A stretch of DNA of 64,000 bases from NCBI GenBank assembly GCA_964036295.1, contig OZ038463.1, forward strand, positions 17,595,069-17,659,068. Direction: 5' to 3'. Below the pieces are notes generated by a model. It did not search any database, was not told where the DNA came from, and saw nothing but the letters and a program-made list of their open reading frames with translations. Each line of letters opens with the position of its first letter. Position 1 is the stretch's first letter. The translations under genes were made by a program, and so were the position numbers. Source of the DNA: Plumapathes pennacea (taxonomy: Eukaryota; Cnidaria; Anthozoa; Antipatharia; Myriopathidae). Shown here in pieces: positions 1 through 64,000 of this stretch.

Positions 1-912
1 TGATCAATATTCGTAGTTGGCAGTAAAGGTTATTTTTTTTCTAGAATTTTGACCTGATAAAGCCTCCAGCAAAGTAATAAGGCGCGACAATAATATTATG
101 AATCACACGGCTGTGGTCGGATGTTGTGAACTGCCACAACTTGTTGAACCAATAAGAGCAATATGTTATGGCATGATCGGCAGATTTCATCTGCTCTAAT
201 TTCAGCATTTTGTGAAGGGTTTCTATACAGTCAGCAAAGTAACACTTATATCAGCTGCCTGTAGACGAGAAATATAGATATATTAATCGAAATTTTAGCA
301 TTTTGCGCGCTCGAAGATCACACAGTATGTTTGTTTTGAAGTTATGAAGTTGCTGACTCAAAAGAGTGACAGAACAGCTGCTCGTGATATTGATAGAGCA
401 CCTTAGGCGAGCAAATCACCCGTGAACCGATGGATCTCTATTAGCATAGTTGCGACAGATTTGCATGCGGCGAGATTAATTTCTGTATCTCTTTCGGAGC
501 GGTTCTGGCCTCCATAGGGTTCTACTCTTGATCAAACGTAAGTGAACAGTGTCCGCCAAATCTTTTTAATACCTGAATGCTCTTAAATAAGCTGAATTGT
601 GCGAGGCTTCTGGGATGCAAATAAATGCTTGTTTTATGACGTAAGAACCCACTGCTCGCCAAGAATTATATATATAGTCTCAGTCTACCTGAAAAATAAA
701 ATGCTAAGTGGGCATTATTTATTTATTTGCTTCCTAAATTAAGAATGTAAATGTTGCCAGTTTTTCTTCGCCGTTTCAACTCTTTTCTCACACGGGCTCT
801 ATACACCCCAGCTGAAGGCTTTTATTTGTTTTGTCGATCACGACGTTTATTAGTCTCGTCGAAAATTTGCCCTATAGCAGACTTTGACGCGTGAGCCGCG
901 CGGTGTTTTTCC
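1..912. other. Upstream flank of the TRPA1-like gene
   Basis: I see no convincing gene here. The sequence is AT-rich and leads into the first coding exon at 913. An in-frame TGA at 892-894 precedes that ATG, so the reading frame does not extend upstream. Promoter and 5' UTR of the channel gene should lie here, but no motif could be assigned with confidence. Confidence 0.4.
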
Positions 913-1140
913 ATGTCTTCGCGTCGATCGTTGAGCGCGCTTACGAAATTTCGGAATGGCGCCATGCTCGCCACGAGTACCACGAAGTTAACGATGGCGG
1001 GCAACACAAACGACGATAACGACATCTATAGTGAACCCCAATCAGAATGCATATCCATGCCACCGAGACATGAAGAGACTTCTTCTCGACTCTCAACACC
1101 TGAACTGATCCGCCATGCTATTACAGTTATGACAATCAAG
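913..1140 (+). CDS. TRPA1-like exon 1 (start codon, N-terminal segment)
   Basis: This exon encodes 76 residues from ATG at 913 to a GTACGT donor at 1141. It starts with basic, Ser/Arg-rich residues and continues with an acidic, polar stretch. It ends in phase 0, and exon 2 (5398) also begins in phase 0. The 913 start is chosen because an in-frame stop lies 18 bases upstream (892-894). Internal methionines at residues 18 and 28 are alternatives. Confidence 0.65.
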
Positions 1141-4100
1141 GTACGTGGCTCAAAGCTTTTACCAGATCAAGTATAGTGGGCCGATAAGTGCAAGTCATTT
1201 AACTAAACCACACAAAGTCACAAATCACTTCTATCCCTCTCCTGTTAGTCATGTACAAAATTTTTGTTCTATAATATACTAATACTGTGATTGAAGCCCA
1301 TGTTTTTGACAACGAGTTTTTAACTTTCTTTTTCAATGCGGTTCCTAGGATGTCAAATCGCACTTAATTTTTTTTCCTATTCTACGGCTTCGGCTAGGGT
1401 TCTTTAATTAATGAGTCGAGTACTGTTCTATTGATAGTTTAGCGTGATACACGCCTTCCTGAGGCTCCGGGACGTTTTTAAATAGTCTACTTTCTGCTAG
1501 ACAGAGCCGTTATCTGTTAATAGGAGTGATAAATGTCTTCTCAATTTTGAACGCGCTCCATGTCACGGATGCTACACCCATTAATTTCTGGTCGCCGCCT
1601 TCAGTGGGCTCAAAAACCAGAATTTGCTAAGTTTTCAGCAGGGCCCACTGACGAGTATTTTATAGCTCTTCATTTTCTTATCCTTTTCAATTTCTGCATT
1701 CATTTGACTGGGCAGCCTTTTATCGTCATTTCGTACCAGTCTTATTTATACATGACCGCCAGGTCCGGTGATCATCGATCATCTAAAATAATGGTCTCCC
1801 ACATGCTCTGTTCTATACTGCAGTCGAACTGAACGCTAACCGAACAAGATGATTTACGCATAAGGCATTCAGAGGTTGGTCTCGTATTATCTCAATGAAA
1901 AGGCACCTTTGATGAAATTTTCCATATTTAGTTTACTACCGACTTTCGTTTCAGCTGTAATTAATTGCTATGTAAAATAATGATGGCTCGTCATGTGATT
2001 GCTCTTATCTTTCCTGCCGAAAATAATACTTATAAAGGAACGGCTATCTTGACACTAAATTCAAATTTGCCTGATAAAGTTTTGAAGCTCTCTAAATATT
2101 TGAACTAGACCATTTCAAAAAGAGTTGCATACTCTGACAATCGCCTGAAAATCATATGAATACACTAAAAGGATGCTTGTGGGAAAAAGGGAGAATCATT
2201 TCTTAGTCGACTACTGAATGATGAAAGAGCTGTGCATTTTGTAATATTATCTAAAAAGTAGATATTACAGTGAAAAACATTTCGAACTCAAGGGACGAAA
2301 AAGTCATATCTCGCCGACTGCAGAAATCTTGGTGCTTTTCAGAAATATTAATCAGACAATCACGAGGCTTTGATGTTTCAGTATTCCGAAAAACCAGCGA
2401 TAAGGTCCGTTTATTCGCAGAAAACTTGCACTTGCAATTTTTATGCGAATATGATGTTTCTCCATACAAAATTTTAATTTTAAAAATATCCTGTTGGGCA
2501 TTCGGACGTGCTCAATAGTCGCTTTTTTTAGCTTCGACGGCAGATGGCTTTCATGAGAGCATTGGACAACTGCCATAATTAATATAATATTCGCACCGGA
2601 AGACGAAAACAATGGCTTCAGCTTCAAAGTGTTCTCAAACTTGAATCGTTTTCAGAGACATGACTATGCAATTAATGACAACCATCAATTACGCGGGGGG
2701 AGGGGGACTAATAGCCGTAACTCAACCACGTGATTATAGGCATTGCCAATACACTGAACTTTGTTTGCCCCGCGCCAGGATTTCTGGGTGAGTTATCGCG
2801 CTGAAGTCGATTGCGCATTTAAGTCGATTTTACTCAGTGTAAAACTAGGTTGAGTAAGGGTGTTTTGAGGTTTAGACTTAAGTATAACCCGAGCAAATGG
2901 AACGAGGCGTTTTCCAAAGCATTTTCAAAACCAACAAGAATGGGCATGTGTCATTTGTTTGTCCCTCACACATATTGTCTTCCTGTGTCTGCTTTTACCG
3001 GGCGATCAACCTTATACGTAAACTTTCTATCTTGTAATACTTCAATATCAAAAACCTAAAAGCGTCACCTGAAACTACCTAAAAGCGTTATCACTTTCCA
3101 ATTATAAAGATAACAGCCTCACGTCAGTTGAGCGAGAAGTCAAAATAGTCCCTGCACGGACAAACTTGCAGTGATACTCTGTTTAAAGCAAGAAGTGCTG
3201 AGCACTTCTTGCTTTAAACAGAGTATCACTGCAAGTTTCTCCGTGCAGGGACTATTTTGACTTCTCGCTCAACTGACGTGAGGCTGTTATCTTTATAATT
3301 GGAAAGTGATAACGCTTTTAGGTAGTTTCAGGTGACGCTTTTAGGTTTTTGATATTGAAGTATTACAAGATAGAAAGTTTACGTATAAGGTTGATCGCCC
3401 GGTAAAAGCAGACACAGGAAGACAATATGTGTGAGGGACAAACAAATGACACATGCCCATTCTTGTTGGTTTTGAAAATTTGGGATGTTATTTATCTTAG
3501 CTAAGTTTACTTACTGTACTCACTAAAATTCAATGTCTTGATGGGAAGGTGCATAGTTCTGATAAGATGAATAATCGATGCTTTCAAATTGAAAATCGAC
3601 CGTCCGAAAGACGATCATAAATGGTCGCCCGGTTTTACATTGTCAGAAAATAATGCCATAAACTTCGCATTATTAACTGAATATGGATTTTTGAAGAGGG
3701 TCGTATTTTTATCGATTAATGCTTTGATTTTTAAATAAGACGAGCCGGAGATTTGCAGTGTTTTTAGTTCATTATTCATAGCATGACTCAACAAATAGGC
3801 TAGACCATGTAGCGGCGACACCTTAAAACAATAATTTGTGAACCACCATCGTTTACCAGACAATGCAGTGCCACGTATCTCTCGGGTGAGACAGTACTGG
3901 CCGATTTGCAGCGACGATTTGCAACGCCGATTGGCTCCAAATTCACGCAACGGTGTTGCAACTTTTTGATTCGCTGTCGAAAACTTGCAACGCGTTGCAG
4001 CACTGCAAACATCGTGAAAAATCGTTTGCAGTAGGGTGTAAGTTACACCCGAACGATTTTTAGCGCAACATCGTATCGTTGCAAGGCGTCGTTGCAAATC

Positions 4101-7100
4101 AACCAGTGTAACACCACTTTAACAAAGAGAGTACTGAATATGGATTTTATTTATAAGCAAAATATCAACAGCCATATTTCCTTTGCTCTATTAATCCCGC
4201 TGCCACATAGATCACGAACGCAATCGAAGAAAATAATCAGTGATAAATTAGTTTTAGACATCAATCTTAGTACACTCAGCGGAATAATTTCTTCTTATTT
4301 AAAAATGCTCTTCAAATATTTTGACGGCACTGTGTACTGATTAAAAAAATAGAAGTTGATGACACACTCGCTCGATAACAATATGGGAAATAGTAATTAT
4401 GTTATTCCTAAAATAAATAGAAATGTTTTATATTCCTTGCTTTTTATGATTTTCCACCTCATTTTTGTTAGCTGTTAAGTCAGCTTTGAATGTGTATGTT
4501 TTGTTTGACACAATGATTACTCTTTCACGGCAATTTTGAAAAGAACAGTACGACCAAACTTGTTTCAATCCCAGACACTAAGTAAATTAAGCTCACGTTT
4601 GTTTGGACGGAGTATGGGATTTTCCTCTAACAAAGAAGCTCTCTTCACTGTAATTATTATGCACATTGAACCGGAAAAAAGAAGGGATGTAATGAAATAG
4701 TGCATTCTATTTATCATGTCCGCTGGATCCTGATTGGTGAAAACGTTTAATCAATATATTTTCTTGATGACCAGTGGAGAGGTTTCACCAAACAAAGGTG
4801 CGGTTTCTACCAAGACAATAGCAGTTTATCCCCTGCCAGTGAATTGCATTCGACATGTGTGTGTTTACCACACAGTAAGGCACAAGCAAGTGAGAGGACA
4901 AATTCGTTTTATTTAGTGAACGCCTAGGACAAGGATGTTCCCAGTGGATCACGCTTACGCTTCCCGGTTCAATCTTGATTGTTCAAACAATTTTGACAAC
5001 GCACAAAGTTCTGCGCCATCTTTGATTCAGTTTCGGGTATAGCTAATTTTTTTCCCTTTATTTTAGATTCTGGTATTGTTAGCCTTCCTTGTGGGTTCCC
5101 TCTTCATTTCACAGAAATGTTCTGCAAAGCTTGAAGTCATCAGTCGATTTATGTAAAATTGTTTTGATGTAATATTACGTACATCGCCGCCGCAAGTCTT
5201 GAGTTAAAAGAGCAAAACACTTTGCGGCACTGAATATATCACAAAAAGAAAAAAGAACTACAGGATGGCGTGTTGGTCCTAAATATCTTTTATGGCCATC
5301 ATAGCGCTTCACGATAAGAAGAACCATCCCCGGGCTTCAGTATAAATGTGATGTCGTATTTCGTGATCACGCCAACATTTTCTTATCTATTTTTCAGGGT
5401 AGAATAAATTTGCGTTTCCACAGCAAAGACCATTATGGCTGTCTCCACAGAGCTGCCCTGAGTGGGAAAGAAGACGAAGTCGAATTTTTCTTGTCGACAG
5501 GAAAAGGTGAGAACATTCTGGAAGAAAACAAGTCAACTGGCAGACTGTTATTAACTAAAATTTACAGTTGCGGGCTAGACCTGGCCAAACAGACTCGCAA
5601 CCGAGTCAACGCATGTCGAAATTTGTCAACTGGTGCATCGTCTTGGACTTTGGTCAAATTCAAATTTGCTGCAGTAGGCGAAAGTTCTGGTATAGGAATT
5701 AATGTCTATTTTGCTGCTGGCATTCGAACCGACTATCCAATTTGTTTCTCGACCCACCGCAAGCGGGGACCCAAGTCTGAATCCAGTTGTACAAACTTGC
5801 GAGTAGACAGTTTAAGATTGCTCTATACTGCATCCCGCAAACCGCAAAAAGTCACGTGATCTAACTTACACGTCCCGTTAGCTAAAAGTAGAAAATTCTG
5901 AGATAACAAGAGGGAATTGCTTTAGTATTTGACTTACCTAAGGAAATGCTTTCTGGTGTTGAAAACATAATACGACAGACGTGAATACCAGGTCTGTCAA
6001 TAGTTTGTTTTCTATACACAAAGCCAGACATTGAGTTAGGAAACCAACTAAGTTAGAGCAGCTGTTATACTGAACAACACTTGCCCTGCGGTGGTTTGTT
6101 TTATTATGAACGCCCACAATTTTAAACCTCAGGCTTAACTTATACAAGATAACAACGAATATATCTGAGTTTCCTATCCAAAAATTACAGGAAAATGTCA
6201 CATGAAGTAGGAGGTTCAGTTACTTTGAAAATAACACCCGAGGATATGAATGAGACACACGAAATTGGATGGAAAGTAGACAGCCCCTAGTTAATCCAAT
6301 ACTAATATACCTACGTTCTACTCCATGAGGATTTTAAATCAGATATCTGATCGCCGGATACCGATCACTTAAACCGCGGGAGGATCTCCCCTTGAAGTAG
6401 GATGTAAAAAAAACATTTGCCCAGGATGATCAATTGAGAAAATATCTCGATGTCCAGATATCAATGCGCATGACGAATATGGGAAAACGCCTCTGCATTG
6501 TGCCGTGGGCGCACAGAACCTGGATATTGTTCACTGCCTGCTACGTCACAGACCAGACGTGGACGCGCATGACGACAGGGACGATACACCGCTGCACACA
6601 GCAGTCAGATCCGGAAGCATTGAAATAGTCAGGGTATGCTTTAATTGAATCGTCTTGCTTGTCTTTCCCGTCTCGCATGGTTCTCCCTTGATTCAAGTTC
6701 AGATTTGGTTGTTCAGTGTAGTTCACTCGCAAAACCTCAAGATTTGGCCAAGAAATTCAATTATAGGACTCGATACTCAACCACAAGTTTGTTCAATGCA
6801 TTTTCTGTAACGTAAGTCGTGCACAAGGAAAAAGGGGCTCGCACACTAGGTAAAAGTTTACCTCGAAGTAGACCGAGTTGGTTGAGTAACGGTGAAGAAC
6901 AGTGGCGAACGGAAGTGACGTCAAGAGCATATTTCCGCGGTGTGCTGTCTCCCTCTTTCTTGTAGTATCCGCCTATTACTTCTTTCTAACCTTCTGTTTG
7001 TCTTCGTAACTCACAACCAGGCATTACTAAGAGACGGTCACGCTAATCCCAATGTGGTGGGGAATGCCGGATGTACTCCACTGCACACTGCCGCTCAACT

Positions 7101-10100
7101 GGAGCACGTGAACACCGTTGCCATCTGCCAACTGTTGGAACGTTTAGATCATCACCGCTATATTCTGGTCCCATTTACCGGTTCTTCAGCTTATGACTGT
7201 TCAACCCGCATAGAGCCAAGAAAATCGTATCGGAAAAACTATCATGTGGCATGTTCTCTTTGACTTGTTTATATAATGTGAAGAATATAACATATAATGT
7301 GAAGACTGCATTTATTTGGTTCATATAAGAATCAAGTACACACAATTCAATTTGAATAATCTTTCCGCTTTTCGAGCATACAGTCGCCCCCCCCCCCCCC
7401 CCCCCCTCTCTCTCTCTCTTTTCTGGCTCTAAATCTAAAATTAAGAACTCTTTAGCGATTTACTGTTATGGCCTAGGTTCAGTTAGGCTGTCATTCTGGA
7501 TTAGAATATCTTAATTGGGTTACTCATTATTTAACGTACTGATAAAGCCAGAAGACAAAACTGGAGGGAGACTACTACTTTTGAGATCTAAGCCTGACAC
7601 TTTTAGTCGGTGTTGAAACTGATGTGATCGGGAGATATACGGTTTTGGCTACATAGCTTCTTAAAATTCTACATACACGGGGAAATGTGCGTTTTGTCCC
7701 TAATGTTCTCACAGCGTACGTTTGACGACTTCAACTGTCAATATTTCCCCCTGAAAATTATTCCTTGCTCCTCACAGCTCCAGAACAACTGCAAAGTGCT
7801 GTCTCGGGATAACAAGAACATGACTCCGCTGGCCCATGCTGCCCTGCACGGCTCTTTTGACGTCTTAATTTCTCTTTTTCAATATGGTAAGTCATGCACA
7901 ACTACTCTGAAAGGTTTACCAGAGATCTTTGGTGGATTTACTCTGGGTGCTCGAACCGTTTGTATTTTGTCCGGCAATTTACCTGCTGGTCCACAGCTTA
8001 TAACTTATTTCAAAGGTGCCTTTAAACCGTCCTTCCAAATTGCCTCAGTCAATACATACCAAAGTCCTGATCAGTGTATCAAACTGGAATGCACATTTTT
8101 GGTTTTTCTTGTCATAGTTTGATTTTTTTTTGGAGTTGGTTTGTCCGATTAGTCAATCCATTTAGCCGGTTTTAGGCAAGCGTACACATTTTGTTATAAT
8201 AACTGACTTCTAATGTTTCCAGCTGTTCCCTCTCTAATCTTTCAAACAGAAAGCATTTTCAAAGGCATGGAGAAAACAACACACATATGAACAAAACCAT
8301 GTAACTTTTAGAGCCATTTTCGGATGACTGTCGAAAGTAATCGTGTGATTGTTTTTATTTTGCGTTTGCTAAAATGCTTTCTGATTGGTCCTAACAACTT
8401 TAGCAACATTCTTGGCCAATCAAGAGCAAAAGCAAAACCTGGTTGCGAATTCTCACGCAAGAAAGCAAGTCGCGATGGCGTGTTCTCGCACTGCTGATTG
8501 GTTTGTAAAACCAATCGCAATTACTTGGTTTTGGTTTTGGTTTTGGTCCGACTTCTAATTGGTCTGATGTATTTTTGCTCGCCTCATTGATTGGCTCTGT
8601 GATTGCTTTGGTTTTGGTTTTCGACAGTCATACAAAAAGCGCTCTATGTCCACTTGTTCATTGCAGCCAAAGCACAAGGAATTCACAAAGACGATTTCCT
8701 TTTGGAAGTGGACAACCAAGGAAGCACTCTGCTGCATATGGCGGTGGAAAGTGGAACAGCAAAGGTGAGCCGTTCAAGCAAGAGACAGTTGCAGACGACA
8801 AAAAATAAACTTATAAAAGGAACCAAAAGTTTTGCTTTCTACGTAATAGTACATATCATCTGACTTTTATTTGTTCACAGAGTTTAGATTAGTTATTTGG
8901 AAATACGTTAATCAGCGCGTCGCATTATTTTGTTCAGGTGGTTTTGCTATAGCTTTAAACACTGGTTCAATTTTTAACTCTGGAGAATGTACATTCCTTC
9001 AAAAACTCGTGCTTTGGCCGAAACAGCTTCGTGTTTTCATTGTTCTCGGTGTTTGGAACCCTCATCGTACAAGCACTCGCTTTTATTAACAATAGGTTGG
9101 GAACAAACTTAAAAATAAATCTGGCTAATTTTAGAATGACTTTGACAATTATTTTCCACTTTTAAGTAGAAGTGTCGCATAAGCTAGTTTAGCCATTGTA
9201 GTTGTTCTGTGCACAAGTTTATCTATAAACCATTCTCTTCAAAGGTCGTAGAACTGTGTTTAAATGAAGGCGCATCTCCAACATCTGTGAAGGTAAATTA
9301 GTTAAGCTGCATCAGATGCAATTATAATTTAAAGATGTACTATTAATAGTTAATCATACCGTGGGTATTATTTGAATAGACGTACCCAGTGGATGCGCAG
9401 AACCTATCAACTTAATGTTATTATACGGAGCACCTAAAAGAATGCCCTGGGGCCAATTCAATAAACACTTACACGTATATTTTACAAGTTGGACCATTAT
9501 TCAAACACCACTAAACGGACTCTATCAAGCAGGAGTCTACAAAATATTACAGATACTGGTCTCACATGCATAAGTGTAACAGTTTTTGGCCATGTTATTG
9601 GATTGAAGTGTCTTTTAACGTGCAAAGGAATTAGTCCAACTTGTAAAATAAACTTGTAAATGTTTATTGAATTGGCACTTGGTTGACGTTGGAGCGTTAG
9701 AGTCGTCTATTTTTTCAAAGCGTCAGTTGGTCACACTCTTTTAGGTTTTTTACACATTTCTCATAAATTTGAATCCTAAAATCTTGTCCGCTTGTTGTCG
9801 CTGTTAGAGTTCTGACGGCAGTACTCCAGTACACTTGGCCTCGTCGTATGGCTACATGGACATTCTGGACATTTTGATGAAAGCAGTGGCGTTTGTTCTC
9901 GATCCCCCACCTGATCAGGACGGGATGTTACCAATTCACAAGTGAGCATCAAATACTACTTTTAAATCTCTTAATATTTCACTCTACTTTATTCACTCTA
10001 TCTTTATTCAGCTTCCCTCCTCCTTTAGCGGTTCTATGTGTGACTAATTTTTCTTTTCTTCTTCTAAATCTTGACATTGATCCCCTTTTTAAAAACCTCT

Positions 10101-11847
10101 TTTCTTTCTGTAGTTATATTTTTTCGAGTGATGTTTTAATTAACTACAGTTACAGCTTTACAGCGTTACTTTGGGGTAAGACAACCCTCCATAGATCTGC
10201 AGCACTTGTTGTCAATGACAGCAGAGGTCGCAAGCAAATTTTTCCTCGGATGCTTTCCTTCTTCGTAACGGTAATTTTCCCAGATTGTAAGCTTTTCCCG
10301 ATCATCACAACTTAACAGTGAATATACGGAACGTTTGAACCTCCCATTGAACCTCTTGGCCTTCTATGGCAAATTTTTAGCAACTACTTAAGTAATCATT
10401 TGCGATCCACATGTGCAAACTGAGTCTGAGCGGGCCGTACAGGAAAATATTGCCCGCTCAGACAACCAGTCAGAATACACCATTTCGCGCGTATTGCCCG
10501 CTCAGAAACTCAGCCATATAATAAACACCAGTATACACTTTTTCGTACGGCCAGTTGCTCCTTATACTTCGTTCCCTTACTGATTTATTTTTCTCTACAG
10601 CGTTCTCTTCTTAGCCTCCTCCCCCCCCCCTGCTTTTTGTTTTCATTTGATCTTATACTCAGTGTGTTTTCATTTCATTTTTGTGCTTCTTGTTTTTGTT
10701 TACTCTCTGTTATATTGTTGTCTTTCCCTTCGGATTCAAGTTTTTTTAGTGACGCTGTCGTTGTTGTTTTTTGTTGTTAGGGCAGCCCAGACGAACCATG
10801 CAGAGGTCATTTCATATCTACTGAAGCAAGTAAGTTCTATATAAACAACTTCTCTGCATACCTTTCGTTCTATCTATGGCCGCTTTTATGATGTTGACCA
10901 TTAGTAATCATTTGACTGGTATAAAATGGTACATCGTCATACCGGGCAGTGGTTTATCAAAATTATTTTAAAAGGAATTATATAAGTACTAAACAATACT
11001 CACTAAATCTGGTGCAAACATTTGATTTGAGTTTAAAAATATTGATGTGTTTTTTGCTCATATATTTATTTAAATGAACATTTCCCTGTCAGCCTGTTCT
11101 TGTTCCCATGGTCTCTCAGCTCTGTCGTCGTCTCCTCTGCTCCTATATTGCCGTCAGTCTGTGCCATCTTTATCTCAGTCTCTCAGTTTCCTTCTATCAG
11201 TCTAGTTTACTTTAGTTTGTTACCTTTATTTGTTTTTCTCTGATCGTCGGTTTGATGCTTTGCTTTTTTAAGGACGCTGACCAAATTGACAAGATTGACC
11301 ACGAGGGGCGCACAGCCCTTATGCTGGCGGCCGCTCGTCACTGTTACGAGGCAGTCAAGGTTCTACTGGAGTACGAGGCAAATGTGGACCTGCGTGACGT
11401 GGAGAATAAGACCGTCCTGCACCACGCGATTGGCTGCTCTGACATCGTGAAAGAAATTTTGAAGGTATGGGGAATTAAATTCTAAATTTTAGCTTTCTTC
11501 TCAATTTGATCTCCTCTCTTTTATGAATTATTGCATGTTGAGTAGAACTGTATTGTTCAGTAACAGCTTAGTGTTTCCATGGTTAACCAAAGGTGTACTT
11601 ATTAGAGTTAGCAAAGCGGCTTAACCTGATAACTGAACATGATTGTGGTGTGATTAAAGGAATCAATGATCAATCATTGAATCAATAAATTATACTTATA
11701 ACATAACACAATACTGACTCTCTCGCAGGATGTGAAAGCAAACGCACTCATACGAGCAAAAGATTGCCGGGGGAACACGCCGTTGCATTTCGCTTCTCGC
11801 CATGGCTGTGTTAAGGTATGGTTTTGAAGTTTACAGAGAACGCCGAG

Positions 11848-11894
<47 letters not shown>

Positions 11895-14800
11895 GCACGA
11901 ATAAACAGTTGTCGATGAGAAGGCATTAGTGCACAGTTAGAATTGGATCTAATTGTGTTTCCGTAACATCGGATCCGTTTATCTTGAATGTGCTTTCTGT
12001 GTAAGTATAAGAATAAAAGTCTCTCAGACCATCTTCTAACTGTCAGATTTGTATCTGTCTCTTTGTTTCTTTCTCAAGGATGCATCTATAATCCAGATGA
12101 AGTACAAAGCCGCCGCTAACATTTCTAACGTTGCGGGGGAGATTCCGCTGCACATAGCAGCCAGGTGAGTGAGGCGCGAAAACAAGCTTTTTAAAACAGT
12201 CTATGATAACTATGAACGTGAGATCACGGCAATACGTTAGTGACGTCACTTCCGTTGGTCAGCGTTAGTCACCATTTCTATCCATCTTTTTCACATCCTG
12301 TGCATGCTTCGTTTTCCTTATGAACAACTTAATATGTTACTATAAAATATAAACTGAATTAACTTATAGTTGAGAATCGAGTCCTAGTATTGAGTTTCTT
12401 GGCTTAGTCTAGAGGTTTTACGAACGAACTACTGCACTTTAATCCACAGTTTTGTGCAATGACCGCTGACTCGAAAATAAGGTGACCGCACGGCCGGAAG
12501 GTCTATGAAAGTTTATCGAAACAGAACAGCCTTTAACCATAACTCCCACTTTTCTCCGTTTGCTAGACATGGTCGGTTGGCGGTTGTGAAAAGACTCACT
12601 GAAGGACGTAATAAACGGACGATAAACGCTGATGATGGAGATGAACGGACGCCGCTGCATCTGGCGGCGCAAGAGGGTCACGTGGAGTTGGTCGAGTTCT
12701 TCCTCAAGAAAGGCGCCAAGATTGATTGGTGAGATGATAATAGGAAATGGGATCTCTGTCTGTTTTTCGATAATGAAAGAGGTTTTAGCTGCAAATTAGC
12801 TGCCAGTGCTACTCAGAGACGTGGGCAAAATGCTTTTTAGTTCTTGTTCGAGAGCGACTGAGTATGTACTAGTTAATTTATTATCAATTTATTATTCTCG
12901 TCTAGTTAAAACACTATTCTTTTTTTCAGTGATGTCCATGGTCAGACTCCGCTTCACTACGCCGCTCTTCAGGGCTCCATAAGATCAATAGAACTAATTT
13001 TGACAAACAAACCCGAATGTCTGAATGTAACGGAGAAAAGCCAGGTAAACAAACTAAGCCATTAATCGTTTTACTCCTGAAGGTCAGAATGCAAACTCTC
13101 CCAACTATTTCAGAATAAGAATTACAGACGGCAAAGAAAACTTTTCAAGATCAATCCTTTCTTTTGAGCAAAAAAATTTTCCTGTTAATTAAAGTCCATC
13201 CAAAAAGATACGCAAATAACGTATTCCCTCGATTAAGCGCCCTCCCCCAAATATTAATGGCCCTCCCTCGATTAAGTGCCCCTTCCCCCCAAAATACGTA
13301 CAGTGCAAAATTAACAAATGGCATACTTATACTGTAAGTTATGGCTGATATGAAGGAAACGAGTTTTTTACCACAACACACTAGTTTCTCGCTCTCTGAT
13401 TGGCCGATTTACCGTGGTAAATAAGAGTCCAGACAACGATGCTGACGCCAGCTGACGCCAGCATGTCACGTTTTGCAGCGAAATATAACGAAAGTTTCCT
13501 GTATATTTCTAAATGTTGTGGTAAAAAACAAATTTCCACTGGTTTGCCGTGGTGTGGACTCTTATTTACCACGATTTACGTCATCACATGGTCAAAATTA
13601 GTTGCGGACTAACTCGGCAAAGCGCCTCGTGAGTCCACAACATTTTGACCATGTGATGACGTAAATCGTGGTAAATAAGAGTCCATACCACGGCAAACCA
13701 GTGGAAATTTATTAAATATATACTGTTAACGTTACATGAAATAGTTACTCTAGTAATCCAGCCTGTGAAAAACGTTACTTCAAATATTTTTGTAGCTAAT
13801 AGCTACCTCGGACAACAAAAAATATTTCAAATCACGTTTTTATATTAAGCGCCCCCTTTGGCCACGAAATTTGAAATAAGCGCCCAGGGCGCTTAATCGA
13901 GGAAATACGGTACGAGTTTTTCTAGGAAATGCGCATTTTTGCTAAATCAGAACCGAGTAGTGTAATAAGTACTGACTGCTTCTTTTTTTTTTTTTTTTTT
14001 TTTTTGCTTCACAACATTGCCTCTCGCTGTAGGTATCATCTAATTGAATGATTGCAACACTATAACATTTTGAACGTGCCGCGTGTTTTTCCAACAGAAT
14101 ACAGCACTTCACATGGCAGCTCAGGGTGGTCATGCAGACATTGTCAAGTACCTTCTCTCTAAACCGGAACAGCTCGTCTCTGTCAACGAGAGAAATCAAA
14201 ACATCCTGGATATCGCCATCGAAGCTAGGCAGGAATCTGTTGCCATGGCAATAGTACAGCACGACCGGTACTTTTGTCATCTTTTCCTTGTGTTCTGCAT
14301 GTGTTTCACTTCCGTTCGTTTCTGTCTCTGCTTCCCCTTTTCTTTATCTTTTTGTCTTCGTCTTACTTCTTTGTCTTATTATGTGTCTTGACTCTCTTTG
14401 GTCGTCTCTCGGTGTTTTCTGTTAATGAGCCATATCTGGTTCGTTGGTCTTCAATGCTGTACAGTGTACCTATTTGAATAGCGTGAGATAACTTTTACAA
14501 TATAAATGTTATTTTTTTCTGATTCAGCTGGAAGGAAGTGCTTCGTAAAACAACCCATGGATCCCATACTCAGATTCAGCTGCTTGTTCAGCACATGCCG
14601 GAAGTTGCAAAGGTATAAAAAGTACTTAGTATAGGGTAACATATAGTGCGGTTTTTCGGATTGATTGTGTAATTGCTTTGGTTTTGCACTATTCAATACG
14701 CTTCTGCATTGTTCCAAACAAGCATTCTCTGGCGAATCAGGGACATTGGTTGAGATCTGCTCACGCGAAATTTTTCTTGCAGATATTTTTAGATCACTGC

Positions 14801-16935
14801 ATCGTTCCTGAGGGAATGGAAGAAGACAAGGACTACAAAGTAGGTTTAGATACAATAAGAGTAAAAGAAAGTCCGAGCTTGAAACAGAAAAGTGCACCTT
14901 TACCGCCAAACAACATGCGGAAAGTTCCTTCCTTGAGCCGCGTTGCGATCATGAACAGCTAAGTCACATCAGTCGATATAATCATTGTATTTTTTGTGCT
15001 CGCAGGTGACGTATGACTTGAGGTTCATTCAAGGGATGCCTGACGAGAAGAAGAACGGCAATGCGCGAGAATCTCTCAGCGCGCTGCATGTACGTAAAGT
15101 CAATTTATTGTTTCTTGTGCTCCAGCTGCACACAGCAAAACAACAACAACAACAGAAACACAGGGACATATCGGCAGTGTCGTGATTTATTCAGTGTTAC
15201 ACACATTGTGCGTTACAAAAAGGTACCTAAGACATTCAGTATTACTTGAACTCCAAGCAGGTTGGTTTGTATACCAGAGATTCCTGCATGTATTTTAAAT
15301 GAGTGAAACGTCAAACACAGAAAGTACAACATTTAAGGAAAGTACACGATCGACCAGAGATGAGGATTAGATTTGTCCATCTCTCTTCTGCAGACCATGG
15401 TAAAGTATCAGCGCTTGGAGTGTCTCAAACATCCACTCTGTACAGTTCTTATGGACATTAAATGATAAGTCTACAAACATAATAATGTGTTAGGATCCGT
15501 CTAAACGTGTATCATAATGTACACGGAATGCCAATCAATGTGTGTTTTTTTTTGTATCGTAGCATTAAAAACATTTTGAGAGCTGACTTTGAAAAATTTT
15601 CTCGTGTTTTCTACGATCAAATTCGCAAGGAACTGTTGTCCTGAGAAAACCCGGACCTGTAGTTTTGATCCAGTTGCATTTAACTATTATACCATCGTAA
15701 AAAAGCCTTGACTGTGGAAAATACACTGTAATTTTTAAGTCATTAATTATACATAAAGCAGAAAGTTTTATTTTTAACTTATTGTAACTTACCCAAAGAA
15801 ACTTCAGCAGTTTGAGAGAAACAAAAAAAGAAAACATATCGAAGGTGTAAGAAGGTGCCGTAATGCCCTCTTGCACACCTCGTGTCACATGAAATTGCAT
15901 CCGTTCCCTTAGCCTTCCCAGCTACAGCACTGTAGTTTAACCAACAAACTCGTCAAAAGTGTTAAAATTCACAATTTTTGACAATTTTTAAGCTAATTCT
16001 GCCCGGGCCCACATTCGACAGTATCCAGATAAGGTTGTAAGCAATTTAGCGCTTGACAGTTATAACATGATTGTATGTACAACTCTGATTTTAACGCAGG
16101 AGGAAGTTCGGCTTAATTTGTGCGTTTGTCAACCAAGGAGTGTACGTTCTGTTTATCTCGCTACTGATGTCGATGATGACGAAACTTGTTGAGCAAACAC
16201 CTCAGAATGCAACCAACAACTCGAGTTCTGAGGCATATGTAAGTCAACTGTCCTTGTGTAGATGAGCATTGTTTAATGTCCTAATTTTTTGATGGTTTTC
16301 TTTCCCATATTTTTTCTATTTATTATGTAAGCTCACTACTAGTTCAAATAAACTGCCTTGTTGTTTTGTCTTGACTGTTTTATTTTGTTTGTTAATTTTT
16401 TTTCTTTTGACATATATTTTTGAATTGACTGATTATTTTGTCTTGACTGATATGTTTTCCTTTTGTCCAGAGCAAATCCCTGATAGAAATTAGTTTCGAA
16501 AATGAAGCGTTTTACGCCATGGTGGCCGTTTTCCTTATCATCGCTTGCTGTTACAACTTGGCAAAGGAGCCATTTCAAATATTTGACGAGGTAAGTACTT
16601 AACGACAATAAATCTTCTCAATTTATCAAAGACGTTTAAAATGACTTCCGCGTCGAACAATCCCACAATCCTTTGCGAAAGTTAATTCAAACGCAATCAC
16701 CTTTTCATTTTTAAAATAGCGAATTGCGACTTCTACGTCCAATTTTACATCTCTCTAAACTCGTTGTCTCCCTTCTTTAGGGATACAAGTATTTTTTCAG
16801 TATCAACAATTGGTTAGAGGTAACGCTGTACGTTTTGACTGTGGTTTCGCTGGTGAAACCGTCTAATAAAGCCAGCGCGGAGATGAGTTTGTGTGTTTTC
16901 CTGGTGTGGATTGTACTCTTACACTACATTAGCAA
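913..16935 (+). CDS. TRPA1-like ankyrin-repeat cation channel, 5' 22 exons (partial)
   Basis: Probable exons: 913-1140, 5398-5506, 6458-6633, 7021 to about 7141, 7778-7886, 8667-8764, 9245-9292, 9808-9941, 10781-10829, 11273-11464, 11729-11815, 12079-12164, 12567-12728, 12930-13044, 14098-14267, 14528-14612, 14783-14839, 15006-15089, 15394-15464, 16100-16238, 16471-16590 and 16781-16935. Apart from exon 4/5 and exon 19, junctions are GT-AG and phases match. The product of about 865 residues has a hydrophilic N-terminus, a long ankyrin array (TPLH motifs), the TRPA1-type pre-S1 linker and S1 to S3/S4. This order and length match animal TRPA1, a plasma-membrane channel for chemical or thermal irritants. 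S5, pore, S6 and the C-terminus are not found in the window. The gene is either truncated or has exons beyond the transposon block. Two splice anomalies raise the possibility of a decaying allele or pseudogene. Confidence 0.85.
2921..3479. repeat. 559-bp near-perfect palindrome
   Basis: Bases 2921-3199 and 3201-3479 are reverse complements with a single-base centre at 3200 (AAGTGCT-G-AGCACTT). I saw one arm mismatch, in the CTGCACGGA(C/G)AAACTTG stretch. Outside the arms the flanks differ. A palindrome of this length without a spacer is either a foldback-type insertion or duplication, or an assembly or cloning artefact. Confidence 0.85.
3882..4115. mobile_element. MITE-like repeat with TTGCAACG motifs
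   Basis: The left end reads GTGAGACAGTACTGGCCGAT then TTGCAGCGACG. The reverse complement of the right end reads GTGTTACACTGGTTGATTTG then CAACGACG, so the termini are imperfect inverted repeats. Several TTGCAACG-type words and a small palindrome (GGGTGTAAGTTACACCC) lie inside. No target duplication was established. Confidence 0.45.
5398..8764 (+). CDS. TRPA1-like exons 2-6: first ankyrin repeats
   Basis: Exon 2 (5398-5506) encodes HYGCLHRAALSGK. It ends in phase 1, and exon 3 (6458) supplies the two bases that complete an Asp codon. Exon 3 carries GKTPLHCAV and DDTPLHTAV repeats and ends at an AGG|GTATGC donor (6633/6634). Exon 4 starts at 7021 (ALLRDG then GCTPLHTAA). Exon 5 (7778-7886) carries NMTPLAHAAL, ends G|GTAAGT and joins exon 6 at 8667 to give Ala. 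Exon 6 carries STLLHMAVESG and ends at 8764 before GTGAGC. The one unresolved junction is the 3' end of exon 4, where no GT donor gives the required phase. Confidence 0.8.
7385..7422. repeat. Poly(C) followed by (CT)n
   Basis: A run of about 22 C residues followed by CT dinucleotides in intron 4. It is a simple repeat and its length is likely to vary or be misassembled. Confidence 0.85.
8310..8645. mobile_element. MITE abutting the acceptor of TRPA1-like exon 6
   Basis: The left end AGAGCCATTTTCGGATGACT (continuing GTCGAAA) and the reverse complement of the right end (AGAGCGCTTTTTGTATGACT, continuing GTCGAAA) form terminal inverted repeats of about 27 bp. A related end lies at about 28894-28920 with the closer match CATCCGAAAACGGCTCT. 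The right terminus stops about 20 bases before the exon 6 start at 8667. The element therefore supplies the likely branch-point region of that intron. Confidence 0.7.
9245..12164 (+). CDS. TRPA1-like exons 7-12: middle ankyrin repeats
   Basis: Exon 7 (48 bases) encodes VVELCLNEGAS. Exon 8 carries STPVHLASSYGYMDILDIL and ends in phase 2 at 9941 before GTGAGC, completed to Lys by exon 9 (10781). Exon 10 (11273-11464) encodes a full repeat, GRTALMLAAARH, and most of the next, KTVLHHAIG. Exon 11 carries NTPLHFASRHG and exon 12 carries EIPLHIAAR. Every junction is GT-AG and phase-consistent, so the array appears intact. Several introns hold MITEs or simple repeats. Confidence 0.85.
9450..9678. mobile_element. 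MITE in TRPA1-like intron 7
   Basis: GCCAATTCAATAAACA near 9452 is matched in inverted orientation by TGTTTATTGAATTGGC ending at 9676. A second inverted block (ATTTTACAAGTTGGAC against GTCCAACTTGTAAAAT) lies inside. This is a typical short non-autonomous inverted-repeat element, about 230 bp. The target duplication is not clear. Confidence 0.6.
10182..10424 (-). repeat. Dispersed repeat, inverted copy of 19745-19986
   Basis: About 240 bases match, in reverse orientation, the segment at 19745-19986. Shared words include GCAGCACTTGTTGTCAATGA, TTCTTCGTAACGGT and TTTGCGATCCACATGTGCAA. It lies in TRPA1-like intron 8; the other copy lies in an intron of the P-like transposase. It is followed by GCCCGCTCAG-containing sequence of the same repeat class. 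Confidence 0.7.
11849..11891. repeat. (AG)n microsatellite
   Basis: About 20 AG dinucleotides in the intron after TRPA1-like exon 11. Confidence 0.95.
12567..14267 (+). CDS. TRPA1-like exons 13-15: distal ankyrin repeats
   Basis: Exon 13 (12567-12728) carries RTPLHLAAQEGHVELVEF. It ends in phase 2, and exon 14 (12930) completes a Cys codon and continues with GQTPLHYAALQGS. Exon 15 (14098-14267) has NTALHMAAQGGHADIVKYLL and then a degenerate last repeat, ILDIAIEARQESVAMAI. This is the position in TRPA1 where the ankyrin stack ends before the linker. The intron between exons 14 and 15 holds a roughly 690-bp transposon (13219-13911). Confidence 0.85.
13219..13911. mobile_element. Terminal-inverted-repeat element in TRPA1-like intron 14
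   Basis: The left end CGTATTCCCTCGATTAAGCG (then CCC) is matched by the reverse complement of the right end, CGTATTTCCTCGATTAAGCG (then CCC). Further CGATTAAG(C/T)GCCC copies lie inside. The element carries a nested hairpin (13531-13709). No long open frame is present, so it is non-autonomous. Confidence 0.65.
13531..13709. repeat. 68-bp-arm hairpin within the intron 14 element
   Basis: Bases 13531-13598 and 13642-13709 are inverted copies with about one mismatch and a 43-base loop. They contain GTGGTAAATAAGAGTCC, and a third partial copy of that word lies near 13412-13431. It is probably a smaller MITE nested in the larger element. Confidence 0.7.
13983..14004. repeat. Poly(T) tract
   Basis: A run of about 22 T residues in the intron upstream of TRPA1-like exon 15; a simple repeat. 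Confidence 0.9.
14528..15089 (+). CDS. TRPA1-like exons 16-18: pre-S1 linker
   Basis: Exon 16 (14528-14612) continues the Arg codon split at exon 15 and encodes RWKEVLRKTTHGSHTQIQLL. Its Trp and spacing match the segment after the last ankyrin repeat in animal TRPA1 (family knowledge). Exon 17 (14783-14839) encodes IFLDHCIVPEG. Exon 18 (15006-15089) encodes VTYDLRFIQG and ends ESLSALH. Both resemble TRPA1 linker sequence around the conserved EPLTALN motif. Exons 16 to 18 end in phase 0 with canonical donors. Confidence 0.8.
15394..15464 (+). CDS. TRPA1-like exon 19, with AT instead of GT at the donor
   Basis: The exon follows CTCTTCTGCAG and encodes MVKYQRLECLKHPLC, a good match to the TRPA1 segment just before S1. 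The protein-guided exon end is at 15464, where the last two bases (TG) join G of exon 20 to make the Trp expected in the family (KW followed by RKFG). The intron then begins ATAAGT rather than GTAAGT. If it is not spliced, the next in-frame codon is TGA and the protein stops before any membrane segment. Confidence 0.75.
16100..16935 (+). CDS. TRPA1-like exons 20-22: S1 to S3/S4 membrane segments
   Basis: Exon 20 (16100-16238) encodes RKFGLICAFVNQ followed by a hydrophobic S1 and a loop with NATNNSS sequons, as expected of an extracellular S1-S2 loop. Exon 21 (16471-16590) has S2 (MVAVFLIIACC). Exon 22 (16781-16935) begins GYKYFFSINNWLEV, the conserved S3 entry of TRPA1, and runs into S4. It ends in phase 2 before GTGAGT. 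The next expected exon, with the rest of S4, S5 and the pore, was not seen in the following sequence. Confidence 0.8.
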
Positions 16936-17888
16936 GTGAGTCCTAACTCCATCGTTCCTCTACACAATTCGTAACTTCTGCTGTTTAATAAGAACCCTTT
17001 CTGAGCTAAAAATTCCAAGTTCTAACTATTCACAAAGAAAATACACCAGACATTATGAGATAAGGTGCATATAGTACGTGCGATATGATTGGTGAACGCT
17101 GACGAATTCTGTGTGCATTATAACTCAACATAGCACGCACGCGTCAATTTGACGGCAGCTTGTGTCAAACTCGAATAGAGAACTTTTCAGCGTGCGTCCA
17201 CAGGCAGCCCACAAGGTGTTACTAAGTCACGCCTGATCGGTCATGGTCTGATGACGTCACGGCCGATCGGTTAATAAGGATTTGTATGGGGAGATTTTCA
17301 AATCACATTTTATGCGTGAAAATAAAACAATCTTTCTCCTAAAATTCGTCAGATAACATTACGAGTCCTTATTTACCGTTTAAGGTGACTTTCGAGGCGA
17401 TTTGGCGCCGATTTAGCGATTTTTTTTTGTGCTGCCCGTCTATGTACTGATATTTTGGGAAGGCAGGAAGCCAAATGCCTAAAATCCCCGACTCGCTCTT
17501 ACATAATCGCCGATTTCTCCCCGAAATCATCGCTTAAACGCCATCTGGCTCCGGCACAGAACAGAACGACGACTAGACTTCTCAGACACATCGACATGCA
17601 GCCGATAAACGCTGTTTCTCCATGCGAAAATGCTAGCGAAAGCTCGGCAACTTCGATTCCTAGATCATCGGACAGTTATGCATGGACCAGAAAAAAACCG
17701 TTGGTGTCAATTTGAATCCCCACCACCCCTCCCCGAGTGACAATTTTTTCAAACGTTCGCTCAAACCGAATGCCAGACCTCACCCGCCTGGGTAAAATTT
17801 GACACTTCCGGTGAGTTCCGGCCCAGTGAATTTATTTAAAATTGCGTACTGTCAGAACTTAACTGATCTCCCGGCGTCCACCGGCGAA
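16936..17888. other. Junction between the TRPA1-like gene and the P-like transposase
   Basis: No coding exon was recognised. At about 17236 the sequence TGATGACGTCACGG, followed by TGTATGGGGAGATTTT, resembles the terminus of the inverted-repeat element at 45419 (TGTGACGTCACGG and TGTATGGGAGATTTT). It may mark the left end of the P-like transposon. The stretch 17400-17888 would then be its 5' UTR. Confidence 0.4.
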
Positions 17889-18558
17889 ATGAAAGCTTCA
17901 TCGAAAGCAAAGCGCTCATATAGCTACAGCTACAGTCACGCTGCAAAACTCTGGTAGGTTTTATCGGCACAAGTCAGCTTGAAAATCATTCGGCTTTAAT
18001 GATTTTAAATCATTACTTAACTTTCCATTCCAGGTTCTTGAATAATTTTGAATTTCACTATGGACAGTTGACTCCGGCTAACGAGATTCTCCAGCAGTAT
18101 ATCAGCGAAAAGGAGCAACTGTCTTTCGTGCTGAATAGTGCATCACTTGGAAGGATTATTCGAGATGTCTTTGGGAATTCGGTGAAACTTTGCCGTCCAA
18201 GAATCGCAGGCTCCAGACATTATGCTTACGTGAATTTGTCCGCGAAGATTCATTCGCCCACAAAATCACTGTCAGAAGTTGCTGATCTGAAAGGATGGGT
18301 CTACCGACCGTGCAATAGCACAAGTTTCAAGTTCAACAAATTCAGTGGCATATACATAAATTTGACAGAACTTATTTTGGAATTAAATGTCAATTTTGAA
18401 AAAGCATCCTTTGTAGTTAAAGGATTTCCCGGGTGCTGTGTTACCAGCGAGGAACTCGAATTTGATTGCGAACTGATATCGAACACTGGTCTCGAGCTGA
18501 TCTTGGATTTTATGAACAGCTACGGTTTGTGCTCTGGCGTTAGTGTACCGGAAAAACT

Positions 18559-18619
18559 TAGCCTGCGTAGCGGCCTCGAGGAACTAGTTCCCAGTCCCTC
18601 GAGGCCGCTACGCAGGCTA
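18559..18619. mobile_element. 61-bp palindromic mini-element with 9-bp target duplication
   Basis: The insert begins TAGCCTGCGTAGCGGCCTCG and ends with its reverse complement, giving arms of about 23 bp around a loop of about 15 bases. It is flanked by direct repeats GGAAAAACT at 18550-18558 and 18620-18628. Taking out the insert plus one duplication (70 bases) joins the upstream and downstream transposase frames exactly. A 9-bp duplication suggests a Mutator-type transposase acting in trans (inference). Confidence 0.85.
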
Positions 18620-19619
18620 GGAAAAACTGTGCACTCGCCTGCGAGAGTCAGATCCTATATGTAGACGGGCTTCCGTAAGCATGGGGGAATCTCCGGAGGC
18701 TGTCACGGAAAGGATCATCTCAACTAGGTGTATGGTTTTCGCTGGAAAAGATGGCCTTTGCTGCTCCGCCTGTGCAAAAGCTGTGACATGTCTGAGAAAA
18801 CGGAAAGAATGCAATAACGCACCTAAGACCAAGAACCAGGTTTTGAACAGAGAAGATCTTCTCACCAAGCTGAAGAATGTAACTCGGGAGAAGAATAACG
18901 CCCAAGACAGGAAGCAGTACTGGAAAAAGAAGTTCGAAAGTCAGTGTCTGATGGTCAACAGAGAAGATCATGACGATTACATGTCCATGATGGAAAAGAT
19001 ACAGTCGCAAAATCTAACAGACGACCTGCGCATCCTGTTTGACCAGCAGCAGAAGGCTTTGAGAACTTCCTTACCGTTTCAGTATCGGTGGCACCCAAAG
19101 TAAGTTGGTAGTACAGACGATTTTTTGACTAAATCCTATTCTCTCCCTGCTAAGAAGGTCAGGGCAAAAGAAGAGGCACAAAAAAGTTATTCATCAAACG
19201 ATTGAATCTTGCTTCTGAATGGCTCAGTATTTTTAACAAATTGTACTTGGTGCCTTTTTTTTCCTGTGCAGAATCATCAAACTATGTCTGGAAATCCATG
19301 CCTCGTCTTCCAAAGCATTTTGCAAGTTGAAAGATTACATTATTTTGCCCAGCAGCAGGCTACTCAGGTAATATATGAAGTCTTAATATATCCATCAATC
19401 AATTGCCAGCCTTACGTAAAGGCAGACATTTTTTCGACACCTGTAAAGAAAACTAATACGAAATTATCGCTTGTTCATCGTAAGAAAGCTTTAGCCTGGG
19501 AAACGTCTCGGGCATGAAATATAATAGAAACTGAAATTGAATAATGCCGCATTTCGGTATATACGGTATGTATTGCTATCCTTGCTGAAATAAATACTAT
19601 TATTATATGGCACTGATAC

Positions 19620-19760
19620 TACGCACGCTACGATTGGTTAATTTACCGGTCCATACTTTCCTGTACGGACCGCAAATTGATTTTACGCACGTTCTGATTG
19701 GTCAATTTTACCGGTCCATAACTTACTGTACGGACCGCAAAATCAGTTTGCACATGTGGA
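19620..19760. repeat. Tandem pair of about 65-bp units with GTACGGACCGCAAA
   Basis: Two adjacent units share TTACCGGTCCATA, CTGTACGGACCGCAAA and GATTGGT. The same words form the arms of the hairpin element at 20771-20930, so both belong to one repeat family. It lies in the intron after transposase exon 3. Confidence 0.7.
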
Positions 19761-19986
19761 TCGCAAATGATTACTCGAAAAGTTGCTAAACGTTTGTCAT
19801 AAAAGGCCCAGAAGTGCAATGGGAAGTTTAAACGTTCCGGATACTCACTGTTAAGTTATGATGATCGGGGAAAGTTTACAATCTTAGAAAATGACCGTTA
19901 CGAAGAAGGAAAACGTCCGAGGAAAAAATTGCTTGCGACCTTAGCCGTCATTGACAACAAGTGCTGCAGAGTATGGAGGGTTTTTT
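19745..19986 (+). repeat. Dispersed repeat, inverted copy of 10182-10424
   Basis: Same repeat as at 10182-10424 in opposite orientation. It contains TTTGCACATGTGGATCGCAA, GTTACGAAGAAGG and TCATTGACAACAAGTGCTGC. It lies within the 1.6-kb intron between transposase exons 3 and 4. Confidence 0.7.
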
Positions 19987-20770
19987 CACCCCTGTGTTAA
20001 AATTTGCACACTTGCCAGGAAGAAAGTGGAAAGCGAACAATCACCGTGAACAGTTATGACTAAAACCGTGCAAGAATCAAGTTTTGCAGACATGTTTGCT
20101 CGTCATGGCGCACTGTGAAGACTGTAAATAAATTTTTCACAATGCAAGAGAACTCTGTATTTCGAAATCACTGACTGGGACAAAAACGCCGTGGTGATTT
20201 GAGGACGTTCATTTTGCTGGAAGAAACCTAAACGCTCCACGAGGGGGCAGAAAAATTAAGCGGTGAGTTTTGAATAATATAACTTTCAACGATGTGTCGG
20301 TCGCACTTTGTGATGAAATGATTTTCTTTTAGTGCCATTTTGCCTTCTACATTATTGTACGTGTAAGAAACTTATTCAAAAGAATAAAAAATACTCTGAG
20401 TTACAAAGCAGTTTCTTCTGGAAAGAGATAAGACTGCAGTTTTTTTAAATCTTTAGTGAGCGAGCAAGGGCGAGTTTGAGTCGTTCACCGAATAAAGTTC
20501 ACTGCAGTGTCGTTGTTTGACACACGCTATGGGCCATTTCATTCAGCTCAGAACAAATTAGTATTTATCTAGGCAGTTGGTTCGGCAGACGCTTATTTTC
20601 TTTCAAGATTTTCAAATCAGTAGAATTGTAAGCTGTTAACTGAATTTGTTGTGAAAACAAACGTGCGTAATTCATGCCTGATCGCGATTGATGTTGTTGA
20701 ATGAACAAGACGAGTACTCGTTGGGGCCTTGTTTTATGTTTGCTGAAAGATCTAAAGCCATATAATAAAT

Positions 20771-20930
20771 ATCTTATTAACCTCGTTTGCTTGGTCCGTA
20801 CCGTAAGTTATGGATCCTCGTTTTTTTCGTCGCCTTATGGCCCTCGCGCGAAGCGCGCTCGGGCCATAAGGCGACGAAAAAAACTCGGTCCATAACTTAC
20901 TGTACGGACCGCGCGCTCGGTTAATAAGAT
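20771..20930. mobile_element. 160-bp hairpin MITE in transposase intron 3
   Basis: The ends ATCTTATTAACC and GGTTAATAAGAT are inverted repeats. Inside, GGTCCGTAC(C/A)GTAAGTTATGG and GTTTTTTTCGTCGCCTTATG pair with the opposite arm around a short CGCGCGAAGCGCGC centre. The whole element can fold into one long hairpin. Confidence 0.75.
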
Positions 20931-23222
20931 CTATTTATATACACGTTCTGAAGTGAGTGAGGAATTCGTATTAAAGTTATTTAATTTTTCGAATTTCAGG
21001 TACTACAAGAAGTCAATTCCACTGTCTTCAGGTTGGAATGCTGACGTTTTTGTCTGGTGTAAAAAGGAGGCTGAACGTCTAAATCTGAAAGAGGCGGACC
21101 GATGGGGTGGACTGATTTTCGACGAGATGACTATTCAGGTGACTCAATGCTTTAATTACTGTACGTATTTCCTTCGTGCCTTGTTCTCATTACCTCCCGC
21201 TGTCCTGTCATCCAATCGAAGTACCCAAAGATTAGACCAAATAACATATATATATTACTACATTCATTGGGCCGTCCTTTCTAAAACAGGAAGACCTCCA
21301 GTTTGTAAAGATCAACGGGAAAAGCAAACTTGTCGGAGCTGTGTGTCTTGGAAAGACGTACGAGTACATGCGCATTTTAACTGGCGGTGGGTTAAATATA
21401 TGTTTAAACTATCTTGTACAATGAAATTCAGTTCCTTTGTCCTAAACATTTTAACGTGTGCATAAAAAAATATCTTCTCTTTGATGTAGGCAACAGAGAA
21501 CTAGAAGTCGCAAAGAAAGTGATGCAGTTCGCGCTAGTTACAGACAGTGGCTTCAGATTCGCATTGGCCCATTTTGCGGTTGCTACGCTTCCAGCAGCGG
21601 TCTTGGTAGAGAAATTCTGGCAAGGTGTGAAGTGGTGTGGTCGCGCTGGTTTCAGGTAATAAAAACGTATGAATTATTCGTCAGACACAGACAGTATCAA
21701 ATGTTCAAAAAATAGACTGCTGTCAGATAATTCAAATATTATGACGTCACACACTGGAACTCTGTTATAAATTTGAACAACTGTGTTTATCTAATGTGAT
21801 TAAAACTACAATTGTGCGCTTCAGTCTCTTTTCGACACTTAACCTGTAGAATTGTCTAATATTTCCCGTTTGATAGAATATACTGGACACTATGTGATGG
21901 TGGTGAACCAAACAGATCTTTTATAAAGATGCTGTTTCCCCATTCTGATCCAGTATCTGCCCATTTTGTTGCCCACAACCCCCATACCGGAGGAAAATTA
22001 GCCGTCATGGTTGATTGTAAGGTAATTCACGCACTCGTCTAGTGTAGTTCAGTTTGTGGTACTCTAAAACCAGGAGGAAAACTTTAAAAAATTCTCGATC
22101 TCAGTTATCGTGGCTTCGTTTCTGAACGGACCAGCTTATTTGTATCAATCTATATTCAAAGTTTTTACATTTTTTTTATTTTCCCCAGCATAATTTTAAG
22201 AAAATTCGCAACAACTTGATGAAAAGTACAGCTAGAAAAAACAGCCTGCGACAGCTAAAGAAAAATGGCCAGCAAATAGTCTTCCAGCAATGGAAGGACG
22301 CCTACGCTTGGGATTGCGAAAACCATTCCTTGCCCCTACACGAGAAACTATCTGATGAACACTTTGATCTGTCCCCCAAATCCAAAATGAGGAACAAGCT
22401 TGCTGAAGACTTGCTAGATGAAAAGATGTTCTATCTCATGAAGGTATACACTAACATTTTAAAGGCAAAACGGAGACTGGTCATGGAGTTGTGACTTAGT
22501 TTCCCCAACCATGTTTGTCTAAGGGCCGGATTAACTCGATGTGAATAACAACGTCTGGAACCGGCTTGTTCTAAGCAAAAAAAATTTTCACAAATCTAAT
22601 TAGTAGATACTTTTTAAACCCTCTCTGTTATCACTGAATGTTTACTGTTCATTGACCATTATTTGTCTTCAGGAATACAAGAAACACGTACTATCTGAAA
22701 GCGGCAGACAAGCGGCCGAATCTTTGGACCAGTCCATAGAGTTGCTGGAGCACACTAGTCGATTGATATCATTATTTCATAGCAAACAGCTCCTGGAAAC
22801 CACTCATGATACGAGAATTACCAGTGCACAAAGTTTTCTTGAGTACATGAGATTATGACAAACTGTGGTTTGACTTGCAATCAATGGTGATGGGATTTGA
22901 AGCCGTCATTAAAATGAAGACCACCGCATTTCCAGGAGCTGTTATCAAGCCAGTGCTTGTGAACCAAGATGTTTTGGAGAACATTTTTTGCCAGGTCAGG
23001 GGAATGAATGCTCAAAATAACCACCCAAGGTATCAACTGTACCAATCGAGCATCAGGTCTGTTAACCTGGGACAGACCCTGCTCAGCAAGAAAGGAAACA
23101 CTGGGGGCGATAAAGATTCTCTCCCTTGCGCTGGCCTCCCAGTGCCACACCCTTTCCGAAAGGGTAATCAGCCAAATCCAGATGTAGCTACTTGGAATCA
23201 GCTGGCTACAGTTCAATTTAAT

Positions 23223-26200
23223 TTAGCGAGTTCCGTGAGTGAAACGGATTCGGCATATTCCGTTACCGCTTGAAGGTGCAACGGTTACAACACGGAGGTC
23301 TGAAACGTCATTTAGAAGCCAATATGAGGGTATAGACTCGGTTTCCACAATTACAGGCGCTAGCTTTGCTCCCAGCTGTGGCTTCGTGTCGCGTGAGGTG
23401 TGCGCTACGCGATATGCCAGACACAGGGTGCGCAACTCCTTTACAAAGTAGACTGTCCACAACACGGACTCACCAAAAGAAGTCACCATACACTGCAATT
23501 TGCGGTGAGAGTCTCGCTTGCACGGTGATCTGTCGGCGGACATAGATTTGATAGTAATCTTTGCAGCTTTCCTGGCTGTTTTCTCCCTTCTCATTAGGAC
23601 CATTTGTCTGTGAGCGGCAGTCTTCTTCAGCATGTAGCTCCGCCGGAAGTCTCTCATAAATTGCATGATTGGCCCCCATATTCATGTATCTGTGGACTAT
23701 GTCGCCGAGCAGTTCTTCCTTGGCTGCCTATATTGTATCAAAATAGGGTTGCGTAATTCTTTGGATAAGAGGAAATTAGGAAAAGGTAATTGTAAGACCT
23801 AATGGACTACAATATGTATCGTTTTTAAAATAAAATATATATGTAAAAAAAAAAAGTGAGAAATTGTACCTTTGTTCTGGCATTCAGTGTTACTTCAGAA
23901 AACACCTCTCCCCATGCCATTGCCAAATTAGGACTGTTCCGTACCGCCTCTTTCGCCATCTCAAGTGTGTTTTCTCTGTGCTCCTGAACCCGTTTATGGT
24001 TAAGATGCTTTACCCTTTCTTGCTCCAGCTTCAAAGAAAAAAGGTAGAAGTTGTCGCTTACATGTATGAGCCCGCGTGATCGGTACTGCCGTGCTTCAGT
24101 AACACTAAGAGTCTCTGGGTAATCCGAACAAGAAACCAGGTTGTCGTAGGGCACAGTAATGTAGTTCTGCAACAAAAATAGCTTTGACATTGCCAAGTCG
24201 ACTTTGTTGAGAACTGAATCAGACTCTGTATACAGATTTCTTGCAACGTACTTTCTTTCCGACTTGAGCACTCTGGAAGCAGCCCAGGCACCAACAAACC
24301 GCACTTTTAGCTTTTCCCTGATCATCCATTGCCGACACCGAAAATTCCTCAAAGTTGGTCTGTTCCGAAATGTTCACCGCCTTAGATACAGAGCACAGGA
24401 GAGCCTCAAAGACACTACAAATCAAATCATAGGAGAAACTCAATTCTTCGATGGTCAGGTCGGGTCGTGTATCCCCTCCATCTTCGTCAATGCTGGATAT
24501 ATATGACTTTAACCATCCCCGAAATTCAGCAGTGCTGTGCATTCCCCAAACTTGTGAGCTCACTTGCTTCATTGCTGCTGTAGTAAATCGCGTCTCACTT
24601 ACTGTTTGCCTCATGTACTTGCGCAGATATCCGTAGGACTTGAGCCAAATCATTTGAATAAAAACTTTAGATACTGCAATGTTGTTCAAAGCTCTGTTGA
24701 TGACTCGGTTACATTCTGCTGAAAAGGAGTCCTCGGCCAACTTGGATGTATCTAGTTGGGTTGATATGAGATGGTTGTAGTCAAAATCCGGTGGCGGTTG
24801 GCTTAAAGTGGAGTCGAATTTCTCCATACTCTGAAGAGCGTCTTCCAGGGTGGCGAAAACATCTTGCTGTGAATCCACGTCTACATCCTCAAACATATCG
24901 GTGATGATGTGTTCAATAGAGGAATCTGCCTGGGAGTCGTCCTGATCAGGCAGTTCGTGTTCCAGCGAATTGTTACAACAACGTACACTGTTGTCAAAAT
25001 CAGTACCCTGCAGGTCGCCAATCCGGCCAATCTCCTCTGCGCGATTCTTCACGTGTCTTGGATCAAAATCAAGAACTTGAATGTCGCTTTCTCGGCGTAC
25101 TCGAGATAGAGCGGTATATAAGAGACCTCCAGTAAATTCATGGGTAGAATGGACCACAGCCTTTTCAAGTTGGAGGCCTTGAGCCTTGTGAACGGTGCTG
25201 GCCCAGTTGAGACTCAAAGGAATTTGCGTACGGGACCCGATTTGATTCCCTGCTTGATCTACGTTAGGCCACGAGACTGCCTTCACAAGATACTCTCCAC
25301 CGTCTACTTTAATGAGTGCAGAGCCATCACCGGTCTTTCTAATGAATTCTCCCCTCGTACCGTTATGCACTTTGTCGTTTATGTTGTACAGACACATGAT
25401 AGGCGCTCCTGGTTTGAAGAAGGCATCCTTTCGGGCAGGGCAACGGATACCATTTACGCTGTCCTTGTCTACTGCTGTAAATTTGCACTTCTCGCCACCA
25501 AGATTCTTCAGGCATCTGGCATTATGCTGATCTGCTGACAAACTGTGAAAATATAGATGAACAGCGCCAGAATCATCATCAAGAGGTCGGAAAAGCAGCT
25601 GTAATTCTTGGGCAGTGCCTATTGAACATTTTCCGACTCTCAGGTCTCTTAACACGCTTTTCAGTCTCTCCTGTGACGGATCTTGGCGGTGCAAAACTGA
25701 AAGGACGATCTTATGTGGGAACAAACTCTGGTATAGTGGTGCATGGAACATCATCAGCCCGTCATCAAAGTTGTTGGGAACAGGCTTTAACTGCAACCAA
25801 TCTCCGACAAAAATCACTTGCAATCCACCAAAGGGCTTCTTGTTTCCTCTTACTTTGCATGTCACCGCGTGAAAAAGTTGGAGTACTCTTGCGCTACCCA
25901 TGGAGCACTCGTCCCATATTACGCAATCGACTGCACTTATATCTCTCCGACAGCGATCTCGTGCGACTGCATTCTGGACCACGGTTTTGAATGGAGCTGA
26001 TGCAGTTCCGATCCCCAGAAATGAATGCAGAGTGACAGGCAAATGTTCCGGCATAATATTTTTAAATACTTCGCAAGCAAGTCCCGTCGAGCACAGCACT
26101 TGAACATTTTTGCCGCCACTGCTCAGTCTCTTATACACCTCTGAAATTACTTTAGATTTCCCCGTGCCAGCTTCACCACATATCATGAATCTATGGCTTT

Positions 26201-26252
26201 CCAGAGCTTGAAAAATGCAGTCATGCTGCTCGGGTGTGAAGATCACCTGCAA
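23223..26252 (-). pseudogene. PIF1/RecD-type helicase of a transposon, C-terminus frameshifted
   Basis: The main frame runs from the acceptor TTTTTGCAG|GTG near 26243 down to 24219, about 675 residues. Walker A GEAGTGKS lies near residue 26, Walker B VIWDECSMG near 112, motif III FVGDWLQLKPVP near 150, and motifs V/VI STVHKAQGLQ and LLYTALSRVR near 355-385. These define a superfamily 1B (PIF1/RecD) 5'-3' DNA helicase. The exon opens with a 3' splice site, so an upstream exon should exist. Near 24325 the frame shifts and continues as KLKVRFVGAWAASRVLK to a donor at 23869, then from 23727 (AAKEELLGDIVHRY). A further shift near 23665 leads into MRDFRRSYMLKKTAAHR and an SAP-like ELRTLCLAYRVAHTSRDTK. 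The last 50 bases overlap the convergent P-like transposase. Confidence 0.75.
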
Positions 26253-26431
26253 AAAGTTATTGCTTTCGATTCATTGTTGTAATATTAACGCTGATAAATG
26301 TGTTTGCATATTCGAGACTAAAATCTGTGCAGATGAATGAAGTCGGACAAAAATCGTACAATTAACCGAGGTTTCATGGTTATGCAGTTTTACATCTACT
26401 TAATCTATGCTTGAACGATAAAGTGTGTGTT

Positions 26432-28505
26432 TCACATCATAATAAGAACTGGCACAATTGATGTGATGGGATTAGGTGGATCATTTTCCCCATTTGATTT
26501 GCAAGCCTGGTAAACAATTTGTCGAGGATAAAACTGGGATGGCCAGTCACCAGGCATTAAAACTACAAACTTTGAAAGGTACTCTTTAAGGTGACTTTGC
26601 AAAACAATTTCAAAAGCAGCCTCATAATTTTCTCTGGACTTGAGTGGTAACTTTACAAAATCCACAAGGTGCACATCATTAAAAGAACGCATACTTCTCA
26701 CTGAGGCAGAAGCATGATAATCATGAGCTTCCAAACGCTGCCTCTCCATAAGTGGATCAAAAAATAAAACAGCCAATTCAGGCATTGTGGAAGCAAATGT
26801 ACTTGATAATTTGTTCAAAAAAGGCTGTGTAGAAACAAAAGAAGTCAGTGCATCCACATTGACACCAGAAGGATTGTGGATTTCGTTTGCACTTAGAAAA
26901 GGAATAGCCTTGATCTCTTTGACAATCTTCACAATGATAGTGCAGAAATTATCTGCAACTGAAGTAGTTAAATCTTTTGGGCGTCTTTTTGTATGAATCT
27001 TGGTGTAGTCATCAATCATTAAAATAATTAAACTTTGATTTTGGATGGCAGTTTGAATAATTTGATTAAAAACTTCCAGACGACTTTTGGCAAATTGAGA
27101 GATGTTTCTTCTCACCACTCTTGAAGAGCAGGCAGTGCCTATGTTTCTTTGGGTGTCAATGCCTTCATCTGTAAGGTGACACAGTTTCAAGAATAGGGCA
27201 TTGTCTTTTTGAAAGGAATCACATTTTTGAGAGAGGCAGAAACATAACTGATAAAGAATGGAAACAGTTCGCCTCTTGTTTAACTCAAGCCTGTCTTTAG
27301 AATGACGCCCAGAACTTACAGAACTTAAAATAAAATTGAAAACGTTTCCAGCCCCAGCTGCCAAGCAAAATTGGTAAAATTTATGTGGGTCATAAATTGA
27401 GGATTTTTGATTTGTGCCATGAATATGCAAATATTTTTGCAGACGCTGGATTTCTTCAGTGTAATATTGTCCTAAAAGAAATAAACAAGAACTAATGAGT
27501 AAGAGTTCATAACTGATGTTTATTCATATTATTTTGTCATGTGTGTTATTAACTTGATGAAAATCATGCCACAGTGCTAATTTAAAATCGTTTTCACAAG
27601 TTAACACATTTAAATTTTTGAACACTTGCTATTTTGTCTAAGCCACTGAAATGCAGTGGATATTCTGTGAGTACTCTGATCCCATCAAAATTCTTCATGC
27701 TCTCAGGTGTTATATAGTGTTTTTTGTTTATAGTGTAACTGGGTTGTTATTTTGCATATAGTTTTAGCTTGTTGAATTCCTCAGACGCACACAAACATGC
27801 AGGTAGTAACAAGGTAATCTTGTTGAACATGTTCTGTCATGTGTATTTCAAAAACAGTGTCAAAACAACTCATTATTGTTAGCCATTTAAAAATTACTGT
27901 ACATAGTTTGTACTTACAATACAGCTGAGAGCCACCTCAACCGCTAGTACAATATACATTTGATACTTTCCGCTCGAAATACAATTTAACCAACACAAAA
28001 ACACAGTGTAATATTGTAAACAATAGAGAAATAAAACAAACAGAACATTATCTTACCGGTCAGTTTCAAGAAGCTGGGTGTCGCATCCCCTCCTGGTCTC
28101 TCATTCTCTTTTCCTTTCAAATTAATTATCGCAAACAATACGTTATTCTTGAAGTTCTTTAGACAAGAAGTGAGTCAAAAAATATCCACACCTTCAACTC
28201 CTTCCTCCTCGTGGTGTTCTCCTTCCTTTCCTGTGTCAAGTTAAACACAGAACGTTAGGAAAAATGTTTCTGGCAGTTAAGAAAGCTACTACACCACAGG
28301 TACTTGGAAATAATTGGAACTATTGTTGGAAAACATACGTACCTTCCTCAGAGTTTTTAAAAAGCTCTTCTGGAACTGCCGGACTAGAGCGTCTCTCAGC
28401 GCAGTAACACTTTCTGCAAATACACTTTCCCGAACCCGTTTTCGTAAAGGGAGAGGGAGAGCTTTTTCTCCCACAAACGAAACAACCGACTTTCGAACGG
28501 AACAT
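26432..28505 (-). CDS. Transposon protein with N-terminal Cys-rich finger, four exons
   Basis: Probable exons on the minus strand: 28505-28343, 28230-28192, 28113-28057 and 27471-26432. All three introns are phase 1 and each junction makes a Gly codon, so the model is strongly self-consistent. The protein of about 431 residues starts MFRSKVGCFVCG, with CFVCG and CICRKC as a probable zinc finger. After a short acidic linker comes GQYYTEEIQRLQKYLHIHG and a large domain with LIILMIDDYTKIHTKRRP and VVLMPGDWPSQFYPRQIVYQ. I recall similar proteins as multicopy transposon products in cnidarians, possibly RNase H-fold (DUF6589-like), but cannot verify this. It ends abruptly at VPVLIMM and stop, which looks truncated. 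The helicase lies 180 bases downstream on the same strand. Confidence 0.6.
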
Positions 28506-28510
28506 TTTTT

Positions 28511-28568
28511 AAATTTCCTCACAATGGGAAGGTACTCCGAAGAGCTTCTTCCCATTGTGAAGAAATTT
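28511..28568. repeat. Hairpin just upstream of the finger-gene start codon
   Basis: AAATTTCCTCACAATGGGAA (28511-28530) pairs with 28548-28568 through 21-bp arms with one mismatch and a 16-base loop. It lies immediately 5' of the ATG at 28505 in the minus-strand gene. An alternative ATG within the hairpin is in another frame. Confidence 0.6.
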
Positions 28569-28739
28569 TCGCGGCACTCGTACTTTTAGAGACGCCGCCG
28601 CCAATTTTCCCGCCCAAAACAGACGCGGCTGCCATTGAAAACGAATTGATTTCAGAACAAGTCATCATTCTCTGAGTTTTTGTCAGGCAATGATCTCTCA
28701 TTCGAAAACAAATCGGCGGCCATGTTTGTCTCAGATCTC

Positions 28740-28922
28740 ATTATTTGCGCATGCGTTTGTCTATAGTGAATTGACCAATCAGACAATAGTCTCCTTTGTT
28801 AAACGCAAGACCAAACGTGAATTACTTTGGCTTCCAATTGGCTGAACTGTTTTCTCTCAGTCTCTGTGATTGGCCTGTGTGATTACTTTGGTTTTGGTTT
28901 TCGACAGTCATCCGAAAACGGC
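28740..28922. mobile_element. Partial MITE related to 8310-8645
   Basis: The right part shares GATTACTTTGGTTTTGGTTT and CGACAGTCATCCGAAAACGG (then CTCT) with the right end of the MITE at 8310-8645. No matching left end was found, so this copy is truncated or rearranged. It abuts the Helitron-type sequence that follows. Confidence 0.5.
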
Positions 28923-29000
28923 TCTAACAGAGAAATTAGACTTGAACGAAGCATTTAGATTTGAACGAAGCAACAATATATCGTAGCTACGTTCACGAAA

Positions 29001-29669
29001 ATGGAAAACTTAACTGAAAAACTTGAAACACAACAGTCTCGCGAAGCTCGTCTTCAAATGAGAAGGGAACAGGCACGAGCAAGGCGAAATCGTGAAACGA
29101 GCGAACAACGCCAAATTCGTCTCGAGAAAAGGCGACAATCCTGTTATGATCGACAACATCATAAAAAGAATCGTGCCGAAGAAACGACTCCGCAAAGAAA
29201 ACAGCGCATGAATGCCGATCGAAAGCGACATGAACAGAAGCGGAAAACGCAGAAAACTCCGCAAAGAGAATCCAATCGCCAGCGAGTAGCTTCTCGACGT
29301 GGCAATGAATCGTCTGAACGGAGTACCCGCAGGCTTCAAGCTCAAAATGAAGCCAACACTCGACGCCGACAACAGCGTGCTGCAGTTATCGAAGAACGTC
29401 GCAGCCAAAAACAACAATATTTGCATAACCGTGGATGGGCAAATCCAGAAATTCCTCCATTCCACGAACAAGAATGGGTGCGGGAAGAACTCACTGCCTT
29501 TCACAGCTTTGAGGAAAATCTCCGACACTTACGCTGCAAGGTATGCAGAGAAACATGGCCGATCACCAACCAAAGTGTGCCCGAGCTAGCGTGGGTACAA
29601 AGGTCATGTCCTCAACTTGCCACAGGATGTTCAGGGATTTCTCAGCACTCTTCCAGCCAATGTGAGTGA
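29001..29669 (+). pseudogene. Helitron-type protein N-terminus (fragment)
   Basis: The 222-residue frame opens with ATG after CGTTCACGAAA. About 150 residues are extremely Arg/Gln/Glu-rich (REARLQMRREQARARRNRE), followed by WVREELTAFHSFEENLRHLR and CKVCRETWP. This arrangement is typical of N-termini of Helitron replication proteins before the helitron_like_N domain (recalled family knowledge). The frame shifts near 29530-29580: the +1 frame continues AEKHGRSPTKVCP. No Rep or helicase domain follows, so this is a decayed or internally deleted copy. The second copy at 55894 confirms the start. Confidence 0.6.
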
Positions 29670-31760
29670 TCTGCCTGCTCTTATCATCAGGAAGCAAGGG
29701 GCAGGTAAGAATTGAAAACTATTCTGTATGGCTTTTATAGTTGTATTTATATTTTTGACCTCGCTGTGTATTGATGGCCAAGTTTGCACAATTACGCATT
29801 AATTGCAATTCGGCCATTCTTTGTCATTGTTTCTTTTCAATAAAGAACAGTTAAACAAAGAATGCATGGTGAAATTTTGTTTAATTTGAATTCCTGCTTA
29901 ATCAGACCACTGATTGTGTTTTGTTATTATTTGCTGCATTTTTATACACAAGGATCGAAGAGAACACAATACTGTATACATGTGTTTGTACTTTGATTTA
30001 CCATTGCAAAAGCTGTAGTTTGTGTTTTTTAGAATATTTGCCAATTTTTACTACAGTATCAGTGCCTAATTAATTTACAGTGATTTATGATCTATGCAGT
30101 GAAGTTTCTTTAGCTGTCCATATGATGATGTGCATTTGTTTTTATGCCATGTACACTTGATATTATGCTCGGGGATAACCAAAAACATTTATAGCAGTGT
30201 TTTGAGGAAAGAATTGGCCTCTATTATCAGGACAACAAGTATTTATTTACAGTGCGCCAGTTCCTTTGCAGCATCCTTCCAAGATTTATGTCAATTGTGG
30301 ATGAATAGTACAGGTTAGCTATGAAAGTGCATTGTATTGTGTACATCATGTGAATTATCTTATTAATCCACTTAAGACTTGGTGCCTTTTCTGATTTTTG
30401 TAGGAGCAAAGAAAGAGGTTCCTTGGCTAAACTTACACTTCGGTCCAAGTGGAAGTTCAATTTCTATGTTGTTTATAGGTAAGTACTGTATAATAAATTT
30501 GCAACAATATGTACCAAAGACAAAAACCTGAACATGTGTTTTCATCTCCAAAGATCATGCTAAAGGAAATGTTAAAGTGAAGGAATCATGCTGAGAAGCC
30601 AACTCCTGTGCTGTTTAGGTATCCTCATATATACCAAGTCACTGACATCATGAAAGTGTAAGATTGTCAGGAGCTAAAAATGAACTCAATGCTGATGTGT
30701 ACAACCCGATTGTCTGGTCCAACAAGAATGCCAAAGGAAAATGTTCTCAAAAACATTGGCCTGTATATTCTGTATATTCTGTTGAGTACGCCACAAAAAA
30801 TATTTCGGTATATCTGTATGTTTTCTTAAAATTTGGAATGGTACTGTACTGTGCTCAAGTGGATGACATGCTCAGAGCCAAATATTTTTTCTATGTGTAC
30901 CTTTTTGACACAAGGTTTTGTTATTTACTTATTTGTTAGAGGGTTGTTTGCTTTTTATGCAGGAAAACTTCAGTGCAGCTATGTAATATAAGTGGCAATA
31001 ACATGTGAGTATATAAGGCCAGCACCAAGGTAGACAGTAACCAATGTTGTAACAACAAGTTTAAACCCTTTCACACCTAAGAGTGATCAAATTCAATTTT
31101 CTCCTTCAGTTGAAAGTGTACTGTATTGTACAGTATAGAGAATATATAGCTTTTTGTACCTTTTTGGTTAAGTGAATGCTGACTAAACTGTCACTTCTAA
31201 CTACATAATTTATTTTATATTATTTGTATTTTGAAAAAGCTGAGAGATTCTGCATTTAGGCTTGGGAGTGAAAGGGTTGTTTACCTGTATTAAGTTCATG
31301 ATAGTTATTATTCCTTTATCCTCCAAGGGATTGTGCTCCTGCATGCTTTTGGTTGGAGAGTACATTCCTACTTTTTCCTACAAGGTTTTGGGTTTTCGTA
31401 CCAGGCAAGAGCACTTGATGAAGCTTATATAACACAAATGTATGATAAAAAGGGCACACAATGATTAGTGTGCTGTATGATGATGATGACAATAAGATTA
31501 AGAATAAAAAAATTGATGCTGATATATATGTTGTTTTCTTATTGGGTCAGAGCTTAGTAACACAAAGTTACTATATTTCAGACCACTCTTTTTCTCCTTT
31601 AAGTGTTCAGCACTTGGTATAGTACAAGTAGTAAAACGTTATTTTAATACGCTTGCCCCATCAACTACAACAAGCTGGTTACATCAAAGGTCGTATAGAA
31701 TAGACACATTACTTCTATGTTTATTTTTTTGTGTCGAAACTTCTAATATATGCCAGTGCA
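29670..31760. other. Non-coding interior of the Helitron-type copy
   Basis: AT-rich sequence with no supported gene. The short open frames here show no domain or conserved composition. Confidence 0.5.
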
Positions 31761-31863
31761 GGACGGAGTGAGGGGGTATCTGCGATTATCGTATTTCTAG
31801 TATATATATTATCAAATAAGTGTAGTGTTTCTTTAGTTCGTAAATAATTTTTAATACTAACTC

Positions 31864-32624
31864 ATGCCCATTAAATATCCCTGCTCTGCATGTCATTTCA
31901 ACGTCCACAACAATCACAGAGCAATTTTCTGCGATATCTGTCACCTTTGGACTCACCTTAAATGCACACCCTTTTCTCCTAATGATTACACTAACTTAAC
32001 CAATTCTACTGAACCTTGGTACTGTTCCTCATGCATATCAACTATTTTCCCTTTTAACCACTTTGAGAATGATACTGATTTTTACTTTCCATTTTTGACT
32101 TTAATTCTACCCCTTGCTTTGATTCCGAACTGCTCAAAAACAAGTGCTTCAACCCATTTCTTGATGATCCTGACTCTCGTCACCTACTAAACCCAGACAT
32201 TGATCCAGACTCCAATACCTTTGATAACAATTCGAATGTTCTTTCTAACTGTATTTATCTTACCTCAAAGGAATTTAATAACATTCCCTTTCCTTCTCCC
32301 ATCGACTCATTCTCTCTATTTCACATTAATATTCGAAGTTTAAAAAAACATTCTGACGACCTTACAGAGTTTCTCTCAACTTTAGATCTATACCTCTTTC
32401 TCAACTATTGGAATCACTGAAACTTGGCTAGATAATTCTACCAAGGATCTATATAATATTCCTGGGTACACCTTTCTTGCAAGCTCTAGACAGTATAAAA
32501 TAGGTGGTGGTGTTGGACTCTATATTAAGTCAAATTTAAGCATGAAGCCCCACACTGACCTACAATCTTCTGACACCAAAGTTTATGAATCCATCTTTGC
32601 TGAAATTCTTCAGCCTAATGGTAA
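31864..32624 (+). pseudogene. Retroelement PHD finger and N-terminal endonuclease
   Basis: The first frame encodes YPCSACHFNVHNNHRAIFCD, then H, C and CSSC, a PHD/zinc-finger pattern used by CR1-like elements. A frameshift near 32110 is followed by LFHINIRSLKKH and, after another shift near 32395, GITETWLDNS and GGGVGLYIKSNL. These are the SLN/R, E and G motifs of the apurinic-like endonuclease that nicks the target. The frame is cut at 32624 by the Helitron-like insertion. Confidence 0.75.
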
Positions 32625-32961
32625 CTAGACTGGCCTTGCCAGTGAGCTCGCGGCGTGAGTTGGGTCGAGACCAGAATATAAAATGGAAAGTAGGGGACAA
32701 GAGCGGAACTCCCAAGAGAGACTTCCAATTTCTCACCATAAAAATATCACACAGTATAGAGAACTTGGCTTTTGACACCTTGCTCTTTTGACACCTTGAT
32801 TAAACTAAAAATTATTATTACAACACTCATACACTTGCTTCTTAAAGGTTGAGCGACCCTGCATCTTGAGAATGCGTGACATATCTTTTTATGCACAATC
32901 GATTTTGACAGTTTGACCTTGACTCATATTTCTAATCAGAGGCCACGATTAATCCAGCCTT

Positions 32962-34230
32962 CGCTTCACTACTTATGTGTTTTCTTTTCTTAACTCAATA
33001 CGTTTCTTCTATCAGGCTTTCGAGTATTCGTGCTCTGTAACAAATATAAAATTGAAAGCGAGGAATGTCACACGAGAGATGTTTACAATATTATTGCGCT
33101 TTTGTTCACAGTGTGTTCAGTCATTTGTGACTGCAAACTCAATCCTCAGAATTATTTCGGTGTATTTTTCATTTCTGGTATTTAATGAACATTGCGAAAC
33201 AAAGACTACATGATCGAATGAAAGAAACACTTCAACAGGCAATGTACGATACGCAGAAGAATTTTATGAGGCAACAGATGTCATGTACAGAGTAAGGCAT
33301 AAAGCGTCATTGTTTTACGGCTAAAGCTCACCGTAGCTTTGGTTTCTGTTTTCGCCCTGTTATCTTCCCAAAAGTATTTCGTGTCGCCACAGAAAGTTTC
33401 GTCGGGACTAAATACTTATCGGCGACAGAGATATTTGCAATACCCCAGAAGTACCATCAAACATTTGTTTACGGCTATTAATTCTCAAAGCTTGTGCGGT
33501 GAACGCGAGCCAAAATCTTTTCCTAAAATCCAGTTTATCCATGCCTATTCCACAGAGCCAAATGGCGTTGAATTTGAATGGGATGCAGTTTACTTTTTCG
33601 CTTCACTACTTATATGTTTTCTTTTATTAACTCAATACGTTTCTTTCTATCAGGCTTTCGAGTATTCGTGCTCTGTAAGAAATATAAAATTGAAAGCGAG
33701 GAATGTCACACGAGAGATGTTTACACTATTATTGCGCTTTTGTTCACAGTGTGTTCAGTCCATTTGTGACTGCAAACTCAATCCTCAGAATTATTTCGGT
33801 GTATTTTTCATTTCTGGTATTCACTGACCATTGCGAAACAAAGGCTACATGATCGAATGAAAGAAACACTTCAACAGGCAATGTACGATACGCAGAAGAA
33901 TTTTATGAGGCAACAGATGTCATGTACAGAGTAAAGCATAAAGCGTCATTGTTTTACGGCTACAGCTCACCGTAGCTTTGGTTTCTGCTTTCGCCCTGTT
34001 ATCTTCCCAAAAGTATTTCGTGTCGCCACAGAAAGTTTCGTCGGGACTAAATATTTATCGGCGACAGCGGTACCATCAAATATTTGTTTACGGCTATTCT
34101 CAAAGCTTCCGCGGTGAACGCGAGCCAAAATCGTTCCCGAAAATCCAGTTTATCCGTGCCTATTCCACAGAGCCAAATGGTGTTGAGTTTGGATGGGATG
34201 CAGTTAACTTTTACACACAAGTAACGAGCA
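32962..34230 (-). repeat. Two tandem units of about 635 bp inside Helitron-like copy A
   Basis: The units start at the TTCGCTTCACTACTTAT words near 32962 and 33597. They share long identical stretches such as GTCACACGAGAGATGTTTAC and CAACAGGCAATGTACGATAC. The same tandem arrangement occurs in copies B and C, so the duplication predates dispersal. Confidence 0.85.
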
Positions 34231-34380
34231 ATTCACTGGCCACATCTCGAGTTGTTTAGCGAAGTCAATTACGTCTTCGCCCAGCACGTGATAATATGAA
34301 CCAATCACCGTGTGCTGATCCTCGACCCACAAAAAGGAAAAAATAAAAAATAAAAAACCTCCATTTTTAAGAGCGGCTCT

Positions 34381-37300
34381 CTGTAAATATCGAGAACCGG
34401 GCGCCAAATGCCAAATTTCGAAATTCATTTTATTTTACCCAAAGAACCTCTTTGGTGAACTTTCTTCGAAAATAATATTCAAAAGTTCAACTGCCTTTTC
34501 GTTTTGACAAAATCGCGGAAAATCTAAAATGCCCTCTTGACCCCTCGAACCGACACGAAAATGGTGCATATTTAACAAGCTCGTGTAATAAAACTGTAAA
34601 CAATCTGGCCATTGCAACTCGCCAGTAATTCAAAGTACCTCTTCTTCTTCCTAAAACACCTAAAATAACTATGGAAACTTGAACTTGTGGTAGTGTTTCG
34701 ATTTTTCAAAAAGACCAAGGTAAAACCTCCGAGCGGTAGGTCAAATTTTAGCCAATTTTAATTTCACCAGGGACATTTGGTACCTGTCGTTTGAGCAAAA
34801 ACCCAACGTCAACTGAACTAATAAACATTTAAATTTCTTGTCTCAAAAGGTTTTCCGCGGCCCGCAAAAAGCCTCGCGTTGAGAAACATAAACAGTGAGG
34901 GTAGTTTGACACAATCGGTACTGGATGCGGGAAATGGCTTCGGCTAAAACGAAGCATTAAGTAGGTACACAGATGAGAAAATTATCAAACGCTTGACAAT
35001 TTAAAACTCGATTTGCTATATTCTTTTCCATTGTGTGACATAGAGTGTCATTTTCGCAGAAAACAAAAAATATTAGGAAAAAAGAAATCCGATCCCCGTA
35101 TTTTACGGGAGTCCCGCTAGTACACAATAATCCACTTACCGCGATCAACATAACATCTAATTTGCCAACACCAGCTAACAGTAATACGTACTTGCAAACC
35201 GAAATCCTTACTTTCCCATTGAAAAGAGCTTATTATATCAACACACGAAAGCCCTTTAACAGAAATTTGATGTTTTCGTGACCAAGTGGTGGTAGTAAAT
35301 CGACATTCGCTTTAGCAATTCAGTGCTGTTACCGTAAAATGTTTGATGGGGGTTTGATCACTGTTTAAACTTTCGCTATTAAATTAAATTCTGATCGTCG
35401 ACTTCATGTGAAATCGTATAGTCGTGTTTTGCTGATCCGCTACATATTAGGGCCTTTTATACGAGAGAAAACAAGCCGCGGCTCACATAAGACGTACTAT
35501 AAATGGCACGCAATATCCACACGTTCACGGCTAACACAAGGCGCAGCCTAGGGATTTTGAGCTGTTCTTATCTAAGCCGCGGCTTATACCTTAGTCGTGA
35601 AACCGTAAATCATTTATACGTGCACTTCGCGTCTTGTGAAAGCCGTACTCGTATGAATGGGTCTGCACGTCTTATGTAAGCCGCGGCTTATTTTCTCTCG
35701 TATGAACGGCCCTATTGTCTCCTTTTTGACAAATATTTATGCAATAGTTTTATCACGTTTATGCCTACTCACTTAATATGTTCGACTTTTTCCGTGAAAT
35801 AATTAGTGTATCTCTGGTTAATCATTCTCGTTGAATTTTTTGAAGTATTTGAAGCACTTCAATCTGATCTTCGACAGGCATTTGCAGTGGACATTTTAGG
35901 AGAGTGAGTGTAGTGAGCGAGTGCAGCTGACGCGTTCCTTCAGCCAGTGTTTGCTTTAGTCTCAACTTAAAAAAAAATCCTAAGGCTGATCTGTAATACA
36001 CGATGTAGGTTCAATGCTCATAATTGAGCAATCCATTCCAGTGTGAGTACTGATTGACTGTAGCAGAAAAAGAGACAACTCGAGAACATGCAAAGTGCAC
36101 TATTTACATGTGCGCGTCCAACCAGACATTCAGTTCTGTAATATCTTAAAGTCTGTTTAGAGGCTTGTAAGCTTCGGGGGTGGGGGCACTTCGTATTTGA
36201 TGGGCTGTACGGGATGGGGAGGCTCTGCCCGAATGGGCGGGTTCTTTTTAATCAAGCCTCAGGTCATAACTAAATTTGGTACTTCAAAGGGTCGGTAAGA
36301 ATATCTGGACAAAGAAAAATCGTATTGGCACCTTCTAGAGTTTCTAAAAATCATGCCTCCACTGAAGTATTCGTAAATATCGTGTTGCTGAGTTGTCGCT
36401 TGCAGTTTTTCTGCGCTTCTTCCTGTTCAAAGGTATGAAAGGTTGGGGGGTGGGGGGTGTTTATAAGTATGGAAAAGGGTCACTATTTCGACCCAAGATG
36501 GTAAGGGGTTGAAAGTCTCGGCGGAGCCTCTCCGTGTCTCTCTTGTGATGCGAGTGCCTCTCCCTCTAACCTTTTTCTTAAATCCAGATATGCCCTTATG
36601 TTTTGTTGCTGGCATACAGAAACGGCTCAGTAGATCCTAACGTTTAGTAGACAGCATCATCTGGCTTATCTGGCTGGGTGAAAGGTTTCTGCGGCTGAGC
36701 AACAGATCACCGGCTGAATTGTTTCCGACAGCACTGATATGGAAATAAAATAGAACTGCTGATGACGTATATTTTAGAACTCGGTCACAGGCCGGTTTGT
36801 TTTGCTTGCTGAGATGTTCTTTGGCGGATCTGCAAGACATGACTGTACGATTTCAAATAAAACCGCACTTCATGAACCAAGTCAACAGCAAAGGTTTTAA
36901 AGTCGAGAAATTCAAACCATTTCACGGGAACACTTGCTAAAGCGAATGTTGATTAATTTACCACCAACATTTTGCGGGACATTTAAAAGTCACGCAAACG
37001 GCATCGAATTTCTGTTAAAGGGCTTTCGTGAGTTAAAATAACAAGCTCTTTCCAATTGTAAAGCAAGGATTTCAAGTTACAAGTACGTATTACTGTTAGC
37101 TGGTGTTGGCAAATTAGATGTTATGTTGACCGCGGTAAGTGGATTATTGTGTATAACTCACTGAAATCTATCTGAAAGTCGTGCTGTTGCTTTTGATTTA
37201 ACTCCACCCAGTCACTTTTATGGTTTGTAGTGGAAATACTTCGTAATATACTCCTGCTTTTACTGCAGTGGTACTGTTGAAACTTTCTGTATTAAGAATT

Positions 37301-38073
37301 TCTTGAATTCCGGAAAATGTAATCTGATCCGTACCCGCGTCGGTTCTTATCAGTGCTCATTATTCATCACAATATCGCCATTTTCTGCGAAAATGACACT
37401 CTAAGTCACACAATGGAAAAGAATATAGCAAATCGAGTTTTAAATTGTCAAGCGTTTGATAATTTTCTCATCTGTGTACCTACTTAATGCTTCGTTTTAG
37501 CCGAAGCCATTTCCCGCATCCAGTACCGATTGTGTCAAACTACCCTCACTGTTTATGTTTCTCAACGCGAGGCTTTTTGCGGGCCGCGGAAAACCTTTTG
37601 AGACAAGAAATTTAAATGTTTATTAGTTCAGTTGACGTTGGGTTTTTGCTCAAACGACAGGTACCAAATGTTCCTGGTGAAATTAAAATTGGCTAAAATT
37701 TGACCTACCGCTCGGAGGTTTTACCTTGGTCTTTTTGAAAAATCGAAACACTACCACAAGTTCAAGTTTCCATAGTTATTTTAGGTGCTTTAGGAAGAAG
37801 AAGAGGTACTTTGAATTACTGGCGAGTTGCAATGGCCAGATTGTTTACCGTTTTATTACACGAGCTTGTTAAATATGCACCATTTTCGTGTCGGTTCGAG
37901 GGGTCGAGAGGGCATTTTAGACTTTCCGCGATTTTGTCAAAACGAAAAGGCAGTTGAACTTTTGAATATTATTTTCGAAGACAGTTCACCAAAGAGGTTC
38001 TATGGATAAAATATAATGAATTTCGAAATTTGGCATTTGGCGCCCGGTTCTCGATATTTACAGAGAGCCGCTC
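34381..38073. mobile_element. TTAA-flanked long-inverted-repeat element nested in copy A
   Basis: TTAA lies at 34377-34380 and 38074-38077. The termini are GAGCGGCTCTCTGTAAATAT and its reverse complement. The arms extend to about 35322 on the left and from about 36934 on the right, with one arm carrying an extra insertion near 37155-37370. The uninterrupted target in copy C (GAGCTTAAAAATGG) contains the TTAA, confirming the boundary. TTAA duplication indicates a piggyBac-type transposase (inference). The 1.6-kb loop has no supported gene. Confidence 0.75.
35450..35713. mobile_element. MITE nested in the loop of the TTAA element
   Basis: The left end AGGGCCTTTTATACGAGAGA and the reverse complement of the right end AGGGCCGTTCATACGAGAGA are inverted repeats. 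Pairing continues through AAGCCGCGGCTNACATAAGA, giving arms of about 48 bp. It is the innermost of four nested insertions. Confidence 0.75.
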
Positions 38074-38111
38074 TTAAGCTCTCGTGGGCCCCAGGCCCCC
38101 GCGAGCAAAAA

Positions 38112-38610
38112 TATAATTGTGGGCCGTATCTATAAACCCCCTGATACTTCAGTCACTGATTTCAACTAATAAATATCTTACATACAGAATCTCATCAGCC
38201 TACAAATGACTTCATCAATCTAATGTCATCTAACAGCCTCTACCCGTTAATATCGAAACCAACTAGAATTACCTCTTCTACAGCTACTCTAATTGACAAT
38301 ATATTTACTAATAACTTAGAATACAATATGGTGAGTGGTATACTTTATGCCGACTTATCTGACAATCTCCCTGTTTTTCAAGTAACTCACCTTAAACTAG
38401 TATATGATTCCAGTCCTCGTAAAAGACAAATACGCCTTACTAACCCTTCTTATATCAATAAATTTCGGTCTAAACTATCCAACATTGATTGGTCTTTCAT
38501 ATATAATATTGATTCAGCTAATGATTGTTATAATGCATTTTCTGACTGTCTTATATCTGTTTACAATCAGTCATTTCCACTAAAGACTGTGACATCTGAG
38601 GTTCATTGAC
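38112..38610 (+). pseudogene. Retroelement endonuclease, C-terminal part
   Basis: The region resumes with IIVGRIYKPPDTSV, the YRPP-type motif of the endonuclease. A shifted frame from 38223 follows, with LISKPTRITSSTATLIDNIF and the expected Asp-Asn and downstream DLSDNLPVF (normally SDHxP; the His is replaced by Asn). This supports both the retroelement assignment and its decay. Confidence 0.75.
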
Positions 38611-38903
38611 TCTAAGCCTTGCAGGTTTTCCAATGGACTCCTGAAGTCTTGTAAGAGGAAAAATTCCCTTTATAAACAGTACCTCCTTGCTCCAACTCCT
38701 GATAATAAATCTAGGTACCATAAATACCGTAACAAATATCATTTCCTGATCAAAATTGCAAGGAAAAAATACTTTCATGACAAATTAATTTCTGTTAACT
38801 CTAACCTAAAAACGACTTGGTATTTTATTAGTGATATCTAAGAGACAAACTCATTCTCTCCCTCATACTATGAAAGACTCCAATAGTACATACTCCTTTC
38901 CTG

Positions 38904-40530
38904 GTGCAAATAACTAATAAGTTTAACAATTTCTTCACAAGTATTGGTCCCTCTCTGGCCAATAATATTCCTCCCTCCCATGTTTCTTATAAACAATTCC
39001 TCATTGGTTCTTATGCAAGTAGTTTTTTTCTTTCTCCCACTTCAACTTCTGAGGTCTCTTCTGTCATCTCCTCATTAAAAAACAGTAAAAGTGAAGGTCA
39101 CGATGGCCTTCAAATTTCACCTATAAAGGAATCTATTGACTTACTTGCATTTCCTTTGTCTTATGTCTATAATATTTATCTTTGTCTACTGGTGTTTTCC
39201 CTGATAGTCTTAAAATTGCTAAAATTTTACCTGTTTATAAAACTGATGATACTTCTAATTTCTCAAACTACAGACCCATATCTATATTACCCTGCTTATC
39301 CAAAGTCCTTGAGAAACTCTTCTATTCTAGACTCTGAATTTCTCTCAAAATTTAACATTCTCAACAGTCACCAATATGGTTTTAGACAACAACATTCGAC
39401 TTACATGGCTTTGTTAATAATATTTTTCAAGGTTTTGAAAATAATGAATACACCATTGGGATATTTGTTGATTTAAAAAAAGCTTTTGATACTGTTGACC
39501 ATCAAATTCTCATTAACAAACTCCCATTTTATGGTATTCGAGGAACACCTCTTTCCTGGTTAACTAGCTATCTTTCCAACAGGCAACAGTATGTCCAAAT
39601 TGCTAATAATGCATCTTCTTTTAACACTATAAAATGTGGTGTCCCTCAAGGCTCTGTTCTTGCATGGTCCCCTTCTGTTTCTCATATACATCAATGACTT
39701 ATTTCACTCTTCTAAACTTTTATCATTCATTCTTTTTGCTGACGACACCAACATTTTCTTTAGTCATAAGGATATTACTACTCTCATAAGCACTGTTAAT
39801 TATGAACTTTCTCATGTGTTCTCTTGGTTTAGTGCTAATAAACTAACATTTCATCCTGACAAGACCAAATTTGTCTTATTTCACCCTTCTCGTAAAAAAA
39901 ATTAGTATTGATGACATTCATGTTAACATAAATAGTACCCCCATCTCTAGGGTAACAAGTACAAAATTCCTTGGCATTATTATCCATGAAAACCTCTCTT
40001 GGAAACCTCACATTGCTACCATTTGTACCAAAGCTTCCAAAGTGATTGGCATTATTTGTAAATCTAGACAATATCTAGCCTCGAACACTTTAATAACATT
40101 ATACAATTCCTTATTCTTACCATATCTCAACTACTGCAATCTCATCTGGGCTTCTACCTGCACCTCTCATATATTGAACCTCTTTTTCTTTTACAAAAGA
40201 AAGCTGTTCGTTTAATCACCTTTTCCCCTTCTTGAACTCACACCAAACCCCTGTTCGTAAAGATTAACATTTTGCCCATTCACTCCATCAAGTTCCAAAT
40301 ATCTTGTTTTGTTTTTTCTCATATTAATAATTTACTACCTACACCTCTCTCTTCCCTCTTCCAATTCAACCTGGAATGCCATGATCATTTCACTCGTGCA
40401 AGGTTTAACTTACATAAACAATTTCTTAAATATCATTTTTCAGTGCGTTTTCAAGCTCCTAACTATTTGGAACAGTCTTCCACTTCCTCTCAGAGATTCA
40501 CTAACGAGTCTCTAACTATAGACGCAAACT
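38904..40530 (+). pseudogene. Retroelement reverse transcriptase and C-terminal region
   Basis: Visible motifs in order: NSKSEGHDGLQ; QYGFRQQHST; FVDLKKAFDTVDHQILINKL (first catalytic Asp); CGVPQGSVL; LFADDTNIFF (catalytic FADD box); and KTKFVLF. The C-terminal STKFLGIIIHENLSWKPHI and NYCNLIWAST are typical of CR1/Jockey-group elements. Frameshifts occur near 39190, 39440, 39665, 39890 and 40190. The protein would copy element RNA at nicked chromosomal DNA, but this copy cannot. Confidence 0.85.
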
Positions 40531-41240
40531 AAAGTATTTTTTTTCTCCACGAAGGACTGTGACTTCCCAATTATCTTACTATTTACTCTCCTAAAACACA
40601 AGGAATGTCATGCATTAATAGCATTTAGGTTTATACTCAGTTTGACTTGTACTTTATTATAACGTGTTTAGTAAGAAATGATATTTACTTAGGTTTATAT
40701 TCAGTATGACTTAACCTTCAAAGGATTATAATTTCTTTCTTTCCATTTACTTCACTATAAAATAAGAAATGATATGTATTAAAGTTTATTAGGTATTTAT
40801 AAGTATTTAGGTTTATACTCAGTTTGACTTGTACTTTATTAAAGCATATTTAGTAAGAAATGATATGTATTTAGGTTTATATTCAGTGGACTTAATCTTC
40901 AAAGGATTGTAATTTCTTTCTAATTCCATTTACTTCACTATAAAATAAGAAATGATATGTATTTAATATGTAGTTTACAATATGCTTAGTTCAACCTACT
41001 CTTTATAGGAATGTTAGTTCTGTTGTTGTTGCTGTTAGATTTATATTTAATTTAATTTAATTTAATTTGCTATTTGTAATTGTAACATTGTATTTGCTGA
41101 GTGCATCACCTCTGCGATGAAACACTTAATTCATCTGTTGACCCCAAGCCATTTAAGCCACTGGCTTTGGCCTTACTTCTTCATGTAAATCTTTGTGTGT
41201 CATCCAATGAATAAATAAAATAAATAAAATAAATAAAGGT
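40531..41240 (+). repeat. Retroelement 3' UTR with internal repeats and AAATA tail
   Basis: A unit with AGGTTTATA(C/T)TCAGT and AAGAAATGATAT(G/T)TA recurs three to four times between 40625 and 40960. TTTAA repeats follow near 41050. The tail GAATAAATAAAATAAATAAA near 41209 marks the retroelement 3' end. Confidence 0.7.
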
Positions 41241-42821
41241 TGCCAGGTTGTATAGCAAGCGTCACACAAGTACTGTCACGTGCATCGGAAAGCAATGAAA
41301 ACTGGGTTGTTGCAAACGAAGAATATTCCTACGGGGCCTTCGATAATTGTTTTCTCTCAATTATTATAATACACTTTTTGGTGAATATCTGTTTGACCGA
41401 AATTAGAAGAAAAGAGGGCAAGAAAAATAAAGGGAGCTCTTGGATCCGTCATGTGCAAAAACTGACTCGGCTATAATATCTTTTGCACATAAACGCACGA
41501 CAAAAGTTCCTCTCCCGGGACCCCGCGTGTCTCTGTTCATTGTACTAATGACGTCACAAGCGCACTGGCCACGGACCTGTCTTGTTTTAGAAAAGTTTCA
41601 AAGCAAACCGCGAACCTGAATTTCAAAGTTCTCCAAAATGGAAGGGAAGGAACATACAAAAGTGAGGAGGGTAGTACCCTCCTTCCCACTCTCCCCTGAG
41701 TTCTATTTTTTTTTTTTTTTTTTTTTTTTTTTGCGTGTTTTCTTTTCTTTCCATTGGCCCTCCCCTTCCGTTTGAGGAGGTGTTAAACAGACGCCGTGGT
41801 CAACCAGCGTGACGCGCGTCACGGAAGATGCACTCTCCCTGTGGAGTAAGATAAGAAAGTCCGGAATCGGTGTCACATTTTGGCGCAACTGAATAATTCT
41901 CTTTTATGACGCCTTAGAAGAGTCCTGGTATTGTGCTAACCTTTTTGAATATGCCTTTGTTTGTATTTAAGTATCCTTGTTTGGCTAGAGTTATTAGCAA
42001 CTATTGAAACGACCTTTCTGAACGCCGGGCATTTTAGCCCAGGGGGGAAAACTTTAGCTAGAACATTTTTGCCTGGGCGGAAATGCCCGGAGGGCATTAT
42101 CGCCTGGGATGAAATGCCCGGGGAGGCAAAATATTGGGGGGGCATTTTTGCCCACTACACCGGCACTCAGGCGTGGGAGAAGGAAAAATATTTGGCTTGG
42201 TTTTAAAATTGACACTGTGCAGTGTTATTGATTAGTTCCAACTGCCACTATTAGTGTATTATGCCAAATCAGTATAAAATTAGAAGAAAAATAAAAATAC
42301 TGACCCGGTGTTGCATTTCAAGTGAATGAAGAAACAAACCTAAGCGAAAACGTACGATTTTTTCTCCTTAGGTTAACACTGCCGAACTCAGAAGGTACAG
42401 GATATGATTCTAATGGAAGTGGGCAAGCTGAAGTGGGGGTAAAATGGCGTGTTTTTATTTTATTTTGTTTTATTTTTTGTTCTTCTCTCTCTCCCTCCCT
42501 CCCTCTCCGTGTGCGCTCGGTCGGACAACCTGGGTCGAGGAAATCAGCACGAGAAAGAGGCTCTAGCCCACACTGCCTTACGGCCTCGGTTGTTCACGAA
42601 GTTTCTTCTTAGCGGTGGCAGAAGGAGGTTGTGTGTTGTAGGTATGTGCAGGATTCTTACCATTTTGATGTTGTATTCTGCTGTTCTTTGCTAGCTATGC
42701 AATATTTTGACCATGAATCCCAATGAAGGCTCTTCAGAAACCTTTTTACGTGCGAGTTTACCTTGGAAAAAGCGCATATCTTTCGAAGGTTTCCGCAACG
42801 TGGTTTGTAGCTCGCAAGGTT
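41241..42821. other. Inter-element region with poly(T) and small palindromes
   Basis: No gene is supported. A 26-base poly(T) lies at about 41707-41732. Between 42027 and 42155 the word GCCCGGG recurs with two 14-base palindromes, GGGCATTTTAGCCC and GGGCATTTTTGCCC, indicating a small foldable repeat. A pyrimidine-rich tract (CTCTCCCTCCCTCC) lies near 42485. Confidence 0.5.
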
Positions 42822-42825
42822 TTAA

Positions 42826-44385
42826 GGTGGCTCCATAGGGTTTTCAGACGCAATCTCGCGTGGGCACCAAAATCACAATGAAATAAAAACCTGACTTTCG
42901 TAATTCTTTGGAGGAAATCTGAATTTAACAGGAAATTCTAAAAAATCGGAATAAAAACAGTTTACGATGTGTGCACGGTTCTTCGTGTCACGAAGAAACC
43001 AAACTTGCAAGCCTTTCAATCAAACTCAGTACATGCCGGCTTTACTTGATCGCCGATCTTTATCACTTTACCTTCGAATGTACATAACTCTACTGAAATA
43101 GTTTGAAAGTATTGTTTCACATCCTGTCAGGCCAATAACTAAACAAGCAACACACGATGAACAAGTTCTATAATTCAGATTTTATTCTGTTTGACTTTGA
43201 AATCAACAGCAGTGACAAAAACGCGGTTTGGATGGTCATTTCGGCAATCATCAGTGCAATGGACAAACCACTAGTACATTCGGTCTAGTCACAACACTGA
43301 CAGCAATTCTTGGAAGTAAGAAAACTTAGACAGAAATTATTGGCTTTGTTATGAAGCTTTGCAAATCCTACTAACCTGCAGAGCTTGATCCCGTGTCAGT
43401 CTGTGGCATATTATCTCAGGTGAGCAGTCGCAAAACTAAATCAGTATTCACGAACTGTACTAAATAAGTATGAATGAACTTGATGGGACACAGCTACCAA
43501 CAAACTTGTTGGGAGCTAGTCAACTAGCATACGACGGCTTAAAGTTAAGACTTTCGAATGGTCTTCACGACTTTGAAAAGGATCGAGTTGTTGAACAGCT
43601 ATCACCCTCAAATCGTTCGAGACTTCGCCAATAGTAGTTCGCACAGCATAATTTGTGGCTGACATATCCAGTACGAGCTTCTCAAGACAGAAATTCAGGA
43701 ATTGCATGGTGTTTCCTTTTAGTTTCGCACCCAGAAAACTTGCTGTACTTGCTGGCATGCGATCGCCGCTTTCTCCTCGTGTTTACATGCACAACTTGTT
43801 TTCACGCGACGGCTAACGCATGCGCACTTGTCGATCTTGTCGAGTCATTATTTTGCATTTGATGGCGCAATATGCACATAAAATATCAAGTTTTTCTCTG
43901 CACTTTTCTCGAGTTTCCTTTGGTGAATCTGTCTTAAATTTTGCAGGCAAACGAAGATTATATCCGGTTTTGTTATATTTGATTTTAATGGAAATTTATG
44001 GAGCAGAATTATTTTTATTTGCAAAAAACAAATTGCCAATTAGCTTGGGATCCGCTCCTCTTACCACAACTTTTTTTCACAGTTATGTTTACCTTATACA
44101 AATTTCTAAACATACTGAAAGTTTCAGAAAATTTCACTGAAGAAAACTCCAGAAAAAAGAGCAGAAAGCTTGAAAATGGGGGTAAAAGACTTTTATTTCA
44201 AGGACGTATTGCTTCCATAGAAACCACACTAGAGTGACAAAAGTAAAACGTATACGCAACAGACCTTTCGAAACATCTACCCTGCAAATTTGATTAAGAA
44301 AGAATATAATGAAATGAAAATACGGCAGTTTTGGTGTCATAAACTAAATATCAGCAAGTGCAGGGAAATACCCTATGGAGCCACC
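42826..44385. mobile_element. TTAA-flanked piggyBac-like non-autonomous element
   Basis: TTAA lies at 42822-42825 and 44386-44389. The inverted termini are GGTGGCTCCATAGGGT and ACCCTATGGAGCCACC. The 1560-bp interior has no convincing transposase. A minus-strand frame at 43516-43758 is open but unrecognised. Confidence 0.7.
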
Positions 44386-44389
44386 TTAA

Positions 44390-45418
44390 GGCATTGAAAT
44401 GATTAGAATATCCCTGGCGGTTTCATGGAATGCTTCGAATCGAAAATATACCGATATTTTGTGGAACTGTGCCTTAAATCTTTATGGCTTACAGAGGGCT
44501 GAATTTTATTGCCAAAGTGGCCATGTTGAAAACGTTTCCTTCACAAGTTTATGTTCAGAGCAAAGAACTTCGAAGCTGTGTAATGTGTTAGCTATGGTTG
44601 GGTCGATGAAGAGTTACTTTAAACTTGTCTGAGTTTTAGTGCTGAATCCTCTTTACCAGTTCTGGTACATAGACCCAAACTAAGAGCATGAACAGTGTTT
44701 CACACATGTATGTATGTGTTGCGACCAGAAGAGAAAGCTGTTCTTTACTGACAACAATCTCTGGGCTCTAATTTTTGTTTCAGTGTGCCAAGGACGACGG
44801 AATGAAACTGAAGGTGCAGTGCAATGGTTGCAGTTTTTACACTAATTCATGTATACACCTCTCCCTTTATTTGTCCAGAATTACACCTCCCATTTAAAGG
44901 AATAGAGACTTCTTGAAATTATTCTGTTGTATTTCTGAGCATGCTTGTGTGGTCTGCAGAATAAATAGTGTTGATTATGGGATGGTATTTTGTGCGGTTT
45001 GTAAAGTTTTACTCCAAGGTCGCAGTGATGACTGGAATAATCCCAGCTCGCTTTGAGTTTCTTATGAAACTCTGAAGAGAACTTGTTCCGTATTAACAAA
45101 ACTGAGTGACTTTAAATTTGCTTTACATTCCTTTGCACTCCATTAAAAAGTTCTCATCAAGTTAGTGATCTAGTCCAAATATCTTTTTTTACAGATGACC
45201 TCCTTAGTCTTTCAGCCTTGTCTTGAAAATGTCTGGAAGGACAGGTATGAATGCTTTACTGCTGCACAGTATTATTTTGTTTTTGCTTTCCCAAGCAAGT
45301 TGACTGAAACTGTTTACTAAAAAGATGTTGGTTGTACATGTAGATCTCGGCACAAATTTGGTAGCATTCTGTGTCTTACAGACTTGTGATACCACAGGCG
45401 GCCCAAGCTGATTGACTG
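44390..45418 (+). other. Region with weak exon-like segments and a diverged duplicate
   Basis: Possible exon segments follow good acceptors: 44784 onward (TTTGTTTCAG, encoding KVQCNGCSFYTNSCIH) and 45195-45235 (TTTTTTACAG then ATG, encoding MTSLVFQPCLENVWKD, followed by GTATGA). Two intronic segments here (about 44605-44685 and 45026-45112) have diverged copies at about 50680-50765 and 50228-50312. A host gene or decayed duplicate is possible. Confidence is low. Confidence 0.25.
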
Positions 45419-47029
45419 TGTGACGTCACGGTTGGGTTTTATAAGAAAATGTATGGGAGATTTTAGTCGATCGATAACTCGAAAAATATTGCAAGAATAG
45501 AGCTTAGACTTGCTAACCTTGTTGTGGTGTTGGTTTTCTTGCTGCTGTAGCAATTTCAGTGTGTTTTGCTGAATTTTTCCTCTCTAACAGAAAGAATTTC
45601 AAGGCTGGCAACTTGGTCGATCTGGCATCCAGAATGGCTCCAGAAAAGTCTCTCAAATGCGGCCTTTCAACCTCCGTATGGCCACAAAACCCAGACATAT
45701 ATCGAGTTGAATCCTTTTCCCATAACACTGTCGCAAAAACATTTCGAAAACGCCAGTTGAGTCCGAAGAAATTGCCGAAATCGGCCGTCAAAATGGTTTC
45801 TGACAAGCCGTGTGACCCACTCTTGGTCCACGGAAATGGCGTTTGAATTTCATGTCGAGTTCTGATTCGCTGCCTCTTTCGCATGCTAATAAATTTACCG
45901 CGACACCGGGGAGGGGCAAGGCTACATTTGTAGCCGGATTTTTAAACGAACTATGAATATTAGACTTTGAAAACATCTCGGAAACATCTCTGAAACATTT
46001 AAAAACGTCAACAAAAACATTTCTGGGCTGGGTGAAAAGCCAGTAAATTGATTAGCATGCGAAAGAGGCAGCGAATCAGAGCTTGACATGAAATTCAAAC
46101 ACCATTTCCGTGGACCAAGAGTGGGTCACACGGCTTGTCAGAAACCATTTTGACGGCCGATTTCGGCAATTTCTTCGGACTCAACTGGCGTTTTCGAAAT
46201 GTTTTTGCGACAGTGTTATGGGAAAAGGATTCAACTCGATATATGTCTGGGTTTTGTGGCCATACAGAGGTTGAAAGGCCGCATTTGAGAGACTTTTCTG
46301 GAGCCATTCTGGATGCCAGATTGACCGAGTTGCCAGCCTTGAAATTCTTTCTGTTAGAGAGGAAAAATTCAGCAAAACATGCTGAAATCGCTACAGCAGC
46401 AAGAAAACTACCACCCACAACAAGGTTAGCAAGTCTAAGCTCTATTCTCGCAATAATTTTTTGCTCGCGGGGGCCTGGGGCCCAAGCAAGCTTAAAAATG
46501 GACATTTTTATTTATTTATTTTTCCTTTTTGTGGGTCGAGAATCAGCATACGGTGATTGGTTCATATTATCATGTGCTGGGCGATGACGTAATTGACTTC
46601 ACTAAACAACTCGAGATGTGGCCAGTGAATTGCTTGTTACTTGTGTGTAAAAGTTAACTGCATCCCATCCAAACTCAACACCATTTGGCTCTGTGGAATG
46701 CGCACGGATAAACTGGATTTTTGGGAACGATTTTGGCTCGCGTTCACCGTGGAAGCTTTGAGAATAGCCGTAAACAAATATTTGATGGTACCGCTGTCGG
46801 CGATAAATATTTAGTCCCGACGAAACTTTCTGTGGCGACATGAAATACTTTTGGGAAGATAACAGGGCGAAAACAGAAACCAAAGCTACAGTGAGCTTTA
46901 GCCGTAAAACAATGATGCTTTATGCTTTACTCTGTACATGACATCTGTTGCCTCATAAAATTCTTCTGCGTATCGTACATTGCCTGTTGAAGTGTTTCTT
47001 TCATTCAATCATGTAGCCTTTGTTAGCCT

Positions 47030-48950
47030 TTGTTAGCTATGCCCACTATGTTGCAATTTTCTGTAAGTTTTAACCATGGAAGACTACAGCAAGATAAGTG
47101 ACTGTTGCGGAGAAGACTCAGAGAATTTGCTATTTTTGTTTTACAAAATCTAAGTGAAAAGTTCTCTGATTCTATGATGGATTCACAATTTCTTTTTGTT
47201 TTGTATTAAAGAGTGGTGTATATATTTTAAATATATGGCAAAAAAAATCAGCTGCATTTGTTCGATCATCAGAACTGACCATATTTTGATGTGTCTACGT
47301 TGCGGAGAGGACATTTTTGTCCATGAACAAATAACACAAAAATCTCATTGAATTTGACAAAGTGTGTTATGTTAAACAACTCTTATTAACATTCTAGAAT
47401 ATAAAACAGCTTTTAGTGAAACATATGGTGATAAATGTCAACAAAAACAAGGTCCTTTGATCAGACCAGCATGGTATTGAAAAAGAAAAGGGTTGTGGTC
47501 ACATTTTTCAAGTTGATTTTGATATGGATAGACATTATTACTTCATTGTAGTTTTAATCATTGTATTTGGTGCATCAAGAACTGATGTTACCAGAAACTC
47601 TGGAAAAAACTTATGAAATGCATAAACTTTAATGCTGACTCAGACCACAAAGCATTATGGGTAAAACCAAAAATCCAGAATACTTGGCAAAAATCCCCCC
47701 CAAAATAATTCTTGTCAAGTACACATAAATTCTTTGTTATATCCTATAATATATAACAGCTTTTAAAGAAACATACTATGATGTTAAATGTCAACAATAA
47801 CAAGGTCCTAATCACAGTAACTTCAAAACATTTCATTTCAAACTTGTTGCAACAATGTTGATTTCAACACAGTCATGTAAATACTTGTACATGTTAATGT
47901 ACAGTGTTTGTACATATCTCATGTTTACTGAACAGCAACATAGTGTAGCAGTTTAGTGACAACTCTGCTTCCTTGAAAGCTTGAAAAACAGTGTTCCAAG
48001 TTCCTCCAGATCTGGAGTTTCAAAGGGGCCATTGCCCTGCCATCGTACTGGGCCATAAAACATACAGGTGGCATGTACTTTATCAATGTCATCTATCTGA
48101 GGCCAATCAAACATTTTGGCACCAACTCTGTGCAAGAATTTTGAATGTGGTGAAGTGATTTTTATTAGCAAGTGCTCTCCCAAATGCTGTTTGAGTAGAC
48201 AGAGTGCCTTGCACTAATGTTATCTTCCTGTAGTAATGTTAACTTCCTCTCAAACTTTTAACTAACGCAGTCTAAGTACACTGCTGCACGCTTCAAAATA
48301 TACTAAAAGCCCTGAAAAGTACAATTTACCTAACATGAGTTTATTTTAGAATTTATTTAGTTTATAATGAGTTTATTTTAAATCAACTTCTACGCAATGT
48401 GTCCTCTCCGCAACAGAAATGTCCTCTCCGCAACAAAAAGAAAACGTCCCTAAATCATTAAGGTGATGAGCTGAAGAATATCTGAACACAATAAAACATA
48501 CCTCCTGTTATAAATTAGAAGTTATCAAACTGTGTACCTAATATGATTATGTGGTCATCCATAACATAAACTTTTAGGTGTCAAAATGTTGCGGAGAGGA
48601 CATTTAGCAAATGGACAGTCTCTAGCACAGGACTCTGGATAAAACATCATCCTGTAACAACTGTTCTGTAACCCGCATCAGTAATAGTTTATGTCCTGAT
48701 AACTTTTGTGAGGTTTCAGTTTTTCATTTGTTTTTAAATAATAAATTGATTTGTCCTCTCCGCAACGGCCATTTTTACTTATTTCATGTTTGATTATAAT
48801 TTATGCATCATTATCAACATGCTACCCCCATAAATCACATCATAAAGTAAACTATCAACACCAAGCTACAACTTAAAGGACATTTTAGGTTTGATTCAAA
48901 ACATTTAGAAAACTGATATCCATGTCCAAAATACTGTGGAATGACCCTAT
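47030..48950. mobile_element. Insertion inside copy B with repeated 15-bp motif
   Basis: The segment is absent from copies A and C and replaces about 120 bases of a 635-bp unit. GTTGCGGAGAGGACA occurs at 47299-47313 and 48588-48602. Its reverse complement lies at 48400-48414, 48420-48434 and 48752-48766, and a degenerate copy at 47104-47118. The motif copies lie on both sides of a short minus-strand frame (47953-48183). The nature of the insertion is unknown. Confidence 0.5.
47953..48183 (-). CDS. Unrecognised 76-residue frame inside the motif-rich insertion
   Basis: The protein MGEHLLIKITSPHSKFLHRV continues through GAKMFDWPQIDDIDKVHATC and GPVRWQGNGPFETPDLEELG. Its composition, with aromatic, Pro and acidic residues in a domain-like pattern, looks more like real coding sequence than the neighbouring frames. 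I do not recognise it. It may be the C-terminal fragment of a transposon protein. Confidence 0.35.
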   Translation of the reverse strand: MGEHLLIKITSPHSKFLHRVGAKMFDWPQIDDIDKVHATCMFYGPVRWQGNGPFETPDLEELGTLFFKLSRKQSCH

Positions 48951-50115
48951 TGTAAACATCTCTCGTGTGACATTCCTCGCTTTCAATTTTATATTTGTTA
49001 CAGAGCACGAATACTTGAAAGCCTGATAGAAAAAATGTGTTGAGTTAATAAAAGAAAACACATAAGTAGTGAAGCGAAAAAGTAAACTGCATCCCATTCA
49101 AACTCAACGCCATTTGGCTCTGTGGAATGCGCATGGATAAACTGGATTTTAGGAAAAGATTTTGGCTCGTGTTCACTGCACAAGCTTTGAGAATAGCCGT
49201 AAACAAATGTTTGATGGTACTTCTGGGGTATTGCAAATATCTCTGTTGCCGATAAGTATTTAGTCCCGACGAAACTTTCTGTGGCGACACGAAATACTTT
49301 TGGCAAGGAATAACAGGGCGAAAACAGAAACCAAAGCTACGGTGAGCTTTAGCCGTAAAACAATGACGCTTTATGCTTTACTCTGTACATGACATCTGTT
49401 GCCTCATAAAATTCTTCTGTGTGTATCGTACATTGCCTGTTGAAGTGTTTCTTTCATTTGATCATGTAGTCTTTGTTTTGCAATGTTCATTAAATACCAG
49501 AAATGAAAAATACACCGAAATAATTCTGAGGATTGAGTTTGCAGTCACAAATGGACTGAACACACTGTGAACAAAAGTGCAATAATATTGTAAACATCTC
49601 TCGTGTGACATTCCTTGCTTTCAATTTTATATTTGTTACAGAGCACGAATACTCGAAAGCCTGATAGAAGAAATGTATTGAGTTAACAAAAGAAAACACA
49701 TAAGTAGTGAAGCGAAGGCTGGATTAATCGTGGCCTCTGATTAGAAATATGAGTCAAGGTCAAACTGTCATAATCGATTGTGCATAAAAAGATATGTCAC
49801 GCATTCTCAAGATGCAGGGTCGCTCAACCTTTGAGAAGCAAGTGTATGAGTGTTGTAATAATAATTTTTAGTTTAATCAAGGTGTCAAAAGAGCAAGGTG
49901 TCAAAAGCCAAGTTCTCTATACTGTGTGATATTTTTATGATGAGAAATTGGAAGTCTCTCTTGGGAGTTCCGCTCTTGTCCCCTACTTTCCATTTTGTAT
50001 TCTGGTCTCGACCCAACTCACGCCGCAAGCTCACTGGCAAGGCCAGTCTAGTTGAGTTATCGATCGACTAAAATCTCCCATACATTTTCTTATAAAACCC
50101 AACCGTGACGTCACA

Positions 50116-51603
50116 CGTCACACGACGGGGGATGGGGATTGTTTTAAAGTACAGTATTATGCAAGCTATGCACTTTGCTCGTGTGTAAACTTTGTTTTAT
50201 CTTTATGTTGTGTATCTGGATGTCATGATGATGACTGGAATAATCCCAGCTCGCTTTGAGTTTCTCAAGAAACTCTGAAGAGAACTTGTTCCGTATTAAC
50301 AGAACTGAGTGACCTTAGAGTTCAATATAACGGTACATGTTGTCACAACTTGTTAGAGTGTCCATATAAAAGTGTGATGATTTACATGTAGTCTGTTTCT
50401 TTCAGAGGAATTCTAAGATAAGAAGATGGGCACAGATTCAAATTTGCTGCTGCCTCCTTTGATTTTCAAGGTACAGTACTGTAAACCCTTCAGTATTGTC
50501 TGTCCAGTTCTTTCAACCCATCAGTGCATTTTTCAGTATAATATACATTCAATGACAAGTCCTTAAAACTAAACTCTGAAAGAATGATAGTATTGTGTCA
50601 CATTCTGCCACTGGAGCTATTCAAAGGATGCGGGTTACTTACTGGTAAAACATAATGTGGTGTAGTCGTTATTGGGTCAGTGAAGAATTGAAAACATAAA
50701 CTTGTCTGAGTTTTGGTGCTGAGTCTATCTATTTACCAGTTCTGCTACAGAGACCCAGTACATAAATAAACTGCTATCAGTAGATCACAACATTGGCTCA
50801 TTTCTTTATTAACACCAGGTCTTTGTTTCAGTTTATTGAAGATTATGAAATACAGCAGAGAGCAAGACTGCAGTTACATACATGTGTGATCTCCAAAAGC
50901 CAAGGTGGCAATACGTTTGAGTGTTGTTTTTGATGATAAGAAGTGCATGCAGTGCTCGACATTAAGGTTTTAGGGTGGTTGCCCTTCAGACTGTAGATTG
51001 ACTTCAAGCAATAGAAAGTTTCATAATTTCTAGTTGCCCGGCCCAGAATTTACCTGCCCGACCAAAAGTTTTGGTTGCCCCGGGCAAGCAGGCAACCGTT
51101 AATGTCGAGCGCTGGCATGGTCATGCATTAAGCATTGGCTACAAGGATGTACATGTGTTAGTAAAATTGCTTGCAGTCAATGAGGAAATATTTAAGACAA
51201 GCATATGGCTGAATGATCATGAGGATAATTCAATCTCTGAGACTGCACTTTCAAACTTCTGTGACATAGTACTGTGCATGTAGGCTTTTAAATCCAACTT
51301 TGTTTGCTGTTTAACCTGTTTGTTTGTTTGTTTGTTTGTTTGTTTTTTGTTTTTCAATTTTTCAGAGTTCTGTCTTGTGTTTATGCTCTTGGTAACACTT
51401 CTGTGTTGCAGGTGTCAGCTAGACTACACCAACTGTGAGGAAGACATCCAATGTAAGATTTTGCCTGACTATAATTATTATTTTCAGGCTTTATTTTACT
51501 ATGCTTGTATGTTTACAAACTATTTTTAGACTGTATTCTGTTTTAGAACTGTGGTAATGGTATTTTAGCGGCAATGCATTCTGATTCAGACTGCTTTTCT
51601 TGT
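50116..51603 (+). other. Region with possible small exons
   Basis: Candidate exons: 50426-50470 (ATG; MGTDSNLLLPPLIFK, then GTACAG) and 50832-50904 (after TTTGTTTCAG; FIEDYEIQQRARLQLHTC, then GTGGCA). They join in phase 0. A third segment at 51411-51455 (CQLDYTNCEEDIQ, then GTAAGA) is out of phase with them. Intronic sequence near 50228-50312 and 50680-50765 duplicates 45026-45112 and 44605-44685. A (GTTT)n repeat lies at 51318-51345. Confidence 0.25.
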
Positions 51604-53354
51604 TGCTCGCGGAGGCCTGGGGCCCACGAGAGCTTAAAAATGGGAATTTTATTTTTAATTTTTTTCCTTTTTGTGGGTCGAGATCAGCACACGGTGATTG
51701 GTTCATATTATCACGTGCTGGGCGATGACGTAATTGACTTCGCTAAACAACTCGAGATGCGGCCAGTGAATTGCTCGTTACTTGTGTGTAAAAGTTAACT
51801 GCATCCCACTCAAATTCAACGCCATTTGGCTCTGTGGAATGCGCACGGATAAACTGGATTTTCGGGAACGATTTTGGCTCGCGTTCACCGCGGAAGCTTT
51901 GAGAATAGCCGTAAACAAATATTTGATGGTACCGCTGTCGCCGATAAATATTTAGTGCCGACGAAACTTTCTGTGGCGACAAGAAATACCTTTGGGAAGA
52001 TAACAGGGCGAAAGCAGAAACCAAAGCTACGGTGAGCTTTAGCCGTAAAACAATGACGCTTTATGCTTTACTCTGTACATGACATCTGTTGCTTTATAAA
52101 ATTCTTCTGCGTATCGTACATTGCCTGTTGAAGTGTTTCTTTCATTCGATCATGTAGCCTTTGTTTCGCAATGGTCAGTGAATACCAGAAATGAAAAATA
52201 CACCGAAATAATTCTGAGGATTGAGTTTGCAGTCACAAATGGACTGAACACACTGTGAACAAAAGCGCAATAATATAGTAAACATCTCTCGTGTGACATT
52301 CCTCGCTGTCAATTTTATATTTGTTACAGAGCACGAATACTCGAAAGCCTGATAAAAAGAAACGTATTGAGTTAATAAGAGAAAACACATAAGTAGTGAA
52401 GCGAAAAAGTAAACTGCATCCCACTCAAATTCAACGCCATTTGGCTCTGTGGAATGCGCACGGATAAACTGGATTTTAGGAAAATATTTTGGCTCGCGTT
52501 CACCGCACAAGCTTTGAGAATAGCCGTAAACAAATATTTGATGGTACCGCTGTCGCCGATAAATATTTAGTCCCGACGAAACTTTCTGTGGCGACACGAA
52601 ATACTTTTGGGAAGATAACAGGGCGAAAGCAGAAACCAAAGCTACGGTGAGCTTTAGCCGTAAAACAATGACGCTTTATGCTTTACTCTGTACATGACAT
52701 CTGTTGCCTCATAAAATTCTTCTGCGTATCGTACATTGCCTGTTGAAGTGTTTCTTTCATTCGATCATGTAGCCTTTGTTTCGCAATGGTCAGTGAATAC
52801 CAGAAATGAAAAATACACGGAAATAATTCTGAGGATTGAGTTTGCAGTCACAAATGGACTGAACACACTGTGAACAAAAGCGCAATAATATAGTAAACAT
52901 CTCTCGTGTGACATTCCTCGCTTTCAATTTTATATTTGTTACAAAGCACGAATACTCGAAAGCCTGATAGAAGAAACGTATTGAGTTAACAAAATAAAAC
53001 ACATAAGTAGTGAAGCGAAGGCTGGATTAATCGTGGCCCCTGATTAGAAATATGAGTCAAGGTCAAACTGTCATAATCGATTGTGCATAAAAAGATATGT
53101 CACGCATTCTCAAGATGCAGGGTCGCTCAACCTTTAAGAAGCAAGTGTATGAGTGTTGTAATAATAATTTTTAGTTTAATCAAGGTGTCAAAAGAGCAAG
53201 GTGTCAAAAGCCAAGTTCTCTATACTGTGTGATATTTTTATGGTAAGAAATTGGAAGTCTCTCTTGGGAGTTCCACTCTTGTCCCCTACTTTCCATTTTA
53301 TATTCTGGTCTCGACCCAACTCACGCCGCGAGCTCACTGGCAAGGCCAGTCTAG
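51604..53354 (+). mobile_element. Helitron-like non-autonomous element, copy C
   Basis: The shortest and cleanest copy, 1.75 kb. It starts TTGCTCGCGGAGGCCTGGGG and ends ACTGGCAAGGCCAGTCTAG at 53354. Two tandem 635-bp units (about 51790-52405 and 52405-53020) make up most of it. It lacks the nested insertions of A and B and so shows the family's basic layout. Confidence 0.75.
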
Positions 53355-54961
53355 TTTGCTTTTCAACTGCCCAAACAGTGATGCAGTGTACACACACATA
53401 ACATAGTCACATTGTAGATAATTTTGCCATATTTAGACTAAGACACACTGTATACTTAGCATTTGCTGTATTGAGCTGCATTCATCAGATGATGACATAA
53501 CCCACAGACCTGTTCTGAATTTGTTGTGAGGATTTATGGAATCCCCTTCTGATGATGTTTGCACTGTACTCCATATACATTTTCTGTTTGTTTTGTTGTG
53601 ATGTTTTGTTTTGTTATTAATTTAATAATAAATTAATTGATTTAAATATTCTTTGCTTTTAGTGGCACACAGAAAAAGGCTGGGAAAGACTACTGCATGA
53701 TATGTCATATGACTGACATGGAGAAAGTAACAGAGTCACTAGGTACAGTAACACATCTTTACTGAAGAACAGCATTTTGGCATTGAGCTTGGAGGTGAAT
53801 TCATCAGATGATGACATAACCCACAGACCTGTTCTGAATGTATTGTGAGGATTTATGGAATCCCCTTCTGATGATGTTTCCACACTCTTCAGTTCTTTCT
53901 GTGGTTTTTCTGTTGTAATGAAAGCTCTAGTGGTGTAAAGACAGTGTCAAAGCTTGGGTGACTGAGGTGAAGTGTGTGCTTTGTCGAAATGTATATTTCT
54001 TGATATAAGATGTTCCTTCAAGTGCTAACATAATGTCAATATTGCAGCAATAGTGGTAGTGACTCCTGGCGAGATCACTGCTCTTCTCATCTGCAGCCTT
54101 TCGTGACAAGAAGAGTTCTGATAAGTGTGATGCTGAATATTGGCAGGTACAATACTTGTCTTGTGAATGGCAAAATGTTATTTTCATATCTGTTACAGTA
54201 TGTGCAGTGTGAGCTGTGTTGAAACATTGAGTCTCGTTCGTATGAACACCTTGATTAAACAATCTATTAGCTGAGCTCACATTCATTTTGTGTTTGTGCA
54301 ATCTGTGTACTGCATGGAGGACATATTAACTATGGTTGATGGAGTTGATTCTAAGCAGTTAGATTTTTAGATTTTTAGGGCAACTATATTGATGTTGTTT
54401 TACATTGTTACTGTATGAGTGTTACTTTAGTGCAGACAGCTGTCGAACTATGGAGAACATGTCATTTCATACCACTAATTGCCACCAGTAAGTTAGAATC
54501 TTGAGAAAGTCTGCCCAACAATTAACAGCACAAATACTATCCCAACATCAATAGTCTGCAGTTTATTTTTATATTTCTTTGCAGGTCGTGCTTCACCTGG
54601 GATCAGTCCTTTCCAAGCCAACATTAATAAGTGTGGAACTTGAAAATAATCAAGATGTATTTTAAAAGAATTGCAAATTAACTTGGAAACAAAATGATTG
54701 TGGTAATTTCTTAACTTTTTTATTTCAACCAAAAAGTAACAAGCCAGCCGTTTTTGCATTTGCTCTTGTTTTTCCAAGTTGATGTTCTTGAGGTGCGAAT
54801 TTTATGCAGATTGATTGCATTTATTTTTGTCATAATTGGATACTAATTTTTTTTTGCTACTCTAAGGGGGGAGGGGGTGGGGAGGGAGGTTAAACCCACC
54901 CCTGCACATCAAACCGACAGTTCAAGAGAGTGAGGTTTTACTGTAGCAACCCGTCATACTA
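53355..54961. other. Region with a 110-bp direct duplication
   Basis: ATTCATCAGATGATGACATA, followed by ACCCACAGACCTGTTCTGAA, occurs at about 53480 and about 53802, each running about 100 bases to CCCCTTCTGATGATGTTT. Between them lies an exon-like segment at 53663-53740 flanked by TTTTAG and GTACAG. One frame reads KDYCMICHMTDMEKVTE. No family is recognised. Confidence 0.35.
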
Positions 54962-55819
54962 CAGTCAAACCTCTATTAAGCGGTCACCCTTGGGACTGAG
55001 CCAACTGACCGCTTAATAGAGGTTGACCGCTTAAGAGAGGTTTTCTAAAATTTAGCATGTAATACGTGAAAATTTGAACTAAAATGTTACCAGTGTCACG
55101 AACAACACGGTAACGCACTCAATATAACGGACTCAAATGCTGTGGCGGTCGTAAGAGAAAAATCTGGTGACGTGGAAACACTGCAAACAACTTTTGACGT
55201 TCACCCGAATAACCTGACTGATAACTTCGAAGTTATTGGTCATGCTCCAAAACTAATGGCTATATGGTTAGCAAGGTTTTGAAGAGGCCTACGAACTGCG
55301 GAAAAGTCATAATCAAGGGATAACGAGTTAACAGAGGTGGTGGCTTTGGTCCCGAGGTTCCTGGCGAGTACATATTTGAAGGTGACAGTTTTTCTTGTGG
55401 CTGGCTAGAACGGAAGCTGGTAAAAGAGGAATTTAGTTCCGAGAAATATGACCTGCACTGCGGTGGACCCACACGAGCCTGAACAATAATGACACTTTCA
55501 TACTGACTACATGTTGTTTGATGAGGTGTTAAAATGTAAACTGGATATGCCTGGCTATCGTCATGTAATATCGCATTGTCCCAGAACGAAGTGAGGGAAA
55601 TACTCACGACACTAATGCAGTAATATTATACCGCCTACTTGGGGACTCCAAGCCTGTCGCCATCTCGAAATTTAACGTTGTCTGTCAGTCAGTCAGTTTG
55701 TCAGTCAGTCTGTCGTACGACTTTAGGCGCGGTTACCCTGCTAACCAATAAGAAAGGCCGGATCGATCACGTGTGCCCTGGCCTGTAGTTCTACTCAGCA
55801 ATGTTGTTTTACTCCGAAA

Positions 55820-57105
55820 TAAGAGAAATTAGATTTGAACGAAGCATTTAGATTTGAACGAAGCAACAATATATCGAAGCTGCGTTCACGAAAATGGAAA
55901 ACTTAAAAACTGAAAAACTTGAAACACAACAGTCTCGCGAAGCTCGTCTTCAAATGAGAAGGGAACAGGCACGAGCAAGGCGAAATCGTGAAACGAGCGA
56001 ACAACAACGCATGAATGCCGATCGAAAGCGACATGAACGGAAACGGGTAACGCAGACAACTCCGCAAAGAGAACAGCACTTGAACGCAAATCGGAAACTT
56101 CAGGAGAAAAAGCGGGCCGAAGAGAAGACTCCGCAAGTTAAGACAACAGCGCATGAATGCCGACCAAAAGCGACATGAACAGAAGCGGGTAACACAGACA
56201 ACTCCGCAAAGGGAACAGCGCTTGAAAGCAAATCGGGAGCTTCAGACGCCGTTTTGTGTTAAACTCAGATACTTATTTAGAAAGGACAAGCAACAAAGGT
56301 TAGTCAGTGGAAATCGAACAATCACCGTGACAAATATATATTTTGTAACTCGATCACTTCAAGAATGTATTAAAATCTGTATGCTGATCATTTTCCCTTG
56401 AAGTATTGTTTTACTACGCTTCTGTTGCCAGTTTCGGCTACCGTATTTGCTCAGAGCAATCGGAACTTGGAGTCTTGAATGATTTAGTCAGATGTCTTAT
56501 TTTTCTGTAATCTGACACGCGGTGATTGCAGCGAGAATCGTTCACAAGCCCTTAGAAGTATTACTGGGTCTGAAGCCCGTGTATAATTTGAAGTAAACTG
56601 TTCAAGTTTTGCTTTGATTCTGGGAGAAATTTTGCTGTTTTGAGTGGGTTCACATACAAAACAATTCGAGCCTATTAAATATGCATGCCTGATTCTGGTG
56701 CATGCGGTAGTAAAAACAAATCGCACAGGAAGCCTATTTAATTGTACTGCCTATGAATTCAAAATTGGAAAATCAGTGTTCCTTTCAGTTCCCGTACTAC
56801 GACGGCCGACCAACTTCAAACTTTGAGTATTAAATTTCGAGAACGTGCTTGGCAGACTGTATAAATTAATTTGACGTGCCGACCGTGGGAAATACGTACT
56901 TCGTCACGCAATCGATTCTTTTTTCAACGCAAATGTATAACACACACCATTCTTTTTCTCCTTCCTTTGCGTGTAGCACTTGAGTTCGAAGAAAAGATTG
57001 AGTCAGCATTTCGGTAAAACAAAGGCTACTCTTATTGGGAGTTACCAAAGTAAAAGTCCCATCAATGGCAGAGTGAGGGGGTATATGCGATTATCGTATT
57101 TCTAG
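55820..57105 (+). mobile_element. Second Helitron-type copy, internally shortened
   Basis: It begins AGAGAAATTAGATTTGAACG like the copy at 28925. It ends with the GAGTGAGGGGGTATATGCG to CTAG block at 57069-57105 like the copy at 31763. At about 1.3 kb against 2.9 kb, it has lost much of the interior. Confidence 0.55.
55894..56245 (+). pseudogene. Helitron-type protein N-terminus, second fragment
   Basis: The first residues match those of 29001 (QQSREARLQMRREQARARRN) after a small in-frame insertion in MENLKTEK. An internal segment of the Arg-rich region is rearranged: TPQREQ(H/R)LNANR-type units are repeated. A frameshift near 56140 moves the frame to the one open at 56153-56401. Confidence 0.6.
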
Positions 57106-57322
57106 TAATCTAACTAGGTGACCGTTTAATAGAGGTGAAATACAATAAAATTAGCCAATTAGGGAATCTAAACGGTGACCGCGTCCGCTTAATAGAGGTG
57201 ACCGTTAAATAGAGGTCAAGTTTACAGTAATTCAGTGAAGCAAATTCCGGGACTTTGATTAGTGACCGCTTAAGAGAGGGTGACCGCTTAAGAGAGGGCC
57301 GCTTAATAGAGGTTTGACTGTA

Positions 57323-58587
57323 GATGGCAAGCAAACCAGTTGGCCTTGACATTTAGGGACTTCTTTCAATAGACTCGGTTCCGACTAGTTTTAGGTACGC
57401 TGTAACCGCGCCAAGACCCGCGCGAACCGAACAACTTTGTGACTGCTGACCAACACCTTGAGACGGAAGCTGACGTGATCTTGAAAGCTCCTCTGATGAA
57501 ATCAGATCATGTTGTTAAAAGTTCCCTCGGCGCTTTGGAATGCGACAGACCGTAACGTAACACCATGTCGTGTCATATTTGGAAAATGATCTGGCTCGAA
57601 TAGCATGACGGTACATTGAAACTATTTTAAACGGGTTCAAGCAAGGCGGGCAACAACGGTACGTGATCCTTTTAAGAGCTCTCAATTAATATTTGTGATA
57701 CTGTTGCTGTTGTCCATCACGACAAAGTTTTAAACTGTCAGTTTCCATTGTCTGTAGACTGCATGGTCGTCACTGTATCTATTCTTCGGCATTGCGGAAC
57801 TGCTGTACTTGGAAAGTTGTGAAGCTCAGTCGTGCCAACGTGGAACTTAAACTCTCCGACGGTCTATCCAGGGACGGCAAAAGAATCTTCAATCCTCACA
57901 GACATTGTCAGACATACTGACAAACATCGACTGTTGTGTTATAGCAGAAAATTGGAATATCTTCCCGTAGTTTTGGAAGCGAATAAATTAGTGAATTGGA
58001 GTTCTTTTGTTGACAATTGGAAGAGTTAGAATAGATGTCTAATCAAGTTTTACGTTGTTGTTTACTGTGATTAACACTGAGGCCTTCCTCAGGAAATCTA
58101 AGAGATCTTGTTATTGATTGAAGATCCTGCTTTAGGAAATGAGCAACAGCAAGTGCGCACACTGTCGTAGGCGTGCCAGCACCTTCTCTTCCTTCAGATC
58201 TTAACTACAGCCAATCGTATCCATTGGAATGTGTTAGTGTGATTTTAGAATAAGTGTAGTAAGCAAATAGAGGAGCCACTCGAGTGTTAACGACATCCTA
58301 GCGCAAAAGGCCATTCGGAAATATGAGTTCTGAATGTGACTTTGAACTTGGTCCTAGCGAAAATCCATTTCCTATCCTTTGTGTTCTAATTCGGCCAGTG
58401 TGAAAACTATTAGGAAATCACTGGGACGACGTAACACTTGTGGTGCATAAAAGCCGTCGGCTAAGAAACTAGAGATATCAGATAGTGAGACTTGTTCTTG
58501 AAAACGGAACATCGACGCTAAAGTGCATTAAAAGTGAGCTTCAACTCCAAAGTCTGTTATAGCCCCGTAACAGTTGTTTTGGTCAAG
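57323..58587. other. Probable 5' region of the gene starting at 58588
   Basis: No coding sequence was recognised. It is less repetitive than its neighbours. It may contain the promoter and 5' UTR for the candidate exon at 58588, but no motif was assigned. Confidence 0.3.
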
Positions 58588-58648
58588 ATGGCGTCCGCGT
58601 TGCGTCACTTAGTTTGTGTCTTGAGTTGCTTCTTCACGTGCATTCGAG
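58588..58648 (+). CDS. Candidate first exon encoding a signal peptide
   Basis: GTCAAGATGG is a good start context. The exon encodes MASALRHLVCVLSCFFTCIRG, a short basic start, hydrophobic core and small residues, as in a secretory signal. It ends G|GTAAGTTT, a strong donor, in phase 1. No downstream exon was identified before the window edge, so the protein is unknown. A transposon sits in the following intron. Confidence 0.4.
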
Positions 58649-58740
58649 GTAAGTTTGAGTTAATCTTTGTTTAGAAATGATCGAGTGCTTTTATAAACGT
58701 AGATTACAATTAGTCAGCTGCTCAGCGGCAGGTCTTTTCC

Positions 58741-58930
58741 ACGGGTAGCGGGTGACGGGTAGCGGGTGACGGGTGGCGGGTAGCGGGTGACGGGTAGCGG
58801 GTAACGGGTGACGGGTAGCGGGTGACGGGTGGCGGGTAGCGGGTGACGGGTAGCGGGTAACGGGTGACGGGTAGCGGGTAGCGGGTGACGGGTAGCGGGT
58901 AGCGGGTGACGGGTAACGGGCGACGGGTAA
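58741..58930. repeat. GGGTARC/GGGTGAC minisatellite, left arm
   Basis: About 27 heptamers of the GGGTAGC, GGGTGAC, GGGTAAC and GGGTGGC types, with higher-order blocks (for example TGACGGGTAGCGGGTAACGG) repeated. Inverted partner of 59830-60018. Confidence 0.9.
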
Positions 58931-59829
58931 CACTCAATCGCTTTCTCAATCGATGAAGATCAGTATTGCAGTCAAAGCAACCGTAACTCTTTCGCGCATG
59001 CATTACACAAATCTTGACTTGTGTCGTGTTTGACAGCGATATGTCACCACCTCGTGTTAAACACCCGTGAATGCGATTGATGTTCTATTTTAAATGGAAC
59101 CGCAAGCAGCTACCTTTGGTGACAATTAGTGTTTATTGATTGACGTGTGATTTGAACTAACTGCAAATCGAACCCAAATGAATTTGCCTTCAACAAAGAA
59201 AAAAGTCAGGAAGGATATAAGAAATACAGTTCCAATACGTACAGCAATGTCACCCATCAAACCAAAGAGCTATTATAATAACATATAGTTAATAAAATCT
59301 CATTAAAATACTGTATAACGTTAATTTTGTTTGGTAATCAATTGCAAATGCTTCCTTTTAAAGAGGTATAGTCCTTTGGTGGCCATGATTGTTTTAAACG
59401 CTATTCTAATTGCTATTCACTCCAACAAAACAAGTGTGTTACAAGAAAAACAACTTAACAAGTGTTCCTCTGGGAAGGCGTTGGTAAGAACAATGAATTG
59501 GCAATCAAATTGTTTCTTACACGGTAAAACGTATAAGGAATACGCTTCACTGTCTACAGCTGTTGTTCAACTAATCAAAAATGTATGCCGAATTCCTGCC
59601 AAAGAAGCTGTTTGTTTGACCCCGTTAATGTGCTCTGAGTTGCTTCATCGATGCATTTACTACGGTAAATTTTCTATTGTTCTGAAACACACTTACCACG
59701 GTTTTGTAAATTGTCTAGACGCGTCGTACTTTTACCGCAGTAAAGTAAATGCTTTCACCGAGGTAAATGTGTCTCGTGTAATAAAAATTATTTATTTTAC
59801 AAACAAACACCAAATAAACGAGTCAGGCA

Positions 59830-60018
59830 AATGAACACCGCTACCCGTTACCCGTCGCCCGCTGCCCGTTACTCGCTTACCCGTTACCCGCTACCCGTTA
59901 CCCGCTACCCGCTACCCGTCACCCGTCACCCGCTACCCGTCACCCGCTACCCGCTACCCGTCACCCGTCACCCGTTACCCGTCACCCGCTACCCGTCACC
60001 CATTACCCGCTACCCGCG
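59830..60018. repeat. GCTACCC/GTCACCC minisatellite, right arm
   Basis: The same heptamer family as 58741-58930, on the opposite strand (CCCGCTACCCGTCACCCGTT). The two arms form the subterminal inverted repeats of one transposon. Confidence 0.9.
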
Positions 60019-60032
60019 GAAAAGACCTGCCG

Positions 60033-62020
60033 GCTGCTCAGAAATGGCTAGCATATTGGTTTGTTATATTTCCCGGTGCGTTGACGTCATAAAACTTCCG
60101 GGCTCGATCACGATTAATACGAAAGAGCAAGCGCCGAACAAGCAGTCCTTCCCAATGCTATCAGCCGTTCCATTTCGTATACCTAAATCCCATCTTTTTT
60201 GTTTTACGGTGTAAACTGAACTGCAGTCATGTCGCCGTATTAATTTTCAGTTCAAACGTTTAAATTATCAATTCTGGAGCGTTGTTTACACTTGGCATTC
60301 CTCTACTGTGCCGCATTCAAATTTAGGAATTTGGGTTTACAATCTGATCGGGCATGAAGAGAGGTATTTCTGCTTATCTGACAGAGATTGTGCGTGACAT
60401 TGTGAAGCTTCGGTTTGTTTTTCGATGAATATTTCACATTAACTTTCAAATGTGAAGTCGATATGTTAACACTTTCAAGGCAATATAGTCCTGCTGAGTG
60501 CGTCACAAAGGTGGGAAGGGGCGGGATATTGGATATGTTATCGGCTATAAAGGAGCGACAAATCCTGCAACAGACGTGTGCAGACCTGTTGGTAAACTGC
60601 GGCTAAACACCCTTGGTATTTTGATACATCTCGATGTTGACATATCTTTGAGAGCCTCCACCCTTAATAGATTTTAAGAGGCTGTGCACGTAAGAACCGA
60701 CCAATGCGCTCTGGGTCAAATCATACATTCCGCTTATATTCCTCCCATAAGTAGACCTTCCTGATCTATTTCCAAAAATGTAGTTTGATTGCCTTGAAAA
60801 TTTTTCTTTTCCAAAATTTCGTCTCTCAAAGTTTGCGCCGGTAAACGGCTGAAATCGGAGTTGGAAATTTGGAAAAATATCAAGATTTCAAAAAATCACT
60901 AGGACGCCTAACGGACGCCATTCTATTAAACACTACCACCAAAATGGAGATAAATTCCTATACAATTTACCAAATGAAACAAACTTTAAAAAACGCAGGA
61001 AACAATCCGTTAAATTTAAATATATTTACACCAAACTCCGCTGATGCTTCGACCGCTCACGATGGTGGCCGCTTTTGAAAATTATTTTCTCGAAAGTGGC
61101 ACCAGTCCGAAACACTACACTCATTGATGTTAAACAACATAGAGTTAGTCTACAGGATTCAAGTAAAACATTTGTCGGCACAGACCTTTTGGCCGTTTAA
61201 CGAGGTAAGTAATCCCGGCAAAATTACACTCGGTCTCACAGCACCGCAATCAAAACAGTCCATTAATATCTTCTTCGAATTACTGGCTGAAGGTTCTAAA
61301 ATGTAACTAACTAGTCGTGAGTAAAAGTAAAACCATCCTATGAATACAGAATAGAACTAACAAAATAATTTACCGTTCGTGACACTGTGAAGTTGAGTTG
61401 AACTTGCCGTTGTCGCTCCAAGATGACTCGAATAAAAAGTGTCAAGCAGTTGTTTGGTTTTGCGAAAACAACTTATCCAGTTGAAGCTATTTTTCATAGG
61501 AGTATTCAAATTTGATGCATAGTAAGCTGTTTGCAGATGTATCGGTCAACAGTAACGATGTTATCTGTGCGAACGGAGTTTACGCGCTGCTGAATGTAGA
61601 GCTCATGTTTCACCTCGGCATTTTTATTGACGTTTGTTGCCGGGATAAAGATATATAAAAGTCGAGGATGTCTTTTTAGTTCACCAGAAGAGGTTCATTT
61701 AAAAAAACAAACAAATAAACAAACAAACAAACAAACAAAAACTAACCAAAACATGGCATTCGTTCTAAAGGAAATAACGCTATCATTACGTCTGGCTGAG
61801 TATTTTACTATTAACAGTGAAATTGCAGTAGTTCTCCGGTGTCTTAGTTTTTTCATGTTTTGTTGCAAGAGCATTCTTGTACTATAGCAGACACTTTCTT
61901 CAGGAGTTCTTTTTTAACGTCCCTTGATTTAAATGTGAGTTGGAAGTGGCGGCACATGTCCCGTAGCATGTTGACGTTAAACGAAGCAAGTTTTCCATCG
62001 TTGTGATACTGACAAATGTT
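60033..62020. other. Gene-poor region, downstream intron or spacer
   Basis: No recognised gene. Open frames of 60-70 codons (for example 60869-61078 and 61124-61306) have no recognisable domain. An (AAAC)n repeat lies at about 61700-61740. If the exon at 58588 is real, this is intron or contains unrecognised exons. Confidence 0.4.
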
Positions 62021-64000
62021 CTATGTGTCATAAATAATCGGGTGCTTCAGTCCAATTTCGTTGATCACTTCTGCGACCATGGCGTTGTGCTCTTGCTCCT
62101 GTGTGTCTTCCATGTCAGCTTCGTTTTCACTTACTGAAGATTGCTGTGTATTGTCATCGCCCAATTTTCGTCTTGCTGAAGCCAAACGAGAAAAAAATCC
62201 TTGCACTTGAGTTCCAGAAAGCCACTCTTCGCGGGAAAAAAGTATCTTATTTCCTGTTGTCTTTGCGTTTCGCATATCCCTCGAGACTTGATTGGCATTT
62301 ACTTTCTGACCCGTTTTCTCGCCCAAGTCAAACTTCAAAGTTAGGTACTCTCTTACATTCTGGGAAAAGTGTGTTTTTCCTCCGCGGCTTTTATGCAAGG
62401 CCCAACCCATCTTGAGTTCCTCTTCAATGACCTCACTCCCCTTTGCGCCATCAAATCTGGCTCGTTTCTGTTTGTACCGTAGTGAACATGCGGGCCCAAT
62501 CTTTCCTAATATTGTCGTACACACTGCACTTTGTATATGCCTCCACGTCATGCTCTCCTACATCAAGATGCAGTTCCAGGTCAGTAAAAGCACCAAAAGA
62601 TCTCTTGCATCTGGGTTCGGGGCAAAAAAATGGCTGGTTGTCGTCATTTGATCTCACGCGATCGGGCTTGAGGACTCGGCTTTGTTGCACGTCAAAACAG
62701 TTTACCAGTGTAGATAGGTTGGTGGGTCCTTGGCTTTTAACGCAAAGTTCTGCATATGGTATAAGTTTTCCGGAGCCAACGCCATAAGAACGCCAACCAC
62801 GCACACCTTTATCTTCGTAGCAGAAGTTGTGGAGCAATGCTAAAACCTTCAATTCTGTTTACTTCGGCCGTCTTATTTGCCACGTTAATGACGCACACCG
62901 ATGCGGTAGTCCCTCTGATTGGCCTTTCTTGGAGTGCAGTGTGCATGTCGCTTGCACTGAGAATGTCGTGCCCTTCGTTACAGTACGTGCGCAGTGCCGC
63001 CTTCAGTGGACATAGGATTCGATCGCATATGTCCTTGCCGTGTTGTGGCTCCGAATGATCTAAGCGTTGAACTTTAATGCCAACCCGCTTACCAACATCT
63101 CCCAGCGATGAAAGAAGAAGGTTGTTGTGATAACATCCCGCCTCATCCGATCTCAGCCGTACACTGCGAATTGACGGGTTCTTGGACTTCAGGTGTGTCA
63201 AAAGATCCTCTACTATAGATGCTACTGAGAACCAATCTTGAGTGCAGGAGTCAAACAAATGGGCGAATGACTCGACCTCTGTGTCTTGCTTGTTCCTTCC
63301 TTTTGAGATGACGCTGCTTATGTGCCAGCGAAGACCACGCTTCCCAAACCACTCCGACTGCTTTTCCCTGAATCTTAACTGTTGAAATTTCGTTGCCCAA
63401 TCCATGACGATGATGGCTTCAGAATCATCTATGTCTCGAAGAGCATCTTGTTTGGCCATGTCTTGGTTAACGGATCTCAGGATGTGGGCTTTCCACTCTA
63501 AGATACTTGTTTTAGCCTTTCCAAAATCATATGTTAGATCTTGTTTCTGATCATCACTGTAAAAGGACAAACCACTACTTTCTATGTGGCTCTTAATATC
63601 ATCCAGTACGTTTCTGAGGAGTGCGCACTGTTCACAGAAGTCGTTGTGTGTGTGGGTACACTTGACGTAAAAATCCGCATCATTCGGATCACTCAGAGCA
63701 AAATAGCAGCAATGATCAGGAGACACATTCTCGATATCCTTGCAGTGAGCTGAATACTCCGTTTTGAGATACTGCTTTCCCTCTTTTAGACTTCGTTTTG
63801 TCTTGTCACACCATGAAGCCTTCGCCCCACATGTTTGAAGCTCCTTTACGATTCTTTCAAGAGACTCAAACCCCGCTGCCCCATCTGTAGCGATATTATC
63901 TAAGCCTTGAAGCGACTTTCGTTGTGATGCCTCCCTGACTTCTAGAATCTTAAAAAGAGTCCTGCGGCTCAGAGGCGTGAAGTGCTCCTCAGTACAGTAC
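62021..64000 (-). pseudogene. Putative DDE transposase with C2H2 finger, runs off the window
   Basis: The frame is open from the window edge (64000) to 62809, through RKSLQGLDNIATDGAAGFES and KQYLKTEYSAHCKD. Candidate catalytic positions are IVMDWATKFQQLRFRE with WFGKRGLRWH (Asp), RLRSDEAGCYHNN (Asp) and DHSEPQHGKDICDRI (Glu). A C2H2 finger, CPEPRCKRSFGAFTDLELHL, lies near 62560-62620. The frame shifts near 62845 and again near 62480. The C-terminal part reads GWALHKSRGGKTHFSQNVRE and EWLSGTQVQGFFSRLASARR, ending at 62021. I recall multicopy proteins of this layout in cnidarians and sponges, but the superfamily is not assigned. The two frameshifts mark it as inactive. Confidence 0.65.

Follow-up and report, generated by a model that had tools for sequence, protein, structure and literature searches.

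Cut-and-paste DNA transposons gain copies largely when the gap left by excision is refilled from a sister copy. The Drosophila P element and the THAP9-type elements have one transposase gene, and a PIF1-type helicase is carried by Helitrons and Helentrons. The P element and the THAP9-type element Pdre2 have a THAP domain and 8-bp target duplications (TSDs), and the terminal inverted repeats (TIRs) of Pdre2 are described as 13 bp long (PMC10983969). Galileo, a Drosophila member of the P superfamily, combines a P-type DDE core and a THAP domain with long TIRs, foldback-like copies and TSDs that favor GT... and measure 7 bp, in rare cases 8 (PMC4168063, the main text of which contains the word "helicase" 0 times). 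A DxxH motif is given as shared (PMC9587614, PMC4168063). In other transposase superfamilies, a DDE transposase and a helicase occur together in one DNA transposon, as described for KolobokH, Kolobok-1_CCri and AcademH (PMC9587614, PMC10045372); the Kolobok helicase is of the RecQ type and lies on the complementary strand in Kolobok-1_CCri (PMC9587614). Among the domains of transposable elements, PMC10799480 lists PIF1 for AcademH, KolobokH or Helitron, and Helitrons and Helentrons are described as using an HUH nuclease and single-stranded transposition (PMC12730594). A Hydra genome paper presents large groups of PIF1-like helicase genes beside groups of transposase genes and draws no link between the two (PMC7642931). 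A literature search, with Repbase outside its scope, turned up neither a PIF1 helicase nor an RFX domain in any P element.

Here, we analyze a window of 64,000 nucleotides from Plumapathes pennacea (contig OZ038463.1, positions 17,595,069 to 17,659,068). Positions 17199–26443 of the window contain a two-gene transposon akin to the Drosophila P element, in a copy that is truncated and has acquired mutations. All copies compared below come from this one genome.

Results

Extent and state of the window copy

The features of the locus, in window coordinates, are as follows.

17199–17860, plus strand: left TIR, starting CACAGGCAGCCC; about 662 bp, a length inferred from derivatives
17889–17953, plus: transposase exon 1 (ATG); open frame, GT donor
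18034–19099, plus: transposase exon 2, encoding a putative RFX-like domain at the N-terminus plus a linker; carries an insert
19272–19367, plus: transposase exon 3; match to relatives, AG..GT
21000–21138, plus: transposase exon 4; first catalytic D (FDEM)
21290–21386, plus: transposase exon 5
21490–21655, plus: transposase exon 6
21877–22021, plus: transposase exon 7; second D (DGG..NR) and D of DxxH
22189–22443, plus: transposase exon 8
22673–23273, plus: transposase last exon; E (LENIFCQVRG); frame break near 22850; stop TGA at 23271–23273
23223–26246, minus: PIF1-type helicase gene; stop TAA at 23223–23225
~26246 (acceptor) to ~24300, frame break, on to 23870, minus: helicase main exon; splice sites by eye
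~23723 to 23223, minus: helicase after the intron; another frame break; splice sites by eye
26443/26444, no strand: junction; the element's right end is lost, and the finger gene's own repeat, unrelated and truncated, starts
26444–28508, minus: fragment of a finger-protein gene, foreign to the P/PIF1 element
26435–27480, minus: long exon, upstream of the helicase
~28343–28508, minus: CxxC finger exon, upstream of the helicase

The left end at 17199 lies where most matches begin: 62 of the 80 listed matches of 17000–18700, a number that includes the window itself, begin within 17192–17204, and many of the listed matches are back-to-back inverted arms. One derivative, at C4:24.68 Mb, has 17199–17860 as one arm and 17783–17860, inverted, as the other. 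It also shares 26294–26445 with the window and continues for ~250 bp before a TIR fragment. No second copy of the left TIR is found anywhere in the window. The first helicase exon of the window copy probably lay beyond the 26443/26444 junction. A candidate first exon was identified by eye in the C4:24.68 Mb derivative.

Both genes contain frame breaks, and exon 2 of the transposase is interrupted by a 61-bp hairpin insert (an inverted repeat, 18559–18619) that is absent from the C1:16.27 Mb copy. Outside the element, the nearby host gene has ankyrin repeats at 14083–14391; exons near 16501–16936 resemble those of a TRP channel, a likeness that Pfam did not confirm.

The transposase and its domains

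The TNP-like RNase H domains (N, PF21787; C, PF21789) both score above the Pfam cut-off in the C4 copy, which is stop-free in both genes (transposase, 9 exons and 868 aa; helicase, 3 exons and 967 aa). PF21787 is found in all three aligned members, including the spliced core from the window, and PF21789 in two of three, the window row being without that exon; on 22875–23273 (plus) of the window itself, TNP-like_RNaseH_C reaches E 3.1e-4, under the curated cut-off. The sequences contain the catalytic motifs FDEM/IDEM, DGA/DGG..NR, D.KH and VENHF/LENIF. Because a PDB search with a single transposase sequence gave no matches up to E 1, a three-row profile was needed; its best match is the Drosophila P transposase 6p5a (E 0.024), in three colinear segments, each weak alone, covering the first D as well as DxxH and E. 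With its TNP-like RNase H fold and D, D, DxxH and E residues, the predicted catalytic core falls within the P superfamily. A long stretch separates DxxH from E, and no Pfam match to the P GTP-binding domain is found there, either in the C4 copy or in the three aligned members.

At the N-terminus, neither the window nor the C4 copy has a Pfam match to a THAP domain. Pfam RFX_DNA_binding matches exon 2 in one of three members (E 2e-4, 22 bits vs a cut-off of 27), and the N-terminal profile, searched against the PDB up to E 10, matches RFX1 alone (1dp7, E 0.0093). These matches weakly suggest that an RFX-like domain stands in place of THAP. For the RFX segment of the window, the AlphaFold prediction reached a pLDDT of 44 and was discarded.

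The helicase

Pfam PIF1 matches 24219–26252 (minus) with E 3.1e-22, and the C4 copy gives a PIF1 match at E 5.8e-27. The helicase profile finds PIF1 in the PDB at E 1.5e-65 and Helraiser at E 2.5e-18, and the SF1B helicase motifs are invariant across the three alignment rows. Judged by these motifs and the full-length core match, the predicted protein is of the PIF1 family; its extra C-terminal half matches no Pfam family. Since the profile fits cellular PIF1 better than Helraiser, an origin from Helitrons is disfavored, a judgment made without a tree. Helitron_like_N gave no match in the window, nor among the helicase families listed for the C4 copy (the best 25 of 33). The element is not itself a Helitron, a class defined by Rep/HUH and by the lack of TIRs and TSDs: it has TIRs, TSDs and a DDE transposase. 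Other helicase matches are long frames, the tails of which we take to be Helentron-like endonuclease. A viral origin was also considered and rejected: the helicase alignment, run once against viral contigs, gave 84 pattern matches, of which none was confirmed.

Two convergent genes within a single element

The earlier note had described the transposase and helicase as convergent, with a 3' overlap of about 50 bases, and the finger gene as lying just upstream of the helicase on the same strand. This arrangement is confirmed, the overlap between the two stop codons being 51 bp, although it is not general: gaps of 85 and 131 bp separate the stop codons of two full-length relatives. These relatives, 9,027 and 9,726 bp long, hold both convergent genes between TIRs of ~0.7 kb beginning CACAGGCnnCCC (759 bp, 99.87% identical; 689 bp, 99.86%), and are flanked by the 7-bp TSDs GTCTATA and CGCGTAC, respectively. 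A single TIR pair encloses both genes, without two flanking transposons, and the term "composite" used there does not apply.

Counted from the helicase side, the convergent pair is present at six of ten examined loci; the window is a further case, and C8:10.27 Mb has an incomplete pair. At the other four of the ten, the transposase was not detected. The TIR pair could be recovered in full at two of the ten loci and in part at two, and at six no pair was recovered. The two genes have diverged in parallel (r 0.77 across 7 copies; 2 of 5040 permutations, true order included). Because matching TIRs, flanked by 7-bp TSDs, enclose the two genes in full-length copies, and six of ten loci are paired, we are highly confident that transposase and helicase are one element.

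The finger gene, which the earlier note had counted as a third member, does not belong to it. It has no match at any of the ten helicase loci, and the full-length elements end without it. Three near-full copies of its repeat lie elsewhere (97–98% identity), with the helicase side unmatched; 26444 is the common match start in the three longest other copies, where the frame runs past this point. Truncation at the junction, together with the separate copies and the ten loci without a match, rules it out as cargo, and the bounds proposed earlier, 17236..28580, become 17199 and 26443 for the window copy. The earlier note had named termini between the genes, or transposase copies lacking the helicase, as speaking against a single unit. 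These objections apply only in part. A break exists between helicase and finger gene, whereas the transposase and helicase genes have no break between them; the genome also contains copies and fragments without one or both genes, and we read these as deletion derivatives.

Foldback derivatives and target duplications

TIR-only foldback derivatives are abundant in the genome, and the element gives a source for these repeats. The TSDs of 23 foldback copies are exact at 7 bp in 15 cases and 8 bp long in three (one of them a T run); five copies have none. In a cross-pair control, 2 of 506 combinations matched, both from two copies sharing GTGAAAC. The second TSD base is T in 11 of 13 cases, a feature in common with the GT... 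preference of Galileo. TIRs with 7- or 8-bp TSDs, the P-superfamily criterion, thus accompany both full-length copies and 18 of the 23 foldback copies.

Discussion

The element shares its predicted catalytic core, with motifs colinear with 6p5a, with the P element and Pdre2, and resembles Galileo in its P-type DDE core, its long TIRs, its 7-bp TSD and the presence of foldback-like copies. It differs from these in its PIF1 gene and, possibly, its RFX-like domain; from Pdre2 it also differs in TSD and TIR length. As no THAP match is found, and a weak RFX-like one instead, we file it neither under Galileo nor under the canonical P elements; our reading is a P-superfamily lineage that is Galileo-like and has PIF1 as an accessory gene.

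As a whole, we consider the following reading moderately probable: a two-gene P-superfamily transposon whose helicase may act in repair of the donor gap and whose foldbacks may arise from failed copying. The transposase would bind the TIRs through a putative winged-helix domain of RFX type that replaces THAP, excise the element and reinsert it, with a stagger of 7 bp. Next, the helicase would power D-loop or break-induced synthesis that copies from the sister chromatid, passes through the long inverted repeats and fills the excision gap with the full element; failed copying or a template switch would yield the TIR-only foldback derivatives. The helicase's part in gap refilling, taken by itself, is a tentative proposal by analogy, to which we would give slightly less than an even chance. 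In flies, PIF1 is reported to be needed for efficient repair of P-element excision gaps when POL32 is absent (PMC8951532). Fly P elements are also described as depending on host repair enzymes (PMC7776569), which counts against this role for the element's helicase.

The same element could instead use its helicase in transposition itself, for instance to unwind its long TIRs or the DNA at the target, or to remodel the transpososome after strand transfer. The pairing of helicase and transposase in other superfamilies (RecQ in KolobokH, PMC9587614; AcademH, PMC10045372) is in keeping with such a role, as is the attribution of the different TSDs of AcademH (9–10 bp) and AcademX (3–4 bp) to differing accessory enzymes (PMC10045372). 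However, the TSDs here are mostly 7 bp, as in Galileo, for which the main text of PMC4168063 has no "helicase", and P transposition in vitro is described with transposase, GTP and Mg2+ (PMC7776569); we regard this role as fairly unlikely.

Somewhat less likely still is that the helicase aids survival of the element outside transposition, by helping replication through its 0.7-kb inverted repeats or by countering host silencing. Near-perfect long inverted repeats are obstacles to replication, which speaks for this role. Pif1 helicases are described as promoting replication past barriers that include G-quadruplexes, tRNA genes and R-loops, hairpins being unnamed in that description (PMC8998199). 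Yet TIR-only copies that carry no helicase persist in great numbers, although one acting in trans could serve them.

Two further readings are highly improbable: three unrelated insertions abutting by chance, which the repeat-rich region and the unrelated finger gene would suit and which holds for that gene, is refuted for transposase and helicase by their pairing, shared TIRs with TSDs and parallel divergence, and a larger element including the finger gene, as the earlier note had it, has adjacency and strand in this window in its favor and all the finger-gene evidence above against it.

Returning to the two-gene element with a helicase in donor-gap repair, one may speculate, with more reserve than for the helicase role itself, that an old, stable P lineage exchanged THAP for an RFX-type reader and acquired PIF1, and with it a gap-repair engine of its own that resembles break-induced replication, yielding a self-encoded form of replicative cut-and-paste transposition whose failures are the foldbacks. 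The repertoire of the P superfamily gains a PIF1 helicase and, if true, an RFX-like reader, and an element with its own cutter and PIF1 makes the idea of a self-encoded copy-number engine directly testable.

The P/PIF1 element in the window

The P/PIF1 element, a transposon with a P-like transposase and a PIF1 helicase, lies in the window, positions 17595069-17659068 of contig C2, in a genome that was searched over 290 Mb in 24 contigs. Its two genes, assigned from their reading frames, are the following (bare positions are window coordinates).

17889-23273, + strand: transposase gene, nine exons, spliced
about 26246-23223, - strand: PIF1 helicase gene

The convergent arrangement with overlapping 3' ends described in the earlier note was borne out, with an overlap of 51 bp. 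At 19642-20912, within the intron that precedes transposase exon 4, CGGTCCATAACTTACTGTACGGACCGC repeats occur in both orientations and perhaps mark a small inserted element.

A DNA query with 17000-18700 yielded 565 candidates, the best 40 of which were scored, and 80 listed matches including the window itself; among these listed matches, 62 start inside 17192-17204, and many consist of two opposite arms placed back to back. The left end of the element is therefore at 17199, CACAGGCAGCCC. Its terminal inverted repeat (TIR) would be about 662 bp long, judging from a shortened relative at C4:24.68 Mb, in which the inner ends of both arms correspond to window 17860; no second TIR copy of the element was found within the window. 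Homology to this derivative ends at 26443-26445, and the derivative itself continues for about 250 bp past the junction point before reaching TIR sequence.

Transposase and helicase within shared termini

We surveyed 20 kb around each of the 10 helicase loci ranked highest after the window, lower ranks (L013, L014 and L016-L020 among them) being left out. A convergent transposase match lies downstream of the helicase in six loci, and none was found in the other four (C1:17.66, C11:7.15, C2:21.97 and the C4:24.68 Mb derivative); at C2:28.78 Mb, an additional transposase piece is also present on the helicase's other side. By self-comparison, full TIR pairs were identified in two loci and partial pairs in two (C3:7.69 and C4:24.68 Mb), with no TIR pair enclosing genes in the remaining six. 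The two full-length copies have TIRs that enclose both genes and are flanked by target duplications (TSDs), so that the two genes do belong to one element, as had been proposed.

C4:9066921-9075947: full-length C4 copy, TIRs 759 bp (99.87%), TSD GTCTATA
C1:36072590-36082315: full-length C1 copy, TIRs 689 bp (99.86%), TSD CGCGTAC

The C4 copy encodes, without stops, a spliced transposase of 868 aa (AG..GT introns) and a spliced helicase of 967 aa, and homology identifies residues 30-867 of the transposase in the C1 copy. The locus at C3:7.69 Mb is a sister of the C4 copy (95-96% DNA identity) that lacks transposase residues 468-695. The motif CACAGGCnnCCC is present in seven of the 10 loci, lying 715-899 bp outside the helicase start at C3:7.69, C2:28.78, C1:17.66 and C11:7.15 Mb.

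Pairwise identities of transposase and helicase are correlated across seven copies (r 0.77; 65-66 versus 723-964 columns), a value reached by two of 5040 permutations, the true order among them. These copies represent about five lineages, of which that of the window is the farthest (45-52% and 31-34%). Another pair, divided by an insert, lies at C8:10266352-10277931. Transposase copies without the helicase, named in the earlier note as evidence against a joint element, do occur as fragments and partial copies, but these, like copies lacking either gene, look like deletion derivatives. They include transposase-only coding fragments at C4:14.90, C6:13.10, C3:8.33 and C3:10.52 Mb, and a derivative at C3:10.60 Mb in which the transposase start is fused to a 58-bp piece from the helicase region. 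At C1:16.25-16.27 Mb, the other transposase copy of the window family ends abruptly in its last exon, and no window-family helicase is among the matches listed there.

Protein relationships

In Pfam, the window helicase contains a PIF1 domain (E 3.1e-22), and single exons of the window transposase match TNP-like_RNaseH_C (E 3.1e-4) and RFX_DNA_binding (2.3e-4), both under the curated cut-off. Both TNP-like RNase H halves exceed the cut-off in the C4 copy transposase; the N half is matched in all three transposase members and RFX, under the cut-off, in one of the three. The best PDB match of the transposase is Drosophila P transposase (6p5a, E 0.024), in three colinear segments that are each weak alone, followed by an unrelated protein (E 1.4). 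No THAP match was found in the transposase, whose N-terminus weakly resembles RFX, with RFX1 as its sole PDB match (E 0.0093). The helicase has its core motifs and, in the PDB, matches PIF1 (E 1.5e-65) better than Helraiser (2.5e-18); no Pfam family matched its C-terminal 570 residues.

The finger gene and other repeats

The earlier note had suggested that the CxxC finger gene (26444-28508, - strand) is part of the same element, a view that we abandon. From 26444 the window belongs to another repeat, of which three nearly complete copies (97-98%) and some partial ones lie elsewhere and in which the finger gene reads through this position, and no finger-gene match was found within 20 kb around any of the 10 helicase loci. 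Because element and finger repeat are both cut at the junction, the gene is an accidental neighbour. It is possibly a separate mobile gene. Its long exon contains DDYTKIHTKRRP, the scanned pieces had no Pfam match, and other copies have more cysteine-rich stretches beyond the truncation.

Next after it comes a high-copy repeat, running from 28801-28925 past 31800 (at least 107 matches for 28801-31800, the best 40 of 4594 candidates being scored), with a basic ORF (29001-29669) that has matches at other loci too. Further along are a tandem duplication of about 640 bp (33007-34212, 91-98% identity) and a 48-bp inverted repeat, 92% complementary, around AAGCCGCGGCTT motifs (35448-35714).

Foldback copies and target duplications

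TSDs were analyzed in foldback copies, derivatives of two back-to-back TIR arms: 18 window-family copies picked by eye and five with both ends listed, a sample that omits copies with one end missing from the listing and excludes C5:8.08 Mb for its shortened left end. Exact 7-bp duplications flank 15 of these 23 copies and 8-bp ones three (one a T run); five have none, one of them with a single mismatch. Comparing different copies gave agreement in only two of 506 ordered pairs, both due to a pair of copies with the common target GTGAAAC. Position 2 is T in 11 of the first 13 TSDs. Galileo, a long-TIR member of the P superfamily, has 7-bp TSDs with the consensus GTATTAC, some being 8 bp (available text of PMC4168063).

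With 40 candidates scored for each, the C4-family TIR has at least 73 matches and the C1-family TIR at least 72, source copies included; one C4-family foldback copy has unequal arms of 743 versus 541 bp. The window holds a second P/PIF1-type terminus, CACAGGCGGCCCAAGCTGATTGACTGTG at 45393(+), which is the TIR of the C4:9.07 Mb family; 45393-50120 is a foldback derivative with a right arm in two parts (46043-46460 and 50054-50120) separated by about 3.6 kb.

Discussion

In KolobokH, Kolobok-1_CCri and AcademH, helicases are paired with other transposases, according to the available text of PMC9587614 and PMC10045372. No P element with a PIF1 helicase or an RFX domain was found in the literature covered, a scope outside which lie Repbase and most subscription journals, and a prior description in a database alone is quite possible.

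Cut-and-paste movement of the element by the P-type enzyme is supported by the protein core, TIRs and TSDs. As to the helicase, PIF1 promotes break-induced replication and, in flies lacking POL32, efficient repair of the P-element excision gap (available text of PMC8951532). By analogy, we tentatively suggest that the helicase may repair the excision gap of the element. That it acts in transposition proper seems unlikely to us, and that it serves maintenance still less probable. Gap repair would involve the TIRs, and long perfect inverted repeats are difficult to copy. The foldback copies abundant in this genome, some with unequal arms, would be the products expected of interrupted or template-switched copying.
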